DNA of 64,000 nt. It comes from Candidatus Symbiobacter mobilis CR (GTDB lineage Bacteria; Pseudomonadota; Gammaproteobacteria; Burkholderiales; Burkholderiaceae_C). Positions 1-64,000 of the stretch are shown here, piece by piece; the first letter of the stretch is position 1, and every line of letters starts with the position of its first letter. Both the position numbers and the translations under genes were made by a program. Location of the stretch: the NCBI RefSeq assembly GCF_000477435.1, contig NC_022576.1, forward strand, positions 744,001 through 808,000. The letters are read 5' to 3'. Under the pieces are notes generated by a model, which saw nothing but the letters and a program-made list of their open reading frames with translations, had not been told where the DNA came from and ran no database searches.

Positions 1-733
1 AACGGTAGCTTTTGGACAGCGAGTTGAACGTCAGGGTCAGCACATCCGTGCTCAACGAAGCCAGCGCAGTGTGCCGGGCACCGTCGTACAGCACCTTGTC
101 GTACACCTCGTCGGCAAAGAGGACGAGACCGTTTTCCCGGGCGATTTGCACGAGGGAACGGAGCATGTCCTCCCCATACAGCGCGCCGGTAGGGTTGTTG
201 GGGTTGATGACGACGAGCGCCTTGGTGCGCGGGGTGATCTTGGCTCGGATGTCGGCAAGGTCGGGCATCCACCCTTGGGCTTCGTTGCAGAGGTAGTGGA
301 CAGGGGTTCCGCCGGACAAGCTGGCCGCAGCAGTCCACAAGGGATAGTCGGGCGAGGGAACCAGGATTTCGTCGCCGTCGTCCAGCAGTCCGTTGGTCGC
401 CGCGACGATCAGCTCGCTGGCGCCATTGCCCAGATAGATGTCATCGAGGGTGACGCCCACGATACCCTGGCGCTGGGTTTCATGCATCACGGCCTTGCGT
501 GCTGCGAAGATGCCTTTGCTGTCGGAATACCCCGCCGAATTGGGCAGGTTGCGGATCATGTCCTGCTGAATCTCTTCGGGCGAATCGAAGCCGAAGAGCG
601 CCAGGTTGCCCAGGTTGAGCTTGATGATTTTGTGGCCTTCTTCCTCCATCTGGCGCGCGGCGTCCATGATGGGGCCACGGATGTCATAGCAGACATGGGC
701 CAGCTTGGCGGATTTGCGTACGGTCTTCAACAT
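1..733 (-). CDS. PLP-dependent aminotransferase, AlaA-like (C-terminus beyond window)
   Basis: The first 244 residues of a fold-type I class I/II aminotransferase are visible; the rest lies off the left edge. Seen: an NPNNPTG motif, the cofactor-contacting DEVYD, and SLSKSYR close to the edge, whose Lys (residue 241) should form the Schiff base with pyridoxal phosphate. The early GYSDSKG segment matches the AlaA/YfbQ-type glutamate-pyruvate aminotransferases, which make alanine from pyruvate and glutamate in the cytoplasm. The ATG at 733 begins MLKTVRKSAKL, close to the normal start of this family. It is divergent from the next gene, with about 135 bp between them. Family is secure; exact substrate is inferred. 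Confidence 0.9.
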   Translation of the reverse strand, partial: MLKTVRKSAKLAHVCYDIRGPIMDAARQMEEEGHKIIKLNLGNLALFGFDSPEEIQQDMIRNLPNSAGYSDSKGIFAARKAVMHETQRQGIVGVTLDDIYLGNGASELIVAATNGLLDDGDEILVPSPDYPLWTAAASLSGGTPVHYLCNEAQGWMPDLADIRAKITPRTKALVVINPNNPTGALYGEDMLRSLVQIARENGLVLFADEVYDKVLYDGARHTALASLSTDVLTLTFNSLSKSYR

Positions 734-868
734 CGCTCCCAGGCAAGCAAATAAAGGGGGGATGCCTACAATTTGACCACAGTCGGTCGGCCCGAATCGC
801 ACCCGATAACCCCGCCAAAACCGCGCCACTACGCGACTTTTGCCTTACTCCCCCCTCGGGCAGCCCCC

Positions 869-1261
869 ATGAAATTGCACAGCGCCACCCCCACTTCGGA
901 AACGATTGCTGCCTATGGAGGGGGGCTTCTGCGTATCGGCGCCGACGCCATCACGCACAGTGTGGTCGTCGTTGCCGGCAAAGGGTGGTCTCCATGGTCA
1001 TGCCCCAGCTTTGCGGAGATACAGCCTGCGCACATCGAGGAACTGGCTGCGCTGGGTGTGGGGCTGGTCTTGCTGGGAACGGGGTCGCGCCAGCACTTTC
1101 CGCACCCATCGCTATGCCGGGCACTCTTCGAGCGCCATATCGCTTTGGAATGCATGACCACTGCCGCAGCCTGCAGGACGTTCAACATTCTGGTGCAGGA
1201 TGGCCGGGACGTTGCTGCAGCGCTGATCATGGAAGCAGACTCGGCGGAGCAAGCAGGATAG
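869..1261 (+). CDS. Mth938-like domain protein (DUF498 family)
   Basis: This 130-residue protein matches the small Mth938-like fold shared with the mitochondrial assembly factor NDUFAF3. Seen: the N-terminal YGGGLLRIG with following beta strands, the central ELAALGVGLVLLGTGSRQ segment, and the MTTAAACRTFNILVQDGR stretch, all family hallmarks. No catalytic activity is established for bacterial members. The reading frame stays open for 32 codons upstream, but the ATG at 869 fits the family start (MKLHSATPTS). It is divergent from the aminotransferase and convergent with the diguanylate cyclase gene, whose end is 42 bp away. Confidence 0.85.
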   Translation: MKLHSATPTSETIAAYGGGLLRIGADAITHSVVVVAGKGWSPWSCPSFAEIQPAHIEELAALGVGLVLLGTGSRQHFPHPSLCRALFERHIALECMTTAAACRTFNILVQDGRDVAAALIMEADSAEQAG

Positions 1262-1284
1262 GTGGACGGTCTGGCGCCGTCGGA

Positions 1285-1306
1285 TCGCGACTTCCGTCGC
1301 TCCTAC
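1285..1306 (-). repeat. REP-like palindrome overlapping the end of the diguanylate cyclase gene
   Basis: On the minus strand this is a 22-nt unit beginning GTAGGAGCGAC, with GCGAC and GTCGC arms around a GGAA loop. The same unit recurs at 63076-63097 and 63142-63163, with a variant at 63577-63598. The TAG at its start is also the stop codon of the diguanylate cyclase gene. It resembles the REP palindromes common between proteobacterial genes. Confidence 0.75.
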
Positions 1307-4300
1307 AAATGCGGAATGTCCTCGCCCGGAGCAGGGTTTGTCGATGCGCTGCATTCCTGGCCTGGTTCTGCGCTCGGCACTTCTTCGGCAGGCACCACGC
1401 GGTTGCGGCCCGAGCCTTTGGCACGGTAGAGAGCGCGGTCTGCCTGCTTCATCAAATCTTCCAGGTTCCTGCCATGGTCGGGGTACATCGCGAACCCGAT
1501 CGATACCGTGATCGCAGGCAAGGCCCGCCCGGCGTATTTGACGACCTGCTTGCTGACCGACTCACGCAGGGCATTCAATCGCATTGCGGCTTGATCATGG
1601 GTCACTTCGGGGAGCACAAGCAGGAATTCCTCGCCACCGAATCGGCACGCCACGTCTGAACCTTCCCGAAAACCCTGCATCAGGCGGGCAAATTCCTTGA
1701 GCACCAGGTCGCCCGCATCGTGACCGTATTGGTCGTTGAACTGCTTGAAATGATCCAGATCGAGCATGGCAACGGCCATGGGTTTGTTGGCGCGCGCCAT
1801 CCGGCTGATTTCCCGCGACAGCGAGTCTTCCATAAACCTGCGGTTGTACAAACCCGTGAGCGGGTCGCGCACTGACATGGCATGCAGGCTCTCGCGCAGG
1901 CGCAAATTGGCCAAAGCCAAGCCAATGGAGTCCGCAGCCGCCCTCACCAGACGGCGCGTTCGTCGGAGGGATTCGTCCCCCACATCGTTGGCAGGCAACA
2001 GCAGATGGATGACACCCAAAGACTGCCCCTGGGCTACGAGGGGCACGCACATGTAGGGCTTGAGTTCCATGCCGAGGAGTTTGCACGGCGGATTGATTGA
2101 CTGATCCAGACCGTACTCGTGCGCATGGCCCATCCGCAGTGCCCAGCAATCGCAAGGCGATGTGGTGGGGACAACGGGCAAGGGTTGCCCCCATCCTTCC
2201 ATCTCGACCATCTGATCGCCCGAGGCTTTCATCATGAAACACCGGCCGGACGACTGGGGAAACAGCTTTTGCAGGGTGGCAACGATGATTGGGAACGATT
2301 CGTCCACGGAGGTGCAGCTCTGGAGCAGGTTGCTCATCTCGGAGAGCAGCATGACGTCGTGGTTGATGCGTTCCAGCACAAGTTGCGATTGCCGCAGGAG
2401 GCTGACATCGCGCGCTGCGACAAAAACCCCCGCCGCGTGGCCCTCTTCGTCCAGGTAAACGCTGGCGTTGTAGAGCACATCCAGGGTGTTGCCCGAAGCG
2501 TGCTTCATCACCAGCAAGTAGTCGCTGACGTTCCCCCGCGAAAAAACGAGCCTGTAGGTTTGCCGCGCTTGGTCCGGGTCCACGAAATAGTTGCAGAAAT
2601 CCGTGCCAATCAATGCACTACGCTCGACACCCGTGATAGAGACAGTAGCTTGGTTGACGTCTGTGATCTTGCCTTCGACATTGATCGTGACCAAGGGATC
2701 CAAACTCGCTTCCAGCAGGCTGCGCGCATAGGCATAGCTGGTGCGCAACTGCCGCTCCACGCGCTTGATTTCCGTAACGTTGCGCGCTGTGGCCACGACA
2801 CCGACGATCTCTTCCTCTGCATCGCGGTAGAGGGTGGCGTTGTAGAGCACATCGGTCAGCTTGCACGAGGTATGGCGCATGACGAGCGGGTAATCGACAA
2901 CCCGCCCGCTGGCAAATACCTGGCGATAGACCGCGCTGGCCTGTTGGGCATCGGTGAAATAGTGTGCGAAATCGGTACCGATCATCTGCTCGCGCGGTAC
3001 TCCCGTTGCTTCGACTGTGGCCTCGTTGAGGTCGGTGATCTTGCCGTCGTTGTTGATGGTGACGAGGGGGTCCAGACTGGCTTCCAGCAAGCTGCGGGCA
3101 TATTGGTAGGCCTTTTGCAATGCGGCTTCTGCTTCGTGGGCGGTCGTGGTGTCGATGGTCACTCCAGACAGGTGTACCGGTTTGCCATATTCATCTTGCT
3201 GGGCCACGCCGGTTCTGACCTGGAACCATTTCCAGTTGCCTTGCTTGTGGCGCAAACGTACCGAGCATTCCACAAATAACTGCTGGCCGTCGCGCAGGTT
3301 CTGCTGTAGCGCCAGAAATGCGCCCACATCGTCCTCATGCATCAGCAGTTCCCATGTCTGCAAGGTAATGGGCATCAACTCTTGCAGGCTATAGCCCAAC
3401 ATGCTGGCCCAACGCTCGTTGACCCGCATGGCACCGGTCGGCACCTCGAATTCATGCACCCCGATGTCGGCTGCATGGATGACCTGATCCAAGCGCTTGC
3501 GTTCCGCATCGATTTTTCTCGCAGCTTCCTCCCGAAGGCGTTCTTGCTCTTCGATGAGCCGCTGTGCCACCTTGCATCGGCGTTCCAGGTTCAGCATGAA
3601 GCCCAAGGCCATGCATGCCACGATGGCAATGATCGCGTAAGAACGAACCGCCCTGGCCCGCCAGGGGGCCAACAAGGCATGGGTCATGCGCCCCAGCGAA
3701 ACGATCACGCATTCCCCAGGGGGAACCAATTCCCCAAAGGCGGTGCGGTATGCCGCCACGCGCTCGACTCCCAGGCTCACCGACATTCCGCTGAGCACGT
3801 TCTCCACCTTGCCGGAGTCCAAATGTTGACGAAACAGCGACCGAGGATCTCTACCGAGGATTCTTCCGGTCATCCCCTCTGGGTCGGGCGTCCAGAACAG
3901 CACCGTGCCATTGGCGTGAATCAGCGTAGCCCGCATGTCGCGGTCGTAGTTCGCAGTCTCCAGCAGGGAGCTGATCAGCCCCGGTTCGATCACGGCGACG
4001 ACATAGCCGACGAATACGCCCTTCTCGTCCCATACAGACTGGCTTGCCATGATGGCATAGACGCCATGGCTGATCTCATAGGGCTGGGATAACCGTAACC
4101 GCTCGTATTTGCCATTGGCATGGACTACCCCGTATTTGGGCTCTTCCGCAAAGTTCAGGCCCAACATCTGTTCATCACTGCTGGCCATCACATGCCCGTT
4201 AGAGTCGGCCAGCATCAATGTCCGCACGGCGTACATGGCCGCAACGGTGGTGTGCAGCCGTCTGTTCATGTACGCACGATCGACGGATTGGTTGCGCAAG

Positions 4301-4560
4301 GCCACAAGATCGGGGCCGATGTCGCGAAGCACATCCGCAGTCTGTTGCAGCCGCCGACTCAGGGCAAATTCGATGATCTGGACATGCTTTTGCAACCGGG
4401 CGGATTCGGTAGCCAACACCGCTTGGCGTTCGCCATACAGATACAGCGCATGGAGCGTACACACCAGCACCACCACGATGCCGAAGACTGCCCATCGGCC
4501 CTTTGCACTCGCAAAAAGCTGGGTTGGCGACGCACCCCACAGTTTGGTTTCCCTATCCAT
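1303..4560 (-). CDS. Membrane-bound PAS/GAF diguanylate cyclase
   Basis: About 1085 residues. Order: a TM helix near 23-40, an extracytoplasmic Cache-like sensor region to about 300, a second TM near 307-325, a short coiled coil, three PAS domains (about 360-480, 485-600, 610-725), a GAF domain (about 740-885) and a C-terminal GGDEF domain with GGEEF at 975-979. GGDEF proteins make c-di-GMP from two GTP. PAS2 and PAS3 are near-duplicates. The usual inhibitory RxxD is altered: FREGSD precedes VACRFGGEEF, so the Arg is one residue out of register. ATG 4560 (MDRETKLW) is preferred over the upstream frame start at 4623 because it places the TM helix near the N-terminus. The ligand is unknown. Confidence 0.9.
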   Translation of the reverse strand: MDRETKLWGASPTQLFASAKGRWAVFGIVVVLVCTLHALYLYGERQAVLATESARLQKHVQIIEFALSRRLQQTADVLRDIGPDLVALRNQSVDRAYMNRRLHTTVAAMYAVRTLMLADSNGHVMASSDEQMLGLNFAEEPKYGVVHANGKYERLRLSQPYEISHGVYAIMASQSVWDEKGVFVGYVVAVIEPGLISSLLETANYDRDMRATLIHANGTVLFWTPDPEGMTGRILGRDPRSLFRQHLDSGKVENVLSGMSVSLGVERVAAYRTAFGELVPPGECVIVSLGRMTHALLAPWRARAVRSYAIIAIVACMALGFMLNLERRCKVAQRLIEEQERLREEAARKIDAERKRLDQVIHAADIGVHEFEVPTGAMRVNERWASMLGYSLQELMPITLQTWELLMHEDDVGAFLALQQNLRDGQQLFVECSVRLRHKQGNWKWFQVRTGVAQQDEYGKPVHLSGVTIDTTTAHEAEAALQKAYQYARSLLEASLDPLVTINNDGKITDLNEATVEATGVPREQMIGTDFAHYFTDAQQASAVYRQVFASGRVVDYPLVMRHTSCKLTDVLYNATLYRDAEEEIVGVVATARNVTEIKRVERQLRTSYAYARSLLEASLDPLVTINVEGKITDVNQATVSITGVERSALIGTDFCNYFVDPDQARQTYRLVFSRGNVSDYLLVMKHASGNTLDVLYNASVYLDEEGHAAGVFVAARDVSLLRQSQLVLERINHDVMLLSEMSNLLQSCTSVDESFPIIVATLQKLFPQSSGRCFMMKASGDQMVEMEGWGQPLPVVPTTSPCDCWALRMGHAHEYGLDQSINPPCKLLGMELKPYMCVPLVAQGQSLGVIHLLLPANDVGDESLRRTRRLVRAAADSIGLALANLRLRESLHAMSVRDPLTGLYNRRFMEDSLSREISRMARANKPMAVAMLDLDHFKQFNDQYGHDAGDLVLKEFARLMQGFREGSDVACRFGGEEFLLVLPEVTHDQAAMRLNALRESVSKQVVKYAGRALPAITVSIGFAMYPDHGRNLEDLMKQADRALYRAKGSGRNRVVPAEEVPSAEPGQECSASTNPAPGEDIPHL

Positions 4561-4636
4561 AGCGTTCCACTGTACGGAGGAACCCTGCCTGGTACAAGCT
4601 ATTTCCCCTTCATGCTGGGCCAATCACGCTGATTCA

Positions 4637-5413
4637 TCACGCCCCCCATCCAAACACTGCCGGGGTGTCTGCATCAAGGGAATGCGGGTAGGTGCGCCAA
4701 TGCTGCACGGGGTGGCACTGGACGCAGGCGCGTGGCAAGGTCAACCCGCTGGCGACGAGCAGCCGGGTGTCGCTGTGGAGCGTGCGGACCAGGGCTTCCC
4801 AGGTTGACAGGTTGCGATAGGGCGTTTCGATGCACAACTGGGTTTGTCCGGTTCGCTGCGCCACTGCTTCCAGTTCCCGGATGCGGGCCACACGCTGGCC
4901 TGCGTCCCGGGGAAGGTAGCCGACGAAAGCGAAGTTTTGGCCGTGCAGGCCGCTGGCAGCCAGGGCGAGCATCATCGACACGGGGCCAACGAGGGGAACG
5001 ACGGGAACCCCCAGCGCATGCGCAGCCCGGACGACGGAAGAGCCAGGGTCGGCTATCGCAGGCATCCCCGCTTCGCTGACCAAGCCCATGTCGTGTCCTT
5101 CCCGCGCGGGTTGCAGCAAGGGCTGTGCATCGATATTTCCAGCATGGTCTCCCTTCTTGTGCCACTCCCTGGGCAATTCCACCACGTGGAGCGATTGCAG
5201 AGGCTGCTGCAAGGGAACCACTGCATCCACCCGATGCAGGAATGCCCGCAACGAGCGGGCGTTTTCACACACCCAGTGGCGCAGGCGTGCGGCGGTGTGC
5301 AGGGTGCCCAGCGGCAGTACCGTGTCCAGGGCAACGGGTTGTGTTTCCCCCAGATCAAGGGGAACCGGGACCAGGTACAGCGTTCCTGGGGAGCCGGAAG
5401 GCTCGGCATTCAT
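4637..5413 (-). CDS. RsmI-like SAM-dependent methyltransferase (tetrapyrrole methylase fold)
   Basis: 258 residues. Seen: an N-terminal LYLVPVPLDLG strand, then LVSEAGMPAIADPGSS, the counterpart of the family motif S-x-AG-x-P-x-x-x-DPG, and VPLVGPVSMMLALAASGL. These are typical of the RsmI branch of the tetrapyrrole (corrin/porphyrin) methylase superfamily; RsmI itself 2'-O-methylates C1402 of 16S rRNA. This shorter version sits directly after Maf, with 4 nt between them, as in many Burkholderiales. It may be a paralogue of RsmI with another substrate, so no gene name is given. Confidence 0.82.
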   Translation of the reverse strand: MNAEPSGSPGTLYLVPVPLDLGETQPVALDTVLPLGTLHTAARLRHWVCENARSLRAFLHRVDAVVPLQQPLQSLHVVELPREWHKKGDHAGNIDAQPLLQPAREGHDMGLVSEAGMPAIADPGSSVVRAAHALGVPVVPLVGPVSMMLALAASGLHGQNFAFVGYLPRDAGQRVARIRELEAVAQRTGQTQLCIETPYRNLSTWEALVRTLHSDTRLLVASGLTLPRACVQCHPVQHWRTYPHSLDADTPAVFGWGA

Positions 5414-5417
5414 CCAT

Positions 5418-5999
5418 TCATCCGAGCACGGGTACGCCAGCAGCCCTGAGCAGGCTACAGGTGCGGATCAGCGGCAGGCCGATGAGCGCGGTGGGGTCGT
5501 CGCTCTCGATACTTTCCAGCAGCGCAATGCCCAACCCTTCGCTTTTGGCGCTGCCTGCACAGTCATAGGGTTGTTCCACATGCAGGTAGGCATCGATCGT
5601 CGCGTCGTCGAGCGGACGTACCCGCACACGCACCGTAGCCATTGCTTCCCCCGCAAAGCCGGTGTCCACACACACCACGGCGACGGCGGTGTGGAACACC
5701 ACCACCCTGCCCTGCATGGCACGCAACTGGGCCATTGCCCGCGCATGGGTTCCCGGCTTGCCTAAGGGGGCACCGTCAAGGTCGCAGACTTGGTCGGAGC
5801 CGATCACGAGTGCATCCGGATGAAGCCGGGCCACAGCGTCGGCCTTCGCCTTGGCCAGCCTGCGGGCGATAACCGAGGGAGATTCCGCGTGGTGGGGTGA
5901 TTCATCGACCTCCGCAGCCACGACCTGGAATGGCAGCCGCAGCCGTTCGAGCAACTGGCGGCGGTAGATGGATGTCGATGCCAGGATGAGCGTGCGCAT
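5418..5999 (-). CDS. Maf family nucleotide pyrophosphatase (YceF-like)
   Basis: 193 residues. The N-terminal LILASTSIYRRQLLERL corresponds to the Maf substrate-binding signature, and VIGSDQVCDLDGAPLGKPG carries the conserved acidic residues. Maf proteins hydrolyse non-canonical or modified nucleoside triphosphates to monophosphates; this STSIYR subgroup includes YceF, active on m7GTP. The ATG at 5999 is preferred to an in-frame TTG one codon upstream. It is probably cotranscribed with the downstream methylase gene, 4 nt away. Confidence 0.92.
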   Translation of the reverse strand: MRTLILASTSIYRRQLLERLRLPFQVVAAEVDESPHHAESPSVIARRLAKAKADAVARLHPDALVIGSDQVCDLDGAPLGKPGTHARAMAQLRAMQGRVVVFHTAVAVVCVDTGFAGEAMATVRVRVRPLDDATIDAYLHVEQPYDCAGSAKSEGLGIALLESIESDDPTALIGLPLIRTCSLLRAAGVPVLG

Positions 6000-6047
6000 C
6001 AAGGTAGGGTACAGGGTGCAGCAAGGAAACCAGGAGCACCCCCTTAA

Positions 6048-8987
6048 TCAGGAATTCCAGCGCACTTCGATGGCGCAAGTCTGCCCGGGGGCTACGCGGG
6101 GAATGCGGTCTTTGGCCAGCTCTTGACCATCGACGACGATCGTCGGAGGGGTGTCCTTGCTGCGGACGAAGCCTATGGGCTTGCGGTAGACGATCTCGTA
6201 GCGCTCCGATTCCCATTGCAGGGTCACGCGCACTTCGGTATCGCGTTCGCGCAGCAGGGGGTCCAGCCACATCCCATTCGCAGTCCACTCGATGCCAAAG
6301 GCTCGGCGCAACGCCAGCGTGGACCAGGACGCTGTTCCCGACAGCAGCGGGCCGATGTTTTCTCCCGTCTCGCTGTTGTTGTACTGCGTGCAGAAGCGGG
6401 GGTTTCCGGCCAGCGCATACGGGTCTTGCATCGTGCGGAAAGGGGCTGCGAGGTCGACCATCGCCCAGGCTGCGTGGGCCATTGCTGCGGCCAACTCGCG
6501 ATCTTCCACTTGCGACGCGCCTTGGAACAACGCCAGCACCGCCATCAGGCTCGCGTGCTTGAAGACGGCGCCGTTTTCCCGGTCTCCGGGAAAGTATTCG
6601 GCACTGGCCACAGTCGGTTCGACCCGGCGCAAATCGTGGGCAGTCACCAGCCGGTACCCATGGGGAGTCTTGAGCCGCGATTCGAGCAAGGGGAACATCG
6701 CACGAATCTGCTCCTCGTCGGCAACGCCGGAGAGGATGGCCCAACTGAAGCTGTTGAGGAACAGGCAGCCGTCGAACCCATCGGTAGCCAACCCGTCCCC
6801 AGGCGCGCCGACGACGGGGTGTGCAGTGGGCCGATTGACCAGCAGCCGGGCAAACCAGGTGTCCTTCCAGGCATGGACCCGGCACGCATGGGCAATGTCC
6901 CGCGCAAGATAGATGGCAAAGGTTCGCGTTTCCTTGTCGGCGATGTAGCCAGACAGCCAAGCCAAGTCATCGGCAGCCAGCTTCAGCAGGAAGGCATTCA
7001 TCACGCTTTCGGTGCCGTCCGTTTGCAAGGGCGTTCCTGCTTCCCAGGCGCGCTGTTTGGCCGCGCCGTCAGGGTGGGTCTTGTCAACTTTGAGGCAGTC
7101 GTTCCAGTCTGCGCGATCCAGCAAGGGCAAGCCGTGGCGGCCTATCGATACCTTTCCGGAGTAGTGGACGATGGCCCGCAGTGTTTGGAGGATCGGTCGC
7201 GTCGTCCCATCACGGTCGGCAGTGGGGAAAGGCCGTTGCAGAAACGCCGCGCGCCCCGTAAGCCGGACGAACCGTGCGACGGCGGAGACGAACCACAGCG
7301 CATCGTCCGACCACAGCCCGGGCTCCTTGCCTTCCCAATAAAAGTTGTGGTTGGCATAGCCAAAGGCGTACACCTGCGCAGCCCATTCGCCAAGCAGGTC
7401 TTCGACGAAGTCGGCCCGCCCTTCGGCGCACAGGGGCGCCATGCTTGCAAACAGATCCTGCACCTCGCGGAAGCCAATTTCACGGTAGCCCTTCTGGGTC
7501 TGGTCGAAGGAACGGCTGACAAAGGTCTGATAGAAAACCTGGAACGGCAGGTTCTGGTTGGCCCAGGCGTCGAACGCACCTTGGCGTGTTTCCAAGCGCA
7601 GAAAGCCCGCATGGCGGCGGAACGCTTCCTCGCGAGCCTTGCGTGCCGCTGCAACGGCGTCGGCACCGTCGTAGCGCTGTAGCAGTGCCTGGAGCTGTTC
7701 TACGAGGACGTCGCGCCTGGGCTGCGATTCGGGAGTTTCCCGTGCGCACACCAAGCCGGTGAAGTTGAGAACGGTCACGCTCTGGCCGGGTTCGAGGGGC
7801 ACCGGCGCAGCCATCGCAAAAAACCCCGGCCCTTTGCGGGACAGGCGGTTGGACAGGCGGCCCACCCCTTCGGGAAACTCCAAAGTGCCCTGCCCAAGAA
7901 ACTCGCGGTAGTCCGTGCCGAACTCGGTGGGGAAGGCACGTTCCCCGTTGCGATGCACGACCATCGCGTGGAATCGCACATCGTCGCGATCCTGGATCGG
8001 GTGGTAGTCTGGCACCAGCGCCAGTACCGAGCCATCGTTATTGCGCAGCAATCCAGCCTGCATGATGATGGTGCTGTAGAGCACATCTTCCATCAGCGCA
8101 ATAGGCTTGGAAGGCCCGAACATGCCCGTGGCGACAAGCCGCAAATCCCGGCGCATCGTGCCCTGATTGGTTAGGGTGATCTGCTGGATCTCGCAGGCCA
8201 AGGGCAGCCCAGGTTCCTGCGCAGCCAAAAATATCTCGCGGGCAATGCGCAGCCCGCATTGCGTAGTCATGGTGATAGTCGTGGCATTGGGGCTGTGTAC
8301 GCACTGCGCCTGTACCGGATCGTCGCCAACCCAACCGGAATAGAAGATGCGCCGGCCTTTCTCCGTCAAATAAAACTGTCGATTGGCGGGAAAGCCGTTT
8401 TCTTCCTGCCGCACATCCCACCGGGTAGCCAGCACCTGGGTGGCAGCGTGGCTACGGAAACTCCCACGCCCCAGCATGTCGACCACGCTTTTGGGGGTGG
8501 TTTGCAAGGGATGCTCGAAACCGATGCGATCGCCCATCAGCAGATTGACCCCAAAGTGCGGCCCGGGCATGGGGTTGCGGGGGTCAAGGATGTGCCGCCC
8601 TTCGCCATCAAGCGTCCCGGCCCAACCTGCACACTCCAGGCACAGCGCTGCGACGGCGTCTGCAAGAGCCTGCGGCAGGGGCAGGGCTCGCGGCGCAGTA
8701 CCGAACCGAACCCCCCATGCACGGACTTTGGCATTGCCAGCGTCGCATTGCAGCAGGATGTCTTCGGTGGGGCAGGCATCAAGCAACTCTTGCATCGCAA
8801 GGTCACGCAACACCTTGGCGCTGACCGGCGCCACGTGTGCCAACCCGGCGATGCCGAATACCCGCGTCTGGGTTGCGTCGAGGTACTGGGCATCACAAGG
8901 GCCTTGGCACAGATTACCGAAGCTCCGTAGCAAGGCTTCACAAGGAGAGGGATGACCAGAACGCGAAGTAAAGTATTGAATCGTCAC
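6048..8987 (-). CDS. GH94-type glycoside phosphorylase
   Basis: About 979 residues with the layout of cellobiose/chitobiose-phosphorylase-like enzymes: an N-terminal beta-sandwich, then an (alpha/alpha)6 barrel, then a small beta C-terminal domain. The barrel carries LLDRADWNDCLK; the last Asp of DWND (about residue 630) matches the general acid of GH94. Later motifs include GDRENGAVFKHAS and a GTASW segment typical of phosphate and sugar binding. The family phosphorolyses beta-linked disaccharides or oligosaccharides; the substrate cannot be read from sequence. No signal peptide, so cytoplasmic. The frame is open to 9074, but GTG 8987 (VTIQYFTSRSG), 8 nt after a GAGG, gives a more natural N-terminus. 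Confidence 0.85.
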   Translation of the reverse strand: MTIQYFTSRSGHPSPCEALLRSFGNLCQGPCDAQYLDATQTRVFGIAGLAHVAPVSAKVLRDLAMQELLDACPTEDILLQCDAGNAKVRAWGVRFGTAPRALPLPQALADAVAALCLECAGWAGTLDGEGRHILDPRNPMPGPHFGVNLLMGDRIGFEHPLQTTPKSVVDMLGRGSFRSHAATQVLATRWDVRQEENGFPANRQFYLTEKGRRIFYSGWVGDDPVQAQCVHSPNATTITMTTQCGLRIAREIFLAAQEPGLPLACEIQQITLTNQGTMRRDLRLVATGMFGPSKPIALMEDVLYSTIIMQAGLLRNNDGSVLALVPDYHPIQDRDDVRFHAMVVHRNGERAFPTEFGTDYREFLGQGTLEFPEGVGRLSNRLSRKGPGFFAMAAPVPLEPGQSVTVLNFTGLVCARETPESQPRRDVLVEQLQALLQRYDGADAVAAARKAREEAFRRHAGFLRLETRQGAFDAWANQNLPFQVFYQTFVSRSFDQTQKGYREIGFREVQDLFASMAPLCAEGRADFVEDLLGEWAAQVYAFGYANHNFYWEGKEPGLWSDDALWFVSAVARFVRLTGRAAFLQRPFPTADRDGTTRPILQTLRAIVHYSGKVSIGRHGLPLLDRADWNDCLKVDKTHPDGAAKQRAWEAGTPLQTDGTESVMNAFLLKLAADDLAWLSGYIADKETRTFAIYLARDIAHACRVHAWKDTWFARLLVNRPTAHPVVGAPGDGLATDGFDGCLFLNSFSWAILSGVADEEQIRAMFPLLESRLKTPHGYRLVTAHDLRRVEPTVASAEYFPGDRENGAVFKHASLMAVLALFQGASQVEDRELAAAMAHAAWAMVDLAAPFRTMQDPYALAGNPRFCTQYNNSETGENIGPLLSGTASWSTLALRRAFGIEWTANGMWLDPLLRERDTEVRVTLQWESERYEIVYRKPIGFVRSKDTPPTIVVDGQELAKDRIPRVAPGQTCAIEVRWNS

Positions 8988-9263
8988 AAAAATAGCCTCG
9001 CAAAATGGAACGAAGAGAAAGATGGCTACAGGAATACGCCGGGACACGATGCCGGGCCGAAAACACAGCCCCATGCGCCACGGCTGCTGTATGCACGCTT
9101 CCCGGTGGAGAGCAAACGGGGGGGAACGCTGGCACGGGGGTTATGCATTGTCGGGTTTTCGAGGAGCAGAGTACGCTACGTTGTGCAGTGCTACCTTGGC
9201 ACAATCGGAGCGCTTAATTTTTGAAGGGTTCTCTGCGATGGAGCATCGTCTCTCCCTAGCCCT

Positions 9264-12200
9264 GTGAAGCTTCGACACTATTCCCTGTGGTTCTTGTTGG
9301 TCGTGCTCTTTGCCTTGAGCGCCAACGCCGTGTTCCTGATCCTGATCCAGGATAGCCATCGGGACGTCGTGCGCGCCCACGAACATCGGCAGCATGCGAT
9401 GGCATTGGCAGTGGAGCTACAGCAGGAAACGCAATGGCTCGCGTATCTCGTCCGGGAATACACCAGTACGGGGCAACCCAAGTTCCTGATGTATTACTAC
9501 GACATTTTGGCGATTCGTCAGGGAGAGCAGCCCCAACCCAAACGCTACCGCGAGGACGCATATTGGAATCGGGTCATTGCCGGGGAGATCGCTCACGAAT
9601 TCGAGCCACGCGACCCTCGCCCTTCACTCAGCGAACGGATGCACGCGCTGGGCTTCAGCCAGGAAGAATTTGCCGCGTTTGGGCGGGTGCTGCGTGCCAC
9701 GCAAGATATGAAGGACGTGGAACAAGTGGCTTTTGCTGCAACCCAAGGCTTGTATGACCCTGTGACCCGCAATTTCGTGTCCGACGGCGAGCCCCACCTC
9801 GACTTTGCCAGCAATCTCGTACGCAGCCCACAATATCACCGATACCAGGCCCAATTGGCACAGGCCGTTGCTTCGTTGCGTTCCTTGGTCGACGCACGGA
9901 CCAATCGCGCAGTGGACGTCGCGGCTGCGGAATTGCAACGATGGATCACCTTTGCTTGTTGCAGCATGGCCCTGACGATCCTCATGCTGTTCCTTGCGCT
10001 GCGGGTGATTCGCCGCAGGGTGCTACGTCCTATCGAAGGGTTGTCCCGCGCGGCGGAACTACTGGCCCAAGGGGATTATTCGACCCGAATCCACCCTGTG
10101 TGTCCCGGTCAAAGCCGCCCCCGCAGCGACTTGGCAGTCGATGAACTCGAAGCGCTAGGTACCACGCTCGACGGTATGGCTGCTTCGATTGAGCAAGACA
10201 TTGCACTACGGCAGCGCACGCAGCAGGAACTGGAAGAAGCCAACCGCCAAACGGAAGCGGCCCGGCTCGCTGCCGAAGAAGCCACGCGCGCCAAGTCGAT
10301 GTTTCTGGCCAATATGAGCCACGAGATTCGTACTCCGATGAACGCCATCATCGGCATGACGTATCTGGCCTTACAAACCACCCTGAACCCCCGGCAAAAA
10401 GACTACATCGACAGCGCCCACAGTGCGGCCCAGTCTTTGCTGGGCATCCTCAACGATATTCTGGATTTTTCCAAGATCGAAGTGGGGAGGCTGGAACTGG
10501 AGGAAACCCGGTTCGTACTCGAAGACGTGGCAACGCATGCCTTGTCCCTGCTCCGCCACCGTGCGCAGGAGAAGGACATCGAGCTGATTCTGGCGTTTGA
10601 AGATCCTTCGTTGCTCGGCCCTGCCGGTACGTTGATTGGTGACCCGTTGCGACTGGGGCAAATCTTCATCAACCTGCTTTCCAACGCCTTGAAGTTCACC
10701 GATTTCGGCACTGTCGAGATCTCCCTGGCTGTCGAAAAGCGCGAGGGCGATGCACTGGTGCTGCGTTGCTGCGTATCCGATACCGGCCTCGGCATCACGC
10801 CACAACAACTGGGCCGTCTGTTCCACGAATTCACCCAGGCCGATGGATCGATGACCCGCCAGCACGGTGGAACCGGGCTGGGGCTGACCATTTCCCAACG
10901 GCTGATTGCGCTGATGCAGGGGCAGATTTGGGTCGATAGCGAACCAGGACGAGGTTCCCGTTTTCAGTTCACGGTGCTGCTCAGGCAAGCGGCCTCGGCT
11001 CCTGCCAAAGAAGCCTACCGGCCAGGTGCTGCCCGCCTGCGGGTGCTCCTCGTCGACGCGCACCAGAGATCCCGGGAAACGTTGCAAAGTTTGCTGACTG
11101 CGCTGGGCGTGGGCACCACCGGCAGCATCGTCTGCGCAAATGGCGAAGACGATGCACGAGAAGCCTTGCGCAATGCAGAGCAATCCCGGATACCTTTCGA
11201 TGCGTTGTTTCTCGATCCCGACGGAAACACACAGGGAAATGTGCTTCGCGGCATCGAGCAAGGCTTGCAAAGCCACCCACCCATTGCGCGAATCGTCCTT
11301 GTCTCGCTGGTCGATGCCGAGCTATTGCATGAGCCAGCGCGGGTACTGGGCGCGCACCATATCCTGGGCAAACCGATCTTCCCTGCCGAGTTGCGTGCGC
11401 TGTTGCGCTCTTGGCTAGGGGGCGCGCAACCCTCTTCCCCGTTGCGCAACCCGTACCAAGAGATGCACAGTGGGCTGACGGGAATGCGAATCTTGCTCGT
11501 CGAAGACAACCCTATCAACCAGAAGTTGGCCTTGGAATTGCTCGAACACTGGGGAGCCGTAGTCACCGTGGCCCACGATGGCGCGCAAGCGCTGGCCATC
11601 TTGGCTGACCAGGAACCGCATCGTTTCCACCTCGTGCTCATGGACATGCAGATGCCCGTGCTCGACGGGTACGAGACCACCCGCCGCTTGCGATTGGATC
11701 CCCGTTACGCAGCATTGCCCGTGCTTGCGATGACGGCCCATGCGATGGTGGACGAACGCGAACGCTGTATGGATCTCGGCATGCAGGGGCACATCGGCAA
11801 ACCCTTCGACCCCGAAGAGCTTTTTGCCACACTGGCTGCGTACTGTCCCGTTACCTGGGAGCAGCCCATCGGAAATGCGGACGCTACGCTCCCATCGCTA
11901 CAGCACGCCGCTGCCACAGACGGCGACGATGCGATCCCCACCGCAGCAGGCTTGGACACAGCCTTGGGGCTGCGTCGTACCCATGGCAACGCCAAACTCT
12001 ATGTGCATCTGCTACGCATGTTCGCCTCGGAACACGCCCACAGCATGCAGCGTTTGTCCCAGTGGCTGGATGCCGGACAGTGGGAAGAAGCCTGCATGTT
12101 GGCGCACACCATCAAAGGACTTTCCGGCACCCTGGGGGCGATGGCCGTACATGCCGCCACGGTAGAGCTGGAAGGCGCTTGCAAGCGGATGATCGTCGCA

Positions 12201-12539
12201 GATGCGCGTGAGGCGTTGCGCGAGTTGGGCAAGGCGCTCCCCCCCTTGCTCCACGCCTTGCAGCGATACTCGGAAACACTCCCTTCTCCCGATGGATCGC
12301 AAGGTGCTTCTGCATGCAGGCCAGAAGACCTGCTGCAATTGCGTACTCTGCTGCGCGACGGGGATACCGACGCCATCGAACTGTGGGAGCGGCAACGGCA
12401 GGGCTTTGTCGGCGGTCTTGCGCCTGCCACAGTCCAGCAACTGGACTCTGCCATGGAGCACTTCGATTTCGATCTGGCCATACACCTTCTTGATCGGTGC
12501 TGCCCCAGTGATCCTCCCCTGGCCCCCTTGCAAGATTGA
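9264..12539 (+). CDS. Hybrid sensor histidine kinase with two receiver domains and Hpt
   Basis: 1091 residues. A TM helix at the N-terminus, a mostly helical periplasmic region to about 220, a second TM, a HAMP linker (RRRVLRPIEGLSRAAELL), and a coiled coil follow. The HisKA domain has MSHEIRTPMNAIIG with His353, then a HATPase with N, G1 and G2 boxes (LLSNALKF, DTGLGI, GGTGLGL). A divergent receiver covers about 598-720. A canonical receiver has MDMQMPVLDGYE with Asp794 as phosphoacceptor. A C-terminal Hpt has AHTIKGLSGTLG with His948. This is a BarA/TorS-like internal phosphorelay. The start is GTG, with no strong ribosome site. The signal is unknown; the likely output partner is the HD-GYP regulator 13 bp downstream. 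Confidence 0.92.
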   Translation: MKLRHYSLWFLLVVLFALSANAVFLILIQDSHRDVVRAHEHRQHAMALAVELQQETQWLAYLVREYTSTGQPKFLMYYYDILAIRQGEQPQPKRYREDAYWNRVIAGEIAHEFEPRDPRPSLSERMHALGFSQEEFAAFGRVLRATQDMKDVEQVAFAATQGLYDPVTRNFVSDGEPHLDFASNLVRSPQYHRYQAQLAQAVASLRSLVDARTNRAVDVAAAELQRWITFACCSMALTILMLFLALRVIRRRVLRPIEGLSRAAELLAQGDYSTRIHPVCPGQSRPRSDLAVDELEALGTTLDGMAASIEQDIALRQRTQQELEEANRQTEAARLAAEEATRAKSMFLANMSHEIRTPMNAIIGMTYLALQTTLNPRQKDYIDSAHSAAQSLLGILNDILDFSKIEVGRLELEETRFVLEDVATHALSLLRHRAQEKDIELILAFEDPSLLGPAGTLIGDPLRLGQIFINLLSNALKFTDFGTVEISLAVEKREGDALVLRCCVSDTGLGITPQQLGRLFHEFTQADGSMTRQHGGTGLGLTISQRLIALMQGQIWVDSEPGRGSRFQFTVLLRQAASAPAKEAYRPGAARLRVLLVDAHQRSRETLQSLLTALGVGTTGSIVCANGEDDAREALRNAEQSRIPFDALFLDPDGNTQGNVLRGIEQGLQSHPPIARIVLVSLVDAELLHEPARVLGAHHILGKPIFPAELRALLRSWLGGAQPSSPLRNPYQEMHSGLTGMRILLVEDNPINQKLALELLEHWGAVVTVAHDGAQALAILADQEPHRFHLVLMDMQMPVLDGYETTRRLRLDPRYAALPVLAMTAHAMVDERERCMDLGMQGHIGKPFDPEELFATLAAYCPVTWEQPIGNADATLPSLQHAAATDGDDAIPTAAGLDTALGLRRTHGNAKLYVHLLRMFASEHAHSMQRLSQWLDAGQWEEACMLAHTIKGLSGTLGAMAVHAATVELEGACKRMIVADAREALRELGKALPPLLHALQRYSETLPSPDGSQGASACRPEDLLQLRTLLRDGDTDAIELWERQRQGFVGGLAPATVQQLDSAMEHFDFDLAIHLLDRCCPSDPPLAPLQD

Positions 12540-12552
12540 GACAAGACCGAGT

Positions 12553-13689
<1,137 letters not shown>

Positions 13690-13752
13690 GCACGGTAGGC
13701 GCAGCCCCCGTACACCGTTCCCTACTCCCCGCCCTGTCGTAAGCAAGCAAAG

Positions 13753-14184
13753 ATGCCCACTCTGCGCCATGTCTGCTTGCTGCTGTGGTGCCTGGCCCTG
13801 GGGTTCAGCCCTTCGGCAATGGCAGCAGGCATCGTTGTGATTGGCCACAGCGATGTCCCCAAGATGGACGCGCATACCATCACCAAACTCTATACGGGAC
13901 GGTTCGTTGCAGTGGCAGGCATTCCGATCATCCCGGTAGCCACCCGTCCCGGGACACCGGAACGGATGCAGTTCCTCCAGCAATTCCTGCAGCAGGACGA
14001 AGACAAATACACAGCCTACTGGACGGTGCGCCGCTATATCGGCAAGGGCATTCCCCCTACGACGCTCGGCAGCACTGCAGAAGTGCTGCGCTTTGTCCAA
14101 TCCACCCCAGGAGCGATAGGGTATGTGTTCGAGCACGATGCCCCTGCAGGCATACGCATCGTTGCACGGCAAGCAGGGCTATAG
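13753..14184 (+). CDS. Secreted PstS-like phosphate-binding superfamily protein
   Basis: 143 residues with a Sec signal peptide (RHVCLLLWCLALGFSP, cut after SAMA-A). The mature part shows VVIGHSDVPKMDAHTITKLY, the start of the small PstS-like type 2 periplasmic binding fold, and a GAIGYVFE segment near the end as in PstS. It is much shorter than true PstS (about 320-340 residues), matching the stand-alone half-size proteins often linked to signalling genes. A periplasmic sensing partner for the kinase two genes upstream is possible; that is inference. It follows the HD-GYP gene by 63 bp. Confidence 0.72.
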   Translation: MPTLRHVCLLLWCLALGFSPSAMAAGIVVIGHSDVPKMDAHTITKLYTGRFVAVAGIPIIPVATRPGTPERMQFLQQFLQQDEDKYTAYWTVRRYIGKGIPPTTLGSTAEVLRFVQSTPGAIGYVFEHDAPAGIRIVARQAGL

Positions 14185-14389
14185 CCCCGCCCCATAGACC
14201 GACCAGCAACCCCATGGAGCCTGATGCGCATACAAAAAGCGGGCAAAAAAAAGCGGGCCATATACAACCCGCATACTACAAGCCGCATACAGCCCGCATC
14301 CTGTAACTTTTCCTGTGACTTTTTTCGCGCTGAACAATCACTTTTCCGCAGTGGTTTTGTAATTTTTTCTTCGCAGCGCAATGATTTTC
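14185..14389. other. Intergenic spacer with short CCGCAT repeats
   Basis: No gene is seen. Between 14262 and 14300 a short motif containing CCGCAT occurs three times in close succession, followed by AT-rich sequence up to the tRNA. No convincing terminator stem-loop with a T tract was found. Confidence 0.4.
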
Positions 14390-14474
14390 TGGTGCCCGGG
14401 GCCGGAATCGAACCGGCACGCCTTGCGGCGGGGGATTTTGAGTCCCCTGCGTCTACCTATTTCACCACCCGGGC
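14390..14474 (-). tRNA. tRNA-Leu (anticodon CAA)
   Basis: Read on the minus strand, an 85-nt cloverleaf begins GCCCGGG and ends CCCGGGCACCA, with the CCA encoded. The anticodon stem-loop is GGGGA-CTCAAAA-TCCCC, giving CAA, which reads UUG. A long variable arm, typical of leucine tRNA, precedes the T arm GCCGGTTCGAATCCGGC. All paired regions match in the sequence. Confidence 0.95.
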
Positions 14475-14821
14475 TGAGAACCTATTCCAGTTGGAGCTAT
14501 TTCATTTGGAGCTGCGCCATCGCATTGCACGCGGCGGCGGTGCTCGGCATCCTCATGTACTGTACGTACATTCCAGTTCCTGCGCTCCGGCGCCACGCAC
14601 ACTGCTTCGGCTCGCCTGCCTACTGAAACAAGTTCTTAGCGTTTGATTATTGCATAGCGTTGTATAGCGTGCGCCTGTGAAGCCAGGGACGTCGATACAC
14701 AGGGGGGTACGATCTGCACCCTAGCACGGAGCCTGCGCCCCCGCGCCGGTGTGCGGCTTTTTCGCACATCGTCCAGCCCAGTGCATCATTCGTGGTCCAT
14801 TCAGAGGGGACAAGCACCGTT
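14475..14821. other. Intergenic region between tRNA-Leu and chemoreceptor gene
   Basis: About 350 bp without a supported gene. Upstream of the tRNA it includes two related TTGGAGCT copies (14492-14515), an AT-rich stretch at 14640-14670 and an AGAGGGG about 12 nt before the chemoreceptor ATG. A clear flagellar sigma-28 promoter was not found. Confidence 0.5.
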
Positions 14822-16483
14822 ATGCAATTTAGTTCCAAGATCGTCACGTTTGCTGTCATTCCGGCAGTCCTGTTCGTCGTGGGTATCGTCAACGGCATTG
14901 CTGCATTGATCAGCGCACAAGGCGATTTCGAGCACTATGTTGGCAGCGAGCAAGCCGTTCGCACTGCGCTGACCGACATGTACGCCAATGGCCTCCAAAT
15001 GGGGCAAGCGCTGCGCAATATAGCGCTGGACCCCCAAAACCCCACCGCGTACAAAAACATGGAAACGGCGCAGAAGGCATACGCTGATGCCTTTGACCAA
15101 GCGCAAATCGCCGCCAAAGGCTGCAAGCTCGAAGGTCCGCTGGCCCGCCTGGTTCCTTTGCGGCAACAACATGCCCGCGTGCAGGACAACGTGCTGTCCG
15201 CCCTACGTGGGGGCGCTGACGTGCAGGACATGATCACCCAGGAAGAAACCCCCGCATGGCACCAGTTGCGCGCCGAACTGCTGGAGCAAGGCAAGTACGC
15301 CAAACAGATTTCCGAGGAGACGTACCAGCATTTCCGTGACCGCGCCCGTATCGCCACGATTTGGTCAATCATCTTGGCTGCAATAGCGATCCTCGTCTCG
15401 CTGGTGCTCAACATTGGGCTGCGTAGAACCTTGCGCCTGGAACTGGGCGGCGAATTGACCGCAGCCCGTGAAGCCCTGCAATCCGTGGCCGAGGGGAACC
15501 TGTGTACGCCAATCGACAACCATGGTAGCGCGCAAAGTCTGATGGGTACTGTGGTCAAGATGCGCGAGGCACTCCATCAGTTGGTGATGGACGTACGCAA
15601 TTCCGCAGCAGGCATCGCCAGCGCCAGCGCGGAAATCGCTTCCGGCAACAACGACCTTTCGGCACGCACCGAAGGACAGGCCACCGCGCTCGATGAAATT
15701 TCCGCGAGCATGGGCACCCTGAGCGATACGGTCAACCAAAACGCCACCAGCGCGGTCCAAGCCAGCCACCTTGCCAGCAGCGCCAACGTCGTAGCCGTAC
15801 AAGGTGGACAAGTCGTGGGAGAAGTGGTCGACACGATGCGGGGCATTCACGAGTCTTCCCGCCGCATCAGCGACATCATCCAAGTGATCGACGGCATCGC
15901 GTTCCAAACAAACATCCTCGCGCTGAATGCCGCTGTCGAGGCCGCGCGCGCTGGCGAACAAGGCCGAGGCTTCGCCGTCGTTGCCAGCGAGGTGCGCAGC
16001 CTGGCCGTGCGCAGTGCCGAAGCTGCCAAGCAGATCAAAACCCTCATTCACGACAGCGTCGAAAAGGTCGAATCGGGAACGCAGCTTGTCGACAAGGCGG
16101 GGTCGACCATGCAGGAAGTCGTGCAGTCAATCCAGCGCGTGGCGGAGATCATGGGAGCCATCAGCCAGGCCAGTTCCGAACAAAGCCAGGGGGTGCGGCA
16201 GGTGGGAGAAGCCCTGGGCCAGCTCGACCAAACCACGCAACAAAACGCCGCCCTCGTCGAGGAAATGGCCGCAGCAACGGACAGCCTCAAAAGCCAGTCG
16301 CGGGGACTGGTCGATACCGTTGCGCAGTTTCAACTCACAAACTGCCAAGACAAGATGGGTGCGTCTTCCAGCGCGGCATTGCACCCCCTGACCCCGGCCC
16401 CGACGCGGGGCAACGGCGGATACGCTCCCCGCCAGACCCACCAATGGGCTGGCACGGCGCGACTGCCGACACGCACTTCTTAA
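14822..16483 (+). CDS. Methyl-accepting chemotaxis protein, no C-terminal pentapeptide
   Basis: About 553 residues. A short cytoplasmic N-terminus, a TM helix (IVTFAVIPAVLFVVGIV), a helical four-helix-bundle-like periplasmic domain to about 175, a second TM (IWSIILAAIAILVSLVLN), a HAMP, and the cytoplasmic signalling helices. The hairpin tip carries the family-conserved [20 protein letters not shown], which contacts CheA and CheW. Unlike the two receptors downstream, the protein ends in ARLPTRTS, without the xWETF-type tail that tethers CheR and CheB, so adaptation may rely on neighbours. The ATG at 14822 is preferred over the in-frame start ten codons upstream. Confidence 0.92.
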   Translation: MQFSSKIVTFAVIPAVLFVVGIVNGIAALISAQGDFEHYVGSEQAVRTALTDMYANGLQMGQALRNIALDPQNPTAYKNMETAQKAYADAFDQAQIAAKGCKLEGPLARLVPLRQQHARVQDNVLSALRGGADVQDMITQEETPAWHQLRAELLEQGKYAKQISEETYQHFRDRARIATIWSIILAAIAILVSLVLNIGLRRTLRLELGGELTAAREALQSVAEGNLCTPIDNHGSAQSLMGTVVKMREALHQLVMDVRNSAAGIASASAEIASGNNDLSARTEGQATALDEISASMGTLSDTVNQNATSAVQASHLASSANVVAVQGGQVVGEVVDTMRGIHESSRRISDIIQVIDGIAFQTNILALNAAVEAARAGEQGRGFAVVASEVRSLAVRSAEAAKQIKTLIHDSVEKVESGTQLVDKAGSTMQEVVQSIQRVAEIMGAISQASSEQSQGVRQVGEALGQLDQTTQQNAALVEEMAAATDSLKSQSRGLVDTVAQFQLTNCQDKMGASSSAALHPLTPAPTRGNGGYAPRQTHQWAGTARLPTRTS

Positions 16484-16600
16484 GCGCGCGGGGGCGCACA
16501 TTGCCTCCAGGAAATCGTCCGATACTACGCCGCGCCAGTCGGCATATTGCAGACTGGATGCTTGGCCAAGATTCGTCGTTTTTTTCCGGGAGGTATTTCC

Positions 16601-17053
16601 ATGAAAAGCATCGTTTGCCTGCTCACAGGCATCGCGGCTGCGTGCTGCGCTGTTGCCCAAACCCCCACCAAAGCCACTGCCGACGAAGCCGTGGCTTTGG
16701 TTCGCAAGGGAGTCGCCTTTATCCAAGCCAACGGCAAGGAAAAAGGGTACGCGGAAATCAGCAATAAGTCGGGCCAATTTGTCGATCGGGATCTATACCT
16801 CGTCGTGTATGGGCTAGATGGCGTAGTGCGTGCCCACGGCGCCAACGAGAAGATGGTCGGAAAAAACCTCATCGACCTGCGCGACATCGACGGCAAGGCT
16901 TTTGTTCGCGAGCGTGTACAACTTGCTGCATCCAAGGGTACGTTTTGGCAGGACTACAAATTTACCAACCCGGTATCTCGCAAAATCGAACCCAAGCGGA
17001 TGTATTGCGAAAAGCTTGACGACACTGCTGTCTGCGGTGGCATCTACAAGTAG
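16601..17053 (+). CDS. Secreted single-Cache-type sensor protein
   Basis: 150 residues with a signal peptide (KSIVCLLTGIAAACCAVAQT). The mature part has the Cache_2-like layout: an alpha helix with DEAVALVRKGVAFIQANGKE, then VDRDLYLVVYGLDGVVRAHG, GKNLIDLRDIDGK, and a final beta region ending CGGIYK. Similar stand-alone proteins bind small ligands in the periplasm. A strong GGGAGG lies 8 nt before the ATG. It sits between chemoreceptor genes, so delivery of a ligand to a receptor is plausible but unproven. No membrane anchor is seen. Confidence 0.8.
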   Translation: MKSIVCLLTGIAAACCAVAQTPTKATADEAVALVRKGVAFIQANGKEKGYAEISNKSGQFVDRDLYLVVYGLDGVVRAHGANEKMVGKNLIDLRDIDGKAFVRERVQLAASKGTFWQDYKFTNPVSRKIEPKRMYCEKLDDTAVCGGIYK

Positions 17054-17185
17054 CCATTGGTAGTCCATTCGCAGTTCGGGCCGCCATTTCCCGCACAGTG
17101 GCCTGTTCGCCTCAGGCCCCACCATGTATTCATCGTGCGCTGGAATACGCTGTAGTGCGGTTCCCCCATCAGGCAAGGATTACCC

Positions 17186-18919
17186 ATGAAACTGAGCACC
17201 AAACTGATTTTGGCCCCGTTATGCACGGCTTTGGCTTTGCTTCTGTCCGCCCAGGTGGGCACGTTCCTAGTCAGGCAAGCGGCAGAGCAGACCTACACCC
17301 GCCTTGATCAGAACTTGGCCCAGTTCACCAACCTTGCCAGCATTGAGTCTGGGTTGGCTGCAGCGCACACCAGCGTATACCGGACACTGGGCATCGTTGG
17401 GTCGATGGATGGAGCAGCCATCGACGCCTTCCGCGCCAGTCTGTCCGGAAAGCTTTCCGCACTACAGCGCAACATGGATGAACTGGCGCCTACTGCAAAC
17501 GCCGAGACTCGCGGGACTGTCGAAGCGCTGCGTACCCTGTTCGGAAACTACGCCAAACAGGTCGATTCCGCCATGGATTTGGCGACCATCGACCCCAACA
17601 CCGCCATCGCCGCGATGCAAGGGGCCGATACCACCTTCACTGCCTTGCACCAAGACATTCAAAAATGGGAAGCAGAACTGGAGGCCCGGGCGCATGCCGC
17701 CCGCAAGGAAGGGGATACCGAGTCTTCCCAGGCGCATTGGACATTGACCATGTTGGGGGTGCTCGTTGCCGCTGCCGCCGTATGGGTATCTTGGTGGCTG
17801 CAAACAAAAATCGTCCACGCGCTGCAGCGTGCAACGCAGGTGGCGCGGGACGTAGCCGCCGGGAACCTGACAGTTGATACGAGCACCGACCTGCACGACG
17901 AATTCGGTGACCTGATGCATGCCATGGCAACGATGCAGGCCAGCCTTGTCCGCGTCGTCAGCCAAGTACGCCTGCATGCTGAAAGCGTCGCCGCCGCGAG
18001 CACGGAAATCGCTCAGGGGAACCAGGATCTCTCCAGTCGCACGGAAAACCAGGCCAGTGCGCTACAACAAACGGCAGCAAGCATGGATCAGCTTCGCTCC
18101 ACCGTCCGCCAAAACGCCGACAACGCGCACCAAGCCAACCAGCTCGCGATGAATGCGAGTCTCGTCGCCGTCGATGGGGGGCAAGTCGTATCCGAAGTCG
18201 TCCACACGATGAAGGGTATCAACGATGCCTCGCGCAAGATTGCCGACATCATCCAAGTGATTGATGCCATTGCTTTCCAGACCAACATCCTCGCGCTGAA
18301 TGCCGCCGTCGAGGCCGCGCGCGCTGGCGAACAAGGCCGAGGCTTCGCCGTCGTCGCCAGCGAAGTGCGCAGCCTCGCTGGCCGCAGCGCCGAAGCCGCC
18401 CGTGAGATCAAGACGCTGATCCAAGCCAGCGTGGAACGGGTAGAGCAGGGTTCCACGCTCGTGGACCAGGCAGGATCGACAATGAACGAGGTCGTCACCG
18501 CGATCAAGCGCGTTGCAGACATCGTCGGCGAAATCAGCACGGCCAGCGCCGAACAAAGCCAAGGGGTCAGCCAGGTCGGGGAATCGGTCATGCAAATGGA
18601 TCAGACGACCCAGCAAAACGCCGCCCTCGTCGAAGAAATGGCCGCAGCAGCCGGCAGCCTGCAAAGCCAGGCGCAGGAGTTGGTGCATGTCGTCTCCGCG
18701 TTCCGCCTGGGCACCAGCGATACCTCCGTTACCGAGCTGGCCCGCGTGCAGGTTCGTGCGCATCCAGCCAAGGCTGCCAGCTTCCAAGGGCAGGATCGGC
18801 GTGGCGCTGGGGTGCCCAAAGGTGCTGCTGCGCGTTCCGCTACCTCCCCTCCTCCCACGCCGTCGTCGCCACCGCGTGCAGCTCCGTCTACTGCCCAGGA
18901 CAACTGGGAAACTTTCTGA
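17186..18919 (+). CDS. Methyl-accepting chemotaxis protein with NWETF tail
   Basis: 577 residues. N-terminal TM ([19 protein letters not shown]), a periplasmic helical ligand domain to about 190, a second TM ([18 protein letters not shown]), HAMP and cytoplasmic methylation and signalling helices with the conserved [20 protein letters not shown] tip. A proline- and alanine-rich linker leads to the final NWETF, identical to the CheR/CheB-binding pentapeptide of E. coli Tar and Tsr. ATG 17186 follows an AAGGA. The next receptor gene begins 35 bp downstream, probably in the same transcript. Confidence 0.95.
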
Positions 18920-18954
18920 TTCTGATTTTCCGAAGCAGCCCCCAAGGAGTTTCC

Positions 18955-20778
18955 ATGAGCACCACCAGCACCACTACAAGCAACTTATCGCCCCCCTCCG
19001 TATCTTTTTTGACCCGCTTTGGCATCGCGTCACGCTTATGGTTTGGCGCTGGCATTCCCGTACTGTTCTTCGTTGCGTTTTCCCTCTGGTTCTGGGTAGG
19101 CCTCGCACGCATCGAAGCCGGCGTCACGCAGGCGCTCGGTGTCGATGCGCAGCATGCCATCTTGGCGAAAGAACTACAGCGCCACGTGGTGCAGGTACAG
19201 CAATTCCTTTCAGACGTCTCGGCCACACGCGGACAGGATGGGCTGAACGATGGTTTCGATCTGGCCCGCAAGCATCGGGATGGGTTCCTCGCCGGGCTCA
19301 AAACATTGGAGGACGCATCCCGCGCCAACAGTGCCGACGACATGCACCGGAATTTGTTAGGCAAGCTCACCCAGGCCAAGACAGATTTCGATGCCTACTA
19401 CACCTTAGGCGTAGAGATGGCGCAAGCCTATGTGCGTGGTGGTCCTGCCGAAGGCAACCCATTGATGGAGCGCTTCGACAAAGCCAGCCTGGCTCTGCAA
19501 GACAGCGTGCAGGCGATCGTCGATGCGGAAACGCAGCGGTTGCAACAGCAAGGAGAGATGCTGATTGCGCAAACCGACTGGCTGCACAACATCGCCTGGT
19601 TGCTATGTATCGCCAGCGCTTTCGTCGTTGCGCTGTTGAGCTGGAAGATTGCCCAGTCGATTCTCCAGCCTCTGAACCAAGCCGTCGATGTGGCGCGGCG
19701 TATTGCCGATGGGGATTTGACGTCCACCTTCGAAGCCAGGGGAAGCGACGAACCCAGCATCTTGCTCCATAACATGCATGCGATGCAGGACAGCCTGACC
19801 CGGATCGTTCACCAAGTGCGGCAGAACTCGCACGGTGTTTCCACCGCCAGCCAAGACATTGCCCAAGGCAACAGCGACCTTTCTGCCCGCACCGAAAGCC
19901 AGGCCAGCGCGCTCGAAGAAACCGCAGCGAGCATGGAAGAGCTCAACGCCCAGGTCAAGCAGAACGCAGACCACGCCGCCCAAGCAAACAATCTTGCGCG
20001 CAACGCCAGCACGGTGGCATTGCAAGGCGGGGAAGTCGTTGCCCAGGTCGTCGAGACGATGCGGGGAATCCATGAGGCATCGCGCAAAATTGCCGACATC
20101 ATTGGCGTGATCGACGGTATCGCCTTCCAGACCAATATCCTCGCACTCAACGCCGCCGTGGAAGCAGCCCGGGCCGGTGAACAGGGACGCGGGTTTGCGG
20201 TCGTCGCCAGCGAGGTTCGCAGCCTCGCCGGCCGCAGCGCCGAAGCCGCCAAAGAAATCAAGTCGCTGATCCAGACGAGCGTCGAGCGCGTGGAACAAGG
20301 CGGCACCCTGGTCGATCAAGCGGGGAACACCATGCAGGAAGTGGTGACAGCCATCCAGCGCGTGACGGACATCATGGGGGAAATCAGCTCCGCCAGCAAG
20401 GAACAGAGCCTGGGCGTCACCCAAGTCAGCGACGCAGTTGCGCAAATGGATCAAGCCACCCAGCAAAACGCCGCGCTCGTCGAGGAAATGGCTGCGGCGG
20501 CAACGAGTCTGCATTCCCAGGCACAGAACCTCGTTCAGACCGTGTCCGTGTTCCGCCTTGTGGAAAGCGCCGGCGATAGGCATGCCCCGGCGATGCAATC
20601 GATGGTGTCCCATGCCCCTGTTCGTGCAGCGCGCCCCGCCATGCAAACGCCGCGCACCTCCTCCCCTCGGCGCATTGCCCCCGCCCCGGCTGCCAAAGCC
20701 ACACCACGCAGCGCAGCCCCCAAACCCTTGGCGCCGCCAGCCAAAGCAGCGCCCGCCGATGATTTCGAGACTTTTTGA
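18955..20778 (+). CDS. Methyl-accepting chemotaxis protein with DFETF tail
   Basis: 607 residues. TM1 at about 28-50 ([20 protein letters not shown]), a periplasmic four-helix-type domain to about 210, TM2 ([19 protein letters not shown]), HAMP, methylation helices, and the conserved chemoreceptor tip with [21 protein letters not shown] Pro/Ala-rich linker of roughly 60 residues precedes the C-terminal DFETF, a variant of the CheR-docking pentapeptide. The start ATG follows AAGGAG. Its cytoplasmic part is very close to that of the preceding receptor, suggesting tandem duplication with divergence of the sensor domain. Confidence 0.95.
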
Positions 20779-20822
20779 TTGCGTGGGGCGAGGGTCAGAT
20801 TGGGTTGATCAGATTGGGTTGG

Positions 20823-21581
20823 CTACAACTTTCGCGCAATGTAGTAGCCGTAGCCCACATGCGCCTTATAGCGTTCGTACAACGCTATTTCCTGCTCCTC
20901 CGACGCAACGATGGCTCGTGCTGCCTCGCTGGTGCCGTGTTCCGCCAAAAAGGCTGGGAATCTTCGCTGCATCGGCCGGTAGTAGGCTTCGAACCAGCAA
21001 CGTTCCGGCAACACGAAATAGCCTAGCGGAGAGTAGCCGTTGCGTTCGAGCACGGCCATTTTGGATGCGGCTGAGCCCACTTCCGAGTACTGCTCCACCC
21101 AGTGGGCTTCCAGTTCCTGCGGGCGGTTCGTCGTGAGCCACGTGAGTTCCGAGACTGCGAGGATGCCCCCGGGCCGGAGGAATCTGCGCCATTCCCGGGC
21201 CCCCCTCTCGAAACCCAGTTGGTATATCGCCCCCTCTGACCAGATCGCGTCCAGCGAGGCCGGAGCGAATGGCAGCGCATCCATCGATGCTGCCAGGGTT
21301 GTGATGCTGTGGGCCAAGCCTAGCCGCGCCGCACGCTCTTGCAATACGGCGAGGAACTCCGGCAGCAAGTCGACCGCAGTGATGTCGGCGTCAAGTTCCC
21401 GCGCAAGAACGAGCGTCGATGCACCGGTGCCGCAGCCAATGTCGGCGATCTTCCACCTGCGCCCTTTGGCCAGGCCAGCCAATTCGATGGCGCGGCGGGT
21501 CTCTTCTTCCCCACCGGGGCCTTGTCTTAAGGCATGTTGGTGGAGGTCGATCAAAAGAAGCACATCTTCCATAACTGCCAT
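20823..21581 (-). CDS. Class I SAM-dependent methyltransferase
   Basis: 252 residues of Rossmann-type methyltransferase. Motif I is ADIGCGTGASTLVLA, the following acidic loop is ITAVDLL, and a later SEGAIYQLGFERGAREW plus FLRPGGILAVSELTW matches motifs of small-molecule methyltransferases of the UbiE/Methyltransf_11 type. The substrate cannot be told. It is convergent with the third chemoreceptor (45 bp gap). Two starts are close together: ATG at 21581 and one three codons inside; the first is reported. Confidence 0.82.
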   Translation of the reverse strand: MAVMEDVLLLIDLHQHALRQGPGGEEETRRAIELAGLAKGRRWKIADIGCGTGASTLVLARELDADITAVDLLPEFLAVLQERAARLGLAHSITTLAASMDALPFAPASLDAIWSEGAIYQLGFERGAREWRRFLRPGGILAVSELTWLTTNRPQELEAHWVEQYSEVGSAASKMAVLERNGYSPLGYFVLPERCWFEAYYRPMQRRFPAFLAEHGTSEAARAIVASEEQEIALYERYKAHVGYGYYIARKL

Positions 21582-21606
21582 GACGTTGTGTATACACCCC
21601 GAATCA

Positions 21607-21685
21607 GGAAAGTCATGCAGTGTCCCTCACCCCCCAGCCCCTCTCCCGCTGCGCAGGGATTCGAGAAACCACTGCACGACTTTCC
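21607..21685. repeat. 79-bp imperfect palindrome
   Basis: Arms of 16 bp (GGAAAGTCATGCAGTG at 21607-21622, and its near-complement at 21670-21685) match at 15 of 16 positions around a 47-bp C-rich core. It lies between the convergently-spaced methyltransferase and DUF389 genes. It looks like a small dispersed palindromic repeat or a miniature element rather than a terminator, because no T tract follows either arm. Confidence 0.55.
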
Positions 21686-21810
21686 TATTCACGCGATCTT
21701 CTTGGCTTGGATTTGTCGAACATATTTGTAGAGCATGTGCCAGCCCGGCCAACGGCTGACTACATCGTCCCTTCGTTCGCCCATACTTCCCATACCTCCC
21801 CTGTGCAAAC

Positions 21811-23187
21811 TCAGCGCTTCTTCTGGCCTCGTTGAGGCGGTGGCGGCGGAGGTTCTTCCACTTGCAGCAGCACTGGATCTGCTTTGGTACGCACTTGCAA
21901 CCAGGCACGCAGACGAGTACGGGATTCGTCATCGACCGGCGCGCTGCTGGCAATATGCACCACCAGTGCGGGTTTTGTGGAGTCCCTATCTTTCCTGAGG
22001 CCTTCGGCTACGACGACCACGCCTGCACTGGGAACTTGAGCGCGTATTTCCTGCGCCAGATCGTCGGCCATGTTGCGCATACCGTCCCGCTGCGCCAGCT
22101 CCTTGCGCAATTGTTCGAGTTCTGCGTCTTTTTGACGCAAAGCCTCGCGGCTGTCGCGATACAAATCGCCCAACAGCGAGGTGCGCAATGCGGTCACGTC
22201 GAGCTTGTCGTTCTCGCTGGCCTGGTGAACGGCCAATTGCGTTCCCTCCATCCCGTCACGTTGCATCCGGGCCTCGACCTCGTCGAGCCGGGCGCGATCA
22301 ACGGGATCTCCGATCAACGACACCTCCACCCTCCGTGCATGCACATCAACTTTGGCTGATGCAACGTACACGTTGGGAAAGACGAATTCCCGACGAACGA
22401 ATTCCAGCGCACGGCCCTTGTACAACTGGTCGCGAACAAGGTTGGCACCCAGATACGCAGCAGGCAACGACGTAGCCGCTGCCACCACTAGCAAAACCAA
22501 GCGCACCCTGCGCTCCATCCCCTTCTCGACGAAGTTGTGGTAAGGGAACCGCAGGGCGCGAATTCCCAGAATGGTCGCCACCCCGATAAAGACACAGTTG
22601 ATTGCGTACAGGTAGAACGCCCCGCCGAAATACGCCCACTGTCCCGTGGCCAGCCCATACCCCGCCGTACACAGCGGCGGCATCAGCGCCGTGGCAATGG
22701 CCACCCCGGGAACAACGTGCGAGCGTTCCTCCCGCGTGGCCCCGACGATTCCTGCCAGCCCCCCGAATAGTGCGATGAGTACATCCCACAACGTCGGCGA
22801 CGTGCGTGCGAGCAGTTCGGACTGCGCATCTGACAACGGGGTGACCAGGAAATACAGCGAGGAAACTGTCAGACTGATCAGCGTGGCAATGGCCAGATTC
22901 CAAAAAGACCGTCGAACCAGCGCGAAGTCGTACACCGCCACGCCATGCCCGACCCCCATGATGGGCCCCATCAGCGGAGAAATGAGCATCGCGCCAATGA
23001 TCACAGCCGTGGAATTGACATTGAGACCAATCGACGCAACGAGGATCGCGAACATCAAAATCCACGGCGTCGCTCCACGCAGCTCGACGCCATCGCGAAT
23101 ACGGCGCTCGATCTCCGCATTGCTCGCCTTGTCCGTCATCAAGCTGAATCGCGCGCGAAACGATTCGGATAGCCAATAGAAATGCAT
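21811..23187 (-). CDS. DUF389 family membrane protein (TIGR00341-like)
   Basis: 458 residues. An N-terminal RARFSLMTDKASNAEIERRI precedes the conserved DUF389 core: VNSTAVIIGAMLISPLMGPI, then further hydrophobic helices including GVAIATALMPPLCTAGYGLA. About 6 TM segments lie in residues 40-250, and a long hydrophilic helical tail ends in poly-Pro and KKR. The family is found widely but its transport role is unsettled. It starts 20 bp after the RND pump stop with a strong AAGGAG, so it is the last gene of the efflux operon. Confidence 0.85.
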   Translation of the reverse strand: MHFYWLSESFRARFSLMTDKASNAEIERRIRDGVELRGATPWILMFAILVASIGLNVNSTAVIIGAMLISPLMGPIMGVGHGVAVYDFALVRRSFWNLAIATLISLTVSSLYFLVTPLSDAQSELLARTSPTLWDVLIALFGGLAGIVGATREERSHVVPGVAIATALMPPLCTAGYGLATGQWAYFGGAFYLYAINCVFIGVATILGIRALRFPYHNFVEKGMERRVRLVLLVVAAATSLPAAYLGANLVRDQLYKGRALEFVRREFVFPNVYVASAKVDVHARRVEVSLIGDPVDRARLDEVEARMQRDGMEGTQLAVHQASENDKLDVTALRTSLLGDLYRDSREALRQKDAELEQLRKELAQRDGMRNMADDLAQEIRAQVPSAGVVVVAEGLRKDRDSTKPALVVHIASSAPVDDESRTRLRAWLQVRTKADPVLLQVEEPPPPPPQRGQKKR

Positions 23188-23206
23188 GGGTGTTTCTCCT
23201 TCCAGG

Positions 23207-26200
23207 CTACTTTCCAGCCTTCTCCCTACCCGGCAAAAAACTGCGCAGCCAGGCTTCCAGATCGCTGACGTAGAGAAAGACGACGGGGACGACGAGCAGG
23301 CTCAACCCCGTGGAAGTGACCAGCCCGCCGATCACGGCCACCGCCATCGGCTGGCGAAAGCTCGCATCGCCGCCCAGCCCCAACGCCAACGGCAACATGC
23401 CTGCGACCATCGCGACCGTGGTCATCAGAATGGGGCGGGCGCGTTTGTGGCAAGCGTCCATCAGCGCGTCCACCAGCGCCATGCCGCGCGTTTCATGCGC
23501 CATCACGGCAAAGTCCGCAAGCAGAATCGAATTTTTGGTGACGATGCCCAGCAGCATCACCATGCCGATGAGCACGGGCATTCCCAATTCATAGCCCGCA
23601 GCCAACACGGCGACGAATACCCCGCCCAGCGACAGCGGCACCGCAGAAAGAATGGTGATCGGCAAAAACCAGTCGTGAAACAACAGCACCAGCACGGCGT
23701 ATACCAGCAAGATCCCGGTCAGCAGGGCCATGGCAAAACCACCAAGCATTTCGACCATCAGTTCGGCATCTCCGCTTTCGATCAACCGCACGCTGGCAGG
23801 CATCGACCGGATCGACGGCAAGGCGTTGCGTTCCTCGATGGCTTGGCTGAGCGAATAGCCCCCCAAGTCTGCGTTGATCGTGACCTGGCGCTCGCGGTTG
23901 TAGCGGTCAATCTGCGCAGGCCCGCTTTCCACGCGCAGCTCCGCGATGCTGGACAGGGGAACAAGCACCCCGCCGCGCCCCGGCACCCGCAGCGCGCCAA
24001 TCGCGTCGAGATCATGGCGAATGGCATCGCCCACCTGCACCCGAATATCGACTTGCCGGGTATCCAGATTCCATTGCGACAGCGCTGTGTCCACGTCTCC
24101 CGACAAGGCAATACGCAATGTTTCGCCGATAGCCTGCGTGCTCACTCCCCGTTCCGCCGCCAGCGCCGCGTGGGGCCGCACGGTGATTTCCGGGCGCTCC
24201 AGGCTTGCCGTCGAGGCAATCCCGCTCAGAAAAGGCAGCCCCCGCAAATCGCGTTCCACCTGCAGGGCCGTGGCACGCAGCGTGGGGGCATCCTGGCTGG
24301 CAAGGATGACTTGCAGCTTCTTGCCGGTGCCCTGCCCTATCGACAACCGCACCCCGGCAATCCCCGCCAGGCGCTCCCGCACCGCGTCTTCGACCTGCTG
24401 TTGCGTCGGGCGCTCGCCACGCGGGGCCAGCACGAGCGTCAGGCTGCCTTTGCGCAGTTCCCCGATCAGCGGCCCGCTGCCGGGGCCGGAAGCCAGCGGC
24501 GGCGCCCCCACCGTGGCGAACACGGCGCGGATGCCTTCGACGTCCGCAATGGCTTGGCGTACTTCTTCGATCGTCGATAGCGAACGCTCCAGGCTCGCCC
24601 CCGGCGGCAGTTCCATCGCAATGCTCGTACTGCCTTCGTCGCGCGGGGGGACGAAACCCGTGGGCAGCAGAGGCACCAGCGCGAGCGAACCGAGGAAAAA
24701 CGCCAACCCTGCCAGCAGCGTCGTCTTGCGGTGACGGATGCACCACCCTGCCATCCGCAAGTAGCCTTGCATCCAGCGCCCGTCTGCATCGTGCGAATGT
24801 CCGCCTCGCAGCAACCACATGGCCATCACAGGCGTCATCAGCCGCGCGACGAGTAGCGAAGCCAGCACCGCAGCGACAACCGTCCAGCCGAATTGCCGGA
24901 ACACCAGCCCTGGAATACCGCTCATCAATGCCGTGGGAACGAACACGACGACCAGCGTGGCCGTCGTCGTGACGACCGCCAGCGCGATTTCCTCGACGGC
25001 GTCGATCGTGGCGTCGAGCACGGATTTGCCGCCGCGCAGATGGCGTGCGATGTTTTCGACCTCGACGATCGCATCATCGACCAGGATGCCGACGACCACC
25101 GCCAACGCCAGCAAAGTCAGGGTGTTGAGGGTGAAGCCGAACCACGCCATCACGGCAAAGGCAGGAAGGATCGACAGTGGCAGCGCAGCAGCCCCAATGA
25201 GGGTGGCACGCCAGTCGCGCAGAAACCACCAGATCACAAGCACAGCCAGGATTGCCCCTTCATAGAGCATCTCCATCGACCCCCGGTATTGCTCCAGCGT
25301 GAAGTCCACCGTAGACCGAACCACCGTTACCCCCATGCCGGGATGCTTGCGTTGCAGGGCCTCCAGCGCTTGCGCTATTCCTTCGGCGATGCGCGTTTCG
25401 TCGTAGCCCCGGGTGCGGGCGATCTGCACGCCCACCACGGGCTTGCCATCGAGCAAGGCGGCTTGCGTGCGTTGCGCGGTGGTGTCCCGCACCGTGGCGA
25501 CCTGGTCGAGCCGCAGAGAACGCCCATCCGCCAGCGCGATCGGCAAGGCAGCCAATTCTTCGGCGCGCCGCACCGTCGCCAGCGTGCGCACGCCCTGCTC
25601 CGCCCCCCCAAGCTGCCCGCGCCCGCCAGAAGCTTCAAGCTGCACACGCCGCAGCGCGCGGGAAACGTCCGCCGCTGTGGCACGCACCGCAGCCAGCCGC
25701 GCGGGGTCGACTTCGACCTGCACTTCGCGCTGCACGCCGCCGACGCGGGTGAACTGCCCGACACCGGGAACACGCAACACAGCGCGGGACACCGTGTCGT
25801 CAACGAACCAGGACAAGGCTTCCTCGTCCATGGCGCTGTGGGAAATGGCATAGGTGAGCATCGGCCCGCCCGGGGCGATCGTCACCTTGTTGACTTGGGG
25901 TTCCTCTACGTCTGCGGGCAAGTCTTTGCGCACCCGATCCACCGCGTCCTTAACGTCGAGCAGGCAGTCCGACAACGGACGGCGAATGTCGAATTCCGCG
26001 TACATGGCGACGCGCCCGTCGGTGACGCTGGTGCGCAGGTGCTTAAGACCTTGGAGCGTGGCCATCGCATCCTCGACCTTGCGGGCGACCTCGGTTTCCA
26101 ATTGCGCAGGCGCAGCGCCGGGCTGCACCAGCATGACATTGATCGTCGGCAAATCAAGATCGGGAAAGTGCTGGACGCCCAGGTTCCGAAAACCCCAAAT

Positions 26201-26275
26201 CCCCGCCAGGGTCAACAGCACGAAAAGCAGGACGCTGGGGGTAGGCTTGCGAACCGACCACGTAGCCAGATTCAT
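23207..26275 (-). CDS. RND family efflux pump, inner-membrane permease
   Basis: 1022 residues, the normal length for AcrB/MexB-type pumps. The N-terminus RKPTPSVLLFVLLTLAG is TM1. Two large periplasmic loops follow TM1 and TM7. TM4 carries GILVDDAIVEVENIARHL, with the paired Asp residues of the proton relay. The second half has the matching GIVTKNSILLADFAVMAHE and LALGLGGDASFRQPMAVAVI. It exports substrates by proton antiport with a periplasmic adaptor and outer-membrane channel. Its ATG overlaps the adaptor stop by 4 nt (ATGA). No outer-membrane factor gene is in the window. Confidence 0.95.
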   Translation of the reverse strand: MNLATWSVRKPTPSVLLFVLLTLAGIWGFRNLGVQHFPDLDLPTINVMLVQPGAAPAQLETEVARKVEDAMATLQGLKHLRTSVTDGRVAMYAEFDIRRPLSDCLLDVKDAVDRVRKDLPADVEEPQVNKVTIAPGGPMLTYAISHSAMDEEALSWFVDDTVSRAVLRVPGVGQFTRVGGVQREVQVEVDPARLAAVRATAADVSRALRRVQLEASGGRGQLGGAEQGVRTLATVRRAEELAALPIALADGRSLRLDQVATVRDTTAQRTQAALLDGKPVVGVQIARTRGYDETRIAEGIAQALEALQRKHPGMGVTVVRSTVDFTLEQYRGSMEMLYEGAILAVLVIWWFLRDWRATLIGAAALPLSILPAFAVMAWFGFTLNTLTLLALAVVVGILVDDAIVEVENIARHLRGGKSVLDATIDAVEEIALAVVTTTATLVVVFVPTALMSGIPGLVFRQFGWTVVAAVLASLLVARLMTPVMAMWLLRGGHSHDADGRWMQGYLRMAGWCIRHRKTTLLAGLAFFLGSLALVPLLPTGFVPPRDEGSTSIAMELPPGASLERSLSTIEEVRQAIADVEGIRAVFATVGAPPLASGPGSGPLIGELRKGSLTLVLAPRGERPTQQQVEDAVRERLAGIAGVRLSIGQGTGKKLQVILASQDAPTLRATALQVERDLRGLPFLSGIASTASLERPEITVRPHAALAAERGVSTQAIGETLRIALSGDVDTALSQWNLDTRQVDIRVQVGDAIRHDLDAIGALRVPGRGGVLVPLSSIAELRVESGPAQIDRYNRERQVTINADLGGYSLSQAIEERNALPSIRSMPASVRLIESGDAELMVEMLGGFAMALLTGILLVYAVLVLLFHDWFLPITILSAVPLSLGGVFVAVLAAGYELGMPVLIGMVMLLGIVTKNSILLADFAVMAHETRGMALVDALMDACHKRARPILMTTVAMVAGMLPLALGLGGDASFRQPMAVAVIGGLVTSTGLSLLVVPVVFLYVSDLEAWLRSFLPGREKAGK

Positions 26276-27411
26276 CGCGTTCCCCCAGCGGGCTGTGCCT
26301 CGCGGACGAGATCCCCGTCAGACAGGAACCCCGCCCCGCGCACCACGACCTTCTGCCCAGCCTGCAAGCCCCGGATGACTTCGATGTGCTCGTTCTCGCG
26401 GCGGCCTGTCTCGACCGGTACTTGCCTGACGCGACCCGCCTCGGCCACGACGAACACCGACGACCGTCCGTCACGCAACACCACGGCTTCTGCTGGCAGA
26501 GCCAGTGCGGGGCTGCGACCGATTTCGATCGTCGCATTGGCGTACATGGCCGCACGTGCTGGGCTGCCGGGTTCCAGATCGACGTAGGCCAAGGCCAACC
26601 TCGTTGCGGGGTCGAGCGAGGGAGCGAGCTGCCGCACTGTTCCCTGCGCGAGGCTGCCGTCTGCCAGGGTCAGCGCTACGCGCTGCCCCGGCCGAACCAT
26701 GGCAAGCTGGGTGGCGTTCAATTCCCCACGCCATTCCAGCCTGCCTTGGCGAATCAGCCGGAATAGCTCGGTTCCCCCCTGCGGGCCGGCCACCAGGCCC
26801 AACGACGCAGCGCGGGAAGACACCACGCCATCGTCCACTGCGCGTACCTCGCAATGCTGCAAGCGCAAGTCTTGGCTGGTGACTTGCGCCTGCGCCAAGG
26901 CTTGCTGGGCCTGCGCGGCCTGGGCTTGCGCCTGCGCTTGCTCCAGCGCATGGGCGCTAACGGCGCCTTGTTGCCGTAGGGACTGCATTCGCGCCAGATT
27001 GGCATCCGCCAGCCGCGCATTGGCTACGGCCACCGCCAGGGCTGCGCGGGCTTGGGCAAGCTCGGCGCGCACGGTCTGGTCGTCAAAGCGTGCGAGCAGT
27101 TGCCCCTTGCGAACGCGGTCTCCCACATCGGCCAGCACTGCGACGAGCGGCAGGTTCGTGACCCGCGCGCCCAGCACGGCCTCCTGCCACGCGGCGACCT
27201 GCCCTTGGGCTGTCACCATGCGGGGCCACTCTTGCGTCACGGCCTGGGCTACCGTCACCGTTTGCGCTGCAGAAGCTGGCTGGCTTTGGGGTTTGCCAGA
27301 ACCGGGGCCACAGGCGGCCAGGGTGCAGGCCACTACAGCCCATGCCGCAGCCCGTTGGGTTGATCTCAGGAACGCCACCGCAGAACCAGGGGGCACAAAA
27401 AAATGGGGCAT
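26272..27411 (-). CDS. RND efflux periplasmic adaptor lipoprotein
   Basis: 379 residues of the membrane fusion protein family. The lipoprotein signal ends TLAAC-GPG, with Cys34 as the lipidation site. The order follows the family: a biotinyl-like half (LGARVTNLPLVAVLADVGDRV), an alpha-hairpin rich in Ala and Gln (about 100-165), the lipoyl return, then beta-barrel segments including the GLQAGQKVVVRGAGFL signature. The ATG at 27411 is chosen because it gives the lipoprotein signal; the longer frame upstream has no signal. Translational coupling to the pump is expected from the ATGA overlap. Confidence 0.93.
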   Translation of the reverse strand: MPHFFVPPGSAVAFLRSTQRAAAWAVVACTLAACGPGSGKPQSQPASAAQTVTVAQAVTQEWPRMVTAQGQVAAWQEAVLGARVTNLPLVAVLADVGDRVRKGQLLARFDDQTVRAELAQARAALAVAVANARLADANLARMQSLRQQGAVSAHALEQAQAQAQAAQAQQALAQAQVTSQDLRLQHCEVRAVDDGVVSSRAASLGLVAGPQGGTELFRLIRQGRLEWRGELNATQLAMVRPGQRVALTLADGSLAQGTVRQLAPSLDPATRLALAYVDLEPGSPARAAMYANATIEIGRSPALALPAEAVVLRDGRSSVFVVAEAGRVRQVPVETGRRENEHIEVIRGLQAGQKVVVRGAGFLSDGDLVREAQPAGGTR

Positions 27412-27439
27412 ACAAAACTCCAAAAAAACTCCAAAGTGT

Positions 27440-28153
27440 TCACAACGCACTATCCACAACGCAAGGGGGTGGGGACCGTGGAACGCACGGGCACCCTGCA
27501 ACGATCCGGTCCAAGGCCAGTTGCACCACGCGCAACGTCTCGTCTCGCACGGCAAGGGAATCGGTGTGCGCGCTGCGTAGCACGCATCCAGACAGGGTGG
27601 CATGGAACCAGGCCAGCTCGTCTTCGGTAGCTTCTTTCCCCAATCGGGCAAAAACCTGGCCCAGCACGCGCAGGGCCTCTTGGTCAAACTCTCCAAGCCA
27701 CTGCCGCATCGGCGGTGATTCGTCTGCGGCGTACATCAGCGCGACCATCAGCCGCCCCATCACAGGCTTGCGCACGATGTCCGAGAAAAAAGCCCGCACG
27801 GCGCCGAGGGTGTCCTCCTGCGCAGCGGTCGATTCCATGACTGCGCCGATAGTGCGAACCATCTCCGCGTACAGGGCCTGCACCACGCCCTGAATCAATG
27901 CCTGCCGTGTGGGAAAGTAGTACGTGAGATGGCTTTGCCGCAGCCCCGCCGCTGCCGCGACACGTGCCTGGCTCAGCCCGCGCATCCCATCCCGATGCAC
28001 CAGTTGCACCGCCGCTTCCACAATCCGGCCCGGAACGCTGGAATCGGAATCTGTGTACGGCGGCGGCTGGATCGATGGTGGCATCGATGGCGGGGCTGGC
28101 TGCTGAATCGGTGGCGGCTGGATAGGCGGCTGCAGCGGCGAGGAAACGGTCAT
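27440..28153 (-). CDS. TetR family transcriptional regulator
   Basis: 237 residues. The N-terminal 40 residues are unusually rich in Pro and Gln (SSPLQPPIQPPPIQQPAP). Then comes the TetR DNA-binding domain: GRIVEAAVQLVHRDGMRGLS, followed by the turn-helix RVAAAAGLRQSHLTYYFPTR. The rest is the helical ligand and dimer domain. It heads the same-strand efflux operon and is only 28 bp before the adaptor gene. A perfect 8-bp-arm palindrome at 28175-28194, 22 bp upstream of its start, is the probable operator, so it likely represses itself and the pump. Confidence 0.92.
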   Translation of the reverse strand: MTVSSPLQPPIQPPPIQQPAPPSMPPSIQPPPYTDSDSSVPGRIVEAAVQLVHRDGMRGLSQARVAAAAGLRQSHLTYYFPTRQALIQGVVQALYAEMVRTIGAVMESTAAQEDTLGAVRAFFSDIVRKPVMGRLMVALMYAADESPPMRQWLGEFDQEALRVLGQVFARLGKEATEDELAWFHATLSGCVLRSAHTDSLAVRDETLRVVQLALDRIVAGCPCVPRSPPPCVVDSAL

Positions 28154-28174
28154 GAGGACGACGGAATGGCGCCG

Positions 28175-28194
28175 ATTTGGTTACTCAACCAAAT
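28175..28194 (-). promoter_or_regulatory. Candidate TetR operator
   Basis: A perfect inverted repeat: ATTTGGTT and AACCAAAT separated by 4 bp. It lies 22 bp upstream of the TetR start codon. Size, symmetry and place match TetR-family autoregulatory operators. Seen in sequence; binding is inferred. Confidence 0.65.
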
Positions 28195-28210
28195 TCTAGC
28201 GAGGGCGCCA

Positions 28211-28250
28211 TGGGTCTTGGGGCCTAGGGCCTAGGGTCTTGGGTCTTGGG
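28211..28250. repeat. Short direct repeats of TCTTGGG and CCTAGGG type
   Basis: A run of overlapping units GGGTCTTGG, GGCCTAGGG, CCTAGGGTC and TTGGGTCTTGGG, upstream of the TetR operator. It may have arisen by slippage. No function is proposed. Confidence 0.5.
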
Positions 28251-28272
28251 CATAGTGCATCCCGTCGACAAA

Positions 28273-28334
28273 ATCGGGTAGGCAACGGTTTCTAGCCGTC
28301 GCCCCACACACCACCCACCGTGCGGGTCCGCAGT
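28273..28334 (-). repeat. Group II intron 3' remnant (partial domain V and domain VI)
   Basis: Only the last 62 nt of the intron repeat seen at 29008-29390 and 43807-44137. It holds the top and 3' strand of domain V and the domain VI hairpin, ending CTACCCGAT on the minus strand. It sits between the efflux operon and parD and marks the left border of the accessory island. Confidence 0.7.
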
Positions 28335-28349
28335 GAACATCTTAAATTT

Positions 28350-28394
28350 TTGTCTTGAATTCGAGGTTCACTTTAGTATGTCAAACATTGACAT
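28350..28394 (+). promoter_or_regulatory. parD promoter and overlapping palindrome
   Basis: TTGTCT (28350-28355) and TAGTAT (28374-28379), 18 bp apart, form a plausible sigma-70 promoter. A perfect palindrome, ATGTCAA and TTGACAT around ACA (28378-28394), overlaps the -10 box and lies 40 bp before parD. ParD-type antitoxins usually repress their own promoter at such sites. Confidence 0.6.
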
Positions 28395-28434
28395 TCCCTG
28401 ATAACCTCGCTCTTCTCGACAGGAGACATGAATC

Positions 28435-28701
28435 ATGGGCATGAACGTCAACCTTACTCCTCAGCTTGAGGAGATGGTTCGAGCAAAGGTCAGTTCTGGC
28501 CTTTACACGTCGGCCAGCGAGGTCGTACGTGAGGCACTTCGCCTCATGGAAGAGCAGGACCGCCTACGTCAGGTGAAGCTGGAGGAACTGCGCAGCGAGG
28601 TCCGCAAAGGTCTGAAGAGTGGTCCAAGTGAACCCTGGGATGCGGCAGCGCTGAAGAAGAAGGCCCGCACCCGCCAAGCGGCCAAGGCGAGCGCGGCGTA
28701 G
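28435..28701 (+). CDS. parD: ParD-like type II antitoxin
   Basis: 88 residues. An N-terminal ribbon-helix-helix is seen in MNVNLTPQLEEMVRAKVS and YTSASEVVREALRLMEE, the ParD signature. The basic, helical C-terminus would wrap the toxin. A GGAGA lies about 8 nt upstream of ATG 28435; an ATG two codons in is an alternative. The gene ends in a TAG directly followed by the parE ATG, the usual coupled arrangement. It is probably autoregulated through the 28378-28394 palindrome. Fragments of one group II intron lie on both sides of the pair. Confidence 0.93.
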   Translation: MGMNVNLTPQLEEMVRAKVSSGLYTSASEVVREALRLMEEQDRLRQVKLEELRSEVRKGLKSGPSEPWDAAALKKKARTRQAAKASAA

Positions 28702-28992
28702 ATGGCACGTGTAACGCGGCGTCCGGAGGCCGAAGCCGACATTCTCGAAATCTGGCTGTACATCGCCGATGACAGCGTTGTCGAGGCTGATCGCTGGATC
28801 GACAGATTGGATGAGCGCCTGGCACTGTGGGCAACCCAACCCAAAATGGGACGTGCTCGAGACGAACTGTCGCCTGGAATCCGCAGCCTTCCCTTCGGCC
28901 GGTACGTCGTCTTTTTCGAGCCGCTACCCGACGGAATCGACGTTGTTCGAGTTCTGCATGGCTCGCAAGACATTGACGAACAGTTCCAATGA
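28702..28992 (+). CDS. parE: ParE/RelE family toxin
   Basis: 96 residues. Seen: RPEAEADILEIWLYIADDS (helix alpha-1 with ParE-like pattern), WIDRLDERLALWATQPKMGR, SPGIRSLPFGRYVVFF and a final DGIDVVRVLHGSQDID, all in the order of ParE toxins that target DNA gyrase. Its ATG abuts the parD stop with no gap. The frame looks intact. The end lies 15 bp from an intron remnant. Family members can be RNases or gyrase poisons; the ParD partner favours ParE. Confidence 0.92.
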   Translation: MARVTRRPEAEADILEIWLYIADDSVVEADRWIDRLDERLALWATQPKMGRARDELSPGIRSLPFGRYVVFFEPLPDGIDVVRVLHGSQDIDEQFQ

Positions 28993-29007
28993 CGCGAATG
29001 CGCCCTA

Positions 29008-29390
29008 ATCGGGTAGGCAACGGCTTCTAACCGTCGCCCCCCACACCACCCACCGTGCGGGTCCGCAGTGGGCGGTTCAACAAGTCGACTCGCTCGACAA
29101 AGTCTTTCGCTTCCTACCCATGTATCCCTGTGCTTTGCACCACAGGTCTTTCACACTCAGCAAACCCTGCTCCTGTAACCACACGTTGGATATGGCCTGT
29201 TAGATATGGCCTGATTGATAACCGGGGTTCTGGACATCTGCCAATAGTTCTTGCTGCTGACTACTTCTCGCGAAGCAGCCCTTGCCGTCGGCTAGTAGTT
29301 ACTATTGCTCACAAGCTCACGATGAGTCCAATCCGGTTTTCCCACAGGGGACTTCCACCCCATACGTTCGCGCCCATGCTGGGCGCACAC
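29008..29390 (-). repeat. ORF-less group II intron copy
   Basis: 383 nt on the minus strand. The 5' end GTGTGCGCCCAGCATGGGCG, then GGTGGAAGTCCCC, is the start pattern of bacterial group II introns. The 3' side has a 34-nt domain V hairpin beginning CACCGCCCAC or its variant (stem TGCG/CGCA, bulged CG) and a domain VI hairpin, ending CCTACCCGAT. Most of domains I to IV and the reverse transcriptase are missing. It follows parE by 15 bp and precedes hsdR. An internal duplication of a GGCCATATC segment is visible. Confidence 0.75.
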
Positions 29391-29467
29391 CCGGCGCTCA
29401 ACCCGGCCGCCTATCGGTGCCGATTAGCTCTGCGTTATGCGGCCACACGACGTCAGAAGTGAACATC

Positions 29468-29528
29468 CTGAAGTGAAATGCTTCAGAATATTCAATATTT
29501 GAAAGAAGTGAATATTTTCGGATAGTTA
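29468..29528 (+). promoter_or_regulatory. Candidate hsd operon promoter region
   Basis: CTGAAG and CTTCAG form a 6-bp-arm hairpin at 29468-29486. Then TTGAAA (29499-29504) and TAGTTA (29523-29528), 18 bp apart, make a plausible promoter about 50 bp ahead of hsdR. The stretch is AT-rich, unlike its surroundings. Confidence 0.45.
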
Positions 29529-29580
29529 CCAACGCCATGGGTTTCTAACGGTGGAACCAAGATCGCAGAGAACAAAAACA

Positions 29581-32500
29581 ATGATTGAACAACAAATCGA
29601 ACAAGGCTTCATCGACAAACTGACGGGGCTTAAATACGAATACCGCTCGGACATCACTGACCGCGCCGCTCTGGAGCAGAACTTCCGCGAAAAGTTCGAG
29701 GCCCTGAACCGCGTGCGCCTCACCGAAGCCGAGTTCGCTCGCCTGCTCGATGAGATCGTTACACCGGATGTCTTCACCGCCGCCAAAACCCTACGCAGCA
29801 TCAATGCCTTCACCCGTGACGACGGCACGCCGCTGAATTACAGCCTCGTCAACCTCAAGGACTGGTGCAAAAACCACTTTGAGGTCATCAACCAACTGCG
29901 CATCAACACGGACAACAGCCACCACCGCTACGACGTCATCCTCCTCATCAACGGCGTGCCCTGTGTGCAGATCGAGCTGAAGACCCTCGGCGTGAATCCG
30001 CGCCGGGCCATGGAGCAGATCGTCGAATACAAGCACGACCCCGGCAACGGCTACACCAAGACGCTGCTCTGCTTCATGCAGCTTTTCATCGTCAGCAACC
30101 GCGACCGCACCTACTACTTCGCCAACAACAACGCCCGTCACTTCGCTTTCAACGCCGACGAGCGCTTCCTGCCCATCTATGAGTTCGCAGACGAGGACAA
30201 CCGCAAGATCATCCAACTCGACGCCTTCGCCGAGCGCTTCATGAAAAAGTGCGACCTCGGCCGGACCATCAGTCGCTACATGGTGCTCCTCGCCGGGGAG
30301 CAAAAGCTCATGATCATGCGGCCCTACCAGGTCTATGCCGTGCAGCACATGGTGAAGTGCATTGATGAGGACAACGGCAACGGCTACATCTGGCACACCA
30401 CCGGCAGCGGCAAGACGCTCACCTCCTTCAAGGCTTCCACGCTGCTAAAGGAGAACGACCACATCCACAAATGCGTCTTCGTCGTGGACCGCAAAGACCT
30501 CGACCGCCAGACCCGCGAGGAATTCAACAAGTTCCAAGAAGGCTGCGTCGAAGAAAACACCAACACCGCCGCCCTCGTGCGCCGCCTGCTTTCAGAGGAC
30601 TACGCCGACAAGGTGATCGTCACCACCATCCAGAAGCTGGGCCTCGCGCTGGACGAAAACAGCAAGCGCAACAAGCAGCGCAGCAAAAACGGCCAGGCCA
30701 CCTACAAGGAGCAACTCGAAGCCCTGAAGGACCACCGCATCGTCTTCATCTTCGACGAGTGCCACCGCTCGCAGTTCGGCGAGAACCACAAGGCCATCAA
30801 AGCGTTCTTCCCCAAGGCCCAGCTCTTCGGCTTCACCGGCACGCCCATTTTTGACGCCAACGCTTCGCAGCAGAAGATCGAGGACACGCAGGCCTCCATG
30901 CGCACCACGGCGGACCTCTTTCAGAAGCAGCTTCATGCCTACACCATCACTCACGCGATTGAGGACGGCAACGTCCTGCGCTTCCACGTCGACTACTTCA
31001 AGCCGAAAGGCAAGAAGCTGCCGAAGCCCGGCGAGCCGCTCGCGAAGAAGGCCGTCATCGAAGCCATCCTGTCCAAGCACGATGCCGCCACCGGCGGCCG
31101 ACGTTTCAACGCCATCCTTGCCACCGCGTCCATCAATGATGCCATCGAATATCACGCGCAGTTCAAGGCCATGCAGGCCGAGAAACAGGCCGCCGATCCC
31201 GACTTCAAGCCGCTGAACATCGCCTGTGTCTTCTCCCCGCCCGCCGAGGGCGATCCCGATGTGAAGCAGATTCAGGAAGACCTTCCGCAGGAGCAGGCCG
31301 ACAACGAGGAAGACCCCGAGGGCAAGAAGGCCGCGCTCAAGGCCATCCTCGCCGACTACAACGCCCGCTACGGCACCAATCACCGCCTCGGCGAGTTCGA
31401 TCTCTACTACCAGGACGTACAGAAGCGCATCAAAGACCAGCAGTGGCCGAATGCCGACTACCCCTCGGCGCAGAAGATCGACATCACCATCGTCGTCGAC
31501 ATGCTGCTCACCGGCTTCGATTCCAAGTTCCTAAACACGCTCTATGTGGACAAGAACCTCAAGCACCACGGCTTGATCCAGGCCTTCTCCCGTACCAACC
31601 GCGTGCTCAACGGCAGCAAGCCCTACGGCAACATCCTCGATTTCCGCCAACAGCAGGATTCAGTGGATGCCGCCATCGCCCTCTTCTCCGGCGAGAAAAC
31701 CGGCGAGCAGGCGCGGGAAATCTGGCTCGTGGACAAGGCACCGGTGGTCATCCAGAAGCTGGAGACCGCCATGCAAAAGCTGGACAGCTTCATGAAGTCT
31801 CAGGGGCTGGATTGCACCCCCTCCGCCGTCGCCAATTTGAAGGGCGACGAGGCCCGCACCGCCTTCATCACCCACTTCAAGGAAGTCCAGCGCCTCAAAA
31901 CCCAGCTCGACCAATACACCGACCTCACCCAGGAAAACAAAGCCAGCATCGAGCAGGTGCTGCCCGAGGAAAACCTGCGCGGCTTCAAAGGCCAGTATCT
32001 GGAAACCGCCAAAAAGCTTCGGGATCAGCAGGGCAAGAGTGGCAACAAACCCGGCACCGACAGCCCCGTGGACCAGCTCGACTTCGAGTTCGTCCTCTTC
32101 GCCTCCGCCGTCATTGATTACGACTACATCATGGGCCTCATCGCCAAGTTCTCGGAAAAAGGCCCGGGCAAGTCGAAGATGACCCGCGAGGAACTCATCG
32201 GCCTCATCAGCGCCGATGCCAAGTTCATGAACGAGCGCGACGACATCGCCGAATACATCGGCACTCTCAAGGCCGGCGAGGGTCTCAGCGAATCCGCCAT
32301 CCGCGAGGGCTACACCCGCTTCAAGGTGGAGAAGAACGCTAAGGAACTCGCCGCCATCGCCCAAAAACATGGCCTCGCCACCGCCGCACTGCAAGCCTTT
32401 GTGGACGGCATCCTCGACCGCATGATCTTCGATGGCGAGCAGCTCGGCGACCTCATGGCCCCGCTCGACCTCGGCTGGAAAGCCCGCACCCAGGCCGAAC

Positions 32501-32586
32501 TCGCCCTGATGGAAGACCTCCTCCCTCTGCTCACCAAACGCGCCGGTGGCCGTGATATTTCAGGACTTTCTGCGTATGAACCGTGA
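29581..32586 (+). CDS. hsdR: Type I restriction enzyme, R (motor/nuclease) subunit
   Basis: 1001 residues. The N-terminal PD-(D/E)xK nuclease has D118 in HRYDVILL and QIELK (E132, K134). The SF2 motor has HTTGSGKT (Walker A, about 275-279), DECHRS (392-397), GFTGTP, and later MLLTGFDSKFLNTLYVDK and QAFSRTNR. The helical C-terminus contacts the methylase core. HsdR translocates DNA and cuts it far from an unmodified site. ATG 29581 is chosen; an in-frame GTG ten codons before is less likely. It is the first gene of the six-gene operon, separated from the next by a 135-bp spacer full of palindromes. Confidence 0.96.
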   Translation: MIEQQIEQGFIDKLTGLKYEYRSDITDRAALEQNFREKFEALNRVRLTEAEFARLLDEIVTPDVFTAAKTLRSINAFTRDDGTPLNYSLVNLKDWCKNHFEVINQLRINTDNSHHRYDVILLINGVPCVQIELKTLGVNPRRAMEQIVEYKHDPGNGYTKTLLCFMQLFIVSNRDRTYYFANNNARHFAFNADERFLPIYEFADEDNRKIIQLDAFAERFMKKCDLGRTISRYMVLLAGEQKLMIMRPYQVYAVQHMVKCIDEDNGNGYIWHTTGSGKTLTSFKASTLLKENDHIHKCVFVVDRKDLDRQTREEFNKFQEGCVEENTNTAALVRRLLSEDYADKVIVTTIQKLGLALDENSKRNKQRSKNGQATYKEQLEALKDHRIVFIFDECHRSQFGENHKAIKAFFPKAQLFGFTGTPIFDANASQQKIEDTQASMRTTADLFQKQLHAYTITHAIEDGNVLRFHVDYFKPKGKKLPKPGEPLAKKAVIEAILSKHDAATGGRRFNAILATASINDAIEYHAQFKAMQAEKQAADPDFKPLNIACVFSPPAEGDPDVKQIQEDLPQEQADNEEDPEGKKAALKAILADYNARYGTNHRLGEFDLYYQDVQKRIKDQQWPNADYPSAQKIDITIVVDMLLTGFDSKFLNTLYVDKNLKHHGLIQAFSRTNRVLNGSKPYGNILDFRQQQDSVDAAIALFSGEKTGEQAREIWLVDKAPVVIQKLETAMQKLDSFMKSQGLDCTPSAVANLKGDEARTAFITHFKEVQRLKTQLDQYTDLTQENKASIEQVLPEENLRGFKGQYLETAKKLRDQQGKSGNKPGTDSPVDQLDFEFVLFASAVIDYDYIMGLIAKFSEKGPGKSKMTREELIGLISADAKFMNERDDIAEYIGTLKAGEGLSESAIREGYTRFKVEKNAKELAAIAQKHGLATAALQAFVDGILDRMIFDGEQLGDLMAPLDLGWKARTQAELALMEDLLPLLTKRAGGRDISGLSAYEP

Positions 32587-32622
32587 ACCTTGTTCCATAC
32601 CACTAAGACACAACGAATGCCG

Positions 32623-32654
32623 CGACCATGTTCCTGACGTCAGGAATATGGTCG
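32623..32654. promoter_or_regulatory. 32-bp near-perfect palindrome between hsdR and the KilA-N gene
   Basis: The core TTCCTGACGTCAGGAA (32631-32646) is a perfect 16-bp palindrome. Flanking CGACCAT and ATGGTCG continue the symmetry with one mismatched pair. No T tract follows, so it is more likely an operator or RNA-processing hairpin than a terminator. Confidence 0.6.
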
Positions 32655-32670
32655 GTCTCTCTGCTTCTTA

Positions 32671-32690
32671 TTCCCTCGAATTCGAAGGAA
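32671..32690. promoter_or_regulatory. 20-bp palindrome with TCGAATTCGA core
   Basis: TTCCCTCGAATTCGAAGGAA is symmetric except for one pair. It shares the TCGAATTCGA core with the perfect 36-bp palindrome inside the following gene. It lies 31 bp before the KilA-N start codon. Confidence 0.5.
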
Positions 32691-32721
32691 TTGGGCTCAA
32701 TCCAACCTCTCGAAAAGCGCG

Positions 32722-33444
32722 ATGAGCAAAGCCAAACGCACCAGCATCGAAGTTCAGGGCACATCCATTGCGATGCTCTCCCATGACCGCCAGGACTTCC
32801 TTTGCCTCACCGATATCGCCAAGCTGAAAAACCCCGACCATTCGGACGATGTGATTCGCAACTGGCTGCGCAGCCGTAGCACCGTCGAGTTCCTCGGCGT
32901 CTGGGAGCGCCTTAACAACCCCGCTTTTAATCCCGTCGAATTCGACGGGATTAAAAGCCAGACCGGCCTGAACAGCTTCGTCCTCACCCCGAAGCAATGG
33001 ATCGAACAAACGGGCGCAATCGGCCTCCGCTCCAGTGCGGGCCGCTACGGCGGCACCTACGCCCACAAGGACATCGCCTTCGAGTTCGCATCCTGGGTAT
33101 CGGTCGAGTTCAAGCTCTACCTCATCAAGGAAACGCTCATCCCGCCCAGCATCACCACGGCCCAGGCCAGCCTCGCCTATGCCAGCGAGGCCGATCTGCT
33201 CAACGTCGCCCTCTTCGGCCAGACCGCGAAACAATGGCGCGATGCCCACCCCGAAGCCGAAGGCAACCTCCGCGACCACGCCCCGCTGGAACAGCTCGTC
33301 GTCCTCACCAACCTCGAAAGCCTCAACTCCGTGCTCATTCGCCAAGGACTCCTGGCCCCCGAACGCCTGCTCAAGCTCAATGAAATCGCCATCACCCAGA
33401 TGCGCACCCTGCTGGCGGACACCAACCTAAAACGGCTGCAGTGA
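32722..33444 (+). CDS. KilA-N domain DNA-binding-type protein (RhuM-like)
   Basis: 240 residues. The N-terminal KilA-N fold is seen in FLCLTDIAKLKNPDHSDDVI, NWLRSRSTVEFLGVWE, and GGTYAHKDIAFEFASWVS followed by FKLYLIKE. The KilA-N domain comes from phage and giant-virus proteins and is related to APSES DNA-binding folds; such genes are often found beside type I RM genes, with no settled function. The last codons overlap hsdS by one base (TGATG), so translation is likely coupled. A perfect 36-bp palindrome lies inside the coding sequence at 32923-32958. The start ATG has a weak ribosome site, and the frame is open further upstream. Confidence 0.85.
   Translation: MSKAKRTSIEVQGTSIAMLSHDRQDFLCLTDIAKLKNPDHSDDVIRNWLRSRSTVEFLGVWERLNNPAFNPVEFDGIKSQTGLNSFVLTPKQWIEQTGAIGLRSSAGRYGGTYAHKDIAFEFASWVSVEFKLYLIKETLIPPSITTAQASLAYASEADLLNVALFGQTAKQWRDAHPEAEGNLRDHAPLEQLVVLTNLESLNSVLIRQGLLAPERLLKLNEIAITQMRTLLADTNLKRLQ
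32923..32958. repeat. Perfect 36-bp palindrome inside the KilA-N gene
   Basis: The left arm GCTTTTAATCCCGTCGAA is followed directly by its exact reverse complement, with no spacer. It encodes part of NPVEFDGIK, a stretch that is conserved in RhuM-type proteins, so some of the symmetry is constrained by protein, but the flanks are not obviously so. It could form a cruciform, bind a dimer, or act as an RNA hairpin in the transcript. Confidence 0.9.
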
Positions 33445-34736
33445 TGAGCAGTAAGACCAAAACCACCGCCACGAAGGAAGAGGCAAGGCCCGCGCTGGTG
33501 CCGAAGCTGCGGTTTCCGGAGTTTCGGGGAGCGGAGGGGTGGACACCCGTAACGCTAAAAAAAGCATCTACGCCAATAACAGAGCGTGTTGGCGAAAGAA
33601 AATTGATGCCGGTAAGCATCTCTGCTGGCATTGGTTTTGTGCCACAAGCCGAGAAGTTCGGGCGTGACATCTCAGGCAACCAGTATCAGCTCTACACCTT
33701 GGTCAGTGACGGCGACTTCGTTTACAACAAAGGCAATTCGCTCAAATTCCCGCAAGGCTGTGTTTACCAGTTGCAAAGCTGGGGGCAGGTCGCCGCGCCG
33801 CATGTCTTCATCTGCTTTCGGCTCAAGGATGGCTACTCGAATGTCTTTTTTCAGAACTGCTTCGAGCAGAACATGCACGGCAAGCAGCTCAAAAAGCACA
33901 TCACGAGCGGCGCACGTAGCAATGGCTTACTGAACATCAGTAAAGAGGAATTCTTTGGTGTCGAAATCCCCACTCCACGCCCCGCCGAACAACAAAAAAT
34001 CGCCGAGTGCCTGAGTGCGGTGGACGAGCTGATGGCCGCGCAAGCGCGGAAAGTGGACGCGCTCAAGACCCATAAAAAAGGGCTGATGCAGCAGCTTTTC
34101 CCCCGCGAACGCGAAACCCAACCCCGCCTCCGCTTCCCCGAATTCCAAAACGCCGGGGAGTGGGTGGTGAGCGAGTTGGGAACTTTGAGCGACGTGCGAG
34201 ATGGAACTCATGATTCACCTGCATTTTTCCCAACGGGACGCCCACTTGTGACTTCCAAAAACCTGCGGCCCAATGGAACGCTCGATCTCGAAAATGTGAG
34301 TCTGATCTCCGAAGAAGACTATGAGCAAATCAACAAACGCTCCAAAGTCACAGTCGGCGACATTCTCTTCGGAATGATCGGAACTATTGGCAACCCAGTT
34401 TTGATCAAGTCGGAAGGATTCGCGATAAAGAACGTGGCTCTCATCAAGGAATTGGGGCCGCTTCTTAATGCGTTCCTCGTCCAGCTTTTACAAAGCAGGT
34501 ATGTGGCCGCAATCTTTGCGGTGCTGAACACTGGCAATAGCCAAAAGTTCATCGCTTTGGGAAAGATAAGAGGACTTCCGGTTCCTGCCCCATCCCTCCC
34601 CGAACAAGAACGCATCGCCTCGTGCCTGAGCAGCCTCGACGCCCTGATCACCGCCGAAACCCAAAAACTCGAAGCCCTCAAGACCCACAAGAAAGGACTG
34701 ATGCAGCAGCTTTTCCCTTCCCCCGAGGAGGAATGA
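33444..34736 (+). CDS. hsdS: Type I RM specificity subunit
   Basis: 430 residues with two target-recognition domains. Each is followed by a near-identical conserved region: PAEQQKIAECLSAVDELM with KVDALKTHKKGLMQQLFP, and PEQERIASCLSSLDALI with KLEALKTHKKGLMQQLFP. These repeats form the coiled-coil spacers that set the distance between half-sites. The N-terminal RFPEF repeat also recurs before TRD2. ATG 33444 overlaps the KilA-N stop. The specificity sequence cannot be predicted without homology. Confidence 0.95.
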   Translation: MSSKTKTTATKEEARPALVPKLRFPEFRGAEGWTPVTLKKASTPITERVGERKLMPVSISAGIGFVPQAEKFGRDISGNQYQLYTLVSDGDFVYNKGNSLKFPQGCVYQLQSWGQVAAPHVFICFRLKDGYSNVFFQNCFEQNMHGKQLKKHITSGARSNGLLNISKEEFFGVEIPTPRPAEQQKIAECLSAVDELMAAQARKVDALKTHKKGLMQQLFPRERETQPRLRFPEFQNAGEWVVSELGTLSDVRDGTHDSPAFFPTGRPLVTSKNLRPNGTLDLENVSLISEEDYEQINKRSKVTVGDILFGMIGTIGNPVLIKSEGFAIKNVALIKELGPLLNAFLVQLLQSRYVAAIFAVLNTGNSQKFIALGKIRGLPVPAPSLPEQERIASCLSSLDALITAETQKLEALKTHKKGLMQQLFPSPEEE

Positions 34737-34767
34737 AGGGTGGAAGTTTTCGCAACCTGACCCCATC

Positions 34768-37416
34768 ATGAGCAAGATGACATCCACCAATGACAAACAG
34801 TTCCCCCGCGGCGCGGAATGGGTGCGGGCAGACTTTCACCTGCACACACTCAAGGACCCTGGAGCGTCCCGGAAACCATTTCGGGATGAGTATCGCGGTG
34901 TGAACGAGAATGGTCACGATAAGGCCAACGGCTTTCCGAAAGACTGGATCGGTCGGCTGAAAGAAGAGCAGATTAGGGTGGCGGTGGTCACGAACCACAA
35001 CCATTTTGACCGGGACGAATACAAGACCTTGCGCAAACAGGGGGCGAACGAAGGAATCCTCGTCCTCCCAGGCGTGGAGCTGGGTATGAAAGACGGTGGT
35101 GGGGGAATCCACACGCTCATTGTCTTCAACCCCGATGGCTGGGTGGACAACCCGGAGCACGATGATCGGATCCATCGTTTTCTCTCCACCCAATTTCAGA
35201 GCACGCCGGACGAAGGCACTCGAACGAAGGACGATTTCTGCCACTGCCTGGAACTCCTAGACGGTGTGAAGGAAGATTACTTTGTGGTGTTCGCCCATGT
35301 GCAGAGCGACAACGGCCTTTTCCAGGAGCTGCAAGGAGACAACCTCGCCCACATGATCAACGGCTGCGGCAAGCGGTGGAGCGAGCGCGTGCTGGGCTTG
35401 CAGAAGGTCAAGAGGCTTGATGTCGTGAAAGCCCGATGGCCAGACACGCAGCCGATTCCTGCCCTGGTACAGGGCTCTGATCCCCAATGCATTGAGGCAG
35501 TAGGGAAGAGTGACCAGCACTGCTATCTGAAGCTTGGGGAGCTGTCCTTCGATGCAGTCAAGTTCGCCCTGTTCGACCACAAGCATCGGGTTCGCGCAGA
35601 ACTGCCTTCCCCCCGGCAAGTCGTGCTGTTGCAGCAGGTGCGCTTCCATGGCGGAGCCTTGGATGGTTTGGCCGTGCCTTTTTCTCCATCGCTGAACTGC
35701 CTCATTGGTCCGCGTGGAAATGGCAAGTCAGCAGTGATCGAGTGCCTGCGCCATGCTTTGGGTTTCCGTGAGGGTGCCGATGACCGCTACAAGTCTGGTT
35801 TGGTCGAGCGCATGCTGTCGCCCGCTGGCAAGGTGGTTGTAGAGGCCAAGGATGAGTTCGGGCGTGAAGTCCGGGTGGAACGGGAGCGAAGCGGCCAGCC
35901 ATCCGTTTATCTGGATGGTCAATATCGCGACATTTCTCCGGGATCGGTCCTCAAGGACATACTCTACTTCGGCCAGAAGGACCTCTCGGCCCGTTCGGAG
36001 TCGTTCGATGAGAGCTTTCTCGACAAGCTGCTGGCGGATAGGCTTGACCCCAAGCCGCAGGAAGAGGCGGCGCTCATCGAAGGCGTGCGCCAAGCGGCCC
36101 GGCAACTGAAAGAGACGTTGGAAGCCACCGAGAAGATCGCTGCGCTGCAAAAGGAGAAGAACGAACTGGATGCACAGCTCCAGGTCTTCACGGACAAGGG
36201 CGTGGACAAGAAACTTGCCGACATGACTCTCTTTGATGGGGACCGCCAGGCGATTGGCGCATGGCAACAGGCATTGAAGGAGCTGGGCACGAACCTCAAG
36301 GAGTCAGCGGATTGGGACGATGCGGATGCGGCGTTCCCCGTGCTGAAATCCAAGCGGAGCGAACCCATCGCTGTCGGCCTTGCCGCAGCCAAAGCGAAGT
36401 CCGACGAGGCCAAGACAACAGCTCAGGCAGCACTTCAGACCCTCCGGGAAGCATTCGTCACTGTGGGCGAGGCTCTTCAAAAGCTGGCACCAGTGCAGGA
36501 CGAGATGAAGCAAGAGGTAGCCGAACTTCAAAAGACGCTGAACGAACCTCAGCTTGATTTGGAGCTGTTCCGCAAGAAGAAGGCCCGGCTCGATCAGTTG
36601 GTGAAACTGCTGGCGGCAGGTGCCCAACGCGCCAAAACCGAGCAAGCTGCGCGTGACCTGTTGGGCGCGGCGGTGAACAAGCTGCACGATTTCTGGCGAG
36701 AAAAGTTCACCGAGCGGGAAGCCGAAGTGCGTCGTCTGGAAGCGGCACTTCCGTCGGAGATTCGTCTTCAGACGGCCTTCAAAGGCAAGCGTCGGGCTTT
36801 CGGTGAGTTCCTTCGCTCCAAATTCCGTGGGAGCGGTTTGCAGGCAGCATCCTACGAAACAATGGAAGAAGCGTTCATTGATGGCCGCGAGCTGTATCAA
36901 GCTCGCACTGACCTGGAGAAGCATCTGAGTGAAAACGCTGCGATGAAGGTGCGTTCCACGCTGCTAGAAAGTCTGGCGGATTTCCTGAGTTTCCGCACAC
37001 CGGATGAGACAGTCATCCTTTTCCACCAGAAGCCGTTGGGGGAATACTCACTCGGGCAGCGGGCCACAGTGATCCTGCATATTCTCATGCACCTACAGCG
37101 GCACTCGGTCATCCTCATCGACCAGCCGGAAGACGATCTGGACAACGAAACGCTCTACAGCCACTTCATCCGCCAACTACTGGAGCGGAAAGAGCTAACC
37201 CAGTTTGTTTTCGCCACCCACAATCCCAACATCCCAGTGCTGGGCGATGCGGAACAGGCCATCGTCTGCCGGAAAGAAGGAGAGACGTTTTCGTTCGACC
37301 ACGGCAGCATCGACGACAAAGACATCCAGCAACGCATCGTTACCGTGATGGAAGGCGGCGAGGACGCGTTCCGGCGCAGAAAGGAAATTTATCAATTGTG
37401 GAAGAGTTCGAACTGA
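34768..37416 (+). CDS. PHP-domain plus SMC-like ATPase (TrlF-type)
   Basis: 882 residues. An N-terminal PHP phosphoesterase-like domain has RADFHLHTL (His24, His26), VAVVTNHNHFDRDEY and PGVELG, all possible metal ligands, and FAHVQSDNG. An ABC/SMC-type ATPase follows: Walker A GPRGNGKS (314-321), a long coiled-coil arm (about 430-690), signature SLGQRA, Walker B VILIDQPEDDLDN (about 781-793) and the switch His in FATHNPN. Annotated elsewhere as TrlF-family. Such fusions of a nuclease-like head with an SMC-like sensor resemble RloC, OLD and other anti-phage ATPases, but this exact function is not established. It begins 31 bp after hsdS and overlaps the next gene by 19 nt. Confidence 0.85.
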   Translation: MSKMTSTNDKQFPRGAEWVRADFHLHTLKDPGASRKPFRDEYRGVNENGHDKANGFPKDWIGRLKEEQIRVAVVTNHNHFDRDEYKTLRKQGANEGILVLPGVELGMKDGGGGIHTLIVFNPDGWVDNPEHDDRIHRFLSTQFQSTPDEGTRTKDDFCHCLELLDGVKEDYFVVFAHVQSDNGLFQELQGDNLAHMINGCGKRWSERVLGLQKVKRLDVVKARWPDTQPIPALVQGSDPQCIEAVGKSDQHCYLKLGELSFDAVKFALFDHKHRVRAELPSPRQVVLLQQVRFHGGALDGLAVPFSPSLNCLIGPRGNGKSAVIECLRHALGFREGADDRYKSGLVERMLSPAGKVVVEAKDEFGREVRVERERSGQPSVYLDGQYRDISPGSVLKDILYFGQKDLSARSESFDESFLDKLLADRLDPKPQEEAALIEGVRQAARQLKETLEATEKIAALQKEKNELDAQLQVFTDKGVDKKLADMTLFDGDRQAIGAWQQALKELGTNLKESADWDDADAAFPVLKSKRSEPIAVGLAAAKAKSDEAKTTAQAALQTLREAFVTVGEALQKLAPVQDEMKQEVAELQKTLNEPQLDLELFRKKKARLDQLVKLLAAGAQRAKTEQAARDLLGAAVNKLHDFWREKFTEREAEVRRLEAALPSEIRLQTAFKGKRRAFGEFLRSKFRGSGLQAASYETMEEAFIDGRELYQARTDLEKHLSENAAMKVRSTLLESLADFLSFRTPDETVILFHQKPLGEYSLGQRATVILHILMHLQRHSVILIDQPEDDLDNETLYSHFIRQLLERKELTQFVFATHNPNIPVLGDAEQAIVCRKEGETFSFDHGSIDDKDIQQRIVTVMEGGEDAFRRRKEIYQLWKSSN

Positions 37417-38573
37417 GAAACCAGATCCTCCTTGGCGAGGACAGCACGCGGCAATTCAAGCGCGAGCCGTCGGCTGATGCCAAGATGGCGGGCGAAATCG
37501 TCGCCTTCGCCAACAGCGGCGGAGGGCGCATTTTCATCGGGGTTGAAAAGGATGGCACCATTGCCGGTCTTACCGGCGAAGAGGCGGAGAAGGTCGGCGA
37601 GGACATGGCGAAGGTCGCATGGGACAGCGTTCGCCCGCCCTTTTCCATTCTCTCGAAATCCATTCCAACGGGGGACGGCATCGTCGTAGTCATTGAGATT
37701 CCCGATGGAGCATCCAAACCCTATTGTGATAACAAGGGTGTCTATTGGGTAAAGAATGGGCCGGACAAACGCCGGGTGCAGAGTCCCGAAGAGCTGGCTC
37801 GCCTTTTCCAATCTGGAGAGAAGCTCTATGCAGAAAGCCAGGTGGTGGCAGCCTCAACACTGGAGGACTTTGACCACGAGCGTTTCAAGCGCTTCTACGA
37901 GACGAAGTATTCCGAAACGCCGCCCAGCCGAAGCGAGGAGCGTGAAGCCTACCAGCGAACACTTGAGAATCTGGAACTGGTGGATTCCGGGCGGGTGACC
38001 GTGGCCGGGTTGCTGCTGTTTGGAAAACGTCTTCCGGTTCTGCTGCCGGAAATGAAGATGGATGCTATTTGGTTCCAAGGCAGTGAGCGGGCCTCATCCG
38101 AATGGCACGATCAACGAACGATCACCGGGACGCTGGCCGAGCAATACGACGAAGGCATGGGTTTCTTGAAACGGTGGAATGCCCGCGTCCAAGGTGAGGG
38201 ATCGTTCAATCAAACCGGCCGACTCAAGGTGCCAGAAACGGTCTTCGAAGAGCTGCTAGTCAACGCGTTGATTCACCGTGACTACTTTATCAAGGACTCG
38301 ATCAAGGTGTTCATCTTCGATGATCGCATTGAAATCCGCAGTCCGGGAAAACTGCCGAACAGCCTCACTGTCAATCAGATTCGCAGGGGAGTTCGGCGCA
38401 GCCGCAACGTTCTCCTGGCATCGTTCGCGCCCGATCTTCTCCATTTTCGGGGCATTGGTAGCGGGATTGTGCGGGCACTCAAAGCTTGGCCTTCGCTTTC
38501 TTGGGTCAACGACGCAGAAAGCGAAGAGGTGATGGTGACTATCGAGTTGACTCCAACCGCACCAACAGCATGA
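37398..38573 (+). CDS. AlbA_2 (Schlafen-type) domain protein with C-terminal ATP-binding-like region
   Basis: 391 residues. The N-terminal AlbA_2/Schlafen segment has DSTRQFKREPSADAK, IVAFANSGGGRIFIGVEKDG and a SKPYCDNKGVYWVKNG strand. The second half has KVPETVFEELLVNALIHRDY, KVFIFDDRIEIRSPGKLPN and GIGSGIVRALK, the pattern of an HATPase-like (COG2865) ATP-binding domain. These proteins are called transcriptional regulators or helicases in annotations, with little experimental support. GTG 37398 is the start because it lies in the overlap with the ATPase gene; the stop overlaps the hsdM ATG (ATGA). Confidence 0.8.
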   Translation: MEEFELRNQILLGEDSTRQFKREPSADAKMAGEIVAFANSGGGRIFIGVEKDGTIAGLTGEEAEKVGEDMAKVAWDSVRPPFSILSKSIPTGDGIVVVIEIPDGASKPYCDNKGVYWVKNGPDKRRVQSPEELARLFQSGEKLYAESQVVAASTLEDFDHERFKRFYETKYSETPPSRSEEREAYQRTLENLELVDSGRVTVAGLLLFGKRLPVLLPEMKMDAIWFQGSERASSEWHDQRTITGTLAEQYDEGMGFLKRWNARVQGEGSFNQTGRLKVPETVFEELLVNALIHRDYFIKDSIKVFIFDDRIEIRSPGKLPNSLTVNQIRRGVRRSRNVLLASFAPDLLHFRGIGSGIVRALKAWPSLSWVNDAESEEVMVTIELTPTAPTA

Positions 38574-40183
38574 CCGATACCAACCAAAAGCAACTGGGCA
38601 ACACCCTCTGGAGCATTGCCGACCAACTGCGCGGGGCCATGGATGCGGACGACTTCCGCGACTACATGCTGTCCTTCCTCTTCCTGCGCTATCTCTCCGA
38701 CAACTACGAGACGGCGGCGAAGAAGGAGCTGGGGCGGGATTACCCAGATGTGGGGGGCGACACCCGCAAGGTGCCGCTGGCGCTCTGGTATGCGAACAAC
38801 GTGGACGACATCCCGGCGTTCGAGAAGCAGATGCGCCGCAAGGTGCATTACGTCATCCAGCCCGCGCACCTCTGGAACAGCATCGCCAACCTAGCCCGCA
38901 CCCAGAACGGCGAGCTGCTGAACACACTGCAGGCGGGCTTCAAATACATCGAGACGGAGTCTTTTGAGAGCACCTTCCAGGGCTTGTTCTCCGAGATTGA
39001 TCTGAGTTCCCCCAAGCTGGGCAAGACCTATCCCGATCGGAATGCCAAGCTCTGCACCATCATCCAGAAGATCGCCGAAGGGCTGGCGGAGTTTTCCACG
39101 GACATTGACGCGCTGGGCGATGCCTATGAATACTTGATCGGCCAGTTTGCCGCCGGGTCCGGCAAGAAGGCGGGCGAGTTCTACACCCCGCAGCAGATTT
39201 CCGACATCCTCTCCGCCATCGTCACGTTGGACAGCCAGGAACCGAAAACCGGCACCAAGAAGCGGCTGGAAAGCGTGCTGGACTTCGCCTGCGGCTCCGG
39301 CTCCCTGCTGCTCAACGTCCGCAAGAAGGTGAACAAGGCGGGCGGCACCATCGGAAAAATCTTCGGCCAGGAAAAGAACATCACCACCTACAACCTCGCG
39401 CGCATGAACATGCTGCTGCACGGGGTGAAGGACACGGAGTTCGACATCTTCCACGGCGACACCCTGCTCAACGAGTGGGACATGATGCGGGAGCAGAACC
39501 CCGCCAGAAAGCCGAGCTTCGACGCCATCGTCGCCAATCCGCCCTTCAGCTACCGCTGGGAACCTACCGACGCGCTTGCCGACGACGTGCGCTTCAAAAG
39601 CCACGGCCTCGCTCCCAAGTCCGCCGCCGACTTCGCCTTCCTGCTGCACGGCTTCCACTTCCTCAAGGACGAAGGCGTGATGGCAATCATCCTGCCCCAC
39701 GGCGTGCTCTTCCGTGGCGGTGCCGAGGAACGCATCCGCACCAAGCTACTCAAGGACGGCCACATCGACACTGTCATCGGCCTGCCCGCGAACCTTTTCT
39801 ACTCCACCGGCATTCCCGTCTGCATCCTCGTGCTGAAGAAGTGCAAAAAGCCCGACGACGTGCTCTTCATCAACGCCGCTGAGCACTTCGTGAAAGGCAA
39901 ACGCCAAAACCAACTGAGCGAGGAGCACATTGCCACGATCATCAGCACCTACCAATTCCGAAAGGAAGAGCCACGCTATTCCCGACGAGTGGAGATGGCT
40001 GAGATCGAGAAGAACGACTTCAACCTGAATATCTCACGTTACATCAGTACGGCGGTGGGCGAGGCAGAAGTCGATTTGCAGGCAATCAATACCGAGCTGG
40101 TCACCCTGGCACAGAATATCAAGGATGCACGGGACAAACACAATGTCTTCCTCAAAGAGCTGGGCCTGCCAGCCTTGCCGTAA
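38570..40183 (+). CDS. hsdM: Type I RM methyltransferase subunit
   Basis: 537 residues. Amino-terminal helical domain (NTLWSIADQLRGAMDADDF, FLFLRYLSDNY), then the SAM pocket: GEFYTPQQISDILSAIV, DFACGSGSLLLN, and the catalytic NPPF (Asn323 in AIVANPPFSYRW). It methylates adenine in the HsdS-specified site as M2S, and joins HsdR for cleavage. ATG 38570 overlaps the previous stop as ATGA; a longer frame from 38486 is open but not likely. Being last in the operon, after two extra genes, is unusual: hsdM more often precedes hsdS. Confidence 0.95.
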   Translation: MTDTNQKQLGNTLWSIADQLRGAMDADDFRDYMLSFLFLRYLSDNYETAAKKELGRDYPDVGGDTRKVPLALWYANNVDDIPAFEKQMRRKVHYVIQPAHLWNSIANLARTQNGELLNTLQAGFKYIETESFESTFQGLFSEIDLSSPKLGKTYPDRNAKLCTIIQKIAEGLAEFSTDIDALGDAYEYLIGQFAAGSGKKAGEFYTPQQISDILSAIVTLDSQEPKTGTKKRLESVLDFACGSGSLLLNVRKKVNKAGGTIGKIFGQEKNITTYNLARMNMLLHGVKDTEFDIFHGDTLLNEWDMMREQNPARKPSFDAIVANPPFSYRWEPTDALADDVRFKSHGLAPKSAADFAFLLHGFHFLKDEGVMAIILPHGVLFRGGAEERIRTKLLKDGHIDTVIGLPANLFYSTGIPVCILVLKKCKKPDDVLFINAAEHFVKGKRQNQLSEEHIATIISTYQFRKEEPRYSRRVEMAEIEKNDFNLNISRYISTAVGEAEVDLQAINTELVTLAQNIKDARDKHNVFLKELGLPALP

Positions 40184-40185
40184 AC

Positions 40186-40340
40186 CTCAAAGCGCTTTTT
40201 GCTCTCGGGCTTCCTCCAGACTACTTCTCACGAAGTAGCCCTTGCCGTCGGCTAATGGTTACTATTGCTCACGTTGAGTCCAATCCGATTCTCCCACAAG
40301 GGACTTTCACCCTATACGTTCACGCCCATGCTGGGCGCAC
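40186..40340 (-). repeat. Group II intron 5' remnant
   Basis: On the minus strand this starts GTGCGCCCAGCATGGGCG and runs to about the hsdM stop codon. It holds domain I sequence that is missing in the 331-nt copy, including a CTACTTCGTGAGAAGTAG hairpin and the GGAAGCCCGAGAGCAAAA segment seen in many group II introns. No 3' domains are present. The left limit is uncertain. Confidence 0.65.
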
Positions 40341-40567
40341 ATCGTTGGCAGCCAAATCATCTGCAGGTAGTGGCTGACAGAAAAGTCGGATTTTTGATGC
40401 GTGTACCCGGTACTTTCAGGAAGTGATCCGGAACCTAGACCGGATTACAAATTTTTTTGCGGTCGAATTTTGACAAAAACCATGTATCCTGCTCCAAAAA
40501 TTGAATTATTGGTGAATGAAGGAAAAGCTATCCTCTGCAACCACTCATGCATCCCTTGAAAAAGACC
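40341..40567. other. Intergenic region left of the ISNCY-like transposase
   Basis: About 230 bp without a gene. AT-rich from 40445, it probably includes one end of the insertion sequence. No matching terminal inverted repeat was found by eye. Confidence 0.5.
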
Positions 40568-40592
40568 GTCGAGCGGCATCAAGCCGCTCGAC
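40568..40592 (-). terminator. Hairpin across the transposase stop codon
   Basis: Perfect 10-bp arms, GTCGAGCGGC and GCCGCTCGAC, with a 5-nt loop. The transposase stop TCA (complement) is in the loop region at 40579-40581. No clear T tract follows in the minus direction, so a terminator role is likely but not certain. Confidence 0.5.
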
Positions 40593-42084
40593 GAATGGAT
40601 GGTGGTGTCGTTCGCTCGGCATCAATCGATTGCTGACGAACCACCATGCCAATACGGTAAAAATTTCGTGCCAAGACTGACAATGAAACATAGCGTTTGA
40701 ATCCTTTTATTCCCTCATCGGGGCACATATCCAAACCAAAGTGTTCCAATCCATTGATCGCCGACTCTACAGCAGAATGTGCTTTCCGTAGTTTCACAAA
40801 TGTCTCGCTCGATTCTCGTTCTTGTTCCGCTTGAGAACAGCGCCCTTTCTTTGGTAAAGCAGCACAGTCTAATAATTTTGCCAATTTTTTCTGATTCTCT
40901 TGACTGTGGAATCCTTTGTCAAAACTCACGGCATTCAAAGTCGAGAATCGTTCTTTGGCAGCTTCAACCATTGGTACAGCAACTTCGTTATCTTCTTGCT
41001 TCTCCATAACGTGATGATGCAGAATGAAACGATGTTGATCTTCCAGAATACAAACCTTTACCCCCAATTCCACAGGCACACCAGCCTTGCCTTTGCTTAT
41101 CCACTCCGTATGCGGTTCAAACAGCGAGAATATCTTTTCCGAATGCGGAATGCGTTCCCCGTTGATCACCCTACGGCGAATCTGATCTGATAACTTTTCT
41201 GCATGCCCTATGAAGACCTGCAGCTTCGATAGCAACCCTTGCTCCTGTGCGCTGATCTGCGATGCAGCCAAGACGACTTCCTGCCTTGTTTGGGTGGCGC
41301 GCTCGAACAGCTCTTTGGCTTGCTTGAGATATTCCTCGCATGCTTCGTGGATGGCAGCTTCCTTTGCTGCACGTTTGGCTTCATTTTTTGAATGAGAGCG
41401 CCGAAGCCGCTGGATATGGCGATACTGCTTTTTGAATTGGCGATAAGAGTGTTCATGCTGACGCCAGCCAGACAATTTATGTTTCTCCGCTAACTTTGCA
41501 CTCCATGCAATGATCTTTTTTATAGCATCAAAAAGAAGATTCAAATCGGTTGGAAAATGTACATCTGTTTCAACGACAAAGGAATCACAACGACCGTGTA
41601 GAACGTCGTCCGGGCTTTTTTTTACTAGCGTATGGCCGGTTTTGACCACAACTTGATTGATTCGATCAAGAATCTCTGGGGTAAATAACCTCAAATTATC
41701 TTTCAGGGTTTGCACGTTGTATTTTGTCTCATCATACCAGTCAGTATGCCCGAGCATTTGTCGCAATGTCCGATGTTGATTCACCAGCTCTTCCAATCGG
41801 TCGTAATCGATATTCAGACCCAATCGAACCACACCGATGACAAGAATTTGCCACTGCGACATACCTGGGCGACCCATATGTGCTTTTACTTTTTCACCAG
41901 AAGGGAGTACCGGGAGAATTTCTGAGAGGATAGAGAAAACTTCTTTGCGTACGTCTGGTATTGTGTAGATGTACTGAAGTCCTAGCAGCAATTTTGGGAT
42001 ATCATCGCGAGAACGCAGATCAAGTTGAATGTTGGCGATAGGATCTTCGCCTAATTTCATCTGAGGATTTATGACAGAGCGCAT
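40579..42084 (-). CDS. ISNCY-like transposase
   Basis: 501 residues. Seen: a helical N-terminal region with GRPGMSQWQILVIGVVRLGL, then an RNase H-like fold with DSFVVETDVHFPTDLNLL as likely first Asp, a long insertion rich in Lys and Glu, and VSFDKGFHSQENQKK and HSAVESAINGLEHFG near the end, consistent with the DDE/D transposases of ISNCY (IS1202/ISDol1-like) elements. The frame is intact. Codon use is clearly AT-richer than flanking genes. The second start at 42060 (MKLGEDPIAN) is an alternative. The element ends were not identified. Confidence 0.8.
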   Translation of the reverse strand: MRSVINPQMKLGEDPIANIQLDLRSRDDIPKLLLGLQYIYTIPDVRKEVFSILSEILPVLPSGEKVKAHMGRPGMSQWQILVIGVVRLGLNIDYDRLEELVNQHRTLRQMLGHTDWYDETKYNVQTLKDNLRLFTPEILDRINQVVVKTGHTLVKKSPDDVLHGRCDSFVVETDVHFPTDLNLLFDAIKKIIAWSAKLAEKHKLSGWRQHEHSYRQFKKQYRHIQRLRRSHSKNEAKRAAKEAAIHEACEEYLKQAKELFERATQTRQEVVLAASQISAQEQGLLSKLQVFIGHAEKLSDQIRRRVINGERIPHSEKIFSLFEPHTEWISKGKAGVPVELGVKVCILEDQHRFILHHHVMEKQEDNEVAVPMVEAAKERFSTLNAVSFDKGFHSQENQKKLAKLLDCAALPKKGRCSQAEQERESSETFVKLRKAHSAVESAINGLEHFGLDMCPDEGIKGFKRYVSLSVLARNFYRIGMVVRQQSIDAERTTPPSIRRAA

Positions 42085-42415
42085 GTAGTTCCCAATTATT
42101 TTAATGAAGATTGAAGTAGGATGAAAATATTATATCAAAATTAAAAATTTTGTGTGTAATGCGACATCTTATGCATAATCTCATGAAAATCGCAGGAAAG
42201 CGGCTCAATCTTCACCCACCCAAACGTAGCGTACCCTGTTGATTTTGCATGGTTTTCTATTTTTCTGTCAGATACCAGGTAGTAAAGTAGAGGTTCTTCG
42301 TGAAAAAATTATCGAAGCCACCACAGGAGCACAAATCCGGTCACAGGCAATTCACGGCAGCAACTCGTAAGGCGATAGCTGTTCCGCAGAATGAAATCTA
42401 AAAGAGTCACGGAAT
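42085..42415. other. AT-rich intergenic region between transposase and brnT
   Basis: 330 bp without a gene, markedly AT-rich (TATATCAAAATTAAAAATTT near 42132-42151). It probably holds the right end of the ISNCY-like element and the brnT promoter. No safe boundary was seen. Confidence 0.5.
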
Positions 42416-42596
42416 ATGCATTTTGAATGGGATCCGAAAAAAGCTACAATGAATCGGCGTAAACATGGCGTTACCTTTGAAGAAGCGACGAGCGCGTTGC
42501 GCGATGTGTTTTCGGCCACTGCTCACGACCCTGACCATTCGGATGATGAGGAACGATTTGTAACCTTTGGTGTTTCCTCCCAAGGGCGATTACTTA

Positions 42597-43506
42597 GAGC
42601 CTATTTCGGTAGGCAATATGCCCTTAAAGTGATTAGGGCGCAAGTGAGGTGCAACATGGCGATATACGTTTCGGGAAGTTTTTCCCAACGAACCAGAATT
42701 CGGCGAAAGCGATTCATCCAGCTATGTGTACGTTCTACTACCCAGCGCCGTGCCTTGAAACCAGCTTCTTGCTTTATAGATTTAGCTTCTTCGCCTCTGG
42801 AACGAATGTGAGCCGTAAAGCCAAATTCTTTGACGATCTCTCTTACTTCATCAAAATCGTATCCTTTGTCCAAGCAGATGCCTTGTGGTTTTGTATCCGT
42901 CGGGTCTGGTCGTTTTGCTTTGATGTCTTCCAGCGTACTCCTGACCAACTTCATGTCGTGCCGATTCGCACCGTCGATGGCGACGGCAAGCGGTATGCCT
43001 GCACCATCAGTAAGCACACTGCGCTTGACACCTTGCTTGCCTCGATCTGTTGGGTTGGCCCCAGTTGTTTGCTGACCTGCTAGGGGTGCTTTGGTTAACG
43101 CTCCATCCATGGATGTCCATGCCCAATCGATGCCTTGGGATTTGTCGTATTCGACCAATTGTTGTATCCAAAGGGCTGAAAATACACCTGCTTTCGTCCA
43201 TTCGCGAAAGCGTCGATAGGCAGAACTACACGAGCAAATTCCTGTCATGTTTAAGGCGTTCCACTGGCAGCCAGTTCGCAATACGAAAAGAATTGCGTTC
43301 ATTGCGCTGCGATCAGATACACGCGGATTATGGCAACCCAGGGGATGTTTTTTGGGTTCAGGGAGCGATAATTTTATTATTCCCCAGAGTGCATCATGCA
43401 ATCTCCACCCATCATTATGAAATACCAAACCCATAATTTTCCTCATCTATGTTATTGCGACTGTGATGATGAACATTATATATCATTAGCCTACCGAAAT
43501 AGGCTC
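42597..43506 (-). mobile_element. IS5 family insertion sequence (IS427/IS1031-like group)
   Basis: 910 bp with perfect 18-bp terminal inverted repeats beginning GAGCCTATTTCGGTAGGC at 42597-42614 and 43489-43506. A TTA flanks both ends (42594-42596, 43507-43509), fitting the 3-bp TNA target duplication of this group. It carries one transposase gene on the minus strand, whose stop codon lies in the left repeat. It interrupts brnT. Confidence 0.92.
42601..43434 (-). CDS. IS5 family transposase
   Basis: About 277 residues in one frame. N-terminal HPLGCHNPRVSDRSAMNAIL, then AWTSMDGALTKAPL (first catalytic Asp region), GIPLAVAIDGANRHDMKL, GICLDKGYDFDEVREIV (second Asp), and RRWVVERTHSWMNRFRR with the catalytic Glu, the usual DDE pattern of IS5/IS427. 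ATG 43434 is chosen because GAGG lies 7 nt before it; the ATG four codons upstream overlaps that site. The frame is intact, so the element may still be mobile. Confidence 0.92.
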   Translation of the reverse strand: MGLVFHNDGWRLHDALWGIIKLSLPEPKKHPLGCHNPRVSDRSAMNAILFVLRTGCQWNALNMTGICSCSSAYRRFREWTKAGVFSALWIQQLVEYDKSQGIDWAWTSMDGALTKAPLAGQQTTGANPTDRGKQGVKRSVLTDGAGIPLAVAIDGANRHDMKLVRSTLEDIKAKRPDPTDTKPQGICLDKGYDFDEVREIVKEFGFTAHIRSRGEEAKSIKQEAGFKARRWVVERTHSWMNRFRRILVRWEKLPETYIAMLHLTCALITLRAYCLPK

Positions 43507-43587
43507 TTACTGTATCACATACCGACAGAGGCAATGCCATTCGTATCATATCGGCGCGGCTAGCCACAAATATTGAGAGGAAAATTT

Positions 43588-43815
43588 ATGAAGAAGGTTA
43601 AATCAGGCATGACAGACGAGCTTAGACCAGAATACAAGCGATCAGATTTCGGTGAAATCGTGCGTGGCAAGTACGCAAACCAGATTAAAGCCGAAACTAA
43701 TGTAGTGCTTCTTGATCCTGATATTGCTGAGGCTTTTCCTAATGATGAAGCGGTAAACAAAGCGCTTCGGTATTTGCTGGAAGTGGCGAAAACATCATCC
43801 AGCCTAATCGGGTAG
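43588..43815 (+). CDS. brnA: BrnA-like antitoxin, 3' end altered by intron remnant
   Basis: 75 residues. MKKVKSGMTDELRPEYKRSD and FGEIVRGKYANQI followed by VVLLDPDIAEAFPNDEAVN match BrnA antitoxins with ribbon-helix-helix DNA binding. The C-terminal EVAKTSSSLIG includes the last residues Ile-Gly read from the intron copy at 43807, so the natural end was replaced. A GAGAGGA precedes the ATG. It should still bind DNA and toxin, but its partner brnT is broken, leaving an orphan antitoxin. Confidence 0.85.
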   Translation: MKKVKSGMTDELRPEYKRSDFGEIVRGKYANQIKAETNVVLLDPDIAEAFPNDEAVNKALRYLLEVAKTSSSLIG

Positions 43816-44137
43816 GCAACGGCTTCTCACCGTCGCCCCCCACACCACCCACCGTGCGGGTCCGCAGTGGGCGGTGCTACAAGTCGGCTCGCTCGACAAA
43901 GTCTTTCACTTCATAACCATGTATCCCTGTGCCTTGCACCACAGGTCTTTCCCACGCAGCAAGCATTGTTCCAGTAACCAGACGTTGGATATGGCCTGAT
44001 TGATAACCGGGGTTCTGGACATCTGCCAGTAGCTCTTGCTACTGTCGGCTAGTGGTTACTATTGCTCACGTTGAGTCCAATCCGGTTCTCCCACAAGGGA
44101 CTTTCACCCTATACGTTCGCGCCCATGCTGGGCACAC
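43807..44137 (-). repeat. ORF-less group II intron copy
   Basis: 331 nt on the minus strand. 5' end GTGTGCCCAGCATGGGCGCG, then AGGGTGAAAGTCCCTTGTGG. The 3' part has the same domain V (CACCGCCCACTGCGGACC with its 3' strand) and domain VI as the 29008 copy, ending CTACCCGAT. The middle lacks the domain I segment found at 40186-40340. It truncates brnA on one side, and stops 24 bp before rmuC on the other. Confidence 0.75.
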
Positions 44138-44161
44138 ACAGGAAAAGGATGGAGAACAACG

Positions 44162-45754
44162 ATGACGATCGACATACTGTGGGCGCTAGGAATAGGCGCT
44201 GGAGTAAGCACCGGGCTGTGCGCAGTGCTCGTTGCACTGGGCTGGGCATGGTGGTCACGCAGCCACGCGGCCACGATGGAGGCCTTGCAGCGCATCGAAG
44301 CCTCGCTACTGCAAGGCGCTGCGCGAACGGAGGCGCAACTGGCCGCGCTGACCCAGCAACTGCACGCCGCTGCCCAATCTGCGGCTGCACAGCAGGAAGC
44401 GTTGCGCAAGGCCGTCGATGACCGGCTGGAGCACGCGGCCCAGGAATCGCGCCAAGGCAGAACGGAGCTGCATACATCCTTCCAGCACTTCGAGGGCCGG
44501 CAAGACGCAGGCCGTCGCGGGCTGGAGCAGCTTGTTGCGCAACGGCTGGACACGGTGCTGGAACAGGCCCAGGCGCTGCAAACCCAATTGCAGGATCGGC
44601 TATCCGCCCAAGCACAGTCGCAATTGCAGATGCAGGAAGCGCTCCAAGCCACGCTGCGCACGGTGCAAGAAGCCAGTAGCAGCGCGCTGCAACAGCAGTT
44701 TTTGGCGATGCAGCAGTCGTTTTCCCAGCAATGGACTGCACTGGCGCAAGGGGCACAGCACAGCGCAGAGCAATTGCGCGCCACCGTCAACGAACGCCTG
44801 GGAGCCATGCAGACCGACAACGCATCTAAGCTCGAAGCCATGCGCCAGATGGTCGACGAGAAGCTCCACGCCACGCTGGAACAACGCCTCGGCGCATCGT
44901 TCCAGCTTGTGAGCGAGCGGCTGGAGCAAGTGCAGCAAGGGCTGGGGGAAATGAAAACCCTCGCTGGTAGCGTGGGCGACCTCAAGCGCGTGATGACCAA
45001 CGTCAAAACCCGTGGCGTCTGGGGCGAAATGCAACTCGGCGCGATCCTCGAAGATGTGCTGACCCCGGAGCAATACGCCCGCAACGTCAAGCCCTGCCCG
45101 CGCAGCAACGAGATCGTCGAATTCGCGATCCGCCTGCCCGGTAAGCGCGAAGACCAGCCGGTGTGGCTGCCCGTCGATTCCAAGTACCCCGTCGAACACT
45201 ACCAGCGCCTGATGGACGCGCACGACGCTGCGGACAAAACGGCCATCGTGCAGGCCGCAGCGGGTTTCGAGGCATCGATCCGGCAAGAGGCCAAGCGCAT
45301 CGCCACCAAGTACCTCTGCCCCCCGCAGACCACGGACTTCGCGATCCTCTACCTGCCGAGCGAAAGCCTCTATGCCGAAGCCCTGCGCCGCCCAGGCTTG
45401 GTCGGCGCCATCCAGCACGAGCACCGCATCATCGTCGCAGGCCCGGCCAATTTGGCAGCGATGCTCAATAGCCTGCAACTGGGTTTTCGCACGCTGGCCA
45501 TTGAAAAGCGGTCTTCGGAAGTCTGGAACCTGCTGGCCGTGGTCAAAACCGAATTCGCCAAATTTGGCGATGTGATCGATGCAACCAAGCGCTCGATCGA
45601 CCAAGCCGCCAAGAAATTCGACGAAGTGGGCCAACGCACCCGCGCCATCCAGCGCAAGCTCAGCGGCGTGGCGGAATTGCCCCTGACGGTGGCAGACACG
45701 CTGGCAGTGCCTGCTGTGCCGGAAGTCTCTTCGGACAACGATGACTCGGTTTGA
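44162..45754 (+). CDS. rmuC: RmuC family protein
   Basis: 530 residues. An N-terminal TM helix, a coiled coil (about 35-265), then the RmuC nuclease-like core: GVWGEMQLGAILEDVLTPEQY, LPVDSKYPVEHYQRLMD, TTDFAILYLPSESLYAEALR, and EIIVAG-type strand HEHRIIVAGPANLAAML. The family is linked to control of DNA rearrangements and inversions. The C-terminus is hydrophilic. Its upstream DNA is the intron remnant, with an AGGAAAAGGATGG just ahead of ATG 44162. This is the first core gene on the right of the island. Confidence 0.93.
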   Translation: MTIDILWALGIGAGVSTGLCAVLVALGWAWWSRSHAATMEALQRIEASLLQGAARTEAQLAALTQQLHAAAQSAAAQQEALRKAVDDRLEHAAQESRQGRTELHTSFQHFEGRQDAGRRGLEQLVAQRLDTVLEQAQALQTQLQDRLSAQAQSQLQMQEALQATLRTVQEASSSALQQQFLAMQQSFSQQWTALAQGAQHSAEQLRATVNERLGAMQTDNASKLEAMRQMVDEKLHATLEQRLGASFQLVSERLEQVQQGLGEMKTLAGSVGDLKRVMTNVKTRGVWGEMQLGAILEDVLTPEQYARNVKPCPRSNEIVEFAIRLPGKREDQPVWLPVDSKYPVEHYQRLMDAHDAADKTAIVQAAAGFEASIRQEAKRIATKYLCPPQTTDFAILYLPSESLYAEALRRPGLVGAIQHEHRIIVAGPANLAAMLNSLQLGFRTLAIEKRSSEVWNLLAVVKTEFAKFGDVIDATKRSIDQAAKKFDEVGQRTRAIQRKLSGVAELPLTVADTLAVPAVPEVSSDNDDSV

Positions 45755-45831
45755 TGGCGGTACAGAGCAAGGAATTCATTGCTATGGAGAGCAACGATCC
45801 AGAACCGGCCTTCGTGGGCGGAAGTACGGCG

Positions 45832-46998
45832 CTATGCGGATGTATCGCGTAGCTTCTGATGGAATGACGAGTGAGGAGTAGCCTCTTCATGCGCCGATGC
45901 GGCTATGACGTAATGGCTCTTGCGAAACAAAAACCGTTTTTCAACCAAGTGCCACAAAGCAATTGCGCCACTCGTAGTAATGAGGATAACCGAAATCAAA
46001 AAGTACCATGGGCTGTCACGGAACCAGCCTGAATACAGCAACAACTGAATGATCGGAAAGTGCAAGATGTACATGCCGTAAGAAAAGTCACCGTACTTTC
46101 CAAAGTTTCCTACGTACAAGAACAGACCAAAATAAACAACCATCGTGGCAAGCGCAAATGGTTCCAAAATAGGTAACGGCAAATACCTATTTACTGCCAG
46201 CGTCAAAACTGCCGCAACCAGAAAATACCCGATTTTGCGTTCAAATAAAGGCAAAAAATAGTAAAGAAAAGCCCCAGACATAAAGTAAGAAAGCTGCCCT
46301 GGTAATTGGCGACCAAGTTCTACGTACATCCCCGAACCTGTGCGTTCGGCAACTACTGCCAACAATCCAGCATAGGCCACAGAGGAGACATAGGCGAGTA
46401 GCAGTATTGGAAAATGAGTAAATTTTCGAAACAAATAAACAAATAGGGGAACGGATAGGTAGAACATCACCTCAATCTTGAGCGTCCAGAGTGCTCCATT
46501 CACAACAGCCAATGTATGGGAATCGAAAACGCCTGGAAGTGCTGGCTGCAAGAAATTTAGGAATGTTAAGTTTGCAACAAGGTACTTGATCCAAGTAAAA
46601 GAAAAGTAGTCACTGGCATTCTTTGAGCTAACAGCGAATAAGCTGACTGCGCAGAGCATCACTACCGTAAAATAAGCTGGGTAGATGCGAAGAATGCGTT
46701 TTTTAGCGTAAGAGGCAATAGTTTTTGACCGCTCAAAGCTCATGAAGATCAGAAACCCACTGACGACAAAGAAAGCCTTCACCGCCACTGTCGAAGACAA
46801 AATACTGGCAACAATCTCTAGCTGCTGGAACCCAGAAAGCTCATAAGCGTGGACAAGCAAAACGGTGACTGCAAAGAGAAGTCGCAGTAAGTCAAAGTTG
46901 TTCTCTTTCAATCTGGGATTGCTTTGTGGGGACAAATCAAGCTCCTCATCGGGATAGGAAAAAGCCTCACGGCTCCTCCCTCCGACACCACCGGACAT
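45832..46998 (-). CDS. Acyltransferase 3 family membrane protein (OafA/YrhL-like)
   Basis: 388 residues with about 10 hydrophobic segments. The start NNFDLLRLLFAVTVLLVHAY has the conserved His of the acyltransferase-3 fold, followed by AVKAFFVVSGFLIFMSFERS and KRILRIYPAYFTVVML. These enzymes transfer acetyl or other acyl groups to sugars of lipopolysaccharide, capsule or peptidoglycan across the inner membrane. The first 30 residues are hydrophilic and may not all be translated. Base composition is lower in GC than its neighbours, suggesting transfer. The acceptor is unknown. Confidence 0.88.
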   Translation of the reverse strand: MSGGVGGRSREAFSYPDEELDLSPQSNPRLKENNFDLLRLLFAVTVLLVHAYELSGFQQLEIVASILSSTVAVKAFFVVSGFLIFMSFERSKTIASYAKKRILRIYPAYFTVVMLCAVSLFAVSSKNASDYFSFTWIKYLVANLTFLNFLQPALPGVFDSHTLAVVNGALWTLKIEVMFYLSVPLFVYLFRKFTHFPILLLAYVSSVAYAGLLAVVAERTGSGMYVELGRQLPGQLSYFMSGAFLYYFLPLFERKIGYFLVAAVLTLAVNRYLPLPILEPFALATMVVYFGLFLYVGNFGKYGDFSYGMYILHFPIIQLLLYSGWFRDSPWYFLISVILITTSGAIALWHLVEKRFLFRKSHYVIAASAHEEATPHSSFHQKLRDTSA

Positions 46999-47025
46999 CT
47001 ACTGTGACAAAGGGGGTGCTTGGAA

Positions 47026-47241
47026 CTACTTCGGCTCTGGCACAGCCTGTGATTCCCGCTTGTACTGCTCGTAGGAGGTGGATGCGCTGGACAGGCACCG
47101 GCTTCGTTCCTGTTGGTCAGCGATCTTGAGGCACTCGTTCCGCTGCCATGATTGACCAACCCCATAGAGTTGTTGGGATGTGCAACTGCCAAGTGCGACA
47201 GTGACCGGCAGGACAAGGATCGTGGCGAAAGTTTTTTTCAT
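47026..47241 (-). CDS. Small predicted lipoprotein
   Basis: 71 residues: KKTFATILVLPVTVALGSC signal with lipobox LGSC, then a polar, Cys-containing mature part with QRNECLKIADQQERSRCL, which might form one disulfide. No family was recognised. It is 12 bp downstream of the next gene on this strand and may be cotranscribed with it. Confidence 0.7.
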   Translation of the reverse strand: MKKTFATILVLPVTVALGSCTSQQLYGVGQSWQRNECLKIADQQERSRCLSSASTSYEQYKRESQAVPEPK

Positions 47242-47253
47242 CTGGTGCTCGTA

Positions 47254-47733
47254 CTACAGACGCCGCAGCAAGCGTGAGATGCCGACGAATGGGGCGATGG
47301 GTGTTCCGGGTCGCTTTTCCAACCAATTATCCACAAAATTCGCTTCATCCACTGGCCCCTCACTCATACCCTCCCATTCCATCATAAGAGGCACTGCATA
47401 TCCGAAGGCTTCGGCCTCATTACGAACAATCTGTCCATGAATGGATACGATCTGCTCGATCAGATTACGTCGCCTTACCAGCACCACTTTTTCCGGAGAG
47501 GGAGGGATATCCAATGCCCAAAGAATGGAGCGCGGGCCAATGGAATCCATATATTTCCGGACGCATGGCTGTCCAGCCTTTGGGTAATTTTTCTGATTGA
47601 TCTCCCCTGCCGGCCGCAAACCAATGAAAATAACTTCTGACAACGAAGGAGAGTGCGGCGGGTCCGCCTGGGCACCGTCGCACCAGCCACAGCACCAAGC
47701 CATAGCCAATACCGATATCAATGCATAGCGCAT
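47254..47733 (-). CDS. Secreted hypothetical protein
   Basis: 159 residues with a signal peptide (RYALISVLAMAWCCGWCDGA, cut near AQA). The mature part includes LSEVIFIGLRPAGEINQK and PEKVVLVRRRNLIEQIV, with no known motif. It is followed by the lipoprotein gene. No function is assigned. Confidence 0.65.
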   Translation of the reverse strand: MRYALISVLAMAWCCGWCDGAQADPPHSPSLSEVIFIGLRPAGEINQKNYPKAGQPCVRKYMDSIGPRSILWALDIPPSPEKVVLVRRRNLIEQIVSIHGQIVRNEAEAFGYAVPLMMEWEGMSEGPVDEANFVDNWLEKRPGTPIAPFVGISRLLRRL

Positions 47734-47851
47734 GAGTTATTCATGACTTGATGAAATTGCGTCTTCCTCGATATTGTTAACAGTGTCTGGGCTTGCTCCT
47801 GGATGGCTTTCTTCCACTTGAAGCCACCCCATGCCCGCGCCGGGGGGATCG

Positions 47852-48667
47852 TTATGCAGTGCCGTATGTCTCGCCCAGTGCGACGGTACGGGCTTTGGCG
47901 GCGTGCATGGCTTCGATGAAGTGGGCGCAGACCCCACGCTCTTCCATCAGGGTGATGGCAGCGTGCGTGGCGCCGCCTTCGGAAGTGACCTGGCGGCGCA
48001 GGGTTTCCGGGGACTCGCCGGAGGATCGGGCCAATGTTCCCGCCCCGGCAAAGGTCGCCAACGTCAACCGATGCGCCATGTCGGCGGGCAAGCCCATCTC
48101 GGCCGCCGCTGTGGCCATGGCTTCCATGAAATAAAACACATACCCCGGCCCGCAACCAGAGATCGCCGTCACGGCGTCAAGCTGCTCCTCTTGCGCGCAC
48201 CAAAAGAGGTCCCCGGTGGTCGAGAGGATCGACTCGATCTGATGGCGGTCTGCCGCAGAAACTTCCGCCCGGGCATACAGGCCGGAGACCCCGGCGCCAA
48301 TCAATGCAACGGTATTGGGCATGGCGCGCACGATGCGCTGTGACCCCAACCACGCGGAGATGGCATCGCTGCGAATACCCGCTGCAATGCTGAGGTGCAA
48401 CGCCCCGCCCACGTAAGGCACTGCTGCGAGGGCGGCCTGACGAAACGTCTGCGGCTTGACCGCCCACACCACGGTATCCGCAAATTCGAGCGACTTGTCC
48501 GCACTCGCAACGGCATGGATGCCAAATTCCCGTTTGATGCAATCCCGCGCTGCGTCGGAAGGATCGACCACGTCGAACACCTCCGCCGGGATGCCCCGTT
48601 GCAACAGCCCGCCCAGAATGGCGCGGGCCATGTTGCCCCCACCCACAAATGCGATGCGATGGTTCAT
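47852..48667 (-). CDS. proC: Pyrroline-5-carboxylate reductase
   Basis: 271 residues. N-terminal NADPH site [19 protein letters not shown], then [38 protein letters not shown] and the C-terminal [20 protein letters not shown] with [12 protein letters not shown] near the end, all normal for ProC. It makes proline from pyrroline-5-carboxylate. ATG 48667 overlaps the carA stop by 4 nt (ATGA), so the two are likely coupled, an unusual pairing. Length and motifs are complete. Confidence 0.96.
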
Positions 48668-49845
48668 TGGATGACCCCGGCAGATGCCATGTTTGCGATG
48701 AAACGGTCGAAAAGATGCGAGACGTCGTGCGGGCCGGGCGAGGCTTCCGGGTGCCCTTGAAAGCACAGCGCGGGCACATCCGTGCGCTCCAGCCCTTGGA
48801 GCGTGCCGTCGAACAGGCTGACGTGCGTGGGACGCAGCGTGGAGGGCAAAGTGGATTCATCGACGGCAAAACCGTGGTTCTGGCTGGTGATGCTGACACG
48901 GCCCGTCGCCAGCTCGCGTACAGGGTGGTTGGCGCCGTGGTGGCCGAACTTCATCTTGAAGGTTTTTGCTCCGCAAGCCAGCGCCATGATCTGGTGCCCC
49001 AGGCAGATGCCAAAGGTGGGAATGCCGCGTTCCATGGCCCCTGCGGCAGCGTCGATGGCGTAGGTGCAGGGCTGCGGATCGCCCGGCCCGTTGCTGAAAA
49101 AAATCCCGTCGGGCCGCAGGACCAGCGCTTGCCCCAGCGGGGTCGTTGCCGGGACGACGGTGACACGACACCCGCGCTGGGCCAACATGCGCAGGATGTT
49201 CCGTTTGACGCCAAAGTCGTAAGCAACGACATGAAAGCGGGGGTGCTCCAGTTCCCCATAAGCATGAGGCTGGTCCAGACGCCATTCGGTCTGGTTCCAG
49301 GTGTACGTCGCTGGCGTGGTGACCACCCGGGCCAAGTCGCACCCAGCCATGGCCGGTGCGGAGCGCGCACGTGCGATGGCGTCTTCCCGTACTGCGGGCG
49401 TGATGGCGTGCCCCGCAGGTAGCGCGACGATGCAGCCGTTTTGCGCGCCTTCGCTGCGCAATCGGCGGGTCAACGCCCGCGTATCGACCCCGGCGATAGC
49501 AACCATGCCGCGTTCCCGCAAGGCATCCCCCAACGACTGGGTAGCGCGAAAGTTCGATGCCAACAGCGGCAAGTCACGGATCACAAGCCCAGCAGCGTGG
49601 TAGCGGTCCGATTCCATGTCGAGCGGATTGACCCCTACGTTGCCGATGTGCGGATACGTCAGCGTCACGATCTGCTGGCAGTAGCTTGGATCGCTAAGGA
49701 TTTCCTGGTAGCCGGTCATGGCCGTGTTGAACACGACCTCCCCAACAGTGGCGCCCTCCGCGCCGATCGACACACCCACAAACACGGTGCCATCCGCCAG
49801 CGCCAACAAGGCTGCCGTGGCTCCCAATCCCAGAGAAGCAAGCAC
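48664..49845 (-). CDS. carA: Carbamoyl-phosphate synthase, small (glutaminase) subunit
   Basis: 393 residues. N-terminal CarA domain with [20 protein letters not shown], and a class I glutamine amidotransferase with [17 protein letters not shown] (catalytic Cys of GICLGHQ) and [14 protein letters not shown] (His) plus [14 protein letters not shown] (His-Glu). It supplies ammonia to CarB for pyrimidines and arginine. Start GTG 49845 follows GGAGAGAG; ORF extension to 49944 lacks a site. No carB follows; instead proC overlaps directly. Confidence 0.95.
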
Positions 49846-49906
49846 GATCTCTCTCCGTAACGTAGCGGCGCAAAGAATGCGCTGATCTACAAAGTAAAAA
49901 TATAAA

Positions 49907-49990
49907 AAAACCCTCCACCACCCCCAAAAAATCCAGGATGGCAAAGGGCCAACAAGCCAAAAATTGTAGTGGTGGGGGGTAGTGGAGAGG
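49907..49990 (-). terminator. Candidate terminator between rlmH and carA
   Basis: Read on the minus strand after the rlmH stop, CCCCTCTCCACTACCCCCC pairs imperfectly with GGGGGTGGTGGAGGG, then seven T residues follow at the 3' end. The loop is long (about 45 nt). It would separate the yebC-to-rlmH genes from carA. Confidence 0.5.
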
Positions 49991-49992
49991 GG

Positions 49993-50469
49993 TTATTCCC
50001 GGTGGTAGGGGTGCCCCGTCTGGATCGTCCAAGCGCGGTAGAGCTGCTCAATCAACAACACCCGCACGAAGGCATGGGCCAAGGTCAGGTCAGAAAGACG
50101 CAGGCAACCGTTGGCAGACTGGCGCAGCGCAGGATCAAGCCCATCCGGCCCGCCAATCAAAAAGGTGATTCCCGGCGCATGGTCACGCCAACGTTGCAGT
50201 TGCTGGGCCAAGGCCTGGGTGTCCACCGCCACCCCGCGCTCGTCGAGCGCAACAACATGGTCGCCCTTGGGTATGGCCGCTTCGATGCGGGTGCGTTCCC
50301 ACGCCAAGATGGCATCGCGGGATTCGCCAGTGCGGGGGGCAGCCTTGACTGCATGCAGCGCCACGCGAACTTCCGCAGGGGGAAAGCGCTTGGCGTAGTC
50401 GTCCCACGCCGTCTGCGCCCAAGCGGGTAAGCGCTGGCCGACGGCAACGACCGTCCAGCGCGTGCTCAT
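49993..50469 (-). CDS. rlmH: 23S rRNA (pseudouridine-1915 N3) methyltransferase
   Basis: 158 residues of the SPOUT family. [20 protein letters not shown] at the N-terminus, [33 protein letters not shown] (SAM knot), and [20 protein letters not shown] followed by HPYHRE at the end. It methylates pseudouridine 1915 in helix 69 of 23S rRNA. ATG 50469 overlaps the rsfS stop by 4 nt, the usual rsfS-rlmH pairing. Confidence 0.97.
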
Positions 50470-50909
50470 TCGACTGTCTGGGCTGGCTGGGACGCAGAGG
50501 AAATCATGGGCGGGTTCGGCTGCGCAAGCCGCAGGCGCACGGGCCTGCCCCCCCATAGCTCTTCGAGGCGGTAGTACTCGCGAAACTTGGGTTGCATGAT
50601 GTGGACCACGGCAGCGCCGCAGTCCACGATGATCCATTCGCCGTTGTCCTGCCCCTCGAACTGCGGCTTAGGAAAGCCCGCATCGCGCACGGCATCGTGT
50701 ACAGCTTCAGCCAAGGCGCGGGTCTGGCGTTGGGACGTTCCCGATGCCAGCACCACCCGCTCGAATAGCGGACTCAGTCTGGTCGTGTCGTAGACGGCGA
50801 TGTGCTGGGCTTTGACGGATTCCAGGCCATCGACGATGGCACGCTGGAGCTTGCGCAACTGGCGTTGCAAGGCAGTGTCGGTAGTGGCGGAGACAGGACG
50901 GGAAGGCAT
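50466..50909 (-). CDS. rsfS: Ribosomal silencing factor
   Basis: 147 residues. Seen: [58 protein letters not shown] and [12 protein letters not shown], matching the RsfS (YbeB/Iojap) family that binds L14 and blocks subunit joining in starvation. The C-terminus is slightly longer than usual. The ATG at 50909 follows a GGAGA. It lies between nadD (55 bp upstream) and rlmH, as in other betaproteobacteria. Confidence 0.97.
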
Positions 50910-50964
50910 GGGGTATCTCCAATCGGCATCAACAAGGCAGGCAGCCACCGGCTGCAACGCAATA

Positions 50965-51561
50965 TCAAAACGCACGGTACAGGTGGTGGTCGGCAATGTA
51001 GCGGGCGACATCCGGGGGCACCAGCGCGGAAATATCGCCACGGGCAGCGAGCTTGGCCCGCACTTCCGTCGCGCTCAGCTCCATCGCGGGCATACGCAGA
51101 TGCGTCCATTGCAGCAAGTGGTGGAGCTGCAAGTCGCTAGATCCACTCATCGAGTAAGGGCGGCGCGCAACGCAAATCGTGGCCAGCGTGGGAAGCCTTT
51201 CCCACGCTTTCCAGCTTGGGAGCGACTGCGCCTGGTCTTGCCCCAGGATCAGGCAAAACACCTCGCCCGGCAATTCGGCGCGCAATTCGTCGAGGGTATC
51301 GACCGTATAGCTGGGGCCGCTGCGCAAGGTTTCCCGGTCGTCGACGACAGTACGGGGCAAATGCGCAAATGCCATGCGCACCATAGCAAGGCGGTGCGTG
51401 GCGGCGGTGAGAGGGCGGGACTTGTGCCAAGCCCTACCCGTGGGAATGATCCGTAACTCGCGCAGCGCCAATTGCTCCAACGCAGCTTCAGCCAAGGCCA
51501 CATGTGCCCGATGCGGCGGGTCGAAAGCTCCGCCCATGACGCCTGTGCGGGGTGCAGCCAT
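50965..51561 (-). CDS. nadD: Nicotinate-nucleotide adenylyltransferase
   Basis: 198 residues. VMGGAFDPPHRAHVALAEAA has the nucleotidyltransferase GxFDPxH motif, and later MELSATEVRAKL with LVPPDVARYIADHHLY is the matching C-terminal ISSTxIR-like part. It makes deamido-NAD from nicotinate mononucleotide and ATP. ATG 51561 is the family-like start; the reading frame upstream to 51630 is probably not used. It follows purD by 71 bp. Confidence 0.96.
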   Translation of the reverse strand: MAAPRTGVMGGAFDPPHRAHVALAEAALEQLALRELRIIPTGRAWHKSRPLTAATHRLAMVRMAFAHLPRTVVDDRETLRSGPSYTVDTLDELRAELPGEVFCLILGQDQAQSLPSWKAWERLPTLATICVARRPYSMSGSSDLQLHHLLQWTHLRMPAMELSATEVRAKLAARGDISALVPPDVARYIADHHLYRAF

Positions 51562-51632
51562 GGCATGGTTCACTGGGTATGCTGGCCAAGACCCGGCCGA
51601 ACCCAAATCTTCCGGTACGACGCGAGCCACCG

Positions 51633-52931
51633 TTACGCCGTGACGACCTTGACTGCCCGATGGCCAATATCGGTGCGGTATTGCATGCCTTCAAACTGGA
51701 TGGTGGCCACAGCCTCGTAGGCACGCTGCTGGGCCAGGCGAACGTTGTCCGCCAAGGCCGTGACGCAAAGCACCCGTCCTCCGCTGGTGACAAGCTGGCC
51801 ATCACGGAGCGCGGTGCCTGCATGGAACACACACAGGTCGTCGGCCTCCTGTGGCAGAGCGTCGATGGGGTCGCCCGTCCTGGGGGACTGCGGGTAGCCC
51901 TGTGCTGCGAGGATGACCCCCAGCGCAGTGCGCCGATCCCATTGCAGCTCGACGGCATCAAGCTTGCCGTGCGGGCCAGGCTCGGTCGCAGCCAGGAAGA
52001 CATCGACAAGATCCGTCTTGAGCCGCATCATGATGGGCTGGGTTTCCGGGTCGCCCATGCGGCAATTGAATTCGAGGGTTTTGGGATTGCCTTCGGCATC
52101 AATCATCAGCCCTGCATACAAAAACCCCGTGTAGATGGCGCCTTCCTTGGCCATGCCACGCACCGTGGGCAGGATGATGTCATGCATGACCCGAGCGTGG
52201 ACGTTAGGGCTGACGACCGGCGCGGGGGAATACGCGCCCATGCCCCCGGTGTTGGGGCCGCCGTCCCCGGTCAGCAATCGCTTGTGATCCTGGCTCGTGG
52301 CAAGCGGGAGGACGTTTTTGCCATCGACCAGCACGATGAAGCTGGCTTCCTCCCCAGCAAGGAACTCTTCGATAACGACATGTGGCACATCCCCTGCTTG
52401 CATCGCACCGGACTGGAGGGCAAACATGGCGTCGACGGCCTCATGCGCCTGTTCCAGCGTGGTGGCAACGACCACTCCTTTTCCCGCAGCCAGACCATCA
52501 GCCTTGACGACGATGGGCGCTCCCTTCTGGTCGATGTACGCATGGGCCGATGCAGCATTGGGAAAGACCTCGAAAGCCGCAGTGGGAATGCCGTGCCGCT
52601 GCATGAATGTCTTGGCGAAAGCCTTGGAGCTTTCGAGCCGGGCAGCAGCCTGTGTGGGGCCAAAGATGCGTAGCTTGTTCTTGCGAAATTCGTCGACGAC
52701 GCCCGCTGCCAGCGGCGCCTCCGGGCCGACGACCGTCAGGCCGATCTTCTGCGACACCGCCCAGGCGCACAGCTCATGGATATCTTTGATGGGGACGTTT
52801 TCGAATCGGAGATCCTGCGCGGTACCCCCGTTGCCAGGGGCAAGATAAATTTTGTGGGTCTTGTCGGACTGGGCCAGCTTCCATGCCAGCGCGTGTTCGC
52901 GACCGCCGCCTCCGATGACGAGAATTTTCAT
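51633..52931 (-). CDS. purD: Phosphoribosylamine-glycine ligase
   Basis: 432 residues. The N-terminal [20 protein letters not shown]-grasp segments [18 protein letters not shown] and [19 protein letters not shown], then [19 protein letters not shown] and the C-terminal [16 protein letters not shown] are all present. It catalyses the second step of purine synthesis. Its ATG overlaps the yebC stop by 4 nt. Length and motifs are normal. Confidence 0.97.
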
Positions 52932-53656
52932 ACGCCGTCCATATCCGCGTTGTGGTAGACGTTTTGCACGTCGTCGAGGTCTTCCAGTACGTCGAGGAGT
53001 TTTTGCATCCGCAGCGCGTCTTCCCCTGCCAATTCGACCGTGTTTTGCGCCCGCATCGTGACTTCGGCAACGTCCGGTTCGATTCCCGCGCCGACCAGCG
53101 CGGCCTTGACTGCCTCCATGCCCGTGGCGTGGGTCAGCACTTCGATCGACCCATCGTCGTGGACGATCACATCGTCCGCGCCCGCTTCGATGGCCAGATC
53201 CATCACCCGGCCCTCCTCAGCGCCCGGGGCCAGGATGATCTGCCCGCAGTACGTGAACTGGAAGGCCACGCAGCCTTCCCCGCCGAGGTTGCCCCCGTGC
53301 TTGGAAAAGGCGTGCCGCACTTCCGCGACGGTGCGCACCTTGTTGTCGGTCATCGTATCGACGATGACAGCAGCACCACCCACTCCGTAGCCTTCATAGC
53401 GAATTTCGTCATAGTGAACGCCTTCGGCATTGCCGGTCGCTTTATCGATGTTGTAGCGAACCCGGTCTATGGGAAGGTTGGCAGCTTTGGCTTTGTCTAC
53501 CGCCAAACGCAAGCGGGGATTGGTGGAAAGCTCACCACCGCCCGAGCGGGCGGCCACCGTAATTTCCCGGATGATGCGTGTCCAAATCTTTCCGCGCTTT
53601 TCGTCTTGACGACCTTTGCGGTGCTGAATATTGGCCCATTTGCTGTGCCCTGCCAT
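52928..53656 (-). CDS. YebC/PmpR family protein
   Basis: 242 residues. The start [20 protein letters not shown] is typical; later [20 protein letters not shown] and [19 protein letters not shown] are family-conserved. Members were described as transcription regulators and, recently, as translation factors for proline stretches; this one is not assigned. Start ATG 53656 follows AAGGA; an upstream TTG is two codons before. It heads the purD-linked cluster. Confidence 0.95.
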
Positions 53657-53710
53657 GGACAATCCTTCCCAAATATCTTATTGCGAACCATTGTACTTTT
53701 CGAGTTTGTC

Positions 53711-55234
53711 ATGGCCATTTCCCTATTCATTGCCCAAAATACGCTTGCCCAAGCCCATTTGCTTGCCGACAAAGCCAACCGCCACGGCCTGATTACCGGT
53801 GCGACGGGGACAGGCAAAACTGTCACCCTCCAAGCCCTTGCCGAAGGCTTCGCCAAGCTGGGAACCCCGGTATTCCTAGCTGATATCAAAGGGGATTTGA
53901 CCGGGATCTGCCAACCAGGTTCCCCTTCTACCAAGATGCTGGACCTGTTGGCGCAGCGCGGGATGCAGCCCCGGGAGCCTGAAGGCTTTGCCACGACGCT
54001 CTGGGACGTTTTCGGGGATCAGGGGCACCCGGTGCGGGCAACGGTCAGCGACTTTGGCGCGTTGCTCCTTTCCCGCATGCTCCAGCTCAACGAGACGCAG
54101 ACAGGGGTGCTACATCTAGTGTTCCAGATCGCCGACGATGCCGGGCTGCTTTTGCTCGACCTCAAGGATTTGCGTGCGATGTGCCAGCACGTCGGGGACA
54201 ACGCCTCGCAATTCACCACCGAGTACGGCAACATCAGCGCAGCGAGCATCGGCGCGATTGTTCGCGGGCTGGCGCAACTGGAGCAGCAAGGGGGGGATCG
54301 CTTTTTCGGCGAGCCTATGCTCAACATCATGGATCTGGTGCAAACCGACACGCAGGGCCGTGGGGTGATCAACATCCTCACCGCAGACAAGCTGATGCAG
54401 TCCCCGCGCCTCTACGCAGCTTTTTTGCTTTGGCTACTCAGCGAGCTGTTCGAGACCCTGCCTGAAGTCGGCGACCTGGACCGTCCCAAGCTGGTGTTTT
54501 TCTTCGACGAGGCGCACCTGCTGTTTGCCGATGCGCCCAAGGTGCTCGTCGAACGTATTGAGCTTGTGGTGCGGTTGATCCGCTCCAAGGGCGTGGGGGT
54601 GTATTTCGTCACCCAAAACCCTGCGGATATCCCCGACAGCGTACTCGGGCAGCTTGGCAACCGTATCCAGCACGCGCTGCGCGCCTACACCCCGCGCGAT
54701 CAAAAGGCCGTCGCGGCTGCGGCATCGACGATGCGCCCCAGCCCAGGGCTGGACGTGGCCGCAGCCATCACCGAACTGGCTGTGGGGGAAGCATTGGTGA
54801 GTCTGCTCGACGACCAAGGCCGCCCCTGCCCTACGCAGCGTATGGCCATCCTTCCGCCAGCCAGCCAGATTGGCCCCATCACCCCGGCGCAGCGACAGGA
54901 ACTATTGGCCCAATCGCTCGTCGCGGGGGTCTACGAACAGACGCTGGATCGCGAATCCGCCTTTGAAGCGTTGCGGGGACGGGTTGCCCGCGCATCAAGG
55001 CCAACCGCACCGGCGTCGTCCTCTACGCGGGGCGAGCCAACCGCGCAGCAAACCGGCGGGCTGCTCGACGGCATCGGAGCCACCCTGGGCGGGCTGGTCA
55101 CCGGGGGCGGCGGGCGCAGAACCTCCGCTGGGGAGCAGCTCTTTCGCAGCGCCGCCAGTGCGGTCGGTCGCGAGCTGGGCCGTCAGCTCATTCGCGGAGT
55201 TCTGGGTAGCCTGCTCGGCGGAGGGAGAAGGTAG
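53711..55234 (+). CDS. HerA-like / DUF853 ATPase
   Basis: 507 residues. ITGATGTGKTVTLQAL near residue 30 is the Walker A; LVFFFDEAHLLF is the Walker B; VGVYFVTQNPADIPDSVLGQ is the next helicase-like block, all in the order of the bacterial HerA-like YjgR family. The C-terminus is Gly-rich (GGGGRRTSAGE), with a hydrophobic end. Role is unproven; it is probably a hexameric DNA or protein-remodelling ATPase. The frame runs open far upstream, but ATG 53711 (AISLFIAQNTLAQ) is the family-like start. It is divergent from yebC and convergent with the porin gene. Confidence 0.88.
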   Translation: MAISLFIAQNTLAQAHLLADKANRHGLITGATGTGKTVTLQALAEGFAKLGTPVFLADIKGDLTGICQPGSPSTKMLDLLAQRGMQPREPEGFATTLWDVFGDQGHPVRATVSDFGALLLSRMLQLNETQTGVLHLVFQIADDAGLLLLDLKDLRAMCQHVGDNASQFTTEYGNISAASIGAIVRGLAQLEQQGGDRFFGEPMLNIMDLVQTDTQGRGVINILTADKLMQSPRLYAAFLLWLLSELFETLPEVGDLDRPKLVFFFDEAHLLFADAPKVLVERIELVVRLIRSKGVGVYFVTQNPADIPDSVLGQLGNRIQHALRAYTPRDQKAVAAAASTMRPSPGLDVAAAITELAVGEALVSLLDDQGRPCPTQRMAILPPASQIGPITPAQRQELLAQSLVAGVYEQTLDRESAFEALRGRVARASRPTAPASSSTRGEPTAQQTGGLLDGIGATLGGLVTGGGGRRTSAGEQLFRSAASAVGRELGRQLIRGVLGSLLGGGRR

Positions 55235-55253
55235 CCCTGCCCTCCCTCGCCTT

Positions 55254-56360
55254 TCACCACGCCCACCCCACGCTCAACCCCAGCCCCACGGCTTCGTTGT
55301 CTTGCATGGTGGCGCGCTGGACATCCGGGGTGCCGGTTTCAAGCAGGGCATCCCCAAGACGCAGGTAGCTCAGCCCTGTGGTGATCCGCACCCCATCCCA
55401 GGTATGCACGGCAGCCAGCGTGAGGCCCTTGCGGCCATTGATCGGAGACAGTGGGGAACTCAGCACCGTGCCCTTGCCCTCGTACTGCAACGAGACGACC
55501 CCCGTCCATCTGTCACTGAACTGCCTGGCAATGCCCAACATGTAGGTACGGGTATCCTGCAATTCGATTAGCCCTTCACCGACTACCCCGAAGAATCGTT
55601 CGGGATCGACGCGAAATTCGGACCAGTTCACCCAGCGCAGTTGCCCAAAGAGCAAGGTGCCAGGGGCAATACCCGTCTGCACGTCGAGGTTGACTGCCCT
55701 GGGGGTGCGAACCGTTGTCGTCGACGTGCCGTTGAGTGGAGCAAGCGGAGCGGATTCTTCGGTCGAAAAGCGGTGCTTGGTGGCATCGTGGTACGTAGCT
55801 GCGATGCGCAAGGCAATGTCGGAACGCTCGTAGGCAACCCCCAGCACTGGCGATGTGTGGGTGTCCTCGTCAAAGCGTGCGGCGTATCCATTGACCGGGC
55901 CATACGCCAACCCTTCCAACCGCACCACGGAATGCGACCGTTGCACGCGCAATCCGCCATGTACGCTCAGCGCATCGTTCCAGCGGTACCGGGCCAGTCC
56001 GAGGATGGCGTGGGACGAGACATCGACGCTCGTGCCCCCCAACAGGGTCGACTGATCGCCGTACCAGATATGGGCGCCATAGGGTTGATCGGCCACCATG
56101 GCGAACGAGAGCTGTTCGTCCCAGTCCATCTTGACGCTGAAACTCGTCAGGGGGTAGTCGCCGACTACATCTCCCGTCGCCCCACCCACAATGTCCAGGC
56201 CCTGCACATTGGGTTTGACCTTGCTTGTAGACAATTCCATATAGCGCCCCGGTTGAAACAAGGCGCCCAACCCTTGGCCGGATCGATCGATTCCGCCGCC
56301 AAAGGCGTGGGGGGCCGTCACCAAAGCAGCAGAGCAGAGCAGGAGAGTGCGTAGGGTCAT
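55254..56360 (-). CDS. FadL/OmpP1-type outer-membrane protein
   Basis: 368 residues with a signal peptide (RTLLLCSAALVTAPHAFGGG). The mature start IDRSGQGLGALFQPGRYMEL and repeating amphipathic strands such as AHIWYGDQSTLLGGTSVDVS suggest a beta barrel; the last residue is Trp after LGLSVGWAW, a usual outer-membrane ending. It is shorter than FadL (about 420-450). The family takes up fatty acids or hydrophobic compounds. Its ATG overlaps the diguanylate cyclase stop by 4 nt. Confidence 0.82.
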   Translation of the reverse strand: MTLRTLLLCSAALVTAPHAFGGGIDRSGQGLGALFQPGRYMELSTSKVKPNVQGLDIVGGATGDVVGDYPLTSFSVKMDWDEQLSFAMVADQPYGAHIWYGDQSTLLGGTSVDVSSHAILGLARYRWNDALSVHGGLRVQRSHSVVRLEGLAYGPVNGYAARFDEDTHTSPVLGVAYERSDIALRIAATYHDATKHRFSTEESAPLAPLNGTSTTTVRTPRAVNLDVQTGIAPGTLLFGQLRWVNWSEFRVDPERFFGVVGEGLIELQDTRTYMLGIARQFSDRWTGVVSLQYEGKGTVLSSPLSPINGRKGLTLAAVHTWDGVRITTGLSYLRLGDALLETGTPDVQRATMQDNEAVGLGLSVGWAW

Positions 56361-57529
56361 AGTGGTTTTTCCGGTTGGGGGGATGGGGATTCGGCGGACA
56401 CCAGGCAGCCACGTCCACCGTCCTTCGCTGCATACAGCGCAGTATCGGCGCGGGTCATGAGCCTTTCCAGGGTTTCTTGGGGCTGGCGCACTGCCAGACC
56501 AGCGCTGAAATCGAGAGGAAACCCCAGGTCGGCGCCGATAGCAGGCAAGCGCTGGCGCAATCGCTGATCGATGTCGCTGGCCGCCTCTGCGGTGCAACTG
56601 GGCAGCAGCAGGCAGAACTCTTCCCCACCAATGCGCGCAGCCACATCATGGGCGCGGCGGTTTTCGCGCAGCAGCGCCCCCATCGCTTGTAGAGCACGAT
56701 CCCCGGCATCGTGGCCGTATCGATCATTGATGCTTTTGAAGAAGTCGATGTCGATCATCAGCAGGGAGACGGGCTGTCCCAGACGGCTGGCGTGCGCGAT
56801 CAAGGGCAAAGCGACCTCATGCCAGCCCCTGCGGTTAAGCAGACCGGTCAAGGTATCGGTGATCGCGAGCTTGTGCAGCGCCGTTTCTGCTTCCTCATGC
56901 CAACCGCCGAGCACGGCAAAGTTCATCAACACGGGCAACAGGCTGGTCAAAAACATCGCCGCGATATTCCACGGATGAGGGGTGAGGAAGGTGGGATAGA
57001 CGTCGGTGAACGCGCCCAGCACGCCACGCCCAGCAGTCAGCACGGCTATGCCAGTCATCCCGCCCGCCAATACCATCCGCCAAGGCCCGTGCAGCGTCGT
57101 GGTCGGTCGAAAACACGCCCACGTCACCAGCAGCAGTTGCACGGCAAGCAGCAAGTTGGCCCACCCGACCCGCAGCGCATAGCTGCCAAACACAGCGAAA
57201 TAGCCCACGGGTGTCAGGATCGACAAGGCGATCACCGCAGGACGGAAGCGCCGGGGACCTAGCCAATGTGCTAGCGCAACGTATAGCAGCCAGTGCGTCA
57301 CGGCAAAACCAGCGACTGCCATGGTGGAAAGCCACCGATCCATCCAGGTCTCTGGCCAGAAGTTGGAAGCGATCATGCACGCCCAACCGACTGCATGCAC
57401 CACGATGCTCCAGCGTGCGGCCCGTGCGGCAGCCCCCAGCCGTAGCCCCATCACCGCCGGAGACACCAACGCCAACGTAACGATGTTGGCTACCGTGACG
57501 ACCAGCAGAGTATTGACGTCGAGCAACAT
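56357..57529 (-). CDS. Diguanylate cyclase with membrane sensor domain
   Basis: 390 residues. Six or so TM segments lie in the first 215 residues (a MASE-like domain, e.g. TLLVVTVANIVTLALVSPAV and FLTSLLPVLMNFAVLGG). The C-terminal GGDEF domain has LTGLLNRRGWHEVALPLIAH, MIDIDFFKSINDRYGHDAG and AARIGGEEFCLLLPS; the RAHD preceding it forms an intact inhibitory RxxD. It should make c-di-GMP with product feedback. ATG 57529 is chosen over an adjacent GTG. Its last codons overlap the outer-membrane protein gene, so translation is linked. Confidence 0.9.
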   Translation of the reverse strand: MLLDVNTLLVVTVANIVTLALVSPAVMGLRLGAAARAARWSIVVHAVGWACMIASNFWPETWMDRWLSTMAVAGFAVTHWLLYVALAHWLGPRRFRPAVIALSILTPVGYFAVFGSYALRVGWANLLLAVQLLLVTWACFRPTTTLHGPWRMVLAGGMTGIAVLTAGRGVLGAFTDVYPTFLTPHPWNIAAMFLTSLLPVLMNFAVLGGWHEEAETALHKLAITDTLTGLLNRRGWHEVALPLIAHASRLGQPVSLLMIDIDFFKSINDRYGHDAGDRALQAMGALLRENRRAHDVAARIGGEEFCLLLPSCTAEAASDIDQRLRQRLPAIGADLGFPLDFSAGLAVRQPQETLERLMTRADTALYAAKDGGRGCLVSAESPSPQPEKPL

Positions 57530-57666
57530 CACGGGCGGATGGGGCTACCGGGTGTGAAGGGGGAAGACCAAGGAAAAAAAGCCAAGGTGGTGCGAATCAT
57601 AGGCTGCCGCAGCACCCGATCCCACCGGCTACCATGACTAGCCAGCTTTGCCACGTATTGCACGCC

Positions 57667-58761
57667 ATGACCACCGTTTCCACTTTGCTCGATTCCTGCA
57701 TCCGCCCCGATATCCGCGCCCTGCGTGCCTATACCGTGCATGACGCAACAGGATTGGTCAAACTCGATGCGATGGAAAACCCCCACCGCCCTCCTTCGGA
57801 ATGGAGGGCCGAGCTGGGGCGCAGACTTGCCGAAGTGGAGTTGCACCGCTACCCTGGGGCGCGCAATGCAGCATTGCATGCGGCGCTGCGTGCGTACACC
57901 CCGGTTCCCGAAAACTGCGGACTGCTGCTGGGCAACGGATCCGACGAGCTGATCAGCTTGCTCGCGCTGGCTTGCGCACGCCGTTCGCCACAAGGGCACA
58001 CCGCGTGCATGCTTGCGCCGGAGCCTTGTTTCGTGATGTATGGCGTTTGCGCGGCATGGCACGGGATGCGGTACGTGGGCGTTCCCTTGCGCGAGGACTT
58101 TTCTTTGGACATTCCCGCCACGCAGGCAGCGATCGTGGAACATCGACCCGCGCTTCTTTTCCTCGCGTACCCCAACAACCCGACGGCCAACCTGTGGGCG
58201 ACTGCGGATATCGAAGCGCTCATCGACTGCGCGCAACACAGCCTCGTCGTGATCGACGAAGCCTATTTCCCCTTTGCAGACCGCAATTGCGTCGCGTACC
58301 TGGGCCGATACCCCAACGTGCTGCTGCTGCGAACACTGAGCAAATTCGGCTTGGCGGGGGTACGCATCGGCTACCTGGCCGGGCCGCAGGAGCTGATCGC
58401 CGAATTTGACAAAGTGCGCCCGCCCTACAACGTCAGCGTGCTCGATACCGAAACTGCCTTGTTCGCGCTTGAACGGCACGAGGTGTTCGAAGCGCAGGCC
58501 GCCGACATCCGGGCACAACGCGATGCATTGATCGCCACGCTGGCCGGCTGGAAAAAGGTGCAGGTTTTTCCCTCGCAAGCCAACATGATTCTGGTGCGCG
58601 TACCCGATGCACAGCGCGTTTTTGCTGGCATGTTGGAGCGCAAAGTGCTCGTCAAGAACGTTTCTACAATGCATTCACTGCTGCACGATTGCCTGCGATT
58701 GACGGTAGGAACCGCAGCAGAAAATGCCTTGATGCTGTCGGCACTCGAACACTCCTTATGA
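57667..58761 (+). CDS. hisC: Histidinol-phosphate aminotransferase
   Basis: 364 residues. [19 protein letters not shown], then [59 protein letters not shown] and [18 protein letters not shown] with the PLP lysine, all normal for HisC. It converts imidazole acetol-phosphate to histidinol phosphate. ATG 57667 is chosen; an in-frame ATG at 57634 is possible as neither has a clear ribosome site. It is the first gene in a same-strand run to tatA, with hisG and hisD not adjacent. Confidence 0.95.
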
Positions 58762-59396
58762 CGAACTATCCCCTGACCGAATTGCCCGAGGCCCACGCCC
58801 CTGGTACGGGGCGCACGGCCGAAATCCGCCGCAATACCGAAGAAACCGAGGTATCGGTGCGCATCCAGCTCCAAGGCAGCGGCCAAGCCCGCGTGCATAC
58901 AGGCGTTGGCTTTTTCGACCACATGCTCGAACAGTTTGCACGCCACGCTCTCGTCGATCTCGATATCGACGCAGAGGGGGATTTGCACGTCGATGCCCAC
59001 CACACGGTCGAGGACGTGGGCATCACCCTCGGCCAAGCCGTGCATCAGGCGCTAGGGAACAAAAAAGGGGTGCGGCGCTTTGCCCACGCCTACGTTCCGC
59101 TCGACGAAGCGCTCAGCCGCGTCGTCATCGACCTTTCCGGGCGGCCCGGGCTGGCGATGGATGCCGAATTCACTTGCCCCAGCGTCGGCGGTTTCGATAC
59201 CCAGCTCGTATACGAATTCTTCCAGGGCTTCGTCAACCATGCCTTGGTTACGCTGCACGTCGATAACCTCAAGGGTCGCAACGCCCACCATCAGATCGAA
59301 ACAATCTTCAAGGCTTTTGGCCGAGCGTTCCGTGATGCCGTCGCCATCGACGCACGCAGCCCGGAACACGTTCCCTCGACCAAGGGAACGCTCTGA
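58758..59396 (+). CDS. hisB: Imidazoleglycerol-phosphate dehydratase
   Basis: 212 residues. [19 protein letters not shown], then [17 protein letters not shown] and [20 protein letters not shown] with the metal-binding histidines, later [18 protein letters not shown]. It is the monofunctional HisB of betaproteobacteria (no phosphatase fusion). ATG 58758 overlaps the hisC stop (ATGA), so the two are coupled. Confidence 0.97.
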
Positions 59397-59449
59397 TCCC
59401 AGCCGGGCATGGGCCGGGCTATCTGCTGGATCTTTCTTCCCCGCTTACC

Positions 59450-60154
59450 ATGACCCGCGTTTCGTGCCGCAGCCCTGTCGTTGCGGTCGTCGATTACGGG
59501 ATGGGCAATTTGCGCTCGGTCTCTCATGCAGTGCAACGCGCCAGTGCTGACAGCGCCTGCATCGTCACCGTCACCCAGGATCCCACGCAGGTTCGCAATG
59601 CCGACCGTGTGATCTTGCCCGGCCAGGGCGCCATGCCCGACTGCATGGAAGGGCTACGCCACTGTGGTCTGCTCGAAGCTGTGCTGGACGTGGCCGCCAG
59701 CCGCCCGCTACTCGGGATATGCGTGGGGATGCAGATGCTGCTGGATCGCAGCGCGGAAGGGGATATCCCTTGCCTGGGGCTGATCCAAGGCGATGTCGTT
59801 CGCTTCGATTTCACCACCGCCGGGCAAAACCCTGCGCAAAACACCCTGCACGACACCCCACACAACGCACAGGCCCCACGCTGCAAAATTCCCCAGATGG
59901 GATGGAACCAGGTCTGGTACACCCGAGGGCATCCGGTATGGGGAACCGTGCCAGATGGGAGCTGGTTCTACTTCGTCCACAGCTACCACGTTCGCCCCAC
60001 CGATCCTGCCCATTGCATGGGCAAAGCCGACCATGGCGGCCCGTTCTGCGCTGCAATAGCGCGTGATAACATTTTTGCGACCCAGTTCCACCCGGAAAAA
60101 AGCGCCGATCAAGGTTTAAGCCTGTACCGAAACTTTTTGCACTGGAACCCCTGA
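59450..60154 (+). CDS. hisH: Imidazole glycerol phosphate synthase, glutaminase subunit
   Basis: 234 residues. VAVVDYGMGNLRSVSHAVQ, VILPGQGAMPDCMEGL, LLGICVGMQMLLDRSAEG (catalytic Cys), FYFVHSYHVRP and ATQFHPEKSADQGL (His, Glu) give a full triad. It supplies ammonia to HisF. A polar insert with PAQNTLHDTPHNAQAPR lies before IPQMGWNQV and lengthens the protein slightly. The start is 53 bp after hisB. Confidence 0.97.
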   Translation: MTRVSCRSPVVAVVDYGMGNLRSVSHAVQRASADSACIVTVTQDPTQVRNADRVILPGQGAMPDCMEGLRHCGLLEAVLDVAASRPLLGICVGMQMLLDRSAEGDIPCLGLIQGDVVRFDFTTAGQNPAQNTLHDTPHNAQAPRCKIPQMGWNQVWYTRGHPVWGTVPDGSWFYFVHSYHVRPTDPAHCMGKADHGGPFCAAIARDNIFATQFHPEKSADQGLSLYRNFLHWNP

Positions 60155-60262
60155 CGCGGTCTGCGGCATATTTGGCGTATTTGCGTAACCCACCGTGGTA
60201 GTGCCCTTTGGGTTGGTTGTTTCTTCGTTCTTCCCTTTCCCCGCCTTCTCGTTCGCAGCATC

Positions 60263-61003
60263 ATGCTCCTCATTCCTGCCATCGATCTCCAGGCTGGCCG
60301 TTGTGTCCGGCTTCAGCAAGGTGACATGACCCTTTCCACCACGTTCAGCGAGGATCCCGCCCAGATGGCCCGAACCTGGGTAGCCAAGGGGGCACGCAGG
60401 GTCCATCTGGTCGACCTGGACGGCGCCCTCGCCGGGCATCCCAAGAATGAAGCTGCGATCCGCAAGATCCTCAAAGCCATCGGCAGCGAAGTCGATGTGC
60501 AGCTTGGCGGTGGGATTCGCGACCTCGACACGATCGAGCAGTACCTGGATGCCGGTCTGCGCTACGTGATCATCGGCACGGCAGCCGTGCGCAATCCAGG
60601 CTTTTTGCAGGATGCCTGCACGGCTTTTGGCGGCCACATCATCGTGGGGCTTGATGCGCGCGACGGCAAGATCGCGACAGACGGGTGGAGCAAGCTCACC
60701 AAACACGATGTCGTTGACCTCGGCAAAAAGTTCGAAGACTTCGGCGTCGAAGCCATCATCTATACCGATATCAGCCGCGACGGCATGCTTAGCGGCATTC
60801 ACGTCGATGCAACGGTGCGCTTGGCACAGGCATTGACGATCCCCGTCATCGCTTCGGGCGGACTGTCTTCGATGGCGGACATCGAAGCCTTGTGCGCAGT
60901 CGAAGACGAAGGCATCGAAGGGGTGATTTGCGGGCGTGCCATCTACGACGGCACGCTCGACTTCGCAACAGCCTTGGCCCGCGCCAAAGAGCTGAACGGT
61001 TGA
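60263..61003 (+). CDS. hisA: Phosphoribosylformimino-5-aminoimidazole carboxamide ribotide isomerase
   Basis: 246 residues of the beta-barrel isomerase. [19 protein letters not shown] holds the first catalytic Asp; [44 protein letters not shown] (second Asp region) and [18 protein letters not shown] are all present. It works with HisF in histidine synthesis. It starts 108 bp after hisH, with a spacer that has no obvious promoter. Confidence 0.97.
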
Positions 61004-61016
61004 GGCTCCAGGCTCC

Positions 61017-61787
61017 GTGCTCGCCAAGCGCATCATTCCCTGCCTGGACGTCACGCAAGGCCGTGTGGTCAAGGGGGTCAATTTCGTATCCTTGCGCGAC
61101 GCTGGCGATCCCGTTGAAATTGCCGCCCGCTACAACGACCAAGGCGCTGACGAGCTGACCTTTCTCGACATCACCGCGACCAGCGACGGGCGCGATGTGA
61201 TTCTGCACATCATCGAAGCCGTCGCGGCCCAGGTATTCATTCCGCTGACCGTCGGCGGCGGAGTGAGAACGGTCGACGACGTGCGCAGGTTGCTCAACGC
61301 AGGCGCGGACAAGATCAGCGTCAACTCCGCTGCCATCGCCCATCCCCAGCTCGTTGCCGATGCCTCGCGCAAATACGGCGCGCAATGCATCGTCGTCGCC
61401 ATCGACGCACGCCGACGCAATGCCTCGGACGAACGCGCCGGATGGGAGGTCTATAGCCACGGCGGCCGCCGCAATACCAGGCTCGATGCCATCGAATGGG
61501 CGCAGCGCATGGCACAGGCTGGCGCGGGGGAAATTTTGCTCACCAGCATGGATCGCGACGGCACGCGCAATGGCTTCGACCTACCCTTGACCCGCGCCAT
61601 CAGCGACGCCGTGGGCATCCCCGTGATCGCCTCGGGTGGAGTGGGAACGCTCGACCACCTCTGCGAGGGTGTCGAAGTCGGCGGGGCAGACGCCGTGCTG
61701 GCTGCGAGCATCTTCCACTACGGCGAATTCACCATCGCGCAAGCCAAAGCCCGTATGGCAGAACGCGGGATTCTGGTTCGATCATGA
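61017..61787 (+). CDS. hisF: Imidazole glycerol phosphate synthase, cyclase subunit
   Basis: 256 residues. [19 protein letters not shown] carries the first catalytic Asp, [18 protein letters not shown] and [18 protein letters not shown] follow, then [18 protein letters not shown] with the second Asp and [15 protein letters not shown]. The start is GTG 61017, 13 bp after hisA. The stop overlaps hisI (ATGA). Length is normal. Confidence 0.97.
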
Positions 61788-62203
61788 CCCATCCCGCATT
61801 CCCCTCCGACGTGCTGGACGCCATCCACTGGGACGCCAACGGCCTCGTCCCCGTCGTCGTGCAGGAACGAGACACAGCCGATGTGCTGATGGTCGCGTGG
61901 ATGGATTGCCATGCGCTGGAAGAGACCATCCGCTCCGGGAACGCCTGCTACTACAGCCGTTCCCGCCAACGCCTATGGCGCAAGGGGGAAGAATCCGGCC
62001 ACGTGCAGCGGGTACACCGCATTGCCATCGACTGCGATGCGGACGTCCTGCTGTTGACCGTCACCCAACTCGGGCACACGCCGTCGATTGCGTGCCATAC
62101 CGGCCACCATAGCTGCTTCTACCGTGTGCTCGAAGACGGTGCATGGACGGAATCTGCTCCCGTGCTGAAGCACCCCGACGCCATCTACCGCTCCCCCGCA
62201 TGA
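61784..62203 (+). CDS. hisI: Phosphoribosyl-AMP cyclohydrolase
   Basis: 139 residues. [39 protein letters not shown] and the zinc and magnesium ligands [13 protein letters not shown] and [11 protein letters not shown] are all present. It opens the purine ring of phosphoribosyl-AMP. It is a separate protein from hisE, overlapping it by 4 nt. Confidence 0.97.
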
Positions 62204-62586
62204 CATCCTCCCCCACAGACCCCTTGCTGGCGTTGATGCGCGTGATCGAATCCCGCCTGCCCGACCGGGGCGGCGATCCGCAGTCGAGCTACGTTGCAAG
62301 GCTGCTGCACCGGGGCCCGGACGCCTTTCTCAAAAAAATCGGCGAAGAGGCTGCCGAGGTCGTCATGGCAGCCAAGGACGCCGAACACGGCGCAGACCGT
62401 AACCGCATCGTCTGCGAGGTGGCCGACCTCTGGTTCCACTGCATGGTCGCCCTCGCGCACTTTGGCCTCTCGACCGACGACGTGCTGGCCGAATTGGAGC
62501 GCCGCGCAGGTACAAGCGGACTCGAAGAAAAAGCCCGCCGATCTGCTCCCCCCATCGTGCCTACGATCACCGACTCCACACCATGA
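62200..62586 (+). CDS. hisE: Phosphoribosyl-ATP pyrophosphatase
   Basis: 128 residues. [20 protein letters not shown] and [20 protein letters not shown] then [20 protein letters not shown] match HisE, with Glu and Asp metal residues. It hydrolyses phosphoribosyl-ATP. The start ATG overlaps hisI; the stop overlaps the next ATG (ATGA). Confidence 0.97.
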
Positions 62587-62990
62587 ATGAAGACTTCCAA
62601 CAGCCCTCTGCGGCCGCGATAGCCGCCGAATTGCGTCGGCTCGATGCGCTCAATACCATCGGGACCATCAGCTATGTGCTGCACTTGATCGTCGCGGTGG
62701 GGGCCGTCATCCCCGGGGGGCAATGGGGCCCCGTTCTGCTCATCGTCGCGCTCGTGCTGGATTTGGCCAAGCGTGACGACGCCGAGGGAACTTGGCATGC
62801 CTCGCACTTTCGCTGGCGATTGCGCACGGTGCTATTCGCTGGACTGTGGTACATGCTGACCGCGCCGTTGTGGCTGCTGTTCCTCGCTCCCGGGTGGATC
62901 GCGTGGGTCATGGTGTCCCTATGGTTCCTGTACCGCATCGTGTACGGGTTCGTCTGGATGAACCGGGGTCAGGCTATGCCGATGCCCTGA
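62583..62990 (+). CDS. DUF4870-like membrane protein
   Basis: 135 residues with three to four TM segments ([58 protein letters not shown]). The N-terminal helix is polar. Similar small proteins follow hisE in many Burkholderiales. No function is known. It overlaps hisE by 4 nt, so it belongs to the histidine transcript. Confidence 0.8.
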
Positions 62991-63034
62991 TGCCCAGGAA
63001 TTCCATGGCCTTGTTGGGATCACCATTGTTCCCA

Positions 63035-63061
63035 TACAACAGCGCAATACAACAGCGCAGC
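63035..63061 (+). repeat. Tandem duplication of a 13-nt unit
   Basis: ATACAACAGCGCA occurs twice, back to back, upstream of the REP pair. It is likely a replication slip. Confidence 0.6.
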
Positions 63062-63075
63062 GTATCCATAGGGGT

Positions 63076-63163
63076 GTAGGAGCGACGGAAGTCGCGATCA
63101 GCGCCCCATGTGCAAGCTCGTTGCACAATGAATCATCGTCATCGCGACTTCCGTCGCTCCCAC
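63076..63163. repeat. Inverted pair of REP-like palindromes
   Basis: Two copies of the 22-nt unit GTAGGAGCGACGGAAGTCGC (plus GA) are in opposite directions at 63076-63097 and 63142-63163; the second differs by one base. Together they resemble a BIME. They lie between the DUF4870-like gene and hinT, and could form a long hairpin in the transcript. Confidence 0.75.
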
Positions 63164-63191
63164 AAAATCAGCGCTCCACCGAGTTTTTGCC

Positions 63192-63572
63192 ATGCCTTCC
63201 TCCGACCAGCAACCCGAACTGCCCACCTGCCTGTTCTGCAAGATCGTCGCCGGGGTGATCCCTTCGCACAAGGTGTACGAGGACGAATGGTTCTATGCCT
63301 TTCACGACATCCACCCTGCTGCGCCCATCCATTTCCTCATCGTCCCCAAGCTCCACATTCCATCGATGGCGCACCTCACCGAAGAACACACTGCGCTGAT
63401 GGGGCAGATGATGACGCTGGCCCCCCGGCTGGCGCTCGAACAAGGCTGCCGCCCCTACCCCGAAGGGGGGTTCCGCATCGTCTGCAACACAGGTACCGAG
63501 GGTGGACAGGAAGTGCATCACCTACACATGCATGTCATGGGCGGGCCTCGCCCCTGGGCACGAAAGCAATAG
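63192..63572 (+). CDS. hinT: Histidine-triad nucleotide-binding protein
   Basis: 126 residues. CLFCKIVAGVIPSHKVYEDE, FHDIHPAAPIHFLIVPK and the triad motif HHLHMHVMGGPRPW are complete. HinT hydrolyses AMP-linked phosphoramidates. It follows the his genes in most betaproteobacteria. Upstream is a 200-bp spacer with the REP pair. Confidence 0.97.
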   Translation: MPSSDQQPELPTCLFCKIVAGVIPSHKVYEDEWFYAFHDIHPAAPIHFLIVPKLHIPSMAHLTEEHTALMGQMMTLAPRLALEQGCRPYPEGGFRIVCNTGTEGGQEVHHLHMHVMGGPRPWARKQ

Positions 63573-63576
63573 CGTT

Positions 63577-63598
63577 GCAGGAGCGACGAAAGTCGCAA
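63577..63598 (+). repeat. Diverged REP-like unit
   Basis: TGCAGGAGCGACGAAAGTCG (plus CA) differs from the other three copies by several bases but keeps the GCGAC/GTCGC stem. It lies 4 bp after hinT. Confidence 0.6.
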
Positions 63599-63719
63599 TC
63601 GGCCGTAGCCGTGGCCATACTCCTTCCCCAAGTCGTGGTGACTGTCCAGCACCCCGCTTGCCTTTGTCTCTTTGCCTTCGTCTTTTGATCTTGGTGTTGT
63701 CTTACTCTCGGAGCTAACC

Positions 63720-63944
63720 ATGGGTTCGTTTTCCATTTGGCATTGGTTGGTCGTTCTGCTTGTCGTCGTCATGGTCTTCGGAACCAGAAAACTCAAGGAT
63801 GTAGGCACCGACCTGGGCGCGGCAGTACGTGGATTTCGGGAAGGAATGCGCGATGCCCCTGCCGATGCACCCCCGCAGTCTGGACACATAGCGCAGAACG
63901 CGGCGAATAGCGTGCAGAACGCCAGCGATTCGGCCCGGCACTGA
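63720..63944 (+). CDS. tatA: Twin-arginine translocase subunit TatA
   Basis: 74 residues. [19 protein letters not shown] is the single TM helix, followed by [18 protein letters not shown], the amphipathic helix. The C-terminus is polar. GGAG precedes ATG 63720. tatB and tatC should follow beyond the window. Confidence 0.95.
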
Positions 63945-64000
63945 CACTGGACATCGATTCGACGCTGATTCGACGCTGCACCTCTACGCCCATCCCACCC

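Follow-up and report, generated by a model that had tools for sequence, protein, structure and literature searches.

Layout of the operon

The window analyzed here is a 64,000-nucleotide stretch of the Candidatus Symbiobacter mobilis CR genome. Between its positions 29581 and 40183 lie six open reading frames, all of them open and all on the plus strand:

29581..32586, plus strand: hsdR, type I restriction subunit with an EcoR124-like C terminus (TIGR00348, PF12008, PADLOC REase_I PDLC03048)
32722..33444, plus strand: KilA-N domain gene, a passenger between hsdR and hsdS (PF04383, PADLOC PDC-S22)
33444..34736, plus strand: hsdS, specificity subunit with two TRDs (PF01420, over cut-off)
34768..37416, plus strand: trlF, PHP phosphoesterase and SMC/Rad50-type ABC ATPase with coiled coil (NF045780)
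34850..35600, plus strand: swapped PHP cassette within trlF, class B allele, borders approximate (drop in DNA identity; protein-level classes)
37398..38573, plus strand: trlG, SLFN_AlbA_2 and HATPase_c_4 (GHKL-type) domains (PF04326 and PF13749)
38570..40183, plus strand: hsdM, N6-adenine methyltransferase subunit (TIGR00497, PF02384, PF12161)

Profile matches confirm the order given by a first-pass annotation of this DNA: hsdR, KilA-N, hsdS, a PHP-SMC gene, an AlbA/Schlafen gene, and hsdM. HsdR scores 379 bits against TIGR00348 (cut-off 285) and 1117 bits against PADLOC REase_I PDLC03048, HsdM scores 400 bits against TIGR00497 (cut-off 243), and the KilA-N protein matches PF04383 over residues 10 to 137 (E 4e-19) and PADLOC PDC-S22 (E=5e-104). 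The TRD blocks of HsdS are 6 to 40% identical to those of close relatives, and the conserved blocks around them mostly 63 to 97%. Genes for HsdR, HsdM, and HsdS are all present and intact in one type I RM operon, a type IC-like chassis of the form hsdR-slot-hsdS-slot-hsdM. Of the extra genes in that annotation, the PHP-SMC one is trlF and the AlbA/Schlafen one is trlG; the pair also occurs as a module outside RM loci. TrlF scores 456 bits against NF045780 (curated cut-off 350) and covers profile positions 1 to 944; TrlG combines AlbA_2 with HATPase_c_4 and lies directly 3' of trlF, as expected of the TrlG of a TRL operon.

KilA-N overlaps hsdS by 1 or 4 nt, depending on whether hsdS begins with the ATG at 33444 or the GTG at 33441, respectively; trlF overlaps trlG by 19 nt, and trlG overlaps hsdM by 4 nt (ATGA). 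These are the overlaps listed in the first-pass annotation; hsdR and KilA-N (135 nt apart) and hsdS and trlF (31 nt apart) do not overlap. In a wider count, trlG lies directly 3' of trlF at 72 of 100 TrlF loci, and at 56 of the 100 the gap value is -16, -10, or -19, corresponding to overlaps of 19, 13, and 22 nt when the stop codon is counted. Of these 56 overlapping pairs, 38 lack a detected RM gene within 5 kb. Because the overlap is intrinsic to trlF-trlG wherever the pair is found, it is no evidence of selection together with the RM genes, as the first-pass annotation had taken the overlaps to be.

TrlF has a PHP metal-dependent phosphoesterase domain (residues ~17 to 279) followed by an SMC/Rad50-type ABC ATPase with coiled coil (~285 to 866), and the structure of its AF2 model (pLDDT 86) matches EndoQ and the heads of SMC/Rad50 proteins. 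The PHP residues H24, H26, H77, E104, H115, H177, and D238 are kept in all but one of 124 classed TrlFs, the exception being a row truncated before H24 and H26, and all 124 share the same Walker A, signature, Walker B, and H-loop residues. The AF2 model of TrlG (pLDDT 89) matches 3lmm and Schlafen N-domains, and E285, N289, H293, R294, E312, G317, N337, and G352 are present in 96 of 96 trlF-adjacent TrlGs. Judged from sequence, the ATPase, GHKL, and PHP ligand-type residues are intact.

Where Schlafen proteins have a catalytic Glu (Glu in SLFN14), the window TrlG has Gln19, so that the second Glu of the Schlafen acidic triad is replaced; Gln stands at this position in 64 of 96 TrlGs and in 50 of 50 in alignment A6. 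The SLFN13 variants E205A and E210A are described as inactive. Since Gln replaces a catalytic Glu, TrlG may lack nuclease activity, and a Pfam search found no anticodon-nuclease domain, as would be expected of an RloC or another Rad50-like anticodon nuclease, in TrlF or TrlG. Gln19 also sets the window TrlG apart from Schlafen RNases and from the BREX-associated Schlafen/AlbA_2-HATPase proteins (PMC12839542).

The position upstream of hsdM

HsdM proteins at least 71% identical to that of the window are encoded at 13 places among 398 genomes. We examined the gene immediately 5' of hsdM at 12 of these, with the window included by construction and one contig-edge match (G209) left out, as were weaker matches at 47 to 48% identity (G120, G266). 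Among the 11 loci other than the window, this gene is prrC in 8 (PADLOC PrrC, 427 to 468 bits), RhuM in 2, and Bro-N in 1, and prrC could lie further upstream at the RhuM and Bro-N loci, because contig ends cut these just upstream. The window provides the only trlFG case in the survey: trlF-trlG sits inside a type IC-like operon directly 5' of hsdM, where a PrrC-type guard would be expected. No PrrC match was found among the six window proteins with PADLOC (for HsdS, TrlF, and HsdM, among the best 25 families listed).

An HsdM tree of 22 rows places the four trlFG-only rows in one clade (100/98) that adjoins two prrC rows (96/97) and is nested inside prrC-carrying rows. The tree was built without L044, L050, and L051, whose hsdM is broken or cut, and without L219, L220, L222, and L232. 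Its four outgroup rows are labelled "none", yet L229 has just 354 bases 5' of hsdM, and the outgroup row L122, on a very long branch, carries prrC and trlFG after hsdS. Three P rows (L213, L214, and L216) came from a DNA-level comparison with the window and therefore do not enter the survey count. Since prrC precedes hsdM in most relatives and the trlFG operons are nested among prrC operons, trlFG occupies the exact place usually held by PrrC, the known guard against RM inhibition. The terminal position of hsdM had been described as unusual; it is normal for this branch, because hsdM is the last gene at 7 of 7 survey loci that have hsdR, hsdS, and hsdM with HsdM at least 74% identical (L218, L223 to L228).

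PrrC is described as being activated upon EcoprrI inhibition (PMC12707154, PMC3874165). Like EcoprrI/PrrC, a type IC RM system with an embedded anticodon nuclease, the window contains a type IC-like operon with an embedded extra ATPase gene, and trlF-trlG fills the position that prrC usually holds in this HsdM branch. Unlike EcoprrI/PrrC, the window has no detected prrC, and sensing of RM inhibition by TrlFG is putative. We consider it about an even chance that trlF-trlG replaced prrC in a type IC-like RM operon and serves as a PrrC-like guard, arresting growth on RM inhibition or DNA damage, with KilA-N as an insertion. The replacement would have taken place in the hsdS-hsdM gap and the KilA-N insertion in the hsdR-hsdS gap. 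HsdR, HsdS, and HsdM would carry out normal restriction and methylation. A latent guard module, kept inactive as long as RM is intact, would consist of TrlF, an SMC/Rad50-type ATPase whose PHP domain acts as a metallo-phosphoesterase or as a nuclease, and TrlG, in which a Schlafen-type AlbA_2 domain sits on a GHKL ATPase. Inhibition of the RM enzyme by phage, or DNA damage, would cause TrlF to fire its PHP domain, and the growth arrest that follows would require TrlG. We infer the trigger, the target of PHP, and the action of the operon against phage.

TrlF might instead process DNA ends or lesions, as a single-chain Mre11-Rad50 analogue or an EndoQ-like PHP endonuclease on an SMC head, and degrade the fragments made by HsdR, which would make it a restriction helper and no suicide guard. 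We regard this as rather unlikely: a common fold is no proof of function, TrlF occupies the slot of a tRNase guard, its partner TrlG restricts host growth in Photorhabdus, and most distant copies have no detected restriction gene nearby.

trlF-trlG with and without restriction genes

The Photorhabdus laumondii TRL operon, trlR-trlF-trlG, has no RM genes and limits growth at 36 °C, a restriction relieved by loss of TrlG (PMC7554251). No trlF mutants were recovered there, so any role of TrlF in this arrest is putative. The window shares with this operon the trlF-trlG pair in the same order, AlbA_2 (residues 14 to 128 there, 14 to 127 in the window), and HATPase_c_4, and differs from it in that trlF is preceded by hsdS at 31 nt, with no trlR directly upstream, and that the pair lies inside an RM operon. 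Nine of 11 P. laumondii TrlG missense sites have the same residue in the window TrlG, against a background of 156 of 384 positions overall (binomial 0.007); the numbering was taken via the stand-in P0216, in which all 13 published residues are at their published positions. Among open-licence papers, preprints excluded, only PMC7554251 concerns these proteins by title and abstract (for TrlF, among the matches listed); elsewhere the letters stand for such things as tropolone genes and fluorescence methods. Against the guard reading, the trigger seen in Photorhabdus is temperature, in a three-gene operon without RM genes.

TrlF is over the cut-off in 28 of 398 genomes. With HMMs built from few seeds, which divergent RM genes may escape, and with many contigs short or cut, an RM gene was detected within 5 kb at 10 of 63 distant TrlF loci, at 6 of the 28 distant loci having at least 3 kb on both sides, and at 2 of 20 genome TrlF loci. 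In the close TrlF subfamily, RM genes or RM fragments are present at 10 of 17 loci. Weak hsdM matches at two loci (L060, L104) were rejected, being Eco57I/MmeI-like methylases by Pfam. By hand count in whole genomes, a Methylase_S match lies no more than 5 kb from 3 of the 32 TrlF places that exceed the cut-off; without the window this becomes 2 of 31, with ~0.2 expected from ~43 HsdS clusters in ~113 Mb, a modest association of TrlF with HsdS. TrlFG cannot depend on RM generally, because so few of the distant and genome loci have RM genes nearby. Extra genes located mostly outside RM loci and in no conserved order had been named beforehand as the outcome that would speak against a joint system; the first half describes the distant loci, and the second does not apply, since the trlF-trlG order is conserved and the close subfamily is often found with RM genes.

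The order hsdR-hsdS-trlF-trlG-hsdM is complete in L042 and L056, and hsdS-trlF-trlG-hsdM occurs, partly cut or with hsdM broken, in L043, L044, L050, and L051. trlF-trlG and prrC share one operon on plasmids L010 (IncC) and L217 (IncA), in the order hsdR-trlF-trlG-hsdS-prrC-hsdM, and on the viral-collection contig L122, in the order hsdM-hsdS-prrC-trlF-trlG-hsdR. Two close relatives of the window (L049, L055) carry trlFG with no RM gene detected in ~10 kb upstream and 8 to 9 kb downstream, which counts against the guard reading, because a toxin silenced by RM should harm a host that lacks RM. In L041 and L047, trlFG follows hsdR fragments only, and hsdM could still follow, because both contigs end soon after trlG. 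The Yersinia ruckeri plasmid L009 has trlF-trlG and, over the sequence inspected, no hsd annotation; in the related pYR3, two small hsdM-annotated genes are reported upstream of trlF (PMC7554251).

Such loci would be expected if TrlF-TrlG were an autonomous anti-phage or anti-plasmid module for which the RM operon is a landing site with a shared promoter, without functional coupling. This reading, which we hold possible at somewhat less than even weight, draws on the 53 of 63 distant loci with no RM gene within 5 kb (a rough figure, given contig cuts and few-seed HMMs), on L049 and L055, on the hsdR fragments of L041 and L047, and on Y. ruckeri, the hsdM-annotated genes of pYR3 notwithstanding. 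It would make the pair a relative of the single-gene PHP-SMC protein Ppl, and the C-terminal part of TrlF indeed matches the NCBIfam Ppl model (NF042955) at 135.5 bits, far below its cut-off of 1000, so that TrlF does not belong to Ppl itself. Like Ppl (NF042955, PADLOC PDLC02208), TrlF combines PHP with an SMC-type ATPase and matches both models in part; unlike Ppl, it passes its own model, NF045780, and is accompanied by trlG. Ppl is presumably anti-phage, a status that we take from the name of model NF042955 itself. Speaking against an uncoupled module are the repeated tight placement of trlFG inside type I operons, in several orders, and its occupation of the exact prrC position in the trlFG-only clade.

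The KilA-N family also adjoins hsdS in the type I loci L175, L176, and L178, 3 of 12 KilA-N regions fetched, several of the others being split, partial, or cut by contig ends. It occurs together with TrlF in the window only, 1 of 152 fetched TrlF loci (duplicates included), and for this reason the exact six-gene set is no conserved unit. We therefore dropped the idea that KilA-N belongs to a single conserved six-gene system; it is a passenger that recurs independently. We found no paper on KilA-N and hsdS together among open-licence papers, preprints excluded. The exact order proposed by the first-pass annotation is accordingly seen in the window alone. What stands of its composite defence, restriction plus a second effector, is that defence-type genes are embedded in the operon and that trlFG in the PrrC position fits restriction sensing; the argument from overlaps and the oddity of a terminal hsdM are not supported.

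Exchange of the PHP cassette in TrlF

TrlF is a mosaic: the PHP domain (residues ~28 to 255) behaves as a cassette that is exchanged among ATPase scaffolds which are themselves nearly identical; in one example pair, the ATPases are 99% identical and the PHP domains 42%. Against 8 of 10 close relatives, the DNA identity of the window trlF is 46 to 61% over 34850 to 35449 and 64 to 69% over 35450 to 35599, compared with 62 to 86% just upstream, in relatives having hsdS, and mostly 70 to 95% downstream. The PHP class changes 34 times on the best (quick) ATPase tree (AU p = 2e-7), a count made on 120 rows (110 different) with near-duplicates not removed within classes, a removal that would inflate mixing. 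When only well-supported branches are counted, classes A, B, and C still need a minimum of 9, 5, and 8 changes, respectively. Shuffling the labels gave a mean of 51.7 changes and a value as low as 34 in 0 of 200 cases, so the class labels cluster and are not random. L051, in which trlF is broken, was excluded from the protein comparison of classes.

Swapping within the close group is the part well shown. Between more distant scaffolds, L042 and L010 are 75% identical in PHP and 30% in the ATPase; transfer at this range depends on that identity contrast alone, because, with the PHP data, an AU test did not reject a tree in which all 31 close-group rows form a single clade apart from the 12 distant TrlFs (p 0.40). 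Many homologues come from metagenome contigs, and chimeric assembly or misalignment could in principle imitate a mosaic. We reject this source as highly improbable, since every PHP class is represented on a long contig or in an isolate: P0086 (353 kb) and plasmids L007 and L010 for class A, the 2.99-Mb single-contig genome of the window for class B, and P0083 (a 3.99-Mb contig) and P0119 (2.0 Mb) for class C. The DNA-level drop also has a common position in 8 of the 10 relatives compared.

The cassette resembles the TRDs of HsdS, whose shuffling is described in PMC3874165: a variable segment between conserved flanks, exchanged by recombination, and the window operon has both kinds. It differs from them in being a metal-dependent enzyme-type domain and no known DNA-reading domain. 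In the guard reading, the PHP domain, like the TRDs, would be kept diverse through recombination, probably because it touches a variable target or is what phage inhibitors attack. More tentatively, TrlF could be an innate-immune ATPase with PHP as a shuffled specificity cassette, the counterpart of the HsdS TRD, with at least three alleles on one ATPase-TrlG scaffold. Such a shuffled guard would have displaced PrrC in some type I operons, giving each operon two independently shuffling recognition parts, TRDs against DNA and PHP against a phage-made or phage-altered target.

The placement of trlFG in the PrrC slot and the PHP cassette swap go beyond the first reading of this locus. They join three threads that stand apart in the cited papers: the PrrC paradigm of a suicide gene guarding type I RM, the Photorhabdus growth-restriction locus, and the TrlF family. 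If TrlFG replaces PrrC functionally, the signal that switches it on would be testable with the RM inhibitors Stp and Ocr. The exchange of the cassette suggests that PHP is the side of TrlF engaged in an arms race, and the natural allele pairs P0005/P0061 and P0001/P0049, with different PHP domains on near-identical scaffolds, are ready reagents for finding what PHP recognizes.

A six-gene operon with trlF and trlG

The gene order first read from the DNA holds: hsdR, KilA-N, hsdS, trlF, trlG and hsdM follow one another with all frames open. The "PHP-SMC ATPase" of the first-pass annotation belongs to the TrlF family (NF045780; 456 bits, cut-off 350) and is the only copy over the cut-off in this genome, and its "AlbA/Schlafen ATPase" combines AlbA_2 with HATPase_c_4, as TrlG does. 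Both names derive from a temperature-restriction locus of Photorhabdus laumondii. In that study (PMC7554251), 29 clones picked for their growth at 36 °C were sequenced: trlG had a point change in 19 and a transposase insertion in one. Deletion of the operon likewise permitted growth at this temperature. The surrounding features are as follows.

Features of the operon and its surroundings
29581-40183, + strand: the six-gene operon
33444-34736, + strand: hsdS, within the operon
28702-28992 and 42416-42811: flanking toxin genes, ParE-type and BrnT-type, respectively
40177-40237, - strand: short match to group II intron D1-D4 (Rfam RF02001; 34.9 bits, gathering threshold 32) at the hsdM end
40579-42084 and 42601-43446: transposase genes near the intron match
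40000-44000: stretch just 3' of the operon, containing the transposases, with G+C of ~45-47% versus ~56-66% elsewhere around the operon; perhaps an island edge

trlFG in the place of prrC

To survey the RM chassis independently of its cargo, we used the window HsdM as a query against 398 genomes. At an identity of at least 71%, 13 places were found including the window, and 12 were examined, one at a contig edge being left out. The gene directly 5' of hsdM is prrC, encoding an RM-guarding anticodon nuclease, in eight places, RhuM in two, Bro-N in one and trlF-trlG in the window alone; the three RhuM and Bro-N loci end at a contig edge just upstream of this slot. The order hsdS-prrC-hsdM recurs in plasmid relatives identified through DNA similarity (L213, L216, and L214, in which an insertion sequence precedes hsdM). 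In a 22-row HsdM tree, rooted on four distant rows of which one is a very long branch, the rows with trlFG only (window, L042, L043, L056) form a single clade (100/98). This clade is sister to two prrC rows (96/97) and lies within the prrC-carrying rows, and the plasmids with both prrC and trlFG form a separate clade (99/99). This is most simply explained if prrC is the older cargo, which trlFG replaced in one lineage and joined elsewhere. What lies between hsdR and hsdS also varies among RM relatives.

Content of the hsdR-hsdS slot
Empty: L042, L056, L216
KilA-N: window
Bro-N: L223
YhcG: L214
AlbA_2-HATPase-Fic_C: L044
trlFG: L010

Gene orders of trlF and trlG with RM genes in other loci, all with small gaps
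hsdR-hsdS-trlF-trlG-hsdM: L042, L056
hsdR-[AlbA_2-HATPase-Fic_C gene, by Pfam]-hsdS-trlF-trlG-hsdM, hsdM broken: L044
hsdR-trlF-trlG-hsdS-prrC-hsdM: L010 (IncC plasmid), L217 (IncA plasmid)
hsdM-hsdS-prrC-trlF-trlG-hsdR, hsdR reaching the locus end: L122 (viral-collection contig, IMG/VR)
trlF-trlG-hsdR: L102
hsdM-hsdS-trlF-hsdR: L203
hsdS-trlF: L054
Fused HsdM-HsdS, then trlF: L052

These varied arrangements indicate that the pair, or a lone trlF, came into RM operons more than once. In L043 (4449-8467), an Akkermansia-named metagenome contig, trlG is separated from the full-length hsdM by two additional fragments of the hsdM 5' end, as if the trlG-hsdM junction had been duplicated. A small helix-turn-helix gene 5' of hsdR in the trlFG-bearing plasmid operons (L010 5743-5952, L217 2586-2795) may be related to Photorhabdus trlR.

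Embedded guards are already known from type I operons. Neither trlFG exactly in the PrrC slot nor shuffling of the PHP domain was found in the open-access literature searched. On a Yersinia ruckeri plasmid, small genes annotated as hsdM adjoin trlF, and the available part of that report draws no tie to RM from these neighbors (PMC7554251).

An exchangeable PHP cassette in TrlF

Residues 301-882 of the window TrlF are 50-100% identical to the close group in 60-residue blocks, mostly above 75%, whereas residues 121-240 reach just 30-40% in 14 of 16 close rows compared (exceptions, L041 and L055). Among the best 120 of 1899 TrlF homologues, the window and four plasmid TrlFs, with one truncated row unclassed, the PHP core (residues 100-245) sorts into four classes, with 52 members in A, 49 in B (the window among them), 21 in C and 2 in D. 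Mean PHP identity is 85-87% within A, B and C versus 37-54% between classes, whereas for the ATPases of the two main PHP clusters, identity is ~84% across clusters and 85-86% inside them. Homologues P0005 and P0061 share 99.0% identity over residues 300-882 and 42% over 28-250; P0001 and P0049 share 98.5% and 40%. On the best ATPase tree (120 rows) the PHP class changes 34 times, and well-supported branches alone force nine changes for A, five for B and eight for C. An AU test rejects class B as one clade (p 2.4e-7, log-likelihood 767 lower).

The same break is visible in DNA. Against eight loci (L042, L056, L043, L044, L049, L050, L047, L051), identity is 46-61% at 34850-35449, 64-69% at 35450-35599 and mostly 70-95% beyond; upstream, the hsdS 3' end is kept (62-86%) in loci that have hsdS. 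The protein borders lie by the HxHT motif (residues 24-27) and around residue 255. These positions are close to where the PHP fold starts and stops in the AF2 model, in which structural matches span 17-279. Seven ligand-type residues (H24, H26, H77, E104, H115, H177, D238), which we take to be metal ligands as in PHP enzymes, are conserved across the classes. The variation therefore more likely alters what the domain meets than its ability to bind metal. PHP class does not simply follow RM presence: a class-B-like PHP occurs in the window and in L055, where an RM gene was not detected.

HsdS has a similar variable-cassette pattern at its target-recognition parts (TRDs). In the N-terminal half of the window HsdS, the blocks of TRD1 are 60-87% identical to those of the Escherichia coli IncC plasmid HsdS (L010) versus 6-30% to those of its closest operon relatives. 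Judged by sequence, both systems may recognize the same half-site.

A candidate guard and its wider distribution

PrrC is held by its own RM enzyme and freed when that enzyme is inhibited, according to the available parts of two reports (PMC3874165, PMC12707154). By analogy, we infer that trlFG would guard the RM operon, because it occupies the prrC place in the same chassis, because TrlF is an SMC/Rad50-kind ATPase with a PHP enzyme head, and because the TrlG homologue of the Photorhabdus locus is known to restrict growth. TrlF-TrlG would be switched on when RM fails or DNA is damaged, the PHP domain would attack nucleic acid or a nucleotide, and growth would stop.

RM neighborhoods were counted in several samples. 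In the best 80 of 436 relatives from genome contigs, the 17 closest TrlF loci (L041-L057; 11 labelled Verrucomicrobiota) have a best segment of 58-91% identity, and the rest at most 37%. An RM gene or fragment lies within 5 kb in 10/17 of these (4/7 where each flank reaches 3 kb or more), and an RM gene in 10/63 distant loci (6/28). Among the 398 genomes of the phylum, 28 have TrlF over the cut-off; of 20 regions fetched, two have an RM gene within 5 kb (2/17 by the same flank criterion). Five plasmid regions were first read, of 1115 records with a match, and two of three viral-contig loci were used.

Many alphaproteobacterial trlF genes (L007, L073, L074, L077, L083, L090, L097 and others) have no detected adjoining trlG, so TrlF may work without TrlG there. 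In L060, L063 and L104, trlF-trlG adjoins genes with weak HsdM-profile matches, which Pfam identifies in L060 and L104 as Eco57I/MmeI-type methylases; the module thus meets other RM-like types too. Elsewhere in this genome (L191, C1:1662000-1678000), two more AlbA_2-HATPase genes, whose products have a Fic-like domain at the C terminus, lie close together (7409-8836, 41% identical to the window TrlG, and 9738-11543), and no trlF was detected beside them.

Alternatively, trlFG may be an autonomous module. We consider this less likely than a guard but keep it as a serious possibility, because many copies have no detected RM gene and because L049 and L055 suggest that a host can tolerate free trlFG. 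If trlFG does act as a guard, the many copies without a detected RM gene mean that coupling to RM could only be a local adaptation.
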